Both the position numbers and the translations under genes were made by a program. This document shows positions 1 through 42,410 of a stretch of DNA of 42,410 nucleotides, piece after piece. Position 1 is the stretch's first letter. Each line of letters begins with the position of its first letter. A model generated the notes under the pieces. It saw nothing but the letters and a program-made list of their open reading frames with translations. It was not told where the DNA came from and made no database searches. Source of the stretch: Calditrichota bacterium (GTDB taxonomy: Bacteria; Calditrichota; Calditrichia; Calditrichales; J004); the NCBI GenBank assembly GCA_024277115.1, contig JAJRVW010000064.1, positions 1 to 42,410 of the forward strand, written 5' to 3'.

Positions 1-201
1 AAAGAAGGTAAGGGAAAGATGGTTAAAATAATAAATTTCTATAATAGGCAGCGCCCCCATAGGAGCATAGAAATGTTAACACCTGAAATGGCCAATGAAA
101 AACAGGGTAAATTACAGCGCAAATGGAAGGCGTATTACCCGAAAAAAAATTTCAGCAGCGCTGCTGAAAAACAAGAACAAGAACAGCCCTTTTTAATGTA
201 A
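1..201 (+). pseudogene. IS3-family transposase (OrfB) C-terminal fragment, cut by the window edge
   Basis: The frame is open from the first base of the window and ends at the TAA at 199-201. It encodes the end of a DDE integrase-core transposase. The segment FYNRQRPHRSIEMLTPE is the typical C-terminal signature of IS3-family OrfB proteins, just after the catalytic glutamate. The ATG at position 19 is internal, not a real start. A perfect 18-bp palindrome (TTCAGCAGCGCTGCTGAA, 151-168) lies inside the last codons. The catalytic DDE residues would be upstream of the window, so whether the element is intact cannot be judged here. Family assignment is firm; status as fragment or intact gene is open. 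Confidence 0.75.
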
Positions 202-223
202 AAAACACATTAAAAAGCGTTAA

Positions 224-400
224 AAACAGTCAACCTATTTCAGGACGCTTCAACCCACAGTGGACCGCCTTCGTTTTTTAGGAACTTCCCGATCAAAAGA
301 ATTGGGTCAGGTCTTAGGCCACCACTCCGGCAGGTTAATAATCAACTGGCATAGAACTCAAAAAAACGCCGTTTTAAAAAAATATGGGCGTTTAAAATAG
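224..400 (+). pseudogene. Unrecognised broken ORF beside the IS fragment
   Basis: A frame of about 58 codons runs from a stop at 221-223 to the TAG at 398-400 with no ATG near its start. It reads like protein (segments RLRFLGTSRSKELGQVLGHH and KKYGRLK) rather than random sequence. LGQVLGHH loosely recalls the LLGH box of tyrosine recombinases, but the catalytic R-H-R-Y pattern is not visible, so no family is assigned. It sits directly downstream of the transposase tail and is most simply a remnant left by element insertion or decay. Confidence 0.2.
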
Positions 401-531
401 TCAGAACAGTCAATGAAAAAGTAAGTTTCCAGAACTCCCCTCCCCAAAAAATAAAATTTGCACAATGTAATTTGGAACCCTTCCTTCCGATATGCATGGT
501 TTTGTAAAGAAAAACTTGCCTCCCTCTTTCC

Positions 532-1752
532 TTACTTCACCGGTAGTTCCCCTGCTTTTTTTAAAGCATATTTGGAAATAACCGGGCCGATAATTTCGTG
601 GATGATTGTCGCGCCGATAATCACATTTAAAATTATATCGGACATTGATGCAAAGTCGGAATTTTGTTTTATGACCAGCGCCAGGCCAATCACTATGCCG
701 CCTTGAGGGATAAGTCCGCCGGCGGTATATTTTTTTACTTTGGGCGAGGCCTTCGCTATTTTTGCACCAATATATGTTCCGCTGTATTTACCGATGGACC
801 GAAAAACAACAAAGATCAGAATGACCAATCCGTTGGCGGCCAAAATAGAAAAATTCAGGTGCATGGCGCTGATCGTAAAAAAGAGTACGAAAATCAGTTC
901 TTCTGTGTACCGTTCAAGCATAGTAAAAATCTGCTCTTTATTTATATTATAATTTACCACAAAAATCCCCATGGTCATGGTGGATAGCAGCTCGTCCGCG
1001 CCTAAGATGCCCGCCAACCCAAAGCAGAGGGAGAGCAAACTGATAATCAGGGAGATCAGCACACCTTCGGATTCATGATTAATTTTTGTGGTGAGAAAAT
1101 TTAGCAAAAGGCCAAATAGTGTCCCGATAGTAATGGACCCCAAAATCCTAAGCAGTGGTTCTACGATTGAGTTTGCTTCAAAAGGTTGGTTTAAAATTAA
1201 AATGGCGGCGGCAGCCATGGCCAGGCTGTAATTAAAAATCCCCAAAATATCGTCAAAAGCGGCAACGCCCATAATGGTGGAGCTTACCTCGCCCTTTGCT
1301 TTATACTGGTGTACCACGGCGAGTGTGGCCGAGGGATCGGTTGGGGAAGCGAGGGATGCCAGTAAAATAGCGATTGGGATATAAAAGGTACAATAGGCCA
1401 ATCCGGGTTGCGGGAAAACAACAGGCCCAAGTAAAACAAAAAATCCGGCCACAAATAAAAAAGCAAACTCCGCCTCGAACAGGGTGATGGAAACAATGGA
1501 TTTTCCCAATGCACGAATCTTGGAAAAAGAGAGAGTACCGCCGACAGAAAAGGTGATAAAAGCCAGGGCGATATGGGTTACAAGCGATGTGTGGCTAACA
1601 AATTCTTCGGGAATAAAATGTGTAAGGCTCGGATTTAGGAGAATGCCGGCGAGGATATATCCGGTAACTTTGGGCAACCCCAAACGGGTACAGAATTCGC
1701 CCAGAATAAAACCGGTAAAAATAATGATGCCGACAGTGAGGATGGGTTCCAT
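532..1752 (-). CDS. CPA2-type cation/proton antiporter
   Basis: A 406-residue integral membrane protein with about 11-12 hydrophobic segments, matching the exchanger domain of monovalent cation:proton antiporters (Na+/H+ or K+/H+) in the inner membrane. Diagnostic segments are SPTDPSATLAVV around residues 136-147 and AAFDDILGI with Asp167-Asp168. The Asp-Asp pair is the ion-binding signature of the CPA2 group; CPA1 proteins usually have Asn-Asp. No C-terminal RCK/TrkA-N domain is present, so it is a bare exchanger rather than a full KefB/KefC. AAGGAC lies about 8 bases before the ATG. It is divergent from arsR. The transported ion cannot be read from sequence. Confidence 0.85.
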   Translation of the reverse strand: MEPILTVGIIIFTGFILGEFCTRLGLPKVTGYILAGILLNPSLTHFIPEEFVSHTSLVTHIALAFITFSVGGTLSFSKIRALGKSIVSITLFEAEFAFLFVAGFFVLLGPVVFPQPGLAYCTFYIPIAILLASLASPTDPSATLAVVHQYKAKGEVSSTIMGVAAFDDILGIFNYSLAMAAAAILILNQPFEANSIVEPLLRILGSITIGTLFGLLLNFLTTKINHESEGVLISLIISLLSLCFGLAGILGADELLSTMTMGIFVVNYNINKEQIFTMLERYTEELIFVLFFTISAMHLNFSILAANGLVILIFVVFRSIGKYSGTYIGAKIAKASPKVKKYTAGGLIPQGGIVIGLALVIKQNSDFASMSDIILNVIIGATIIHEIIGPVISKYALKKAGELPVK

Positions 1753-1885
1753 GCTGTGTCCTTGTATTGAATATTAAATTGAAACTTAAGGCGCATATAA
1801 TACAAGCAAGGTACGGCTTACCATCATTGCAGGCAAAAAGGGAATTATTAAGCGAGGGGTTGCTTTGGTAAAAATCTATTCCTAT

Positions 1886-1905
1886 ATTTCGCCATATAAC
1901 GAAAT
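1886..1905 (+). promoter_or_regulatory. Putative ArsR operator upstream of arsR
   Basis: A perfect inverted repeat ATTTCG-N8-CGAAAT lies only 9 bases before the arsR start codon. A 6-8-6 inverted repeat overlapping a regulator's own leader is the usual layout of ArsR/SmtB operators. The assignment rests on position and symmetry only. Confidence 0.5.
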
Positions 1906-1914
1906 GAAAATCAA

Positions 1915-2259
1915 ATGAGAGATTTAATAAAAGTATTTAAGGCATTGTCCGACCCAAACCGGGTAAGAATTCTTAAAATGTTGGAAGTCCGGCCTTTGTG
2001 TGTCTGTGAGATTACCGCTATTTTAGAGCTGGCCCCGTCTACGGTTTCCAAACATCTTTCTTTGCTGCGCGATGTAAATTTTATTCTGGATGAAAAGGAT
2101 GGGAAATGGGTCAATTATGAATTAAATAAAACGCAAAACAATGAATTTGCTACGCGTTTATTGCCGTTACTTGCCGACTGGTTGCCCGATGACGAAATTA
2201 TACAAAGTGACCGTGAAAAGGTGGCGACCGTAGACCGCAATCATGTTTGCAGCGTTTAA
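1915..2259 (+). CDS. arsR: ArsR-family metal(loid)-responsive repressor
   Basis: A 114-residue winged-helix repressor. The recognition region TVSKHLSLLRDVNFI (residues 43-57) and the ALSDPNRVRIL segment (10-20) are characteristic of ArsR/SmtB proteins. Cys29 and Cys31 in the segment PLCVCEI form the alpha-3 vicinal thiol pair that binds As(III) in classic ArsR proteins, and Cys112 near the end could be a third ligand. It heads a same-strand set with a CDF exporter, arsC and acr3, which supports arsenic sensing. A perfect inverted repeat 9 bases upstream is a likely autoregulatory operator. Confidence 0.9.
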   Translation: MRDLIKVFKALSDPNRVRILKMLEVRPLCVCEITAILELAPSTVSKHLSLLRDVNFILDEKDGKWVNYELNKTQNNEFATRLLPLLADWLPDDEIIQSDREKVATVDRNHVCSV

Positions 2260-2325
2260 AATTTTAGAGACGGTTTCACAGTAAAATAAATATGCCGTTC
2301 CACAGTTTTTTGTATGGAGGATTTT

Positions 2326-3219
2326 ATGTCCCATCACCACCATCATGCTAATACCGATACATCCACCGGGCGTTTGTTTATTACCATGATGCTAAATTTT
2401 TTAATAACCATCGTGGAAGTAATTGGCGGGATTATGTCCGGCAGCCTGGCGCTGATCTCGGATGCCCTGCACAATTTTAGCGATGGCATTGCCATTATTA
2501 TTAGTTATATCGCCATCAAACTAAAAAAACAACCTAAAAGCCCGGGATATACTTTTGGGTTAAAACGGGCCGAAATCCTGGCGGCGATCATTAATTCTGT
2601 TGTATTAATCGTCATTTCTATTTTTCTTTTGTACGAAGCCTACAAGCGTTTTGCAGAACCTACATCCATCCATGGAAGCCTGATGATAGGTGTGGCATCC
2701 ATCGGGTTGCTTGCCAATGTGATAGGCACTTTATTATTAAAAAAAGGTTCGAAAGGTAGCATCAATATCCGCTCGGCTTATTTACACTTGCTCAGCGATG
2801 CTGTCTCCAGCGTGGCTGTTATAATTGGCGGTATGGCGATTTATTTTTGGGAGGCCAATTGGGTCGATCCTTTGCTGACCGTTTTGATCTCTTTGTATAT
2901 CTTAAAAGAAAGTTTTGAGATTGTAAAAGAAGCGGTCAATGTAATTATGATGGGCAGCCCGAATACGATCTCTTTTAAAGAGCTTAAAAGCGTTGTTGAA
3001 AAAATTGACGCTGTAAAGAACATTCATCATGTCCACCTTTGGCGGCTGGATGAACATGATATTTTTTTAGAGGCGCATGTGGAAGTAGATGATATTTCCG
3101 TAAGTGAAACGGGCTTGATCCTGAACCAGTTAGAAAAAGAGCTGCATGAGCGATTTGGCGTAACCCACATAACCATTCAGTTTGAATGTGATAAATGTGA
3201 TGTGAAAGTAATGGTTTAA
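2326..3219 (+). CDS. Cation diffusion facilitator (CDF) family metal exporter
   Basis: A 297-residue inner-membrane metal/proton antiporter with six transmembrane segments and a C-terminal cytoplasmic domain. Metal-site motifs are SDALHNFSD on helix 2 (His49, Asp53) and HLLSD on helix 5 (His154, Asp158). His with two Asp per site is the Zn/Cd-type pattern of CzcD and ZitB. The N-terminus starts with five consecutive histidines and the C-terminus has CDKCDV, both plausible cytosolic metal-binding tails. GGAGG at 2316-2320 sits 5 bases before this ATG. The in-frame ATG at 2314 overlaps that ribosome site and is rejected. Its place between arsR and arsC suggests co-regulation with arsenic genes, although CDF proteins move divalent cations. 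Confidence 0.9.
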   Translation: MSHHHHHANTDTSTGRLFITMMLNFLITIVEVIGGIMSGSLALISDALHNFSDGIAIIISYIAIKLKKQPKSPGYTFGLKRAEILAAIINSVVLIVISIFLLYEAYKRFAEPTSIHGSLMIGVASIGLLANVIGTLLLKKGSKGSINIRSAYLHLLSDAVSSVAVIIGGMAIYFWEANWVDPLLTVLISLYILKESFEIVKEAVNVIMMGSPNTISFKELKSVVEKIDAVKNIHHVHLWRLDEHDIFLEAHVEVDDISVSETGLILNQLEKELHERFGVTHITIQFECDKCDVKVMV

Positions 3220-3314
3220 AAGGGTTGTTATCATCGTAGCGCACAAGTCCGGCAACCTGAATTCAGATTAGGTTCCATCGAATGCAGAAGAAAGAGCATA
3301 GCTCGGTGGAGAAG

Positions 3315-3335
3315 ATTCCGAAACAAGTTCGGAAT
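3315..3335 (+). repeat. REP-like hairpin, copy 1
   Basis: A perfect 8-bp stem ATTCCGAA/TTCGGAAT around the loop ACAAG. It shares the 8-5-8 layout and the core CCGAAACAAGTTCGG with copy 3, which lies in the opposite orientation. Confidence 0.65.
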
Positions 3336-3357
3336 GACGCAAACTGGGGTGGATTGG

Positions 3358-3378
3358 ATGTCGAAATAAATTCGGCAT
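3358..3378 (+). repeat. REP-like hairpin, copy 2
   Basis: ATGTCGAA/TTCGGCAT around the loop ATAAA, with a single G-T pair in the 8-bp stem. It has the same 8-5-8 design as its neighbours but is diverged. Confidence 0.55.
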
Positions 3379-3411
3379 GATGTACGCTGGTTTATCCTGC
3401 GCAACGTCGTC

Positions 3412-3432
3412 AACCCGAACTTGTTTCGGGTT
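3412..3432 (+). repeat. REP-like hairpin, copy 3 (inverted relative to copy 1)
   Basis: A perfect 8-bp stem AACCCGAA/TTCGGGTT around the loop CTTGT, the reverse complement of copy 1's loop. The 287-base gap between the CDF gene and arsC (3220-3506) contains these three hairpins and no other gene-like sequence. Confidence 0.65.
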
Positions 3433-3506
3433 CCTTCTGAAAGAGGTCCCGCCTTTGCCTGTGCGGCAGCTTGAGACTATAAAATTAAAAACACAATGGG
3501 AAAAAG

Positions 3507-3941
3507 ATGAAAAAAATATTATTACTTTGCACCGGTAACTCTTGCCGTAGCCAGATGGCCGAGGGCTTTTTAAAAAGTTTTGATTCCAATTTACATGTCC
3601 GCTCGGCTGGTACAAATCCATCGGGAAAAGTACACCCAAAAGCGGTTGAGGTGATGCAAGAAATCGGTATCGATATAAGCGCCGGCAAACCCGAAAATGT
3701 AAACCTGTATATAAAAGAACCGTGGGGTTTTGTGATTACAGTTTGTGGCAATGCCAAAGAAACCTGCCCGGTTTTTATGGGCGATGTTAAAGAGAACCTA
3801 CATATTGGGTTTGACGATCCTGCTGATGCCAGGGGAAGCGAAGATGAAGTGTTGGCAATTTTTCGCCGTGTACGTGATGAAATCAAAAAGGATTTTTATC
3901 GCTTCTATAAAAACAGACTCTACAAAAATGAAGGAAAATAA
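3507..3941 (+). CDS. arsC: Arsenate reductase, thioredoxin-coupled type
   Basis: A 144-residue enzyme of the low-molecular-weight phosphatase fold that reduces arsenate to arsenite in the cytoplasm. The P-loop CTGNSCRS gives Cys8, Cys13 and Arg14. The redox relay cysteines Cys80 and Cys87 lie in [10 protein letters not shown], and DDPAD (103-107) supplies the catalytic aspartate. The Cys8/Cys80/Cys87 triad defines the Staphylococcus/Bacillus-type ArsC, which is recycled by thioredoxin rather than glutaredoxin. The stop codon overlaps the start of acr3 by one base (TAATG), so the two are translationally coupled: arsenite is made, then exported. GGGAA lies upstream of the ATG. Confidence 0.93.
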
Positions 3942-5026
3942 TGGGCGTCTTAACTAAAAAACTTTCTTTTTTAGATCGTTATCTCACATTGTGGATTTTT
4001 ATTGCTATGTTTGTCGGTGTGGGTTCCGGCTATTTGTACCCAAAAATTGTTGACTTCTGGGGTTTATTCCAGATCGGTACAACCAACATCCCCATAGCAG
4101 TCGGATTAATTTTGATGATGTACCCGCCCTTGGCAAAAGTACGTTACGAAGATCTGGGAAAAGTTTTTCGTAACTGGAAAATCCTTGTGCTTTCCCTGGT
4201 GCAGAACTGGATTATCGGCCCTGTTTTAATGTTTGCGCTGGCCATTATTTTCTTACAGGATTATCCGTCTTATATGTATGGGCTAATCATGATTGGGCTT
4301 GCGCGTTGTATCGCCATGGTTATTGTTTGGAACGAATTGGCCAAGGGCGATAGCGAATATGCGGCCGGCCTTGTTGCTTTCAATTCCATTTTTCAGGTTT
4401 TGTTTTTCTCGGTGTATGCTTATGTTTTTATAACCATTTTACCGACCTGGTTTGGCTTGGAAGGAACGGCTGTGGCCATAACAATTGGTCAAATTGCAGA
4501 GAGCGTTCTTATCTATTTGGGGATTCCTTTTGCGGCGGGTTTTATTACGCGCTTTGTTTTAATCCGTGTTAAGGACAAGGATTGGTACCATAAAAAATTT
4601 ATACCAAAGATAAGTCCGGTCACTTTAATCGCTTTACTTTTTACAATTTTTGTGATGTTTTCGCTTAAGGGTGAGATTATCGTGCAGCTTCCTTTGGATG
4701 TGGTGCGTATTGCCATCCCGCTTTTTATTTATTTTGTGATCATGTTTTTGGTTTCCTTTTTCATGGGGCGCAAAGTTGGCGCGGATTATTCCAAATCGGC
4801 CACCCTTTCTTTTACGGCGGCCAGTAATAATTTTGAGCTGGCCATAGCTGTGGCGGTTGCTGTTTTTGGGATAAATTCCGGCGAGGCTTTTGCCGCGGTT
4901 ATTGGCCCTTTGGTGGAGGTACCGGTTTTGATTGCTTTGGTGAATGTGGCCTTGTGGTTTCAGAAAAAGTATTTTGGGGGAAAGGTTGAAAAGGGGACAG
5001 TTGAAGCGCCGGATGTGTGTCCTTGA
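3941..5026 (+). CDS. acr3: ACR3-family arsenite efflux permease
   Basis: A 361-residue inner-membrane protein with about ten transmembrane segments that exports As(III). The segment [14 protein letters not shown] holds Cys123, which corresponds to the conserved functional cysteine of ACR3 helix 4. The C-terminal [16 protein letters not shown] segment with its conserved Asn-Asn-Phe-Glu is also an ACR3 hallmark. Length is typical (about 350 residues). It overlaps arsC by one base and closes the arsenic set begun by arsR. The preferred family name is ACR3/ArsB type 2; it is unrelated to the 12-helix ArsB of E. coli. Confidence 0.93.
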
Positions 5027-5077
5027 TTTTACCGTTTGAAACCAATGATTTCTAAAAGGGGAATAAGAACTGCCAAA

Positions 5078-5158
5078 CCAGGCTGTCATTGTGTAACAAT
5101 CTTTTCGGCTAATGACGATTTTTCCTTGACTGAAAAAAGAATTCCTACGGAATGACAA
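5078..5158 (+). repeat. Intergenic direct repeat, copy A
   Basis: About 81 bases beginning CCAGGCTGTCATTGTGTAAC and ending TTCCTACGGAATGACAA. It recurs at 5275-5357 with small gaps and substitutions. The end carries a short hairpin ATTCC-TAC-GGAAT. The whole 5027-5483 gap is filled by this repeat family and has no credible gene. Confidence 0.7.
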
Positions 5159-5230
5159 TCAGGAAAATTTTTGTAAGATGAAAAGAAATTATCTCGTTTA
5201 AAATCTCCTGATTTACAATGAGATTGAATT

Positions 5231-5252
5231 GAAACTTGGTTTCAGTTTTAAA
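5231..5252 (+). repeat. 22-bp direct repeat, first copy
   Basis: The 22 bases starting GAAACTTGGTTTCAG are repeated exactly at 5364-5385, so the gap contains two interleaved direct repeat families. Confidence 0.65.
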
Positions 5253-5274
5253 AAGTGGAAGAAGGTCTGTTAAG

Positions 5275-5358
5275 CCAGGCTGTCATTGTGTAACAATCTT
5301 TTTTGGTAAAAGATGATTATTCCTTAATTGAAAAAAAGGATTCCTACGGAATGACAAT
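5275..5358 (+). repeat. Intergenic direct repeat, copy B
   Basis: The second copy of the unit at 5078, about 197 bases downstream. The first 28 bases are nearly identical, the middle is diverged and the TTCCTACGGAATGACAAT end is exact. Confidence 0.7.
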
Positions 5359-5363
5359 GGAGG

Positions 5364-5385
5364 GAAACTTGGTTTCAGTTTTAAA
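5364..5385 (+). repeat. 22-bp direct repeat, second copy
   Basis: An exact second copy of the element at 5231-5252. It immediately follows copy B of the longer repeat. Confidence 0.65.
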
Positions 5386-5483
5386 GATATACATCATTTA
5401 TTCTAAAAACTGTAGCAGAGTTTGTGTACGAGATGCCCCATAATTTCTTATTTCAAACCAATCTTAAAACTGGACTTTGAATT

Positions 5484-6008
5484 TTGCCAAATTCACAAAA
5501 AATAATTTTATCAACACCCCGTTTTATACTTCGGGAAATGCAGGAAAACGATTTGCCCTTCCTGGAAAAAATCTTTGATGAAGCGGCTGCTATGACTTTT
5601 TTTACAAAGGATCAAAAAAGGGAAAAAGCGAAAATTTGGATCGCGCACATGTTAAAATCATATAACGAAAATAGTTTTGGCATGTGGCTTTGTTTTTTTA
5701 AGGAAAGCAAAGAATTTGTCGGGCAATGCGGCCTAATGAAAAATGAAATTGATGGAAAAGAGGAAATTGAGTTGGGTTATTCCGTCTTAAGAAAATTTTG
5801 GAACCGGGGCTATGCTGCCGAAATGGCCAAAGCCGCTCTCGATTTTGGGTTCGCAAATTTAAAACTTACACGAATAGTCTCGGTGATAGAAAAAGAAAAT
5901 ATAGCTTCAATTCATGTGTCAAAAAAAATTGGGATGAATAAAGAAAGGCAAATACTGAGAGGACAAAAAACGGTGGATTTGTATACGATTTTAAGACTGA
6001 AAGATTGA
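5484..6008 (+). CDS. GNAT-family N-acetyltransferase (RimJ/RimL-like)
   Basis: A 174-residue acetyl-CoA-dependent acyltransferase. The opening ILSTPRFILREMQENDLPFL is the family's usual first strand and helix. GYSVLRKFWNRGYAAEMAKA (near residues 98-117) carries the acetyl-CoA pyrophosphate-binding loop, and the IASIHVSKKIGM segment is the typical end of the domain. The start is a TTG, because the first ATG (5538) would remove the first conserved strand. No strong ribosome site is visible before it. The substrate cannot be predicted; candidates are a ribosomal protein N-terminus or a small metabolite. It is not obviously linked to its neighbours. Confidence 0.8.
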   Translation: MPNSQKIILSTPRFILREMQENDLPFLEKIFDEAAAMTFFTKDQKREKAKIWIAHMLKSYNENSFGMWLCFFKESKEFVGQCGLMKNEIDGKEEIELGYSVLRKFWNRGYAAEMAKAALDFGFANLKLTRIVSVIEKENIASIHVSKKIGMNKERQILRGQKTVDLYTILRLKD

Positions 6009-6129
6009 AAGATTGAAAATGTCTTCAATAACATAACCGGGGTTTCTATCTTCGTAAAAATTGAAACAAATTCAGGGACGAATGCCCCATGCGGGTTTTG
6101 TCTATAAGTCTTTTTTTCCTAAAATCCAT

Positions 6130-6723
6130 TCACCACTTCAGAATGCCATGTTTAATTTGGTACTTCACACCTTCACGAATTTTTTCCATGGGGATTAATT
6201 TATGGTGCATCGCCCATTCGTTAATCAGGTTGCGTAAACCGCCGTGGATAAAAAATAAAAATACGCGTCCATCAATGTTTTGATGGATGTATTCATTTTT
6301 AACACCCGCATCAAAAATTTTTGCAAAAGCCTTAAGATAGTTTATATAGTGCGCATTAAGTGAATCATTAGTGCCACGTAAAACCGGGTTATGTTCGTTA
6401 AAAAATACCAGCGCCAGGTTGGGTTTGTCTACAAAAATATCGATGGTCTGGTCAATAATTGTATCCATTTTTTCCAGTGGGTCCAACGCCGTGTTTTCCG
6501 ATAATTCAATCATTTCATCCGCCAGTTGCTGCCAGATATATTCAAGCAAACTGGAAAGAATCTGTTTTTTATTATTAAAATAACTGTAGATTCTATTTTT
6601 GGAAATACCGGCATTTTTTGAAATATCAACCAGGGTTGTTTCGTTAAACCCCTTTTGGGCAAACAAATCTATGGCGGCATTTTTTATTAATATTTCATCT
6701 TGATTGACGATCGGATTACTCAT
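6130..6723 (-). CDS. TetR-family transcriptional regulator
   Basis: A 197-residue regulator with an N-terminal TetR helix-turn-helix: AAIDLFAQKGFNETTLVDIS followed by KNAGISKNRIYSYFNNKKQIL (about residues 16-56). The rest is an all-helical ligand and dimer domain with no recognisable ligand family. It is divergent from ygiQ across a 142-base gap, where its own operator would be expected, but no clear palindrome stands out there. The target genes are unknown. Confidence 0.88.
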   Translation of the reverse strand: MSNPIVNQDEILIKNAAIDLFAQKGFNETTLVDISKNAGISKNRIYSYFNNKKQILSSLLEYIWQQLADEMIELSENTALDPLEKMDTIIDQTIDIFVDKPNLALVFFNEHNPVLRGTNDSLNAHYINYLKAFAKIFDAGVKNEYIHQNIDGRVFLFFIHGGLRNLINEWAMHHKLIPMEKIREGVKYQIKHGILKW

Positions 6724-6865
6724 TCTTTATCCTGTTTTCGGAAAACTCTTTTGTATTCGGGTAATTTTTATTGAGTGTGAGAATTGATCACTAAAATAAT
6801 CAAACCATTTTTGCTTATATTTGTTGGCAAACACATTTTAACTTTTTGTAGAAAAATCCACAATA

Positions 6866-8707
6866 ATGAAAACCACATACTCTGTATCCGATTGGCTCCC
6901 CACAACAAAAAAAGAGGTAGAAAACCTGGGTTGGGACCAGCTTGATGTCATTTTAATTTCCGGTGATGCTTATGTCGATCATCCTGCTTTTGGCCCTGCT
7001 GTTATTGGCCGCATTATTTATAATGCAGGTTTCCGTATTGCCATTATTGCCCAACCCAACTGGAAAGATGACCTGCGCGATTTTAAAAAACTGGGGACGC
7101 CGCGACTGTTTTTTGGCGTTACATCCGGTTGTATGGATTCGATGGTCAATCACTACACCGCTGGTAAACGCCGCCGCCAAAACGATGCCTACACACCGGG
7201 TGGCGAACGCAGTTTTCGCCCGGATTATGCCACGACGGTTTATACAAAAATCCTAAAAAAACTATACCCCGATGTGCCTGTGATTTTGGGCGGAATCGAA
7301 GCCTCTTTACGTCGAGTAACACATTATGATTATTGGTCGGATAAACTTAAGCCTTCCATTTTGGTGGAAACTCAGGCCGATATGCTGGTGTACGGCATGG
7401 GCGAAAAACCTTTAAGAGAAGTATTGCGTTTGATGGACAGGGGCGTACCGCTTGGCTCCCTTAAAACAATCCCGCAAACGGCCGTTTTAATTAAAGAAGG
7501 TGATAAAATACCCAAAGTTAAAAACTGGAATACGATTGAACTGAACTCGTATGAAGTGTGCCTGAAAGACAAATTAAAATTTGCGGCCAATTTTAAGCAC
7601 ATCGAACGGGAGGCCAATAAACAATTTGCCGATCGCTTAATACAGAAGCATGGCAGCCAGCTTGTAGTAATAAACCCGCCTTACCAAACGATGACAGAAA
7701 AAGAGATCGACGCCTCTTTTGATTTGCCCTATACGCGTTTACCGCACCCCAAATACGAAAAACGTGGCGTTATTCCGGCCTACGAAATGATCCGCCACTC
7801 GGTAAATATGCACCGTGGCTGTTTTGGCGGATGCAGTTTTTGCACCATCTCCGCCCATCAGGGCAAAATGATTGCCAGTCGTTCTAAAAGATCGATTATG
7901 AACGAAGTGAAGGCCATCACTGAGATGTCGGATTTTAAGGGCTATATCAGCGATTTAGGCGGCCCGTCGGCCAATATGTACAAAATGAAGGGGATCGATC
8001 AATCGATCTGTGACAAGTGTGTGAGCCCCTCCTGCCTCGATCCTACAATTTGTTATAACCTGGATACCGGTCATAAAGCAATGATCGATATTTACCGCTC
8101 AGTGGATAAATTGCCCGAAGTGAAAAAGGCTTTTGTCTCAAGTGGCGTACGCTATGATATGCTTGTGCGCTCGCCCTCCAAAAAAAGCCCCGACCCTTCA
8201 CATGATAAATACATCGAACAATTGGCAAAGCACCATGTTTCCGGGCGGCTTAAAATAGCGCCCGAGCATACTTCGGATGATGTGTTAAAAATAATGCGCA
8301 AACCCTCTTTTAAATATTTTTATGATTTTAAGGCGAAGTTTGAAGCCATCTGTGAAAAGGCCGGATTAAAGCAACAGCTGATTCCTTATTTTATTTCCAG
8401 CCATCCCGGTTCTACGTCCGAAAGTATGGCCAACCTGGCCTGCGAGACCAAAGACCTCGGCTTTCACCTGGAGCAGGTCCAGGATTTTACACCCACACCA
8501 ATGACGGTCGCAACGGTCATTTATTATTCAGGTTATCATCCTTATACGTTGAAGCCCGTATATACGGCACGGTCAAAAAGTGAGAAGAAAGAGCAGCACC
8601 GTTTTTTCTTTTGGTATAAAAAGGAAAACTGGAACTGGATCCGCAATACTTTGAAAAAAATTGACCGTGTTGATTTAACGGAGAGGCTTTTGGGAAAAAG
8701 AAAGTAG
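6866..8707 (+). CDS. ygiQ: YgiQ family radical SAM protein (UPF0313)
   Basis: A 613-residue protein matching YgiQ over its whole length. An N-terminal B12-binding-like region contains the conserved VTSGCMDSMVNHYT and PGGERSFRPDYA segments (86-121). The radical SAM cluster is CFGGCSFC (Cys319, Cys323, Cys326; CX3CX2C). A second cysteine group CDKCVSPSC...C follows. The fold predicts a [4Fe-4S] cluster and SAM-dependent radical chemistry, but the family's substrate is not established. It ends 5 bases from the convergent small gene at 8713. The start gives the normal MKTTYSVSDWLPTTKKE N-terminus. Confidence 0.9.
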   Translation: MKTTYSVSDWLPTTKKEVENLGWDQLDVILISGDAYVDHPAFGPAVIGRIIYNAGFRIAIIAQPNWKDDLRDFKKLGTPRLFFGVTSGCMDSMVNHYTAGKRRRQNDAYTPGGERSFRPDYATTVYTKILKKLYPDVPVILGGIEASLRRVTHYDYWSDKLKPSILVETQADMLVYGMGEKPLREVLRLMDRGVPLGSLKTIPQTAVLIKEGDKIPKVKNWNTIELNSYEVCLKDKLKFAANFKHIEREANKQFADRLIQKHGSQLVVINPPYQTMTEKEIDASFDLPYTRLPHPKYEKRGVIPAYEMIRHSVNMHRGCFGGCSFCTISAHQGKMIASRSKRSIMNEVKAITEMSDFKGYISDLGGPSANMYKMKGIDQSICDKCVSPSCLDPTICYNLDTGHKAMIDIYRSVDKLPEVKKAFVSSGVRYDMLVRSPSKKSPDPSHDKYIEQLAKHHVSGRLKIAPEHTSDDVLKIMRKPSFKYFYDFKAKFEAICEKAGLKQQLIPYFISSHPGSTSESMANLACETKDLGFHLEQVQDFTPTPMTVATVIYYSGYHPYTLKPVYTARSKSEKKEQHRFFFWYKKENWNWIRNTLKKIDRVDLTERLLGKRK

Positions 8708-8712
8708 GCGTT

Positions 8713-9075
8713 TTATTTTCGTGTATCAATCAAGCGCAAGATATTTTGCAGATCATTTTTCAGATTGTCCAACCTTAGCTTAAAGGTGTAACTATCTCGC
8801 TCTTCTGCTGAAGAATAGTGTTTAAGAAAATTTCTTAGAAATTGCTTTCGGGATTGTTTTACTTCATCAAAATTAAATTTTAGATCCATAATTTTTGTTT
8901 TGATTTCATACGGAACGAGTGGGGAAATATCTACATGCTTTTTTAATTCTGTAATCTCATTTTTTAGGGATTGCATTTCCTGGTTTTCGATAAACCAATC
9001 CTCTTTAGATCTATCAATTTGATCAAGTAAATAGGAAATAAATTCTTTGGTTTTTTTGATGGAAATAATTTTCAT
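8713..9075 (-). CDS. Hypothetical protein, helical, 120 residues
   Basis: I do not recognise a family. From the ATG at 9075 it encodes a charged, largely helical protein with heptad-like stretches (MQSLKNEITELKKHV, LRLDNLKNDLQNILRLI), suggesting a small coiled-coil or helical-bundle cytosolic protein. It has no signal peptide or membrane segment. The frame extends upstream to an ATG at 9165, but the extra 30 residues look like untranslated leader, and that start would overlap the divergent protease region. It is convergent with ygiQ. There is no strong ribosome site, so the start is uncertain. Confidence 0.55.
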   Translation of the reverse strand: MKIISIKKTKEFISYLLDQIDRSKEDWFIENQEMQSLKNEITELKKHVDISPLVPYEIKTKIMDLKFNFDEVKQSRKQFLRNFLKHYSSAEERDSYTFKLRLDNLKNDLQNILRLIDTRK

Positions 9076-9180
9076 TGGTTGCAATAAATTAATCTCAAAG
9101 TTTTTGAATAAAATACATGATTTATGAATAAAAAATATATATTTTCTGCTTTTAACCGGAAACAATTTTTGGAGGACGAA

Positions 9181-10620
9181 ATGCTTAAAAGAGTAATGTC
9201 ATTTTTTATACTATCCGCGTTTATGATTGGTTGTGCAATCAATCCTGTTACAGGCAAAAGGGAGTTAAGCCTTATTTCGGAAGACCAGGAAATTGCCATG
9301 GGCCGTGAGTATGATCCGCAAATCAGCCAGATGTACGGTGTTTATGATAACCCGAAATTACGCAAATATGTTGATGATATTGGCCAGAAAATGGTAAAAA
9401 TTTCCCACCGGCCCAATTTAAAATATGAAATAAAAGTGATGGACAGCCCGGTAATTAATGCTTTTGCCGTGCCTGGCGGATATGTTTATATCACCCGCGG
9501 TATTTTGGCTTACTTAAATAACGAAGCCGAACTTGCCGGTGTTATGGGGCATGAGATCGGGCATATTACTGCAAAGCATTCCGTAAACCAACAAAGCAAG
9601 GCACAGTTGGCGCAACTTGGGCTCGGGCTTGGTTCGGCGTTAATCGAAGGGTTCGACCAATATGCAGGGTTGGCCCAGCAGGCAACCGGTTTGTTGTTTC
9701 TCAAATTTGGACGGGACGATGAAACCCAATCGGATAAACTTGGCGTGGAGTATTCCAGCAAAGTCGGGTATGATTCGCATGAAATGGCCAATTTTTTTAA
9801 AGTGCTTGATAACATGCGTGGTGATACAGGAAATAGTCTACCCGATTTTCTTTCAACACATCCAAATCCGGTAGACCGGGTTAAGAAGGTAGGAAAACAG
9901 ACAGAAAAGTGGCAAAAAAAATTGACCGGGAAAAAGTTTGTTGTAAACCGTGACCGTTATTTAGATCAGATTAACGGGCTTATATTTGGGCCTGACCCCA
10001 GGCAGGGTTTTGAAGAAGGCAATGTGTTTTATCATCCGGGCCTAAAATTCGAGTTTCCCACACCAAAAGGCTGGAAGGTAAACAACCTGCCATCACAGGT
10101 TCAGATGGTTGCAGCGGATGAACAAGGTGTGATGGTTTTTAAATTAGAAGCAGCGACAGATCATAAACAGGCGGCAACTACATTTATTACCAATTCAAAA
10201 CTAAAAGTCCTATCCCGTAAATCTGTAAAAGTAAATGGTGCAAATGCGGAAGAAGTAATTGGAACGCTTCAGACCCAGCAGGGCGTTTTAAAATTAATGG
10301 CCTACTTTATCCGAAAGGGAAAGAATGTATATTCTTTTATGGGCTATTCTGCCGAACAGGCTTTTGTGACTTATCAATCTGCGTTTAGTTCTACAATGAA
10401 GGGATTTAAAACTTTAACAGACCGAAATAAAATTAACCGTAAACCGGATCGTCTGGCTATCAAGAAGGTTAAACGTAATTCAACCTTGAAGGCTGCTTTA
10501 AAATCTTTTGGCATAAAAGATGAGGATTTAGAACAACATGCCCTACTGAACGGGGCAATGGCATTATCCGATCAGGTAAAAGCCAATACAAAATTAAAAA
10601 TTATTGTAAAAGGAAAATAG
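9181..10620 (+). CDS. M48-family zinc metalloprotease, predicted lipoprotein
   Basis: A 479-residue secreted protease. The N-terminus is a lipoprotein signal peptide ending FMIGC, with Cys18 as the lipidated residue, followed by INPVTGKRELSLISEDQE, the conserved opening of BepA/YfgC/LoiP-like M48 proteins. The zinc site is HEIGH at 124-128, with a downstream glutamate in DETQSDKLGVEY as the likely third ligand. The C-terminal third (about 300-479) is an extra domain lacking in minimal M48 enzymes. The ATG at 9124 is rejected because GGAGG at 9171-9175 sits 5 bases before the ATG at 9181. The expected role is quality control of envelope proteins in the periplasm. Confidence 0.88.
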   Translation: MLKRVMSFFILSAFMIGCAINPVTGKRELSLISEDQEIAMGREYDPQISQMYGVYDNPKLRKYVDDIGQKMVKISHRPNLKYEIKVMDSPVINAFAVPGGYVYITRGILAYLNNEAELAGVMGHEIGHITAKHSVNQQSKAQLAQLGLGLGSALIEGFDQYAGLAQQATGLLFLKFGRDDETQSDKLGVEYSSKVGYDSHEMANFFKVLDNMRGDTGNSLPDFLSTHPNPVDRVKKVGKQTEKWQKKLTGKKFVVNRDRYLDQINGLIFGPDPRQGFEEGNVFYHPGLKFEFPTPKGWKVNNLPSQVQMVAADEQGVMVFKLEAATDHKQAATTFITNSKLKVLSRKSVKVNGANAEEVIGTLQTQQGVLKLMAYFIRKGKNVYSFMGYSAEQAFVTYQSAFSSTMKGFKTLTDRNKINRKPDRLAIKKVKRNSTLKAALKSFGIKDEDLEQHALLNGAMALSDQVKANTKLKIIVKGK

Positions 10621-10695
10621 AGTACGGTATGCACAGATTTATATCGTGCAGAAAAGAAGAATTAAATACAGGATGTTTTTAATTATAAAGTAAAA

Positions 10696-10728
10696 AAACC
10701 CCCGGTATAATATATATACCGGGGGTTT
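10696..10728 (+). terminator. Bidirectional intrinsic terminator
   Basis: A 14-bp perfect stem (AAACCCCCGGTATA paired with TATACCGGGGGTTT) around a 5-base loop, flanked by A and T runs. It lies between the protease (plus) and the cold-shock gene (minus) and would serve both. Confidence 0.9.
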
Positions 10729-10738
10729 AAAAATTGGT

Positions 10739-10942
10739 TTAAGAAACCTTAGAAACGTTTACAGCTTGTAAACCTTTAGGGCCTTCACCAACCTCAAATT
10801 CAACCTTGTCACCTTCGTCAAGTTTTTTATAACCATCAGAATTGATTGCGTTGTAATGAACAAAAATATCATCGCCTTCTTCGCGGCTGATGAATCCATA
10901 GCCCTTAGCGCTATTGAACCATTTGACTGTTCCAGTTTCCAT
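10739..10942 (-). CDS. csp: Cold-shock domain protein (CspA family)
   Basis: A 67-residue single cold-shock domain that binds single-stranded RNA/DNA. The RNA-binding motifs are intact: KGYGFI at 13-18 (RNP1) and DIFVHY at 25-30 (RNP2), with the opening [12 protein letters not shown] is placed before the ATG. The gap to the upstream thioredoxin gene on the same strand is 291 bases (10943-11233) with no other gene, leaving room for the long structured leader common in cold-shock mRNAs. A strong terminator follows the stop codon directly. Confidence 0.95.
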
Positions 10943-11233
10943 GAAAATACCTCACTAAAAAAAAATATACGTTTCGTACATCTGAATTCTCAAATTGCTT
11001 CGGGCAAAAAAAAATCGTTTTGAATAGATTTGCTTCAGTCTATCCTCAACGAGTTTTATTTTAATATGATAATAACATAATCTCTTGCTAACACAAAACT
11101 GAAAAAACACTGTACAATTATTTGAAGGCTTAGTGTACAAACGTAAAATTAAAAATGCAAATTTTTTTTAATAAATTGATTATAAAAGGTTTAGCCCAAT
11201 TTTGCGCCCGGTACTAACAGAAATCCCCTTTTC

Positions 11234-11623
11234 TTAATTTTTTGATCTTTTTATAGGCCAGCGAAATAAACCGGTAATTTCGTTTTTCTTTGCTTCTTCA
11301 GCAGTCATATCAATATTTTCTTCAATTTTTTTAAGAATACTTTTCTTTGATTGTATTCCTGTTTTGCGGTTGACTAACCGTCCATGGCTGAAAATTAGCA
11401 AGGTCGGCAATCCAAAAACTTTATATTTTTTAATAAAATCTTTGTTCTCATCACCATTAAGCGAAGTAATCTCAAAGTTTTTTTCCATTTCATTTGAAAT
11501 TTCTTCTATAATTGGTTTTAATGCTTTACAGTTCCCGCACCAGGGCGCCCAAATAAAAACTAAAAAGGGTGTATGCGATCCTGTTATTTTTTTTTGGAAG
11601 ATTTCAGAAGTAATTTCATGCAA
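11234..11623 (-). CDS. Thioredoxin-family protein with C-terminal tail
   Basis: A 129-residue thioredoxin fold. The active site is WAPWCGNCK (Cys29, Cys32) and the cis-proline is in GLPTLLIF (Pro73). No signal peptide is present, so it is probably cytoplasmic. A C-terminal tail of about 25 residues (MTAEEAKKNEITGLF...) is not part of classic thioredoxin. The same kind of tail (SFSEEDAKNNELCG) is found on the thioredoxin at 35974-36351, so the two are paralogues. It could reduce ArsC or other clients, but nothing in the context fixes its partner. An inverted repeat GAAGGTT-N6-AACCTTC at 11656-11675 lies 33 bases upstream. Confidence 0.88.
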   Translation of the reverse strand: MHEITSEIFQKKITGSHTPFLVFIWAPWCGNCKALKPIIEEISNEMEKNFEITSLNGDENKDFIKKYKVFGLPTLLIFSHGRLVNRKTGIQSKKSILKKIEENIDMTAEEAKKNEITGLFRWPIKRSKN

Positions 11624-11901
11624 AATAAAGTCCTTTCTTTATTAATTCACGCTTAGAAGGTTTTACATAACCTTCAGAAATTGTCATTCCTGCTTAAAGT
11701 TTTCATGTTTTTTGCGGGATGATTTTAAACAGGAGTTCATAGTTAAATAGCCAAGTTCAGCAGCTTGCCGGGGAGTGACAAGTGGGATTTAGTTATACAA
11801 AGCCTCCGGTTACCAAATCAACATAATAATTAAAAATAATAAAAATTGTGTATTCTATCTTTTAAAGTCTGATAAATGAGCCAATTAATATAAAGGTTTA
11901 T

Positions 11902-14900
11902 ATGCAACACCCGAAATATAAGGATATGTTTCCCTATTTTTATTCTAATTCCAGACAAAAAAGCTATTTGTTGTTTGCGATTATTTTACTTTTCTGTGTG
12001 AATGCTCTTTATGGTTTCTCCGAAAATCAAAGGTTTACACATCTTACCGTTAAAGATGGGCTCTCAAACTCAACAGTCTATTCAATCCTGCAGGATGATG
12101 AAGGGTTTATGTGGTTTGGTACCCCAAACGGTTTAAATAAGTTTGATGGCTATAATTTCACAAGTTACAAAAATATACCTGGTGATAGCACAAGTCTCTC
12201 TTCAGACAACGCGGGCAATATTTATAAAGATCATCGTGGGGTTATCTGGGTAGGGCAATGGGGAGGCGGTCTTGATGCATTTGACCCGGTAACCCTTACT
12301 GCCCGTCATTATTTGCATGACCCCGACAACCCGAATAGCATCAGTGACAATCGTGTCCAAACCTTGTTTGAGGACAGTGCGGGGGATTTATGGTTAGGCA
12401 CTTTTAGTGGTGGTCTAAACCGGCTGGACAAAAACAGAATAAATATTACCATTTTTAAAAATAATCCTCAGGATGATAATAGCCTGAGTGATAACAGGGT
12501 TTGGGCAATAACTGAAGATAAAAACCATAATCTCTGGATTGCGACTTCCTCAGGATTAAATCGCCTCAATCCCAAAACAAATAAATTTGACCGTTTTTTT
12601 CATGACCCCCAAAATACCAATAGTTTAAACGACAATGCAACACGTGCCCTCTTGTTTTCAAATGATTCTACTCTGTGGGTTGCGACTATTGAAGGTTTTA
12701 ACAGGATCAATATAAACTCATTAAAAATAGATCGTTATCTTTATCAGCAATCTACAGGGTATCGCTATAATGATAATTCTATCAATGCGTTTTTACAGGA
12801 TAATGAAAATAATATCTGGGTGTGTACTGCAAAAGGCATAATTATTCTTAACCCACAAACAAATAAAAGTTATAGGATTACCCATCTTGTAAATGACGAT
12901 GAAAGTTTAAACGATAATGAAATCAGGTCAATTTATCAGGACTCTTCCGGCATAATTTGGATTGGCACTAAAAATAAAGGTATAAACAAATATAACCCTG
13001 CATTAAAGAAATTTACCAATCTTGTAACAAAGAAAAGTGAGAAGTTTCGTTTAAAAAGTGAAGATGTCAAAGTGATTTCCGGGTTGCGTTATAATGGAAA
13101 ACAACTTTTGTTATTTTCCAATGTTTTCGGATTTTATATTTACAATCTCAACACGGATGATATTAAATTTTTCCCTGCCAAAACAATTGAGCCAAGTGAA
13201 AAACGAGGATTATATTTTCGTTAAATATTTTTATCAGAGGAAAATAAAAACATTGTCTGGATCGGTGCACAGCAGAAAATATACCGTTTTAATATGGCCA
13301 GCCAAACCTTTACACAATTTAATATCCCTAAAACCGGAATTGACAATACTAACCTTTCTGCAATCACAACTCTTTATAAAGTTGGAGATAAAATTTGGTT
13401 TGGAAGCTCGTTGGGGGGGGGTTACAGAGTATGATTTATCCAGACAGAAAATAACCAAACAATTTATTCGCAGAGAAGGTGATTCTACTTCGATTAGCCA
13501 CAACGAAGTCTATTTTTTAAAAAGAGATAGTAAAAAAGGGGTTTGGGTAGGTACCGGGAACGGCCTTAATTATTTTGATCTGGCCACTCATACATTTAGG
13601 CATATTAAATTTAAAAAAGAATTGCCCCACGACAGGCGTTTTTTCGCCATCTATACAAAAAGTAAAAATGAGTTATGGCTCGGCACCGAGGATGGGCTTA
13701 TTAAGTATAACCCAATAAACGGGAAGTATCGTATTTTTAACATGAATGATGGTCTGCCCGATAATAAAATTAGTTCGATAATTGCTGAAAAGAATGGAAT
13801 GCTCTGGCTTGGTACAGATAATGGGCTCAGCCGGTTTGACCCTGTAAAAGGCAGTTTTAGTAATTTTGATCATTCTGATGGCCTGCTTAACTCGGAATAT
13901 ATCCCGGGTGTTTCTTTTATGGATGAAAATGGTATTTGCTATTTTGGTGGAAAACTAGGCCTGGATTATTTTAATCCGGATGATATTAGTGTTAGTAATT
14001 ATCAACCGCCTATTGTGCTTACAGATTTTCAATTGCTAAATAAAAGCATTTTGCCCAACCAAAAGTCGATTTTGGGCAAAACTATCAATAATACAAATCA
14101 TATTTCCATCCCCTATAGTTATTATGTTTTTTCGTTTGAGTTTGCTGCGCTTGATTATGCAAAACCGGAGAAAATTAAATATGCCTATAAGCTTGAAGAT
14201 GTGGACAAAGAATGGTTCTACACAAGCTCAAATAGAAAGTTTGCCACTTATAGCAATGTGCAGGGCGGTACCTATACTTTTAAAGTAAAAGCAACTAATG
14301 GTGATGGCATTTGGAGCCGTAAAATTAAGGAAATTAAGGTTACGATAATCCCGCCGTTTTGGGAAACCTTATGGTTTAGGGTATTAAGTGTTCTATTTGT
14401 TGGCTCGCTGATCTTACTGATTTTCCGGCTCAGGTTAAACGCCGTGAAAAAACGTAATAAAGTGCTTAAAGAAGTTAATGATAAACTGAGTATCGAAATT
14501 AAGCAACGCATCAAAGCCGAAAAAGAAAAAGAATTGATGCAGGAACAGCTCATCCAAAACCACAAAATGGAAGCCGTTGGTGTATTAGCTGGAGGAATAG
14601 CCCACGATTTTAATAACCTGTTAACGGCAATATTAGGTAATATCGAGTTGTCTCAAATGTACATCGATGCAAAAAACGAAGCTTCAAAAATGTTGGAATC
14701 TGCAAAAAAAGCTGTATTAAGGGCACGCGGTTTAACCCAGCAATTATTAACATTCTCTAAAGGTGGCGAACCTATAAAGGCCACGGCATCGTTGGAGGAA
14801 GTTGTACGTGAGTCTGCAGATTTTGTGCTGACAGGGACAAATGTTAATATACAGTTTAAAGCAGATGAAAATTTGTGGCTGGTCGATATTGACAAGGGAC

Positions 14901-15673
14901 AAATAAGCCAGGTGGTTCAAAACTTAGTAATAAATGCAAAAGAGGCATTGTCAAAAGGTGGGACAATTAGTATCGAAATGAGCAATATTGTAAATGGTTC
15001 ACTCCACACACTGCCGATAACAGGTAAAAATTATGTTTTGCTTAAAATTAAGGACACGGGCGAAGGTATAAAAGATGAGGACCTGAAAAATATATTTAAT
15101 CCCTATTTTACTACAAAAAAAACAGGAAATGGTTTAGGGTTGGCAGTTTCGTACTCTGTTATAAGCAAACATGACGGACATATTACTGTGGAATCTAACC
15201 CTGGTAAGGGAACAATGTTTAATGTTTATCTCCCGGCAGCAGAAAAGCAGGATACACCCCATGTGAACCATGACATATACCATGGGCGGGGCCAGGGAAG
15301 GATATTAGTGATGGATGATGAAGAATCAATCCGTACAATCTTGAATACAATGTTAACAAAACTTGGCTATGATGTACAGGAGTCTTGCAATGCCGATGAG
15401 GTTGTATCAATCTATAAAGAAGCAATGGATGCAGCCAATCCCTTCGACTTAGTGATAATGGATTTAACAATCCCAGGTGGAACCGGTGGTAAAGAAGCTG
15501 TAAAATTGCTTTTGGATATTGACCCAGCAGTAACCGCTTATGTTTCGAGTGGATATTCAAATGACCCTGTAATGGCAAATTATAAGAAGTTTGGTTTTAA
15601 AGGTGTTATAAAAAAACCATTTACTTTAAAAGATATGAAAAAACTTCTTAATACTGCCATCCCCACAAAATAA
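11902..15673 (+). pseudogene. Propeller-type hybrid histidine kinase, broken by a stop codon and a frameshift
   Basis: The order is: N-terminal hydrophobic segment (residues 21-40); two-component-regulator propeller repeats (motifs such as GFMWFGTPNGLNKFD and DLWLGTFSGGLNRLD); a Y_Y_Y domain (about 14110-14340); one membrane helix; a HisKA domain with the phospho-acceptor in GGIAHDFNN (His codon at 14602); a HATPase domain; and a receiver with Asp in VIMDLTIPGG (codon 15461). An in-frame TAA interrupts the propeller at 13222-13224. Translation after it continues sensibly in the same frame (IFLSEENKNIVWIG) until a run of nine G at 13413-13421. Removing one G joins it to the downstream frame. 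These proteins usually sense polymers or envelope signals. Two separate lesions favour a real pseudogene, but the G-run could be a sequencing error. Confidence 0.85.
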
Positions 15674-15772
15674 AACTAAACCTTACAAAATATTTATAAT
15701 CGAGCAATAAAAAAGCTAAAAATTAATATTTAAGACTCTTTTGTCTTGTTTTATTAAATTTAATTATTAACT

Positions 15773-15790
15773 TTGTGATGTTTTTATCAA
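15773..15790 (+). promoter_or_regulatory. Possible CRP/FNR-family (HcpR-like) site before napA
   Basis: TTGTGA-TGTTTT-TATCAA matches 10 of 12 positions of the TTGTGA-N6-TCACAA pattern used by CRP- and HcpR-type regulators; HcpR is known to control nitrogen-oxide genes in anaerobes. It ends 45 bases before the napA ATG. It matches FNR spacing less well. Only one half-site is perfect. Confidence 0.35.
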
Positions 15791-15835
15791 ACTATGCTAA
15801 TTATTCTTAAATAAAAAATTTAGAGGAGTATTCCT

Positions 15836-18610
15836 ATGGCACTCTCGCGAAGGGATTTTATTAAAGCAGCAGCTGCATCAAGCGCCGCCGTTGCTGCCGG
15901 GGTAACACTATCGCCATCAACATTGGCTGCCGCAAATAAAGCAGAAAAAGATTGGCGGTGGGACAAATCTGTTTGCCGTTTTTGTGGAACCGGATGTGGC
16001 ATTATGGTCGCGACAAAGAATGATAAAATTGTTGCTGTAAAAGGCGATCCGAAAGCGCCGGTAAACCGTGGCCTAAACTGTATAAAGGGTTATTTTAACG
16101 CAAAAATCATGTATGGCGCAGATCGTTTAACAGAGCCCTTATTGCGTGTAAACAGTAAAGGGGAGTTTGATAAAAAAGGGAAGTTTGAAAAAGTTTCTTG
16201 GAAAAAAGCATTTGATGTAATGGCCACACAATTTAAAAAAGCCTATAACGAGCTTGGCCCGACAGGTGTGGGTGTTTTTGGCTCCGGGCAGTATACAATA
16301 CAAGAAGGTTATGCGGCGGTTAAATTGGTAAAGGCGGGTTTTAGGAGTAATAACCTGGATCCCAATGCCCGGCATTGTATGGCCAGCGCTGTGGTGGGCT
16401 TTATCCAAACATTTGGAATTGATGAACCGGCAGGATGTTATGATGATATTGAACTGACAGATACATTTGCATTATGGGGCGCTAATATGTCCGAGATGCA
16501 TCCGATATTATGGTCACGTGTTACGGACCGCAAACTCTCCAACCCGGATAAGGTTAAGGTTTTTAACCTCACAACTTTCACAAACCGCAGTTCCGGCCTT
16601 GCCGATACCGAGATAATTTTTAAACCGCAAACAGACATGGCCATTTGGAATTACATCGCCCACGAAATAGTCTTTAATAAACCGGATGCCATAGATTGGG
16701 ACTATGTCAAAAAGCATACGGTGTTTGCAACCGGGCATGTTGATGTAGGTTATGGCATGCGTGGAAACCCGGACCATCCCAAATTTAAGGAGGCCGAAAA
16801 AGACACTGTGGCCAAGCAGGTATCAAAAAAAATCAGTAAAACCGAAGCGGTGACCCTTGCCTATAAAGGTTATAAAGAAGGCGATACCATGGAAATGAAA
16901 CATGCCGCCGCGCCAATGGGCCATTGGATGATTGGCTTCGATGAGTTTAAAAAAGGGCTGGAACCGTACACGCTTGATTTTGTGGCCGAACTCTCCAAAG
17001 GCGATCCCAACGAATCGCTGGAAAGCTACAAGGCCAAGCTTCAGGCCCTTGCCGATTCGTATATAGAGAATGGCCGCAAGGTTGTAAGTTTCTGGACAAT
17101 GGGCATGAACCAGCACACAAGGGGCTCCTGGGTAAATGAACAGGCCTATATGGTACACCTGCTCCTTGGTAAGCAGGCCAAGCCGGGAAGTGGCGCATTT
17201 AGTTTAACGGGCCAGCCCAGTGCTTGTGGGACTGCGCGTGAAGTGGGTACTTTTGCCCACCGCTTGCCTGCCGATATGCTTGTGAAAATCCCGAAACACA
17301 GAAAAGCATCCGAGGCAATTTGGAAGCTGCCGGAAGGGACAATAAACCCCAAAAGTGGTTCACATTATACAAAGCTTTTAAGGGATATTGAAGACGGAAA
17401 AATTAAATGGGCTTGGGTGCAGGTTTGCAATCCCTGGCAAAATACAGCCAATGCCAACCATTGGATAAAGGCAGCCCGGGAGATGGACAATTTTATTGTT
17501 GTCTCCGACGGCTATCCAAGTATTTCCGCAAAAGTAGCCGATCTTATCTTGCCAACAGCCATGATCTATGAAAAGTGGGGCTCGTATGGTAATGCCGAAC
17601 GGCGGACCCAACATTGGAAACAACAGGTTACACCTGTAGGAAATGCCATGCCCGATATTTGGCAAATTGCCGAGTTTTCTAAACACTTTACAATCGATGA
17701 AGTATGGAAAGAACAAAAAATTGATGGAAAACTGACCCTGCCCGATGTACGAGAAAAAGCGGTTGCAATGGGCTATAAAAAAACAGATACGCTTTTTGAT
17801 GTTTTGTTTGCCACAAAAGAGGCCAAAAAATACAGCTGGCCCGATCCGATTGGCGAAGGTTTTTATAACACAGAAGCCGATGGCGATAAACGCCAGGTTG
17901 AGGGTTTTAAGGGTTATGGCTTTTTTATCCAAAAAGCGCTTTGGGAAGAGTATCGTAAATTCGGGCTTGGGCATCAGCATGATTTAGCCGATTTTGATAC
18001 GTATCATAAAGTACGCGGTTTAAAATGGCCGGTTGTGGACGGAAAAGAAACCCAATGGCGTTTCAATGCAAAATACGATCCTTATGCGCGTAAAGCAGCC
18101 CCGGGCGAAGATTTTGCTTTTTATGGCCCGGCCTTAAAAGCTTTGCCAAAAGGCGATCTGAACGGCCCGAAAACCAAGGACAAATCACCGCTTAAAAATA
18201 AAGCAAAGATTTTCTTTAGGCCCTATATGGACCCACCCGAAATGCCGGACAAAAATTATCCGCTATGGTTGGCAACAGGCCGTGTTTTGGAGCATTGGCA
18301 TACGGGGACGATGACCATGCGCGTACCGGAACTTTATCGTGCCGTGCCGGACGCAGAATGTTTTATGAATAAAAAGGATGCTTCGGTAAAAGGTTTAAAA
18401 GATGGTGAATTGGTTTGGGTCGAAAGCCGCCGGGGACGTGTTAAATCACGTTTAAATACACGTGGCAGAAACAGTATGCCCGAAGGGATGGTTTTTATCC
18501 CGTTTTTTGATGAGCGTGTTCTTATAAACAAAGTAACCCTGGACGCAACCTGTCCTATGTCTAAAGAAACAGACTTTAAAAAATGTGCCGTAAAGGTTTA
18601 CAAAGTTTAA
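15836..18610 (+). CDS. napA: Periplasmic nitrate reductase catalytic subunit
   Basis: A 924-residue molybdopterin enzyme reducing nitrate to nitrite in the periplasm. A twin-arginine signal (SRRDFIK, residues 4-10, then an Ala-rich stretch) directs folded export. The [4Fe-4S] ligands are Cys47, Cys50, Cys54 and Cys82. The molybdenum ligand is Cys181 in ARHCMAS, which separates NapA from Asp-ligated NarG and Ser-ligated DMSO reductases. At 924 residues it is about 100 longer than E. coli NapA and matches the long type of Campylobacterota. GAGGAG sits 7 bases before the ATG. It is first of the nap set, with a possible CRP/HcpR site upstream. NapB and NapG follow in the operon. Confidence 0.96.
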
Positions 18611-18699
18611 TATGAAATAATTTTTCATTCTAAGCGGGGGCGCAATCCTTTTTACCTGACCCGGACAAGCCGCACGCTCAAAATGATTTCTAAATCTAA

Positions 18700-19509
18700 A
18701 TGGGAAAAGAGAAAAACAATATCGACCGCAAACAGTTTCTGGCAAAGATTATAAAAGGCAGCGGTTTAACAGCCATTGCCGGGATAGGCTGGGGCAGTTT
18801 TGTATATGAGCTGAAAGCCTCGCCATTTGTGTTACGGCCGCCCGGTGCGCTGGATGAAGAAGAGTTCCAAAAGCGCTGTATCAAGTGTGGGTTGTGTGTA
18901 GAGGCCTGCCCTTACGATGCGTTGGAACTGGCTGTGGCCGGAAGTAACAAGCCAATGGGCATGCCCTATTTTACGCCGAGAAAAATACCCTGTTATTTAT
19001 GTGAAGATATTCCTTGCGTGGATGTTTGTCCGAGTGGGTCATTGGAAAAGGAATTGGTTTCGCGGGAAGAAGGAAATAATCGTGTTTGGGACGTAAACAA
19101 GTCACGCATGGGCATTGCCGTTGTTGACGAAGAAAATTGTATCGCATTTTGGGGCATTCAATGCGACGCCTGTTACCGGGCTTGCCCATTATTGGACAAA
19201 GCAATTACACAAGAGTTTAAACGAAACGACCGGACCGGAAAACATGCCCTGTTGCTGCCGGAAATACATAATGATTATTGTACGGGGTGTGGTTTATGTG
19301 AGCATGCCTGTGTCACTGAAAAGGCATCGGTTTTTATCCTGCCGCGTAAAATCGCCTTGGGCAAGGTGGGCACAAATTATGTAAAGGGTTGGGACGAGCG
19401 AGATGAAGAACGCTTACGAGGCCTCAAAAAAGATGTAGAAACAAAAACGGAACGAAGCAAAGAGAAACCTGAAGATTACTTAAACAGGGAGCTTGAGTGG
19501 GATGAGTAA
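18700..19509 (+). CDS. napG: Ferredoxin-type quinol dehydrogenase subunit NapG
   Basis: A 269-residue periplasmic iron-sulfur protein with four cysteine groups: 60/63/66/70, 98/101/106/110, 147/155/158/162 and 194/197/200/204, consistent with four [4Fe-4S] clusters. NapG works with NapH to pass electrons from menaquinol to the nitrate reductase. The N-terminus RKQFLAKIIKGSG followed by a hydrophobic stretch resembles a Tat signal but shows a single Arg-Lys instead of Arg-Arg. There is no good ribosome site before the ATG, and the 89 bases after napA hold no gene. The end overlaps napH by 8 bases. Confidence 0.93.
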   Translation: MGKEKNNIDRKQFLAKIIKGSGLTAIAGIGWGSFVYELKASPFVLRPPGALDEEEFQKRCIKCGLCVEACPYDALELAVAGSNKPMGMPYFTPRKIPCYLCEDIPCVDVCPSGSLEKELVSREEGNNRVWDVNKSRMGIAVVDEENCIAFWGIQCDACYRACPLLDKAITQEFKRNDRTGKHALLLPEIHNDYCTGCGLCEHACVTEKASVFILPRKIALGKVGTNYVKGWDERDEERLRGLKKDVETKTERSKEKPEDYLNRELEWDE

Positions 19510-20311
19510 CCGGCTGTATAAGAACCGTTTTCTTTATTTGAGACGGCTCGTCCAGGTTTTGATTTTGTTCCTTTTGTTCGCCGGGAACAAGCTGGGATGG
19601 GAAATATTGCGCGGGGACCTGAGTTATTCGGAAATGATTGGGGTAATCCCTATGGCTGATCCTTTTGCAATCTTACAAATGCTATTTGCTGGTTCGGTCA
19701 TAGCGTCTGATTTAGTTATTGGCAGTGTCATTATTGTAGTCTTTTACGGATTGATCGCCGGGCGGTCCTTTTGTTCCTGGGTTTGCCCGATAAATATGGT
19801 GACGGATTTAGCGCTAAAAATGCGTTTTTGGATTGATAATAACAAACCGGGCGGACGGATTTCAATTAGCCGCAATGTCCGCTATTGGCTTCTGGGCCTG
19901 GCTTTAGTTTTATCATTTGTTTTTAATGTGGCCGCTTTTGAGATGATAAGCCCAATTTCTGTTTTGCACCGCGGGATTATTTATGGTTTTGGCTTTGGGT
20001 GGACACTTATTTTGGCTGTTTTCCTGTTTGACCTGGTTGGTCTCCGAAATGGATTTTGCGGACATGTTTGTCCATTGGGCGGATTCTATGCCTTAATTTC
20101 AAAATATGCACGGATAAAGGTTTTGCATGACCATGTGGCCTGTACATCTTGTATGGATTGTAAAATTGTGTGTCCGGAAGTACCCATCTTAAAACAAATT
20201 GGAAAAGAAAGTGGCTTTATTTTATCCGGCGAATGTACAAATTGTGGACGATGTATCGAAGTTTGCCCGGATGATGCATTGCGATTTAAAATTAAAAAAT
20301 ATTTAAACTAA
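19502..20311 (+). CDS. napH: Membrane quinol dehydrogenase subunit NapH
   Basis: A 269-residue inner-membrane protein with four predicted helices. It carries two CX3CP motifs (CSWVCP at 91-96 and CGHVCP at 186-191), considered important for quinol oxidation, and two cytoplasmic [4Fe-4S] motifs (Cys214/217/220/224 and Cys245/248/251/255). It oxidises menaquinol and passes electrons to NapG. The ATG at 19502 lies inside the napG stop region (8-base overlap), and AGGGAG at 19486-19491 precedes it. A TTG at 19493 could extend it by three residues but is less likely. There is no napC in the window, so NapGH is the probable only quinol route to NapAB here. Confidence 0.94.
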   Translation: MSNRLYKNRFLYLRRLVQVLILFLLFAGNKLGWEILRGDLSYSEMIGVIPMADPFAILQMLFAGSVIASDLVIGSVIIVVFYGLIAGRSFCSWVCPINMVTDLALKMRFWIDNNKPGGRISISRNVRYWLLGLALVLSFVFNVAAFEMISPISVLHRGIIYGFGFGWTLILAVFLFDLVGLRNGFCGHVCPLGGFYALISKYARIKVLHDHVACTSCMDCKIVCPEVPILKQIGKESGFILSGECTNCGRCIEVCPDDALRFKIKKYLN

Positions 20312-20339
20312 ACCTGCACAATACTACAGGAGAAAAAAG

Positions 20340-20900
20340 ATGGTTAAGAAAATTTTAAATTTATTGGCCCTGTCTATTTTTGTTACGGGGATATTTATGG
20401 CTTGTGGCAGCGCGACCGCACCGGTAAAAATAAACCAGGCCCCCATTGTAAAATCTGTTGCTGATGATGAATTAAGCTATCGAAATATTCCGCTTGGCGA
20501 GGAGGATGCCGCGCCTGCCAAACAATACTCGGATAAGGACCCGGGCGAGAGCATCAAGATCCAGCGTGCTTTTGAGAATGCGCCGCCTATGATCCCTCAT
20601 AATATTGATGATTTATTGCCTATAAAACGTGATGACAACCAATGCCTGGATTGTCACCATCCAAATGAAGCGGCCGATGCGGAAGCGCCGGCAACACCTG
20701 CCTCTCATTTTTACAATTTGCGTACCAATACAAAACTGGATGATCTTGCCGGGGCGAACTTTAATTGCACACAGTGCCATGTGCCTCAATCGGATGCGCC
20801 GCAAATAATACGGAATGAATTTCAGCCGGATTATCGGAATCCGGAATCTAAAACATCATCAAACTTACTGGATATTTTAAACGAAGGGATTGATGATTAA
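20340..20900 (+). CDS. napB: Diheme cytochrome c subunit NapB
   Basis: A 186-residue periplasmic electron-transfer partner of NapA. It has two heme c sites, CLDCH (102-106) and CTQCH (143-147). The middle segment IPHNIDDLLPIKRDDNQCLDCH is typical of NapB. The signal peptide ends in IFMAC (Cys22), which looks like a lipobox, so this NapB may be membrane-anchored; most NapB proteins are soluble. AGGAG at 20328-20332 is ideally placed. It follows napH by 28 bases. Confidence 0.93.
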   Translation: MVKKILNLLALSIFVTGIFMACGSATAPVKINQAPIVKSVADDELSYRNIPLGEEDAAPAKQYSDKDPGESIKIQRAFENAPPMIPHNIDDLLPIKRDDNQCLDCHHPNEAADAEAPATPASHFYNLRTNTKLDDLAGANFNCTQCHVPQSDAPQIIRNEFQPDYRNPESKTSSNLLDILNEGIDD

Positions 20901-20944
20901 TAAACTTGAGGCCTTCAATATTTGAAGCCAAAGATGTTTTGATT

Positions 20945-21433
20945 ATGAAATCATACAGCCGAAGCGAATTTATAAAATTTTTTACGGACCGGGTAAAGGG
21001 GGAGAAAAAGGCCTGTTTGCGACCGCCTTATAATGACAATCCTGAGATATTTGAAAAAGTTTGTCCCAGTTGTGCGGGGCTATGTGCCCGGATTTGCGAA
21101 GAACAAATTATTGAAATAGGCGAAGAAGGTACACCCGTTATTAATCTTAAAAAAGGTGGGTGTACATTCTGCCGGGCATGCCTGGACGTGTGTGAAAAAG
21201 ATGTCCTAAATCTAAAAGAGGATAGATTTATAAAGGCAAAAATCCATCTAAATTTTACAACCTGTTTGGCTTGGAACGAAACGGTGTGCCAGTCTTGTAA
21301 AGAGGCATGTACTTATGATGCTATTTTATTTGATGGCCTAAAAAAACCTAATATTCGGAAAGATGAATGCAACCGGTGTGGGATATGCGTTCCTGTTTGT
21401 CCGGAAGGCTCAATTAATATTTTTCATCTTTAA
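20945..21433 (+). CDS. napF: NapF-type ferredoxin
   Basis: A 162-residue cytoplasmic iron-sulfur protein beginning MKSYSRSEFIKFF. Cysteine groups include CTFCRACLDVC, CQSCKEAC with an upstream Cys, and CNRCGICVPVCP, fitting three [4Fe-4S] clusters. An extra cysteine-rich segment, CPSCAGLCARIC, precedes them. NapF proteins help mature or feed electrons to NapA in the cytoplasm. The frame could start at a TTG at 20906, but the ATG at 20945 gives the usual NapF N-terminus; its ribosome site is weak. It lies 44 bases after napB and before napD. Confidence 0.85.
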   Translation: MKSYSRSEFIKFFTDRVKGEKKACLRPPYNDNPEIFEKVCPSCAGLCARICEEQIIEIGEEGTPVINLKKGGCTFCRACLDVCEKDVLNLKEDRFIKAKIHLNFTTCLAWNETVCQSCKEACTYDAILFDGLKKPNIRKDECNRCGICVPVCPEGSINIFHL

Positions 21434-21476
21434 CCAAGAAATGAGTGAAAAACATGTTTATAATATGGAGTTTACT

Positions 21477-21737
21477 ATGAATATATCAGGTGTAGTTGTG
21501 CGTACAAGGGTAGAAAATGTAAATTGTGTGGCCAAAAAACTAAGCCAAAGCGCCTTGTGTGAAGTACACCAATCCGATCCTTCCGGAAAAATAATCATAA
21601 CCATTGAGGGCAACTCCATAAAAGACGAAACGGAGAAGTTGAAACAAATTCAAGCTATCGCCGGAGTTCTTTCCGCGGATATGGCCTATGCGTATAGTGA
21701 CCATGATTATGTAGGAGATAAAGATTTAAAAAAATAA
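21477..21737 (+). CDS. napD: NapD chaperone
   Basis: An 86-residue small cytoplasmic protein that binds the NapA Tat signal during cofactor insertion. It starts MNISGVVVRTRVEN, the usual NapD first strand, and continues with the ferredoxin-like alternation of strands and helices (SGKIIITIEGNS, then IQAIAGVLSADMAYAYSD). The long frame from 21363 is mostly the alternate reading of napF and is rejected, since GGAG at 21467-21470 sits 6 bases before the ATG at 21477. It is the last gene of the nap set. Confidence 0.88.
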   Translation: MNISGVVVRTRVENVNCVAKKLSQSALCEVHQSDPSGKIIITIEGNSIKDETEKLKQIQAIAGVLSADMAYAYSDHDYVGDKDLKK

Positions 21738-21836
21738 TTTAGCATCTATGATTCCATCTAAAAAGGTAAAAATCCTAGCTCTGCGTGCTTCGGCAGAACC
21801 GGAACCCTATGTCCAATCATATCAATAGGCTCAGAA

Positions 21837-21866
21837 ATAAATTCAGGTTGAAAATCCTGATTTTAT
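21837..21866 (+). terminator. Stem-loop after the nap operon
   Basis: ATAAATTCAGG pairs with CCTGATTTTAT (one mismatch) around an 8-base loop, followed by TT but no long T-tract. It may end the nap transcript. The rest of 21738-22041 contains two weak hairpins, a TCACAA half-site at 21941-21946 and no gene. Confidence 0.4.
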
Positions 21867-22041
21867 TTACCGGGAATGATGCCCCTGCTATTAGTCCTTT
21901 TTAGACTGGATTTATATTTTTGTTTAAAAAGTTATTTATTTCACAAAATATTTACTTATATTAAGACTTGATTGTCCGAATACTTAAAAAGTTTTACTGC
22001 ATATCTATAATAATTCATCAAACAAATCAGGAGGACCTACT

Positions 22042-23496
22042 ATGCAACGTAGGATTTTGTTTATTGGTATATTTATAATGTTTTTATTTAGTAGCAATAT
22101 TATGGCAAATGGAGCTCTTAAAGAATTATCTGATGCCACAAAAGAGTGTATTGATTGCCATAAGGACGAAAATGTAAGCCTTTACCAGCAATGGGGCAGA
22201 AGTAAGCATTTTGGCGCCAATGTTGGCTGTTATGAATGCCATGCGGCAAAAAAGAACGATGCGGATGCTTTTGAACATAATGATTATTCAATTTCAATTA
22301 TTGTATCCCCAAAAGATTGTTCGAGTTGCCATGAAAAAGAAGTGGATGAGTTTGAAAACTCGCATCACTCTAAAGCTGGCCGGATTATGGGTTCTTTAGA
22401 TAATGTTCTGGCAGAGGTTGTAGAAGGAAATAACGGGTTGGTCACCGAGGGATTTCCCGGAGGTGTATCGGCAGCGGCAGTAAATGGCTGCTGGCAATGC
22501 CATGGCAGTGAAGTAAAAGTGCTCGAAGGTGGCCAACTGGATGCCGCCACCTGGCCAAACTCTGGTATAGGCCGCGTAAACCCCGATGGAAGTGAAGGCT
22601 CTTGCAGCGCTTGCCATCAACGGCACGAGTTTTCCGCTGCTCAGGCACGTCGTCCGGAAAATTGTGGGAAATGCCACCTTGGTCCGGACCATCCACAGAA
22701 AGAGATTTATGAAGAATCTAAACATGGTATAAATTTTTATGCCAATGTGGACCGTATGAACCTGGAATCATCAAAATGGATCGTGGGTGAAGATTATGAT
22801 GCTGCGCCAACCTGTGCAACATGCCACATGTCTGCGACGCCAAACCAGGATATTTCCCATAATATTGGGTTACGGATTAAATGGAACAACCGTCCGGTAC
22901 ATTCCAAGCTTTCACATGAAACAGATAAAAAATGGAACTTGTCTTCGGCTAATATTACAGCCGATGAAAGACGCAAAAAGATGGAAGATGTTTGTACAGC
23001 CTGCCATAATCCTAATTTTACAGCAAACTTTTTTGTTCAGTACGAAGGATTAATTGACCTTTATGATCAAAAATTTGCAACACCGGGCGAAAAACTTTAC
23101 AAAGCTGCCCAGCCATTGTTAAAATCGGATGCTGCTGGAAACCGTATTAAATTTAGTGAAAAAATTGATTTTACCTGGTTCGAGCTTTGGCATCACGAAG
23201 GTCGCCGCGCACGCCATGCAGCCTCGATGATGGCGCCGGATTACACGCATTGGCATGGCACCTATGACCTTGCCAAAAATTTTTACTCAGAATATATTCC
23301 GGAGATTGAAGAGGTTATCGAACGTGGTATGCACTCCTCGGATCCCAAAGACCAGGCCGCTGCGAAAAATTTACAAAAAGTGCTTGATGAGGTTTTGAGT
23401 AGTGACAATCATAAATGGAGCCAGGGTAAAATGAGCTCTGAGGAGAAAGAAATGCGTAAAAAACGTGCCAAAGAGTTTAAAGAGCGTTATAAGTAA
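22042..23496 (+). CDS. Octaheme cytochrome c of the hydroxylamine oxidoreductase family
   Basis: A 484-residue secreted protein with a signal peptide (1-22) and exactly eight CxxCH sites at 36, 63, 93, 150, 188, 208, 258 and 318. The spacing and the C-terminal segment MMAPDYTHWHGTYDLAKNFYSEY (397-418) are typical of the HAO family. Members oxidise hydroxylamine or hydrazine, or, in Campylobacterota, are proposed to reduce nitrite. The family's oxidative members need a tyrosine cross-linked to the catalytic heme; several tyrosines lie in 401-418, but which one (if any) matches cannot be settled by eye. It follows the nap operon and precedes a bc complex. AGGAGG precedes the ATG. The best guess is reduction of nitrite or hydroxylamine. 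Confidence 0.88.
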   Translation: MQRRILFIGIFIMFLFSSNIMANGALKELSDATKECIDCHKDENVSLYQQWGRSKHFGANVGCYECHAAKKNDADAFEHNDYSISIIVSPKDCSSCHEKEVDEFENSHHSKAGRIMGSLDNVLAEVVEGNNGLVTEGFPGGVSAAAVNGCWQCHGSEVKVLEGGQLDAATWPNSGIGRVNPDGSEGSCSACHQRHEFSAAQARRPENCGKCHLGPDHPQKEIYEESKHGINFYANVDRMNLESSKWIVGEDYDAAPTCATCHMSATPNQDISHNIGLRIKWNNRPVHSKLSHETDKKWNLSSANITADERRKKMEDVCTACHNPNFTANFFVQYEGLIDLYDQKFATPGEKLYKAAQPLLKSDAAGNRIKFSEKIDFTWFELWHHEGRRARHAASMMAPDYTHWHGTYDLAKNFYSEYIPEIEEVIERGMHSSDPKDQAAAKNLQKVLDEVLSSDNHKWSQGKMSSEEKEMRKKRAKEFKERYK

Positions 23497-23535
23497 CAGC
23501 ATTCTTTTTACCTCAGGATAAAGGTCCAATGATTA

Positions 23536-23569
23536 AAAAGGGTAACAATATACATGTTACCCTTTTTTT
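23536..23569 (+). terminator. Intrinsic terminator after the HAO-like gene
   Basis: AAAAGGGTAACA pairs with TGTTACCCTTTT around ATATACA, followed by a T-tract. It separates the HAO-like gene from the Rieske operon. Confidence 0.88.
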
Positions 23570-23661
23570 GAAACGGTCGGGACCATCGATCTATAGTTGT
23601 AAAAAATCTAAAAAAAAAAATTGTAGACGACATTTAATGGTATTAGTTTAGTTGCAATTAA

Positions 23662-23685
23662 TTTTCAGACAGGTTTATCTGAAAA
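23662..23685 (+). promoter_or_regulatory. Inverted repeat upstream of the Rieske gene
   Basis: A perfect 8-8-8 inverted repeat TTTTCAGA-N8-TCTGAAAA ends 34 bases before the Rieske ATG. It could be an operator or a leader hairpin. No matching regulator family is recognised. Confidence 0.4.
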
Positions 23686-23719
23686 GAAAATAGTTTAATC
23701 ACCAAACAAGGTAATCGTT

Positions 23720-24157
23720 ATGGGAATTAGTCGTAAAAAATTTATTGATTATATTTTGGGCGGCAGTTTGTTAGGCTGGCTGGGAAGCACTTTATATCCG
23801 GTCTTGGCCTATCTTAAACCGCCGAAAGTACCAGAAGTAAATGTTAACTCGGTTAATGCCGGGATGCTCACCGATTTTTCGATCAATAGTAGTAAGATAT
23901 TAAAATTTGGACGCATACCAGTTATTTTAATCCGTAAGGATAGCGGCGAGCTTCGTGCTTTCGAAGCTACGTGTACACATCTAGATTGCATTGTTCAATA
24001 CAAACGAGACGAGAAACAGATCTACTGTGCCTGCCATAACGGACGGTATGATTTACATGGCTTAAATATTTCAGGTCCGCCACCTCGTCCTTTAGTTCAA
24101 TTTGATGTAAATGTTATACGCGATGAAATTGTCGTATCAAAACCGAAACCGGTATAG
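23720..24157 (+). CDS. qcrA: Rieske iron-sulfur protein of a bc-type complex
   Basis: A 145-residue membrane-anchored [2Fe-2S] protein. An N-terminal anchor (residues 9-30) follows SRKKF. The cluster ligands are Cys85 and His87 in CTHLDC, and Cys103 and His106 in CACHNGRYD. Cys90 and Cys105 would form the stabilising disulfide. The canonical CPCH is CACH here. The stop codon is directly followed by the cytochrome b gene. It would take one electron from quinol and pass it to a cytochrome c, most likely the nonaheme protein two genes on. Confidence 0.93.
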   Translation: MGISRKKFIDYILGGSLLGWLGSTLYPVLAYLKPPKVPEVNVNSVNAGMLTDFSINSSKILKFGRIPVILIRKDSGELRAFEATCTHLDCIVQYKRDEKQIYCACHNGRYDLHGLNISGPPPRPLVQFDVNVIRDEIVVSKPKPV

Positions 24158-24166
24158 GTGGCAAAT

Positions 24167-25231
24167 ATGAATTCTAAATTATTTAACTGGATCGATGAGC
24201 GCTTTAATATTTCCCCACTTATCGATTTTATGAAACACAAAGAAGTTCCTGTTCATAAACATAGTATTTGGTATTATATGGGCGGTGTGACTTTGTTTTT
24301 GTTTATTGTACAGGTGCTAACAGGTATCCTTTTATTGCTGTATTATCAACCTGGGGTTGATAGTGCTTATGAAAGTGTACGTTTTTTAATGACAAAAGTA
24401 AACTTTGGTTGGTTGTTCCGCCAGATACATGGCTGGGCTGCAAATATGATGATCTTTTTTATCTTTTTGCACATGTTTAGCGTCTTTTTTACACGGGCAT
24501 ATCAAAAACCGCGTGAACTTACCTGGATAACAGGCATGTTCCTTATGTTTGTTGCAATGGGGGCAGGTTTTAGCGGATATCTTCTTCCCTGGAACGAATT
24601 GGCCTTTTTTGCAACAAAAGTTGGTACGGATATTACAGGCGCTGTCCCGGTTGTTGGCAATATGATGAAGGTATTGCTACGTGGTGGGGAGGATGTAACC
24701 GGTGCCACACTTTCACGTTTTTATGCTTTTCATGTTGCACTAATACCTGCGATAATGACACTGTTGCTTGGTTTGCACCTCACTTTTGTACAAAGACAAG
24801 GCATGCACGAGCCCGATCATTTTAAAAAAGCGCTCAAGAAAAAAGTAATCCCATTTTTTCCAAACTTTATTTTACGTGACGCTCTTTTGTGGTTAATCGT
24901 GATAAATATTTTACTCTATTTAGCTGTTTTCTTCCCTTGGGAACTCGGTCTTAAAGCAGATGCTTTTGCTCCGGCACCGGATGGCATAAAACCCGAATGG
25001 TATTTTATGTTTATGTTCCAGACCCTAAAATATATCCCGGCTCATGTTTGGTTTATAGAGGGTGAAGTTTTAGGTGTTTTAGGTTTTGGTTTAATTGCCC
25101 TTATTTGGGTGTTGGTACCTTTTTGGGAAATCAAAATAAAGCCGGGTACTAAATTTCGCCCAATGAATGTTATTGGTGCAATTGGGGTTATTTACATAAT
25201 CGTTTTAACCGTCGTCGGTTATATGGTATAA
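24167..25231 (+). CDS. qcrB: Cytochrome b (b/b6 type) of a quinol:cytochrome c oxidoreductase
   Basis: An inner-membrane diheme protein of 354 residues that oxidises quinol. The heme-ligand pairs are His88/His102 and His189/His204 (13 and 14 residues between, the 14-residue gap being b6-like). The quinol-site motif PEWY is near 276-279. It joins the b6 part with a shortened C-terminal part, as in many anaerobic complexes. AGGTGG at 24156-24161 sits 5 bases before the ATG at 24167. A GTG at 24158, directly after the Rieske stop, is an alternative start three residues longer. Confidence 0.93.
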   Translation: MNSKLFNWIDERFNISPLIDFMKHKEVPVHKHSIWYYMGGVTLFLFIVQVLTGILLLLYYQPGVDSAYESVRFLMTKVNFGWLFRQIHGWAANMMIFFIFLHMFSVFFTRAYQKPRELTWITGMFLMFVAMGAGFSGYLLPWNELAFFATKVGTDITGAVPVVGNMMKVLLRGGEDVTGATLSRFYAFHVALIPAIMTLLLGLHLTFVQRQGMHEPDHFKKALKKKVIPFFPNFILRDALLWLIVINILLYLAVFFPWELGLKADAFAPAPDGIKPEWYFMFMFQTLKYIPAHVWFIEGEVLGVLGFGLIALIWVLVPFWEIKIKPGTKFRPMNVIGAIGVIYIIVLTVVGYMV

Positions 25232-25244
25232 AGGTGGGCTTATA

Positions 25245-26576
25245 ATGAATGAAAAATATTTAAATAATACTTCGGTTTTGATTAGTTCTATTTTTACTCT
25301 TCTTTTACTGGTGAGTTTCGGTTTTGCAGAAGAGGCTATGGATAGTGACAAACAAGACTCCACGGGTGTGACAAATGAGTTTTCTAACCTTCCAAAAGAT
25401 GATACCTGTATTTCCTGCCATATTGAGGAGGAAGAGATGCCGGAAGGGTTTAATGAAAATGATATCCACATGCAAGCGGGGCTATCATGCGTAGGTTGCC
25501 ATGGTGGTGATAATACGATCGACGATGAAGATGAAGCGATGGATGAAGAAAATGGTTTTGTCGGAGTACCAGATCGTGAAGAAATTCCGGCATTATGTGG
25601 TAAGTGTCATTCCAGTATCGAATTTATGCGTGATTATCAGCCACGTATCGCCACAGATCAGGTGGAGCAATATTATACAAGTATACATGGCGAAAAATTT
25701 AAACAAGGTGATGAAAACGTGGCTACCTGTATAAGCTGCCACTCGTCTCATGGTATTATGCCTGCAACGGATCCGCGTTCGACAGTATATGCCTTAAGCG
25801 TGCCGGGTACCTGTAAATCCTGCCATAGTGATAAAGATTATATGGCCGATTATAATATCCCGACAGATCAATATGAAAAATATGCAGCAAGTGTGCATGG
25901 CGAAGCTTTACTCGACCGCGAAGACACGGGGGCCCCTGCATGTAACGATTGCCATGGAAATCATGGTACTACACCTCCAGGTGTTGCTTCACTGGCCCAT
26001 GTGTGTGGCTCGTGCCATGTCCAAAACGAAGAATATTTTTCCCAAACGCAGATGGCTAAGGAATTTGCCGAAGATGAAATGCATGCCTGTTTGGAATGCC
26101 ATGGGAACCACGCGGTTGCAAAACCAACGGATGATATGGTCGGGATTGGTGAAGATGCCATCTGCATGGAATGCCATGATGTGGATGAAGATGGTTATTT
26201 TGCGGCAGACTCAATCCATATAATGTTAACCCAGATTACAGCGGCTTATGATTCTGCTCTTTCCAAGCTGGAAGAGGTAAAAATTATTGGTATGGATGAT
26301 GTGGAAATAGGATTTTTATTGCAGGATGCCCATCAAGACATAATCCACTCCCGTACACTGGTGCACACTTTTGATCCGCAACGTGTTAAGGAAAAAGCAG
26401 ATGTTGCCCTTAAAAATTCACGGGATGCCATAAAACTTGGGATTAAAGAACTTGATGATTATGATACCCGAAGAATGGGCTTAGGTGTGGCGACATTGTT
26501 TATCACGGTTTTAGCCATCGCCTTGTTTTTTAAGATTCGTTATATTGAAGAGGAACAAGAAAAAAATAAGTTATAA
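25245..26576 (+). CDS. Nonaheme cytochrome c with C-terminal membrane anchor
   Basis: A 443-residue periplasmic multiheme protein with an N-terminal signal peptide (about 1-28), nine CxxCH sites at 55, 82, 118, 162, 190, 233, 254, 282 and 307, a helical stretch (330-408) and a single C-terminal membrane helix (412-430) ending in a charged tail. It starts 13 bases after the cytochrome b stop. It takes the place that cytochrome c1 has in bc1 operons, so it is probably the electron outlet of this complex. The alternating CxxCH-GNH pattern (HGNHGTT, HGNHAVA) resembles NrfB/doubled-CXXCH cytochromes. It is unlikely to be catalytic, since no CxxCK or other unusual heme site is present. Confidence 0.88.
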   Translation: MNEKYLNNTSVLISSIFTLLLLVSFGFAEEAMDSDKQDSTGVTNEFSNLPKDDTCISCHIEEEEMPEGFNENDIHMQAGLSCVGCHGGDNTIDDEDEAMDEENGFVGVPDREEIPALCGKCHSSIEFMRDYQPRIATDQVEQYYTSIHGEKFKQGDENVATCISCHSSHGIMPATDPRSTVYALSVPGTCKSCHSDKDYMADYNIPTDQYEKYAASVHGEALLDREDTGAPACNDCHGNHGTTPPGVASLAHVCGSCHVQNEEYFSQTQMAKEFAEDEMHACLECHGNHAVAKPTDDMVGIGEDAICMECHDVDEDGYFAADSIHIMLTQITAAYDSALSKLEEVKIIGMDDVEIGFLLQDAHQDIIHSRTLVHTFDPQRVKEKADVALKNSRDAIKLGIKELDDYDTRRMGLGVATLFITVLAIALFFKIRYIEEEQEKNKL

Positions 26577-26590
26577 TTTTAAACATAGCT

Positions 26591-26632
26591 GAGATATCCA
26601 CCCTCTTGGATTTTTCCAAAAGGGTGAATCTC
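26591..26632 (+). terminator. Imperfect stem-loop terminator after the nonaheme gene
   Basis: CACCCT-c-TTGGA pairs with TCCAA-a-AGGGTG around a short T loop, with an outer GA...TC extension and T-rich sequence after it. It lies between the cytochrome operon and the convergent ABC-F gene. Confidence 0.6.
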
Positions 26633-26673
26633 TTTATTAGAGGCTTTTGCATTTCCCGTATACATAATCCGGG

Positions 26674-28280
26674 TTAAGCACCCACAGTGCCGTGTTTTTC
26701 TTTTGTCAATAAATAATCTTCGTAATTACCGGAATAATCTATCAGTCCATCGGGCGTAAATTCCAGAATTCGGGTGGCGACGGAGGAAACCACCTCCCGG
26801 TCATGGCTAACAAAAATCAGAGTGCCGGGATATTTTTCCAATGCAGTGTTCAAGGATTCTATCGATTCCATATCGAGGTGGTTTGTAGGTTCGTCCATAA
26901 AAAGAATGTTGGGCATCTGTAGCATTAGTTTACCGAACATCATCCGTGCCTGCTCTCCCCCGGAAAGTACATTTACAGGTTTTTGACTTCATCTTGTCTA
27001 AATAAAAGTTTGCCTAAAACGGCCCGTACAGCTTGTTCGTCATCGTCGGCTTTTTTCCATTGGCTCATCCACTCAAATAATGTCATCTCAGATTTAAACT
27101 CTTCTGCGTTATCTTGGGCAAAGTGGGCTGTCCTTGCATTCTCAGAAATTTTAAGTGTCCCAAAATCCGGCTCTACTTCCCCTAATAAAGTTCTCAGCAG
27201 AGTCGTTTTACCTACGCCGTTGGGGCCAATAATTGCAATCTTTTCACCAACTTCAATCATCAGCTCCAAGTCTTTAAACAATGGGCCTTCGCCAAAGTCC
27301 TTGCTTAAATCGTGCCCTTCCATGGCCAAACGAAAGAGTTTCTTCTCCTGTTCAAAAACGATATAAGGGTTTACCCGGCTTGATGGCTTAACTTCGGCCA
27401 GTTTAATTTTATCGATTTGTTTTTGGCGCGAAGTTGCTTGCCTTGCTTTTGAGGCATTTGCCGAGAAACGGCTCACAAAGGCCTGAAGTTCTGCGATCTG
27501 TGCCTTCTTCTTTGCATTTTCCTGATGCAAATGTTGGCGGGCTTGCGTAGCAGCAAACATATATTCGTCATAATTTCCGGGAAACATACGCAACTCACCA
27601 TAATCCAAATCCGCCATATGTGTACAAACACTATTTAAAAAATGACGATCATGGGAAATGATAATCATGGTTGAAGTTCGTTGATTAATAATACCTTCCA
27701 GCCAGCGGATTGTATTAATGTCCAGGTTATTTGTCGGCTCATCGAGCAAAAGAATATCTGGGTTGGCAAATAATGCTTGTGCCAATAAAACGCGGAGCTT
27801 CCAGCCCGGGGCGACGGCGCTCATCGGCCCTTCGTGCTGCTCTAACGGGATGCCTACGCCAAGTAGAAGCTCGCCCGCATTTGCCTCTGCAGAATAGCCG
27901 TCCATCTCGGCAAACAGCACTTCAAGGTCGGCAACTTGCATACCTTCCTCTTCGGTCATTTCGGGCAATGCGTACAGCCGTTCCCTTTCTGCCCGGATTT
28001 TATATAATTCGCCATGGCCCATAATTACCGTATCAATTACGCTGTAATTTTCAAAAGCGAACTGGTCCTGCCGTAATTTGCCGACACGATTGTTTTGCTC
28101 CCAGGTAACAAAACCAGATGAAGGCTCAAGGTCGTGGCCTAAAATCCTCATAAAGGTGGATTTACCCGAGCCATTAGCGCCTATTAAACCGTACCGGTTA
28201 CCATCGCCGAATCTAACTGAGATATTTTCAAAAAGAGGTTTGGCCCCAAATTGCATTGTGATATTATTTGTTGAAATCAA
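26674..28280 (-). pseudogene. ybiT: YbiT-type ABC-F ATPase with a one-base frameshift
   Basis: A soluble tandem ATPase of the ABC-F group, related to translation factors such as EttA. It follows E. coli YbiT closely from the first residues ([20 protein letters not shown]) to the end. NBD1 has Walker [10 protein letters not shown] and [11 protein letters not shown] with the YbiT-type signature [13 protein letters not shown]2 has GPNGVGKTT and MDEPTNHLD. The reading frame breaks after FRQDEV at a run of five T on the plus strand (26980-26984). One more base restores [15 protein letters not shown], the expected second signature. Corrected length is about 535 residues, as expected for the family. 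The rest is unmutated, so a sequencing or assembly error is as likely as real inactivation. Confidence 0.85.
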
Positions 28281-28350
28281 AAGAGATTATACTCCAAAAA
28301 AGATTAAAAAAAAGACTACTTAATAAAAAAAATTGCGGCGGGAAATATAA

Positions 28351-28369
28351 CGATCAATTCGATCAATTC
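28351..28369 (+). repeat. Short tandem direct repeat
   Basis: CGATCAATT occurs twice in tandem in the divergent gap between the ABC-F gene and the porin gene (28281-28542). The gap also has an AT-rich imperfect hairpin around 28401-28455 and no gene. Function is unknown. Confidence 0.4.
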
Positions 28370-28542
28370 AAAACATGAAATTTTTTAAAAATGCGAAAAA
28401 GCCCGTAATAATAAGCTTTTCAGGTCTTAATAACAATAATGTATTATTACTACCCGCTTTCCGAAAGGCCATAAAGTTTAGATTAATGGCACCGACAACT
28501 AACTCACATTTAAAATAATATTAACAAAATGCAGGAGGGTTT

Positions 28543-29568
28543 ATGTGCAAAAAGTACATATTCTTTTTTATGCTTTTATTGATTGTAGGGACAATTCAAG
28601 CACAGGAAACAGTTATACGTGGGTTTTCTGACGTTGGCGCGACCTACTCGGATTCTGATGAAGAGAATTCGTTTTTTTCTCTTGGTCAGTTTGATTTATA
28701 TATTACATCACAGGTTACTGATCGGCTAAGCTTTGTAGGGGAAGTGGTGTTTGAGGCGGAGGATGGATTTATTGTTGACGTAGAGCGTGTTCTTGCCCGC
28801 TATCAAATAAATAATTTTTTTAGTATTGTCCTGGGCAAACATCATACGCCCATCGGTTTCTGGAATACAGCTTATCACCACGGCAACCTGCTCCAACCTA
28901 CCATACGCCGGCCATTGCCTTTTTTGTTTGAAGATGAGGGCGGGGCATTTCCAATCCATACAACAGGTATTTTATTTACTGGGGACAATATTGGCTCCCT
29001 GAATTTTTCATATAATATCATGATTGGGAATGGCCTGGGCTCGACACCTATTAGTGACAATGACAAAGGAAAATCTTTTACGGGCTCTTTTTTTATTGAG
29101 CCAGTTGAGGGGGTGAAATTAGGTGTGTCGGGCTATGTGGACAAGGCAAGTGCAGGCGTGTCCACATTACAAGGCAGTGAAGAAACGCCCGTTGTTTTGA
29201 TAAAAGACATGGATCAGCAAATACTAACAGGTTCAGTTGTATATTTTGGCACACCTATCGAGCTTATCACAGAATATTCTGTTGTGAGCAATAAACTTAA
29301 TGGTGGGGCGGTACAATCAACAACGGCGTTTTATGTTTATGGTGGTTATAATTTTGATGATTTTACACCCTATTTTAGATTTGACAGGATGGATTATTCA
29401 AAATCCGAACCCTATTTTAGACCTGTAAATACAGATGAAATAATTATTGGTGCCCGTTATGATTTCAATTTTTTGTCTTCATTGCGTGTTGAGTTTCAAC
29501 GCCAAACTTTTCCGGATTTAGATGTTGAGATAAACCGGTTGACCACACAACTTGCCTTTGGCTTTTAA
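28543..29568 (+). CDS. Outer-membrane porin-like beta-barrel protein
   Basis: A 341-residue secreted protein with signal peptide MCKKYIFFFMLLLIVGTIQA and a mature part made of alternating amphipathic strands ending in aromatic residues, finishing LTTQLAFGF. A C-terminal Phe is typical of outer-membrane barrels. The segment VLGKHHTPIGFWNTAYHHG resembles porins of the OprP or carbohydrate-porin type, but I cannot assign a substrate. AGGAGG precedes the ATG. It ends 11 bases before a small PstS-like gene, suggesting that the pair deals with uptake or sensing of one solute, possibly phosphate. Confidence 0.7.
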   Translation: MCKKYIFFFMLLLIVGTIQAQETVIRGFSDVGATYSDSDEENSFFSLGQFDLYITSQVTDRLSFVGEVVFEAEDGFIVDVERVLARYQINNFFSIVLGKHHTPIGFWNTAYHHGNLLQPTIRRPLPFLFEDEGGAFPIHTTGILFTGDNIGSLNFSYNIMIGNGLGSTPISDNDKGKSFTGSFFIEPVEGVKLGVSGYVDKASAGVSTLQGSEETPVVLIKDMDQQILTGSVVYFGTPIELITEYSVVSNKLNGGAVQSTTAFYVYGGYNFDDFTPYFRFDRMDYSKSEPYFRPVNTDEIIIGARYDFNFLSSLRVEFQRQTFPDLDVEINRLTTQLAFGF

Positions 29569-29579
29569 GGAGGATGAAA

Positions 29580-30017
29580 ATGAAAAATCTTAGGAAAAGT
29601 GTTTTTATATTGATTTTATTATTCTTGTCATCATCGCTGTATGCCCAAGAGTTATCGGTGGTTATAAATAAAGATGTTGGTGTTAAGGAGGTTTCATTAA
29701 AAGAATTAAAAGATATTTTTAAGAATAAAAAAAAATTATGGGAAAATGGTACAAAAGTAAAAATTGCACTAATGTCAACCAAGTCGGCTGTTGGTAAACT
29801 GACGGCAGATAAAGTGTATGGCATGAGCACCAAGGCTTTAAAAAAGTTTTGGTTGGCCCTTGTTTTTCAGGGTAAAGCTGCGGCACCAAAATACTTTGAT
29901 TCTGAAGCAGGCCTTACATTATATGTAAAATCTAATGCCGGGGCGATTGGCCTGATAGGCAGTGACGGCGTAACCGATGCGACTGTTTTAAAAGTAGATG
30001 GGAAAACGAAGTTTTAA
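29580..30017 (+). CDS. Small periplasmic PstS-like substrate-binding domain protein
   Basis: A 145-residue protein with a signal peptide ending SSSLYAQ. The mature part (LSVVINKDVGVKEVSLKELKDIFKNK...WENG) matches half-size phosphate-binding-protein-like domains (PBP_like_2), about half the size of true PstS. GGAGG at 29569-29573 fits the ATG at 29580, not the in-frame ATG at 29574 that overlaps it. It is translated right after the porin. Such domains are often linked to sensor proteins, and the convergent chemoreceptor nearby is a candidate partner (inference). No PstABC transporter is in the window. Confidence 0.75.
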   Translation: MKNLRKSVFILILLFLSSSLYAQELSVVINKDVGVKEVSLKELKDIFKNKKKLWENGTKVKIALMSTKSAVGKLTADKVYGMSTKALKKFWLALVFQGKAAAPKYFDSEAGLTLYVKSNAGAIGLIGSDGVTDATVLKVDGKTKF

Positions 30018-30095
30018 TTTTAAATAAATTTCTATAAAAAAAAGCCTGGAAATTATATTATTTATGGCCAGAATCTATCTGACATTACAGAGCCT

Positions 30096-30128
30096 TTTTC
30101 TAACCCCACTAAAAATTGTGGGGTTATT
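30096..30128 (+). terminator. Terminator-like stem-loop between convergent genes
   Basis: AACCCCAC (30102-30109) pairs with GTGGGGTT (30118-30125) around an A/T-rich loop, with T-rich sequence on both flanks. It lies between the PstS-like gene and the chemoreceptor. The rest of 30018-30290 shows no gene. Confidence 0.6.
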
Positions 30129-30290
30129 CACAATGAAATTATAAAGGCCAACAGTTTAAAATTTTTATAATTTCCTATGTCGAGCTAAGGTTGTTTATGG
30201 GCTATTTTTCTGTTTCTGCATACCGAATAAAATATATCACTTTTGAATAGCAGGCTGGATTTACAAAGTTTTCAGTTAAAATAGCGGAAA

Positions 30291-32366
30291 TCAAAAGTTG
30301 CCAAAATCGTGATCATCCAAATTGATAACAGGATCCAGCTCATTTTTAAACGAGGCAACAGTAGCGGCATTGTTTGATCTTCTTAAATTCCTGGTTGCAG
30401 GTTTGGGGCTTGGTTCGGGATTGTTTTTACTCTTTGTACGATTGCCCACATTGCCCGAGTATTCGGGAAGTAGTTTAAAATGTGCAATGAGTTTTTTTAA
30501 GTGTAACGATTGGTTACGTAATTCACCAGAGGATGCCGCGCCCTCTTCTGCACGGGTTGTGCTTGCTTGAATTATGTTTTCGACCTGTTCCAGACTACCG
30601 TTTATTTGATCAATCGCATTGGCCTGTTCTTGAGATGCATTGGCCATCCCACCTATTAAATTGGTTACTTCGTTAATTTGGTGCACAATTTCGCTTAATG
30701 CAGTCGAGGTACTGTTGGCAATCGTCGATCCATTTTGAACGCGTTGAATAGAATTTTCGATTAAAGTTGTGGTTTCATGGGCTGCCTTGGCACTGCGTTG
30801 AGCTAAATTTCTTACTTCTTCGGCAACAACGGCAAAGCCTTTGCCATGTACGCCGGCACGCGCAGCTTCCACAGCGGCGTTTAATGCCAGTAAATTTGTT
30901 TGGAAGGCAATTTCATCGATGGTTTTAATAATCTTGGAGATTTGGCTGGACGACTCGTTTATTGAGCCCATAGCATCGAGCATTTCGTTCATTTGGACTG
31001 TTCCGTTGTTGGCCAGGGCCAGGGTCTTTAGGCTTAAGTTGTTTACATCCGAAGCGTTTTTTACACTTTGGTTTGTTTGTGAAGACAGTTCGTTCATAGA
31101 AGCGGCAATTTCTTCCAGTGAGCTCGCCTGTGTAGAAGCGTCTTCTGAAAAGTGTAAATTGTTTTCGCTAATATGCTCGGAACTTTGCTTAACCCTTTCA
31201 GATGAGTTTGCTACTTCTGAGAGGATTTTATTAAGGGCAATGATAGTCGAGTTCAACGAGTTTTTTATTATGGAATAATCACCTTTATAATCACCATTCA
31301 TTTTTACATTCAAGTTGCCGGCGGAAATTTGTTTTAAAATATTTACGGATTCTTTAATGGGCTTTAAAATATTATCTAAAGTAAAATTAAACCCTGTGAT
31401 AATGGTTCTATAATCTCCCGAGAATTTATTTACATCACCCCGTGCCGACAAATCACCATTTTGGGCTGCGGTAGCAATTTCATCACTTTCGTCAATAAGC
31501 ATTTTCAGGTTTTTATGGATTCTATTAATTGCATCGGATAATACTTTTTGCTCACCGGGCAACTCCCTGATTTGATTGCTGAGGTCGCCATCGGCATATA
31601 GTTTTATTATTTCCACGCCTTCTTGTAGATTTTGCATTTCTAATTCAGATTTGGAAACGGCTTCCTCAATGCGTTTTTCTACGCCAGCTTTCTCCTCCTC
31701 CAGATTTTTCATTAACATGGAAATATTTGATACCATCTTATTGAAACTATCGGTTAGTTCGCCAACCTCGTCATCCGAACATTTAATGGCCTTTTGTTTT
31801 AAATCGCCATTGCCAACTTTATGGGCCATGTCGCGCAGGGCAATTACAGGTTGGCTAATACTTCGGGCCAACTTAGTCACCGAAACCGATCCGATAAGAA
31901 CCATTATAAATCCAACTAAAAAGGCTGTGAGGCGTGTTGTCCAAATCTCGGATTGTATACTTTCTGTAGATTTTGAAATTAGGATATAACCATTAAGCAT
32001 TTCTGTTTCTACAGGGGCTTTAGCAATAATACGGTCTGAAGACGACGCGATATTTATATCCACTTCATAGCCAGCTGGAAAGGTTGCAAAGGGTTCACCA
32101 TCACTTATGAGGCTGACAAACTCAAGGTCGGGATCGTCTTTCACAAACTCGATTGCTTTTTGAACGCCCGAAAGTTCACCACTGCTTAGGCCAATATTTA
32201 CGCCTAATGCGACCGACTCAGCTGTAGAAACAACTTCTTTCTGATAGCTCTCTTCAAGCAAAGTAGCTTGCCGGTATGGAAAAAAGAATATCATGAATAG
32301 GCTAAAAGCCAAAATCAGACCAATTATTGGTACCCGAATTTTATTTAATAAATTTAAAGATTGCAT
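30291..32366 (-). CDS. Methyl-accepting chemotaxis protein
   Basis: A 691-residue inner-membrane receptor. TM1 is about 12-30, a small periplasmic sensor region 31-145, TM2 about 146-167, then a HAMP domain (about 168-220, with [15 protein letters not shown]). Further HAMP-like repeats run to about 350. The cytoplasmic signalling hairpin is intact ([20 protein letters not shown], then [17 protein letters not shown]). The C-terminus ends DDHDFGNF. The periplasmic domain is about 115 residues, single and not of a recognised ligand family. It is convergent with the porin/PstS-like pair. No other che or flagellar genes are in the window. Confidence 0.93.
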
Positions 32367-32606
32367 AAAAACCCAAACTATTGATTTTAATTAACCAATT
32401 TTCGTGTATTAAAGAGAGTAATTGATATAAATCTGAATTTTGAGAGAAAATTAATCAATGAAATAAGACGGTGAAGTCTTATATTGGCGGGGTTTTAAAC
32501 CTCTTTTTTCGTTTTTATTCGTCTAAATATTTATAATAATTTTTTAAATTTATGAAGAGATAGGGCGTATATTTCAACTAAATAGTGGCAGTCCCAAAGT
32601 AGATAG

Positions 32607-32795
32607 CTACTGTTTTATATACGGCTCCCCATCGTTGTTATGCGGAAGAAGTATCTCAAGCCTGTAATTAAAATGCCCGGTGATAGTAGAACTAGGTTCT
32701 TCTTCACCAAATAAACGCATGCGGCTTTCAACATCAAAGAACGGTTCAAAATGACAGTTCCCGGGGACTTTAGGGGCAGCACTAAATAGATTAGA
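32607..32795 (-). pseudogene. Protein-like open frame without a start codon
   Basis: In the 489-base gap 32367-32855 the minus strand has an open frame of about 62 codons between stops. It reads like protein (VESRMRLFGEEEPSSTITGH and YRLEILLPHNNDGEPYIKQ) and is less AT-rich than its flanks. It lacks an upstream start codon and matches no family I know. It may be a gene remnant or a repeat with coding-like composition. The rest of the gap has a short AAGAC-N6-GTCTT hairpin (about 32467-32482) and a TATAAT at 32834-32839 but nothing else clear. Confidence 0.25.
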
Positions 32796-32855
32796 CTAAT
32801 CAGATCAATCGTGGTATATTCACGTTTAAATTTTATAATATAAAGATGGTTATTT

Positions 32856-33701
32856 ATGTTCAGGTATTTTAAAAACTTTTTATATGTGGTCGCATTTTTG
32901 TTTGTTGGGTATGTGGTGTTTACGTACTGGGATTATTATTCACTTTCAATTGGTCTACGTCCCCGTCATCCGGAATACCGTTTTTTAAAACCGGGTGGTT
33001 TGTTTGGCCATGGTGTTGGCATAGTCGGGTCTGGAATGATGATCCTCCTTTTATTTTACTCCCTTCGGAAACGCACAAAACTTTTTGGTAAACATGGGGC
33101 AATTGGACGCTGGCTGGATATCCATATTTTTTTTGGGACGGTTGGCCCCTTGCTTATCATCCTGCATTCTACTTTTAAATTAAATGGCATTGTTTCGGTG
33201 AGTTTCTGGTCGATGATTTTAGTTTCAGTAAGCGGATTTATTGGGCGCTACCTTTATGTACAAATCCCCCGGACAATTCGAGGACAGGAACTTTCCCTGG
33301 ATGATGTCCAAAAGAAAAGTGAATCCATTGGACAAAAACTGCAAGCGCTTTATGATATGAGTAAAGAAGAAATTACCCAATTGGAAAAAGCCATCTCCGG
33401 ATCTGTCCGCGGCAGTTTGTTCGGGATTTTCTTTGCTGACATAATGCGTTTTTTCAGGACACGTTCGATACAAAGGCAATTGCAGCGAAGAAAAAATATA
33501 CCCAAGAAAAGGACAAAACAATTTGTGGAACTGTTGACCCAAAAGGCTTTGTTAGACCGTAGAATCCATATATGGGCAAAGGTTCATAAACTCTTCCATT
33601 ACTGGCATGTATTCCATAAACCCTTCGCAATAATCATGTATATTATTATGTTGCTACATGTGGGCGTTTCTGTGTGGTTGGGTTATACCTGGATATTTTA
33701 A
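32856..33701 (+). CDS. Cytochrome b-like four-histidine membrane protein
   Basis: A 281-residue integral membrane protein with about five hydrophobic segments. Two histidine pairs have exactly 13 residues between them: His90/His104 (HIFFGTVGPLLIILH) and His254/His268 (HKPFAIIMYIIMLLH). This is the b-type diheme arrangement of cytochrome b and ferric-reductase-like proteins. A charged cytoplasmic loop of about 100 residues (140-240) separates the pairs. I do not assign a named family. Closeness to multiheme cytochromes and a redox sensor suggests quinol-to-cytochrome electron transfer (inference). It has a TATAAT upstream and is a single-gene unit before the DUF5666 gene. Confidence 0.6.
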   Translation: MFRYFKNFLYVVAFLFVGYVVFTYWDYYSLSIGLRPRHPEYRFLKPGGLFGHGVGIVGSGMMILLLFYSLRKRTKLFGKHGAIGRWLDIHIFFGTVGPLLIILHSTFKLNGIVSVSFWSMILVSVSGFIGRYLYVQIPRTIRGQELSLDDVQKKSESIGQKLQALYDMSKEEITQLEKAISGSVRGSLFGIFFADIMRFFRTRSIQRQLQRRKNIPKKRTKQFVELLTQKALLDRRIHIWAKVHKLFHYWHVFHKPFAIIMYIIMLLHVGVSVWLGYTWIF

Positions 33702-33707
33702 TTCATG

Positions 33708-33722
33708 GTGCACAATATGCAC
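33708..33722 (+). promoter_or_regulatory. Short inverted repeat, possible upstream regulator site
   Basis: GTGCA-CAATA-TGCAC is a perfect 5-5-5 inverted repeat, with another TGCAC-like half-site around 33746-33752. It lies about 85 bases before a sigma-54-like sequence, an enhancer-like distance. It is low-complexity enough to be chance. Confidence 0.25.
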
Positions 33723-33806
33723 TCCTCTGTTTTATACTTCATTTTTTGCACACCCCTATAAATAATCTAATCTTGTAAACCCGCATAGAATGGGGGTTTA
33801 CTCCTT

Positions 33807-33822
33807 TGGCATATTAGTTGAA
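33807..33822 (+). promoter_or_regulatory. Possible sigma-54 promoter for the DUF5666 gene
   Basis: TGGCAT-ATTAG-TTGAA resembles the sigma-54 -24/-12 pattern TGGCAC-N5-TTGCA with two differences, including the usually important C of the -12 GC. It ends 40 bases before the ATG. Confidence 0.3.
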
Positions 33823-33862
33823 TAAGTGGCGACTGACAAAACAATTAAATGGAGGATTTATC

Positions 33863-35887
33863 ATGTTTCAAGCTACACATTCAAATTTACACAGAAAAGT
33901 TTTACTTTTCTTTATATCCGTTTTTCTATTCACTATTGGCCAGGTTATGGCTGATGATTCTCACTTTGAGACAAAAGGGGCCATTCAGTCCATCGGTGAT
34001 GACAGTCTGGTTGTAAATGGTTTTATCTTTGACGTAAATGACAGCACAATGGTTAAGGATGATTCCCTTGGCCATATTTCTTATTCCGATCTTATGGCTG
34101 GCGATTATGTAAAGGTAGAAGGATATGAGCAGGGTGTTGGGCGCTATTATGCCAAAAAGATTGAGCGCGAGTCCAAATCTGATGATGATGACCATGGCGA
34201 TGATCATGGGGATGACCGCGAGTTGGAAACAAAAGGATCGATTTCTGCCCTGGGGGATAGTACAGTTACTGTAAACGGTTATACATTTTCGGTTACGAGC
34301 GCAACAAGAATAAAAGCAGGACATAACCGGGTTTTTAGTTTTGAAGACTTGCAGGTGGGAAATAATGTAGAAGTAGAAGGTTATTGGCAGGCAGATTCTG
34401 CATTAATCGCCAAAAAAATAGAATTGCGCGAACATGAAGACGAGGATGGCGATGATGTGGAATTTAGCGGGGTTATCGATTCTGTTCTTAGTAATGCAAT
34501 TGCACTAAACAACCGTATAATTGAAGTAAACGACAGCACTTTAATTGAATTGCGCCATGATGTTATCGGTAGTTTTAGTGATTTGCAGGCCGGCATGTTT
34601 GTTGAAGTCAAAGCAATCGTGTTTGACAGCGCTTTGGTTGCCGTGCGTATTAAGGTTGAAAATGATGATGAAAAAGAGATGGAAATTACCGGTAGTATCG
34701 ATTCTGTCGGCGTGGATTTTATTGAGCTGCTCGGCTATCATGTTATTATTGACGACCGTACCGAAATTAAAAATTATTCGCGTGATTCGTTAACGATTGC
34801 AGATTTGGAAAAAGGATTACGGGTTAAAGTAAAAGGAAGTCGGATCGCCGATAAAACAATCCGAGCACGCCGTATTAAAATTAAGCGTTTTTATGATCAG
34901 GAGCTGGAATTTACGGGCGCGATAACCATGCTTAGTGGTTCCCAAATTCAGGTTGAGCAAACGATATTCTTTACCGATAGCCTGACAATTATCCTCGATG
35001 CGAATAAAATCCCACTTAGTTTTGACCAGCTTGCTGTTGGGCAGATAGTTGAGGTAAAAGGGGTAAAAAGGGCCGATGGAAATTTATGGGCCTTACGCAT
35101 AAAAATTGAAGACCGTAATAGAAACGGGATTGAGTTTACAGGTATTATTGAGAAATTATCAACAGATTCAATCAGTGTAAACAGCTTTACATTTTTTGTT
35201 GACAGCCTCACAAATGTTTTTGATTTGCAAGGAAACCCGATTGCTTTTACTGATTTAGTTGTCGGTGATTTGGTAGAAATAAAAGGAGAAATGCAATTAG
35301 ATGGCAGCTTGAGGGCAGTAAAAATTAAGCTGGAAAACACACCGGGAACAATTGTTGTTTCGGGTACGATTACATCGTTGAGTAATGACAAGATTTGGAT
35401 CGACGGGCCGCAATACCAACTTACCGGATCATCTGTTATCCTCGATAAAAATTATAATGTAATTGATATAAGCCAATATAAAACCGGCGATGCAATCACC
35501 TTGTGGGCAGAAGACAGTAATGGAAACATCACTGTGTTGCAAACGAAACTTGGTACAAATTCGGTTACCGGATTAAACTTAGCAGGCGGGCAAAAAATCC
35601 CTGAGCTGTTTGAATTGAATGCAAATTATCCGAACCCCTTTAACCCGGAAACAACCATAGCCTTTAATGTAAACTTTGCAGGTTTCCGCAATGCAAGTCT
35701 GTTAGTTTTTGACATCACCGGGCGTAAGGTGCGCACCTTGTTTAGTGGACTACTTAATGCCGGGCGTTACAGCTTTAAGTGGGATGGAAAGAACGACCTT
35801 GGCAACAGTGTGGCGAGCGGGCTTTATATTTATCGCCTTTCCACGGGCACGGTTGCTATAAGTAAAAAAATGACACTAATACGATAG
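33863..35887 (+). CDS. Secreted protein with seven DUF5666 repeats and a C-terminal sorting domain
   Basis: A 674-residue exported protein: signal peptide (about 12-31), then seven tandem repeats of about 65-75 residues with the pattern xFTGxIxSLxxDxIxVNGxxFxV...FxDLxVGDxVEVKG...A.RIKIE, as in DUF5666. Between repeats 1 and 2 is an acidic/histidine spacer (SDDDDHGDDHGDD). The C-terminal ~90 residues start NYPNPFNPETTIAF and end in YRLSTGTVAISKKMTLIR, a FlgD-like/type IX-style sorting domain, so it is probably surface-attached or released. GGAGG at 33851-33855 fits the ATG at 33863; the frame from 33818 is too early. Function is unknown; metal or polymer binding at the surface is possible. Confidence 0.85.
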   Translation: MFQATHSNLHRKVLLFFISVFLFTIGQVMADDSHFETKGAIQSIGDDSLVVNGFIFDVNDSTMVKDDSLGHISYSDLMAGDYVKVEGYEQGVGRYYAKKIERESKSDDDDHGDDHGDDRELETKGSISALGDSTVTVNGYTFSVTSATRIKAGHNRVFSFEDLQVGNNVEVEGYWQADSALIAKKIELREHEDEDGDDVEFSGVIDSVLSNAIALNNRIIEVNDSTLIELRHDVIGSFSDLQAGMFVEVKAIVFDSALVAVRIKVENDDEKEMEITGSIDSVGVDFIELLGYHVIIDDRTEIKNYSRDSLTIADLEKGLRVKVKGSRIADKTIRARRIKIKRFYDQELEFTGAITMLSGSQIQVEQTIFFTDSLTIILDANKIPLSFDQLAVGQIVEVKGVKRADGNLWALRIKIEDRNRNGIEFTGIIEKLSTDSISVNSFTFFVDSLTNVFDLQGNPIAFTDLVVGDLVEIKGEMQLDGSLRAVKIKLENTPGTIVVSGTITSLSNDKIWIDGPQYQLTGSSVILDKNYNVIDISQYKTGDAITLWAEDSNGNITVLQTKLGTNSVTGLNLAGGQKIPELFELNANYPNPFNPETTIAFNVNFAGFRNASLLVFDITGRKVRTLFSGLLNAGRYSFKWDGKNDLGNSVASGLYIYRLSTGTVAISKKMTLIR

Positions 35888-35904
35888 CTGTAGCAATTAA
35901 CCTA

Positions 35905-35960
35905 AACCCCCGGCATTGCTTGACTCCCAAAATTCCTTCCTTAATGCCGGGGTTCTTTTA
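35905..35960 (+). terminator. Long-loop terminator after the DUF5666 gene
   Basis: CCCCGGCATT (35908-35917) pairs with AATGCCGGGG (35943-35952) around a 25-base loop, followed by TTCTTTTA. It lies between the DUF5666 stop and the thioredoxin ribosome site. Confidence 0.65.
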
Positions 35961-35973
35961 TGGGGGAAATGAA

Positions 35974-36351
35974 ATGATCAATAAGATTTTGACGAAAAAA
36001 ATGGTACTGGTTTATATTTGGACGGAACAGTGCGCTAGCTGTACAAAGATGACGCCCATCGTTGAAGAAGTGGCAAAGGAAAACAGTAAGGATATTCAGT
36101 TAATAAAACTTTCTGCTGAGAGTAATTTAGAACTTATTAAAAAGTACAAGGTGACTTATTTACCAACAACACTAATTTTTCGGCATGGAGTTTTGATCGA
36201 ACGCCGGGCGGGCAGGCGTAGCAGACAGGTTTTGTCAAAAAAAATCCAAATGATAAAATCATTTTCTGAAGAAGATGCAAAAAATAATGAGTTGTGTGGC
36301 GTGACATTGAGTAAGCTTAGCAGAAACCAGTACAGTTCGTTATGGATGTAA
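35974..36351 (+). CDS. Thioredoxin-family protein with CASC active site
   Basis: A 125-residue thioredoxin fold. The active site is WTEQCASCTKM (Cys20, Cys23), unusual compared with CGPC, and the cis-proline is in TYLPTTLIF (Pro64). No signal peptide is present. The C-terminal tail SFSEEDAKNNELCG matches the tail of the thioredoxin at 11234-11623. GGGGGA at 35962-35967 fits the ATG at 35974; the frame from 35920 runs through a terminator hairpin and is rejected. It may serve cysteine reduction for heme attachment or another redox client, but there is no evidence of its partner. Confidence 0.82.
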   Translation: MINKILTKKMVLVYIWTEQCASCTKMTPIVEEVAKENSKDIQLIKLSAESNLELIKKYKVTYLPTTLIFRHGVLIERRAGRRSRQVLSKKIQMIKSFSEEDAKNNELCGVTLSKLSRNQYSSLWM

Positions 36352-36376
36352 GTGAATAAAAAAAAATTTAAATTAT

Positions 36377-36419
36377 CAGAGAAAGCCAATTCTTTTTTTA
36401 AGGGAATTGGCTTTCTCTG
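36377..36419 (+). terminator. 16-bp perfect stem-loop after the thioredoxin gene
   Basis: CAGAGAAAGCCAATTC (36377-36392) pairs perfectly with GAATTGGCTTTCTCTG (36404-36419). The T-run is in the 11-base loop, not after the stem, so it is an atypical terminator or an RNA-protective hairpin. Confidence 0.55.
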
Positions 36420-36547
36420 GTATTAGCCATAGTTAATAAACTGCATTTTTAGTCCATTCTTTACTGTATCAGTAGTTCCCCTCCCATTTCGATTATCTTG
36501 TAGGTTTATAGATTATTTTCTATATTCTTTACAGGAAGGATCAATAC

Positions 36548-36574
36548 AAAACCGAGTTTTGTAATGTCGGTTTT
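36548..36574 (+). promoter_or_regulatory. Inverted repeat upstream of the NHL/multiheme operon
   Basis: AAAACCGA-N11-TCGGTTTT is a perfect 8-bp inverted repeat ending 47 bases before the NHL gene. It is a candidate operator or leader hairpin for the NHL-cytochrome pair. The rest of 36352-36621 shows no gene. Confidence 0.4.
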
Positions 36575-36621
36575 AACAGAGTCCCGTTAATTTTAATGTT
36601 TTATTGAATACGTGAAAAACC

Positions 36622-37602
36622 ATGCGCATATCACTAATTTTTAGAATAATGATTTTTCTACTCACATTGAACCTGTCGTCAATCGCTCAGGATGTTATTT
36701 GGGTAGGCCAATTCTCATCATCAAAAGATTTCGCCTCTGCCGATAAATTTTCCCAAAAGGTAATCGATTTTATTTTTGGGGATACAGAAAACCGATTAAT
36801 GCGGCCAGTTGCATTAGTTGCCAATGATACCACAACGTTTTGGATTCTCGACCAGGGGGCAAAATCACTATTAAAAATCGATAAAAATAAAAACGAGTTT
36901 CAAATCATCGAAAATCAGGACCCTTCTTTGTTCCCTTCTTTGTTCCCTTCTTTGGTCGCCATTGCTAAAGGCCCACATGATAAATTCTATTTTACCGATT
37001 CTCAACTAAACAAAATTTTTATCTTTGGCACACAATCCACATTAATTAAAGTATTAAACGATTCGTTAATTTTGGATCAACCCACCGGAATTGCATATTC
37101 TGCCGGAGAAAACGAGTTATGGGTATCTGAGACTCGTAAGCACCGGCTTGTTATTATGGACGAGACAGGAAAGATAAAAAAAACAATAGGAAAGCGTGGT
37201 AAGGAACCCGGAGAGTTTAATTTCCCCACACTAATATGGATTGATAAAAATGGCATGGTTTTTGTGGTTGATGCTATGAATTTCCGAGTTCAGGTTCTTG
37301 ACCGGTTTGGGAATACAATCTCTGTTTTTGGGCAGGCGGGTGATGGTAGCGGGAATTTTGCCAGCCCCAAAGGAATTGCTGTTGACTCAAAGGGAAATAT
37401 ATTTGTTGTTGATGCGCTTTTTCATACAGTCCAGGTATTTGATATGGAAGGAAATTATTTATCAAGATTTGGTGTACAGGGTAGAAAGGAATCTGAGTTT
37501 TGGATGCCAACAGGTATATATATAGATGAAAATGATTATATTTATGTTAGTGATAGCTATAATAACAGGATCCAGATATTTAAAGTGATAAATGGGAATT
37601 AA
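36622..37602 (+). CDS. Secreted NHL-repeat beta-propeller protein
   Basis: A 326-residue protein with signal peptide (ending SSIAQ, about residue 22) and about six NHL repeats, e.g. KHRLVIMDETGKIKKTIGKRG and DALFHTVQVFDMEGNYLSRFG. These repeats form a beta-propeller for binding proteins or ligands. A 12-base unit is repeated three times at 36921-36956 and encodes PSLFPSLFPSL in a loop. It is followed immediately by a multiheme cytochrome gene, and such NHL-cytochrome pairs are common in metal-reducing bacteria, where the propeller is thought to help place or bind the cytochrome. There is no catalytic motif. Confidence 0.85.
   Translation: MRISLIFRIMIFLLTLNLSSIAQDVIWVGQFSSSKDFASADKFSQKVIDFIFGDTENRLMRPVALVANDTTTFWILDQGAKSLLKIDKNKNEFQIIENQDPSLFPSLFPSLVAIAKGPHDKFYFTDSQLNKIFIFGTQSTLIKVLNDSLILDQPTGIAYSAGENELWVSETRKHRLVIMDETGKIKKTIGKRGKEPGEFNFPTLIWIDKNGMVFVVDAMNFRVQVLDRFGNTISVFGQAGDGSGNFASPKGIAVDSKGNIFVVDALFHTVQVFDMEGNYLSRFGVQGRKESEFWMPTGIYIDENDYIYVSDSYNNRIQIFKVINGN
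36921..36956 (+). repeat. Three tandem copies of a 12-bp unit inside the NHL gene
   Basis: CCCTTCTTTGTT twice and CCCTTCTTTGGT once, in frame, giving repeated FPSL residues. A likely slippage product. Confidence 0.7.
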
Positions 37603-37603
37603 T

Positions 37604-39277
37604 ATGAAGATGTATTTAATCCGTAGAGTTGTTTTTTTCCTTGTGCCTGTTTTATTATCCGGGCAATCTATCTTAAATACAGTCCATAACCTCTCTGTTG
37701 ATGGGCCCGGGACAACTAAAGCCGTTACCGAGACAGAAGTTTGCATTTTTTGCCATGCCCCACATAATAGCAATCCCCAAACCCCATTATGGAACAAACA
37801 AACACCTGCTACAAACTATATCTTGTATAATAGCTCTACTATCCAGGCAAGCCCGGGCCAACCAGATGGTTCTTCTATATTGTGTCTTTCGTGCCATGAT
37901 GGGACCATTGCTTTAGGAAGTGTTTTGAACAGAGTGGAGCCCATCCAGTTTGGTGGAGGGGTAACAACTATGCCAGCCGGATCGTCAAATTTATCAACCC
38001 AACTTTCAGACGACCATCCTGTTTCATTTATTTATAACAGTTCATTAGCAATTGCAGATGGTGAATTAGTTGATCCGGTAGGGTTAAACGGGCCTGTTCA
38101 GCTTAGTAACCAAAAAGTACAATGCTCCTCGTGCCATGATGCGCATTCGGATTTGAACGATAAGTTTTTAGTGGCATCCAATCGGTATTCTGATCTTTGT
38201 CTTTTCTGTCATCAAAAACCTTTTTGGGACCAATCCAGTCATAGTACGTCAAATGCAGGTTGGAGTGGTAACGGAACAGACCCCTGGCCGCACACGCCTT
38301 TTAATACCGTAGCGGAAAATGCTTGCGAAAATTGCCATATGCCGCATAATGCTGGTAGCAATGAAAGGCTCCTAAATTCTGCTACCGAAGAAACAAATTG
38401 TATTATCTGCCATGACACGAATGTTGCGTCGGTTGACATCCAGTCTGAAATAAGCAAGCCATATAGCCATGACGTATATGCTTATAGCCAAGTGCATGAT
38501 ACGAATGAATCCACGCAGGTACAGGCAATGCATGTCGAATGTTCGGATTGTCATAATCCACATGCCAGCAATAATTCAACGGCAACAGCGCCAGCTGCAA
38601 ATGGGTTCTTAAGTGGGGTCAGAGGGATTGATACCAATGGCAACCCCGTAAGTGTTGCTCAGAACGAGTATGAAGTATGTTATCGTTGCCATGCCGGTAG
38701 TTCCGGCAGTGCAGGAAGCCCAACTTCCCGTCAATTTGATCAAAACAATACACGGCTGGAGTTTGACCTGAATAATACATCATATCATCCAATAGAGGGA
38801 GTTGGTCAAAATGGAAATGTTCCCAGTCTTATTTCCCCGCTTACCGAATCGAGTATAATCTATTGTACCGATTGCCATGCGAGTGATGCGGTCAATGCAG
38901 CTATGGGGCCTCATGGTTCAATATATCCACAAATTTTAAAATACCGCTATGAAACTGTGGATAATACAAAAGAATCCTATCAGGTGTACAGGTTGTGTTA
39001 TGAGTGCCATGATCGAAATTCACTTTTGTTTAGCATGAGTAAGGTAAGTAAAAAGGTACATAAAGAACATGTGGTGGGCGAAGATATCCCCTGTAATATT
39101 TGCCATGACCCGCATGGGATAAGCGCTAGCCAGGGCAACCAGACCAGTTTAATAAATTTTGACCTATCTGTGGTTTCGCCTTATCAAAACAGGTTGGAGT
39201 TTATAGATAGAGGGAATTCTAGCGGCGAGTGTTATCTTGTTTGTCATGGCGAGACCCATAAACCCAAAAAGTATTGA
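37604..39277 (+). CDS. Multiheme cytochrome c, 11 CxxCH plus one CxxxCH
   Basis: A 557-residue secreted protein with signal peptide MKMYLIRRVVFFLVPVLLSGQS. Counted from this ATG the CxxCH sites are at about 47, 94, 174, 199, 241, 266, 313, 359, 421, 465 and 497. A twelfth site CYLVCH (543-548) has three residues between the cysteines. Doubled CXXCH-type motifs with PHN/DPH suffixes (CHAPHN, CHMPHN, CHNPH, CHDPHG) are typical of outer-surface cytochromes of metal reducers. The ATG at 37604 is one base after the NHL stop; GGGA at 37594-37597 fits it. An ATG at 37592 is a possible earlier start. It probably functions in long-range electron transfer outside the inner membrane. Confidence 0.85.
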   Translation: MKMYLIRRVVFFLVPVLLSGQSILNTVHNLSVDGPGTTKAVTETEVCIFCHAPHNSNPQTPLWNKQTPATNYILYNSSTIQASPGQPDGSSILCLSCHDGTIALGSVLNRVEPIQFGGGVTTMPAGSSNLSTQLSDDHPVSFIYNSSLAIADGELVDPVGLNGPVQLSNQKVQCSSCHDAHSDLNDKFLVASNRYSDLCLFCHQKPFWDQSSHSTSNAGWSGNGTDPWPHTPFNTVAENACENCHMPHNAGSNERLLNSATEETNCIICHDTNVASVDIQSEISKPYSHDVYAYSQVHDTNESTQVQAMHVECSDCHNPHASNNSTATAPAANGFLSGVRGIDTNGNPVSVAQNEYEVCYRCHAGSSGSAGSPTSRQFDQNNTRLEFDLNNTSYHPIEGVGQNGNVPSLISPLTESSIIYCTDCHASDAVNAAMGPHGSIYPQILKYRYETVDNTKESYQVYRLCYECHDRNSLLFSMSKVSKKVHKEHVVGEDIPCNICHDPHGISASQGNQTSLINFDLSVVSPYQNRLEFIDRGNSSGECYLVCHGETHKPKKY

Positions 39278-39292
39278 GTTTAAAATAACAAA

Positions 39293-40750
39293 ATGATAAA
39301 GTCATTTCGCTCAAAAGTAATTATTTCAATTTCTGTTGTGGTAATCTTGGCATCATACTGCGGCCTTTTTATATTCGAAACAATACTGCATAAAAAGAAC
39401 CAGGAAAACTCGATTGAAGATATTAAAATGAGTCTTGAGTTTTTTCAGGAATCTTATGTATATGAATTGGGCAAACATGGTGAAGAAAGCTTGGTGCCTG
39501 TCCTTATGCACCTTAGTTATAACCACTCTGTGAGTAATGTTGTTTTATTAAACAGTGTTGGTCAGCCTTTGTTTATTGCGGACACATCAAAACCAAAGAT
39601 CAGTTATCAAATTATAATTGATGAAATCACTCAAAATGATGGATCAATCCTTCTCCAAACAAACGGTGTGTCCAACCGTGCAATTTTGGCTTTAGAGAAT
39701 AAAGAATCTTGTAACTCCTGTCATAATTCGTCAGGAAAAAATCTGGGTTATATTGTTGTTGATTTTTTTATGCACGATCTTGATGAAGCAGGCCATCTTA
39801 TAGATATGTTTGGGTTATACTTCGCACTTTCATTGCTCTCATTGATATTTATTATCGTGATAATGTTGCATTTTAGGTTTGTAAGAGGGTCATTAAAACA
39901 ATTTAAAATTGCTACTCAAAAAATAAAAGATGGTAACCTTGAAATACGCGTGCCCATTTTAGTGGCCGATGAACTTGGTACACTTGCTACAAGTTTCAAT
40001 GATATGTTAGATAATGTTCAGAATATGCAAAAACAAATTTCCGGATTTCATGAACGGGAAATGAAAAACGCACAAAAAATGGCCACTGTTGGTGAAATGG
40101 CGGCAATTGTTGCCCATGAAATAAAGAACCCTTTAACAGGTATCTCCAATGCGATAGAAATCCTGGTTGACGAGATGCCCGAATCTTCCTCAAAAATGGG
40201 GATAATGAAAGAAATACACCGCCAAGTTTCCAGGGTAAATAAAACTATTAATACGCTGTTAAAGTTTTCACGGCCCATTGATATGCAAATGGAACAAGGC
40301 GATATAAATGAATTAATTCTTTCTGTCGTCTTTTTTCTGGAGAAGCAGACAGAAAAAGGCGTTGTTGAGTTTCGTACAAGTTTATCAAAAAACATTCCAA
40401 TATTTAATTTTGACCATGAGCAAATGGAAGCAGTTTTTACAAACCTTGGGCAAAATGCACTCCATGCTTTGACAGAAAAAGGCGTTATTGAGTTTATTAC
40501 GGAATATGATTATGAAAAAGATACTTTGATAATAAAAGTAAAAGATACGGGGTCAGGAATTTCTGAGGAGGATATGAAGAAAGTTTTTAAACCATTTTAC
40601 ACAACACGTAGTAAAGGAACAGGCCTTGGCCTTTCGATTGCAAATGACATTATAGAACAGCACGGTGGGCATATTATGATTAAGAGTCAAATAGGCCAAG
40701 GTACCACAATGATAATAAGCTTGCCCATTCAGAACTCTTTTGTAGATTGA
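39293..40750 (+). CDS. Membrane sensor histidine kinase with a periplasmic CxxCH heme site
   Basis: A 485-residue kinase: TM1 (about 8-30), periplasmic sensor domain (31-170), TM2 (173-195), HAMP (about 196-250), HisKA with VAHEIKNPLTG (His275), and HATPase with NALHAL, DTGSGIS and GTGLGLSI. Inside the sensor domain is ENKESCNSCHNSSGKNLGYIVVD: a CxxCH heme c site at 140-144 just before TM2. Covalent heme on a sensor domain suggests redox, NO or oxygen sensing in the periplasm. It starts 15 bases after the multiheme cytochrome stop and is followed by its sigma-54 response regulator, so it probably senses the state of the cytochrome chain. The start has a weak ribosome site. Confidence 0.9.
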   Translation: MIKSFRSKVIISISVVVILASYCGLFIFETILHKKNQENSIEDIKMSLEFFQESYVYELGKHGEESLVPVLMHLSYNHSVSNVVLLNSVGQPLFIADTSKPKISYQIIIDEITQNDGSILLQTNGVSNRAILALENKESCNSCHNSSGKNLGYIVVDFFMHDLDEAGHLIDMFGLYFALSLLSLIFIIVIMLHFRFVRGSLKQFKIATQKIKDGNLEIRVPILVADELGTLATSFNDMLDNVQNMQKQISGFHEREMKNAQKMATVGEMAAIVAHEIKNPLTGISNAIEILVDEMPESSSKMGIMKEIHRQVSRVNKTINTLLKFSRPIDMQMEQGDINELILSVVFFLEKQTEKGVVEFRTSLSKNIPIFNFDHEQMEAVFTNLGQNALHALTEKGVIEFITEYDYEKDTLIIKVKDTGSGISEEDMKKVFKPFYTTRSKGTGLGLSIANDIIEQHGGHIMIKSQIGQGTTMIISLPIQNSFVD

Positions 40751-40796
40751 GGAATGGACAGCGCAATATGGTATTCTTTTTGAAGAGGTAAACTAT

Positions 40797-42170
40797 ATGC
40801 GAAAATTAAAAATCTTAATTATTGACGATGAAAAGTTAATAGGCTGGACTTTTCAACAGAAACTAAGTAAAAAAGGATATGAAGTTTTAACAACCGATTC
40901 TGCTGAAGAAGGACTAGAGCTTTTTCAACGGGAGGACCCGGATATTGTTTTTTTGGATAATAAGCTTCCTAAAATGCAAGGGTTAGAGCTTTTACCAAAA
41001 CTAACAAGTTTAAATAAAGAAGCGGTACTTGTTTTTATGACGGCATATGGGTCTATCGACACAGCCATTAAAGCAATAAAATACGGGGCGTATGATTATA
41101 TTGCCAAGCCGTTTAACTTTAACGAGATTGATGCTGTCCTTGGCAAGATAAAAGAAAAAATATCGACAGGAAACGAGCTTAAAATCCTTAGAAGCAACCA
41201 GCCCGTAAAGATTGGTTTTAGTAATATAATCAGCCAATCTAAAAGTATGAAGGATATAATTGATCTTGCAAAAAAAATATGTACTTCCGATGCATGTTCT
41301 GTTTTATTAATGGGCGAAAGCGGTACAGGTAAGGATTTAATCGCAAAGGCGATACACAATGAAAGCAATCGTAAAGATAAGCCATTTGTTACAATTAATT
41401 GCTCCTCACTCCCGGAAACACTTTTAGAGAGCGAACTATTTGGCCATGAGCGTGGTGCTTTTACAGATGCACACAAGCAGAAAAAAGGACTATTTGAAAT
41501 TGCTGACCAGGGTACAGTTTTTTTGGATGAGATTGGCGAGGCCAGCTTAAGTGTACAAGTTAAGTTGCTCAACATAATTGAAAACCGGGTATTTAGGCGA
41601 ATAGGCAATACAAAAGACATAAATGTTGATATTAGGATTATTGCCGCTACAAATCAGGATATAGCATCATTAATAAAAACGAAGAGATTCCGTTATGACC
41701 TTTATTATCGTTTAAAAGTCTTTCAAATTGATATTCCCCCCTTGCGCGAACGTAAAGAAGACATTCCGCAGCTTATAAAATATTTTATAAATTATTTTAA
41801 TAAAACCCTGCGTAAAAATATTTTAGGCGTTACAAAAGAGGCTGAAGAATTGCTGTGTATGTACGATTGGCCTGGAAATGTCCGGGAGTTACGAAATATT
41901 ATTGAACATGCTATTATACTAGAAACCAACGAAACAGTCCAAAAAGAGCACCTTCCTATTGAAATAAAAGAAACAGAAGCGCCAATTGCCATTGGTGCAG
42001 TTGATAAATGGTTTGATATTCCCAATGAGGGTTTTTCCCTATATGACGTCGAGAAAGCGATTATTAAACAGACTCTTTACAAGGCTGGCAATAACCAAAC
42101 TTTAACAGCCAAGCTAATGAATGTGAGCCGGGATACCTTACGCTATAAAATGAAGAAATATAATCTTTGA
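40797..42170 (+). CDS. NtrC-family sigma-54-dependent response regulator
   Basis: A 457-residue activator with receiver (phospho-acceptor Asp54, Lys104), AAA+ ATPase (Walker A GESGTGKD at 173-180, Walker B VFLDEIGE at 241-248) and a C-terminal Fis-type helix-turn-helix (about 428-457; TLTAKLMNVSRDTLRYKMKK). The sigma-54 contact loop reads GAFTDA (220-225) where the consensus is GAFTGA. AGAGG precedes the ATG. It is the cognate regulator of the heme kinase 46 bases upstream. Its target promoters would be of -24/-12 type; a candidate with three palindromic sites is just downstream. Confidence 0.94.
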   Translation: MRKLKILIIDDEKLIGWTFQQKLSKKGYEVLTTDSAEEGLELFQREDPDIVFLDNKLPKMQGLELLPKLTSLNKEAVLVFMTAYGSIDTAIKAIKYGAYDYIAKPFNFNEIDAVLGKIKEKISTGNELKILRSNQPVKIGFSNIISQSKSMKDIIDLAKKICTSDACSVLLMGESGTGKDLIAKAIHNESNRKDKPFVTINCSSLPETLLESELFGHERGAFTDAHKQKKGLFEIADQGTVFLDEIGEASLSVQVKLLNIIENRVFRRIGNTKDINVDIRIIAATNQDIASLIKTKRFRYDLYYRLKVFQIDIPPLRERKEDIPQLIKYFINYFNKTLRKNILGVTKEAEELLCMYDWPGNVRELRNIIEHAIILETNETVQKEHLPIEIKETEAPIAIGAVDKWFDIPNEGFSLYDVEKAIIKQTLYKAGNNQTLTAKLMNVSRDTLRYKMKKYNL

Positions 42171-42172
42171 AA

Positions 42173-42238
42173 TTGGGTGATTACACCCAGCTATTTGGGT
42201 TATATCACCCTGTGAATTGGGTTATATCACCCAAGTGT
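42173..42238 (+). promoter_or_regulatory. Three palindromic sites with exact 22-bp period
   Basis: GGGTGATTACACCC (42175-42188), GGGTTATATCACCC (42197-42210) and GGGTTATATCACCC (42219-42232), each preceded by TT, form three near-palindromes at exactly 22-bp spacing (about two helical turns, so all on one face). They begin right after the regulator stop codon, and are probably binding sites of that NtrC-type protein or another dimeric regulator. Confidence 0.65.
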
Positions 42239-42326
42239 TTTTGGGGCCAGGAAACAAGTTGTTCCCCTGAAAAAAATAACCCCAAATAGCAGCTTTTGCA
42301 TCGATTTGTTAAAAACTTCACAAGTT

Positions 42327-42342
42327 CGGCACGGTAGTTGTA
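42327..42342 (+). promoter_or_regulatory. Sigma-54-like promoter
   Basis: CGGCACG-GTAG-TTGTA matches TGGCACG-N4-TTGCA at all but two named bases. It is 95-150 bases after the palindrome array, the usual distance from enhancer to promoter. The controlled gene would start beyond the window. Confidence 0.45.
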
Positions 42343-42410
42343 GTCCTTTAAAGTACTTTTAAAAATGAATTAATATTGACCATAAATTAACTAAGTACTC
42401 ATATTTAATC

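Follow-up and report, generated by a model that had tools for sequence, protein, structure and literature searches.

Sensor domains with a covalently bound c-type heme, and histidine kinases built on them, are already known, and the closest described relatives of the kinase considered here are GSU0935 and GSU0582 of Geobacter sulfurreducens (PDB entries 3b42 and 3b47; Pfam family PF21563), whose type of Cache domain is described in a 2021 review as a carrier of covalent heme c (PMC8396549). A 2026 preprint names the family sCache_heme, likewise describes covalent heme c, and places both Geobacter proteins inside it (PMC12889525). The preprint counts kinase-fused proteins among the members (DUF3365/Tll0287, PF11845), in which a Cache fold, a covalent c-heme motif and a signalling output are combined as they are at our locus, and as far as consulted it gives no target genes for them. 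Two-component proteins with c-heme motifs are also listed for Geobacter (GSU0283, GSU0303, GSU0356, GSU0599, GSU1302, GSU2314, GSU2816 and GSU2916; PMC8396549); these carry one or two such motifs in an electroactive bacterium, a likeness that we draw from their description alone, and a target operon for them was not found in the literature searched. Indeed, c-heme sensor kinases are widespread and their signals and targets largely unknown, and within the same literature neither signal nor target has been assigned to any of them.

The window analysed here, 42,410 nucleotides in length, corresponds to contig C255 in its entirety, and the draft genome to which this contig belongs measures 4.97 Mb and comes from the phylum Calditrichota (Table 1). 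Its sensor kinase has 485 amino acids and a single CxxCH (CNSCH), and the only cysteine outside this motif is C23, within the first transmembrane segment (TM1). Hydropathy places TM1 at about residues 9-30 and TM2 at about 172-194, leaving a sensor loop between them, and because these segments flank the motif, the CNSCH, some 28 residues ahead of TM2, is predicted to be periplasmic. In this respect both sequence and hydropathy agree with an earlier note on this DNA, which had reported one periplasmic CxxCH just before TM2. HAMP (197-243), HisKA (267-327) and HATPase_c (374-480) domains follow by Pfam. GSU0935 and GSU0582 likewise possess a single Cache/PAS-like domain between two transmembrane segments, with the CxxCH on a short helix near the C-terminal end of the domain and a HAMP domain thereafter, yet they are chemotaxis receptors, whereas the window protein is a kinase.

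Table 1 Positions in the window of the sensor cassette, its candidate control elements and the contig overlap
Feature	Position	Strand	Remarks
NHL-repeat beta-propeller protein, N-terminal signal-like segment	36622-37602	+	Pfam NHL 1.6e-23; first gene of the sensor operon
Multiheme c-type cytochrome, ~12 hemes	37592-39277	+	PF09699 3.8e-31; 11 CxxCH and one C-terminal CX3CH
Sensor histidine kinase	39293-40750	+	TM1, periplasmic c-heme Cache sensor domain (predicted), TM2, HAMP, HisKA, HATPase_c
CNSCH, putative heme-attachment motif (residues 140-144)	39710-39724	+	Invariant in 17/17 aligned relatives
NtrC-family response regulator	40797-42170	+	Receiver, sigma-54 AAA+ (GAFTDA loop), Fis-type HTH (Pfam)
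Dyad 1 GGGTGATTACACCC, putative regulator-binding site	42175-42188	+	
Dyad 2 GGGTTATATCACCC, putative regulator-binding site	42197-42210	+	22 bp after dyad 1; perfect GGGTNATATNACCC match
Dyad 3 GGGTTATATCACCC, putative regulator-binding site	42219-42232	+	22 bp after dyad 2; perfect GGGTNATATNACCC match
Sigma-54-type -24/-12 element CGGCACGGTAGTTGTAG	42327-42343	+	GG begins 12 bp before GT
141 bp identical to the first bases of contig C187 (locus L045)	42270-42410		Operon continues there

We aligned 17 sensor domains, comprising ten orthologues (group A, window protein included) and seven paralogous kinases (group B, one of them from contig C22 of the same genome), and found the CxxCH, N136 and G90 to be invariant among them. 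A search of the PDB with the profile of this alignment ranked 3b42 (E 1.3e-8) and 3b47 (E 2.2e-5) first, the CxxCH columns of the profile and of both structures coinciding; the profile was needed for this result, as the window sensor sequence alone gave a chance match only. An AlphaFold2 model of the sensor (mean pLDDT 79.5) shows its elements in the order typical of Cache domains, with the CxxCH on a short helix (138-142) and the last strand (150-159) after it, and Foldseek searches with the model returned 3b47 and 3b42 at the top, WalK next, and the sensor domains of CitA and DctB more weakly. The rmsd of the model to 3b47 and 3b42 is high, which we read as fitting the known domain swap of those structures. 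The PF21563 cut-off was passed by one orthologue and two paralogues, with the window kinase below it (17.7 versus 27 bits), and in a further difference from the sCache_heme family the window kinase gave no match to PF11845, for which one paralogue scored 15.1 bits against a cut-off of 24.1. A general scan of genome contigs recovered distant kinases only, none of them with a CxxCH. The comparison with Geobacter c-heme sensors that the earlier note had suggested is thus answered by homology in the profile and by the fold of the model, which support placing the sensor domain with the covalent c-heme Cache sensors GSU0935 and GSU0582.

Conservation of the motif was further assessed with a query consisting of the regulator only, run over 40 genomes of the phylum. 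This recovered ten genomes, the same ten as the kinase had, and in all ten a CxxCH kinase adjoins the regulator; because the query contained no kinase sequence, the conservation is not an artefact of the search. Loss of the cysteines in close homologues, which the earlier note had named as a reason to doubt its proposal, was encountered neither in the alignment nor among the regulator-anchored kinases. An alternative role for the CxxCH as a disulfide or metal site, or its occurrence by chance, appears extremely improbable, given that heme c is seen in crystals of homologous domains whose motif occupies the equivalent position (3b42, 3b47; PMC8396549), that the motif does not vary among the relatives, and that c-type maturation genes are present in the genome, where a CcmF-type heme lyase occurs at two loci. 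A chance origin was rejected separately, since besides being invariant in relatives the motif arose in only 1 of 20,000 shuffles of the kinase protein. Judged from these comparisons, it is very probable that the kinase bears a covalent heme on the outer side of the cell membrane.

The kinase and its orthologues depart from the Geobacter sensors at the distal side of the predicted heme. In GSU0935 the heme ligands are Met60 and His144 (PMC8396549), and the sixth-ligand column that corresponds to Met60 holds Met in all seven group B sequences, whereas the window kinase has Leu59 there and the ten group A sequences vary (L/P/V/L/M/L/L/I/M/M). Group A has instead an aromatic residue at position 57 and Arg129, each in ten of ten. 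On the basis of the alignment, group A has probably lost a fixed distal Met, leaving a heme site that would be open or differently ligated. Two consequences follow: as the axial Met is not conserved in group A, the redox-linked Met switch of Geobacter is not simply transferable, and the probable loss of the distal Met leaves room for gas binding. The kinase might accordingly be chiefly a sensor of NO, lacking a firm distal ligand, binding NO and not O2, and reporting nitrogen-oxide stress or nitrate respiration. Besides the poor conservation of the Met60 equivalent in this clade, such a role would fit the preprint, in which a signalling-fused sCache_heme protein of P. azotoformans without an axial Cys bound NO, released it slowly and did not hold O2 (PMC12889525), and NO is also bound by GSU0582 and GSU0935 (PMC8396549). 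We return to this possibility below, once the genes that the kinase would control have been described.

The kinase belongs to a compact cassette, in which genes for the NHL protein, the multiheme cytochrome, the kinase and the regulator are contiguous in nine other genomes, wherever the contig reaches. The earlier note had placed a 12-heme cytochrome directly upstream of the kinase; the adjacency stands (a 15-bp gap, replaced by a small overlap in some relatives), and the number stands only if the terminal CX3CH (CYLVCH, conserved in orthologues) is counted, the CxxCH motifs alone numbering 11. Orthologues of this cytochrome beside the kinase are 55-64% identical, and those of the regulator in the nine other genomes 55-65%. 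The regulator gene after the kinase is, as the earlier note had it, that of a sigma-54 activator, whose GAFTDA loop, a variant of the GAFTGA type, is common to eight of the ten orthologues. The H-box of the kinase and the receiver Asp motifs of the regulator are both present, and phosphotransfer between the two proteins would be expected.

Given that the kinase and 12-heme genes are adjacent in every locus seen, the heme could conceivably be a structural or electron-accepting site, with the 12-heme cytochrome reporting directly to the kinase through protein-protein sensing. We regard this as improbable, however, as paralogous c-heme kinases adjoin other genes, without this 12-heme cytochrome (L041).

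Three 14-bp dyads at exact 22-bp steps lie directly 3' of the regulator gene, and beyond them is a sigma-54-type promoter, GGCAC-N5-TTGTA, about 95 bp ahead of the ATG of a tetraheme cytochrome gene. The usual -12 element of sigma-54 promoters is TTGC; here it is TTGT, with GT in place of GC. A strict sigma-54 scan demanding GC at -12 consequently missed this promoter, which was revealed by comparison of the intergenic regions, and rpoN is present in the genome. We compared dyads and promoter over nine loci, window included (L037 was excluded, its sequence stopping at the regulator). GGG-N8-CCC-type dyads, usually two, occur just 3' of the regulator gene in all eight relatives that reach this region, and so does a GGCAY-N5-TTGT element of the same spacing, located 56-98 bp ahead of the ATG of the tetraheme gene; the dyads of L036 are imperfect (GGGTGAAATGCCCC) and lie under the symmetry cut of the search. 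Across the 4.97 Mb genome, zero-mismatch occurrences of GGGTNATATNACCC are found at 42197 and 42219 only. Moreover, the combined dyad and promoter pattern was recovered at the cassette in seven of the ten cassette genomes and at one other site (in G028) among the 40 genomes searched, numbers in which presence at the cassettes is given by construction, the dyad pattern having been derived from these loci, and the informative parts are conservation between loci and absence elsewhere. A reversed control of the combined pattern gave zero matches in the 40 genomes.

The window ends 240 bp past the regulator, inside the promoter region of the predicted target, which is why the target escaped the earlier note. 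From the exact overlap that would join C255 to C187, the tetraheme ATG would be base 42423 of the window, and the operon on C187 comprises genes for the tetraheme cytochrome, an NHL protein, a pentaheme cytochrome, an outer-membrane barrel and a 13/14-heme cytochrome. In the relatives, one or sometimes two tetraheme cytochrome genes lie downstream of the regulator gene, together with genes for an NHL protein, a pentaheme cytochrome, a ~650-aa protein and a 13-heme cytochrome that ends in CX3CH. Since dyads and promoter are conserved ahead of this operon, and the perfect dyads are unique in the genome, the kinase-regulator pair very likely controls it, one operon of electron-conduit-like composition. 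The proposal of the earlier note that the kinase adjusts cytochrome production thereby gains strong support from DNA sequence, the conserved dyads and the sigma-54-type promoter standing ahead of multiheme and barrel genes.

Pfam gave no match for the ~650-aa protein, whose structural model (pLDDT 86) consists of a signal helix and some 29 amphipathic strands. The Foldseek matches listed for this model are mostly TonB-type and SusCD barrels with low TM-scores, and point to generic outer-membrane barrels and not to MtrB specifically. In MtrCAB of Shewanella and the ExtABCD and OmcB clusters of Geobacter, multiheme cytochromes are likewise encoded along with a small multiheme protein and a large barrel of the outer membrane. 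The C187 operon differs from these in including NHL proteins, in its apparently local control by a c-heme kinase and sigma-54 regulator, and in a barrel for which neither Pfam nor Foldseek points to an MtrB-specific match. In the window genome an apparent frameshift close to a run of T at about 4340 divides the barrel gene (L045:2677-4682, on C187 of G000), which is intact in relatives; the frameshift may be either an assembly error or a real mutation. The cytochromes at 37592-39277 and L045:4696-5985 both end in a conserved CX3CH, which suggests 12 and 14 hemes, respectively, if this motif is used.

We consider it likely that a heme Cache kinase, an NtrC-type regulator, the dyads and the sigma-54 promoter together govern the conduit-like operon, with a change at the heme, mainly one of redox state, as the signal. 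The periplasmic region would be a single Cache domain with one covalent c-type heme (GSU0935/GSU0582 type, sCache_heme), and the change would most likely be in redox state, set by the balance of periplasmic cytochromes and electron acceptors, or possibly NO binding. From the heme the signal would pass through TM2 and HAMP to kinase activity, the kinase would phosphorylate the adjoining NtrC-type regulator, and the phosphorylated regulator would bind the GGG-N8-CCC dyads 3' of its own gene (three here, usually two) and switch on the sigma-54 promoter some 95 bp before the tetraheme start codon. This promoter would drive the genes for the tetraheme cytochrome, the second NHL protein, the pentaheme cytochrome, the large outer-membrane beta-barrel and the 13/14-heme cytochrome, whose products would form an apparent conduit carrying electrons across the outer membrane.

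With the target in view, a role chiefly in NO sensing seems rather unlikely. A Nap/octaheme nitrate-reduction cluster shares the contig with the kinase, yet the Nap genes lie more than 10 kb away in a separate operon, the predicted target operon consists of cytochromes and a barrel with no NO reductase or recognised NO-detoxification gene, and two cassette genomes, G010 and G032, have no NapA-grade match. The earlier note had offered redox state and a diatomic gas side by side as signals; of these, redox or electron balance is favoured over NO because the target is a set of electron-transfer genes and because those two cassette genomes do without such a match. NapA-type matches of at least 235 bits occur in 8 of the 10 cassette genomes versus 10 of the 30 others, a comparison that ignores kinship and in which most matches are below the NapA cut-off; for both reasons we place no reliance on a link between cassette and nitrate respiration. 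Returning to the redox-based circuit, we put forward more tentatively its most specific form, in which a heme Cache kinase with an open distal site reads the periplasmic electron balance and, through a sigma-54 enhancer system, commands a dedicated outer-membrane conduit from one promoter.

As far as the literature searched extends, which took in few subscription papers, what is new here is a kinase clade that lacks the axial Met and is connected with a single dedicated promoter and with a defined multiheme and outer-membrane operon. The sensor and its regulator, the probable sites of binding, the promoter and the predicted target operon all lie in one conserved cassette, and because the whole circuit is visible there, a single promoter can be used to ask which signal a c-heme kinase responds to. 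The cassette offers a near-complete circuit by which a bacterium may adjust its electron-transfer machinery, and a concrete lead on the regulation of multiheme conduits beyond Geobacter and Shewanella; if the proposal is true, direct readout by a heme governs extracellular electron transfer.

Several further features of this genome deserve mention. A second c-heme-type sensor kinase (L041:7749-9224, on C22 of G000) has the motif CQECH, keeps Met at the axial position, possesses its own sigma-54 regulator and adjoins genes for 4-, 6- and 11-heme cytochromes. The nitrate-reduction cluster of the window (15836-26576) encodes NapA (an NCBIfam equivalog match at 1430 bits), NapG, a NapH-like protein, NapB and a NapF-like protein, together with an octaheme cytochrome of the hydroxylamine-oxidoreductase kind, a Rieske protein, cytochrome b and a 9-heme cytochrome, in an order near to the layout of Caldithrix abyssi and differing from it by the presence of NapB. 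Between this cluster and the kinase cassette, a chemotaxis receptor with several HAMP-type domains and no CxxCH is encoded on the minus strand (30291-32366). Further along are genes for a secreted protein that has six DUF5666 repeats and, at its C-terminus, a FlgD-like domain (33818-35887) and for a thioredoxin-like protein (35920-36351) that resembles another at 11234-11623 on the minus strand. A strong inverted repeat, AGAGAAAGCCAATTC...GAATTGGCTTTCTCT, at 36372-36420, between the thioredoxin-like and NHL genes, is likely a terminator that parts the sensor operon from the genes upstream.
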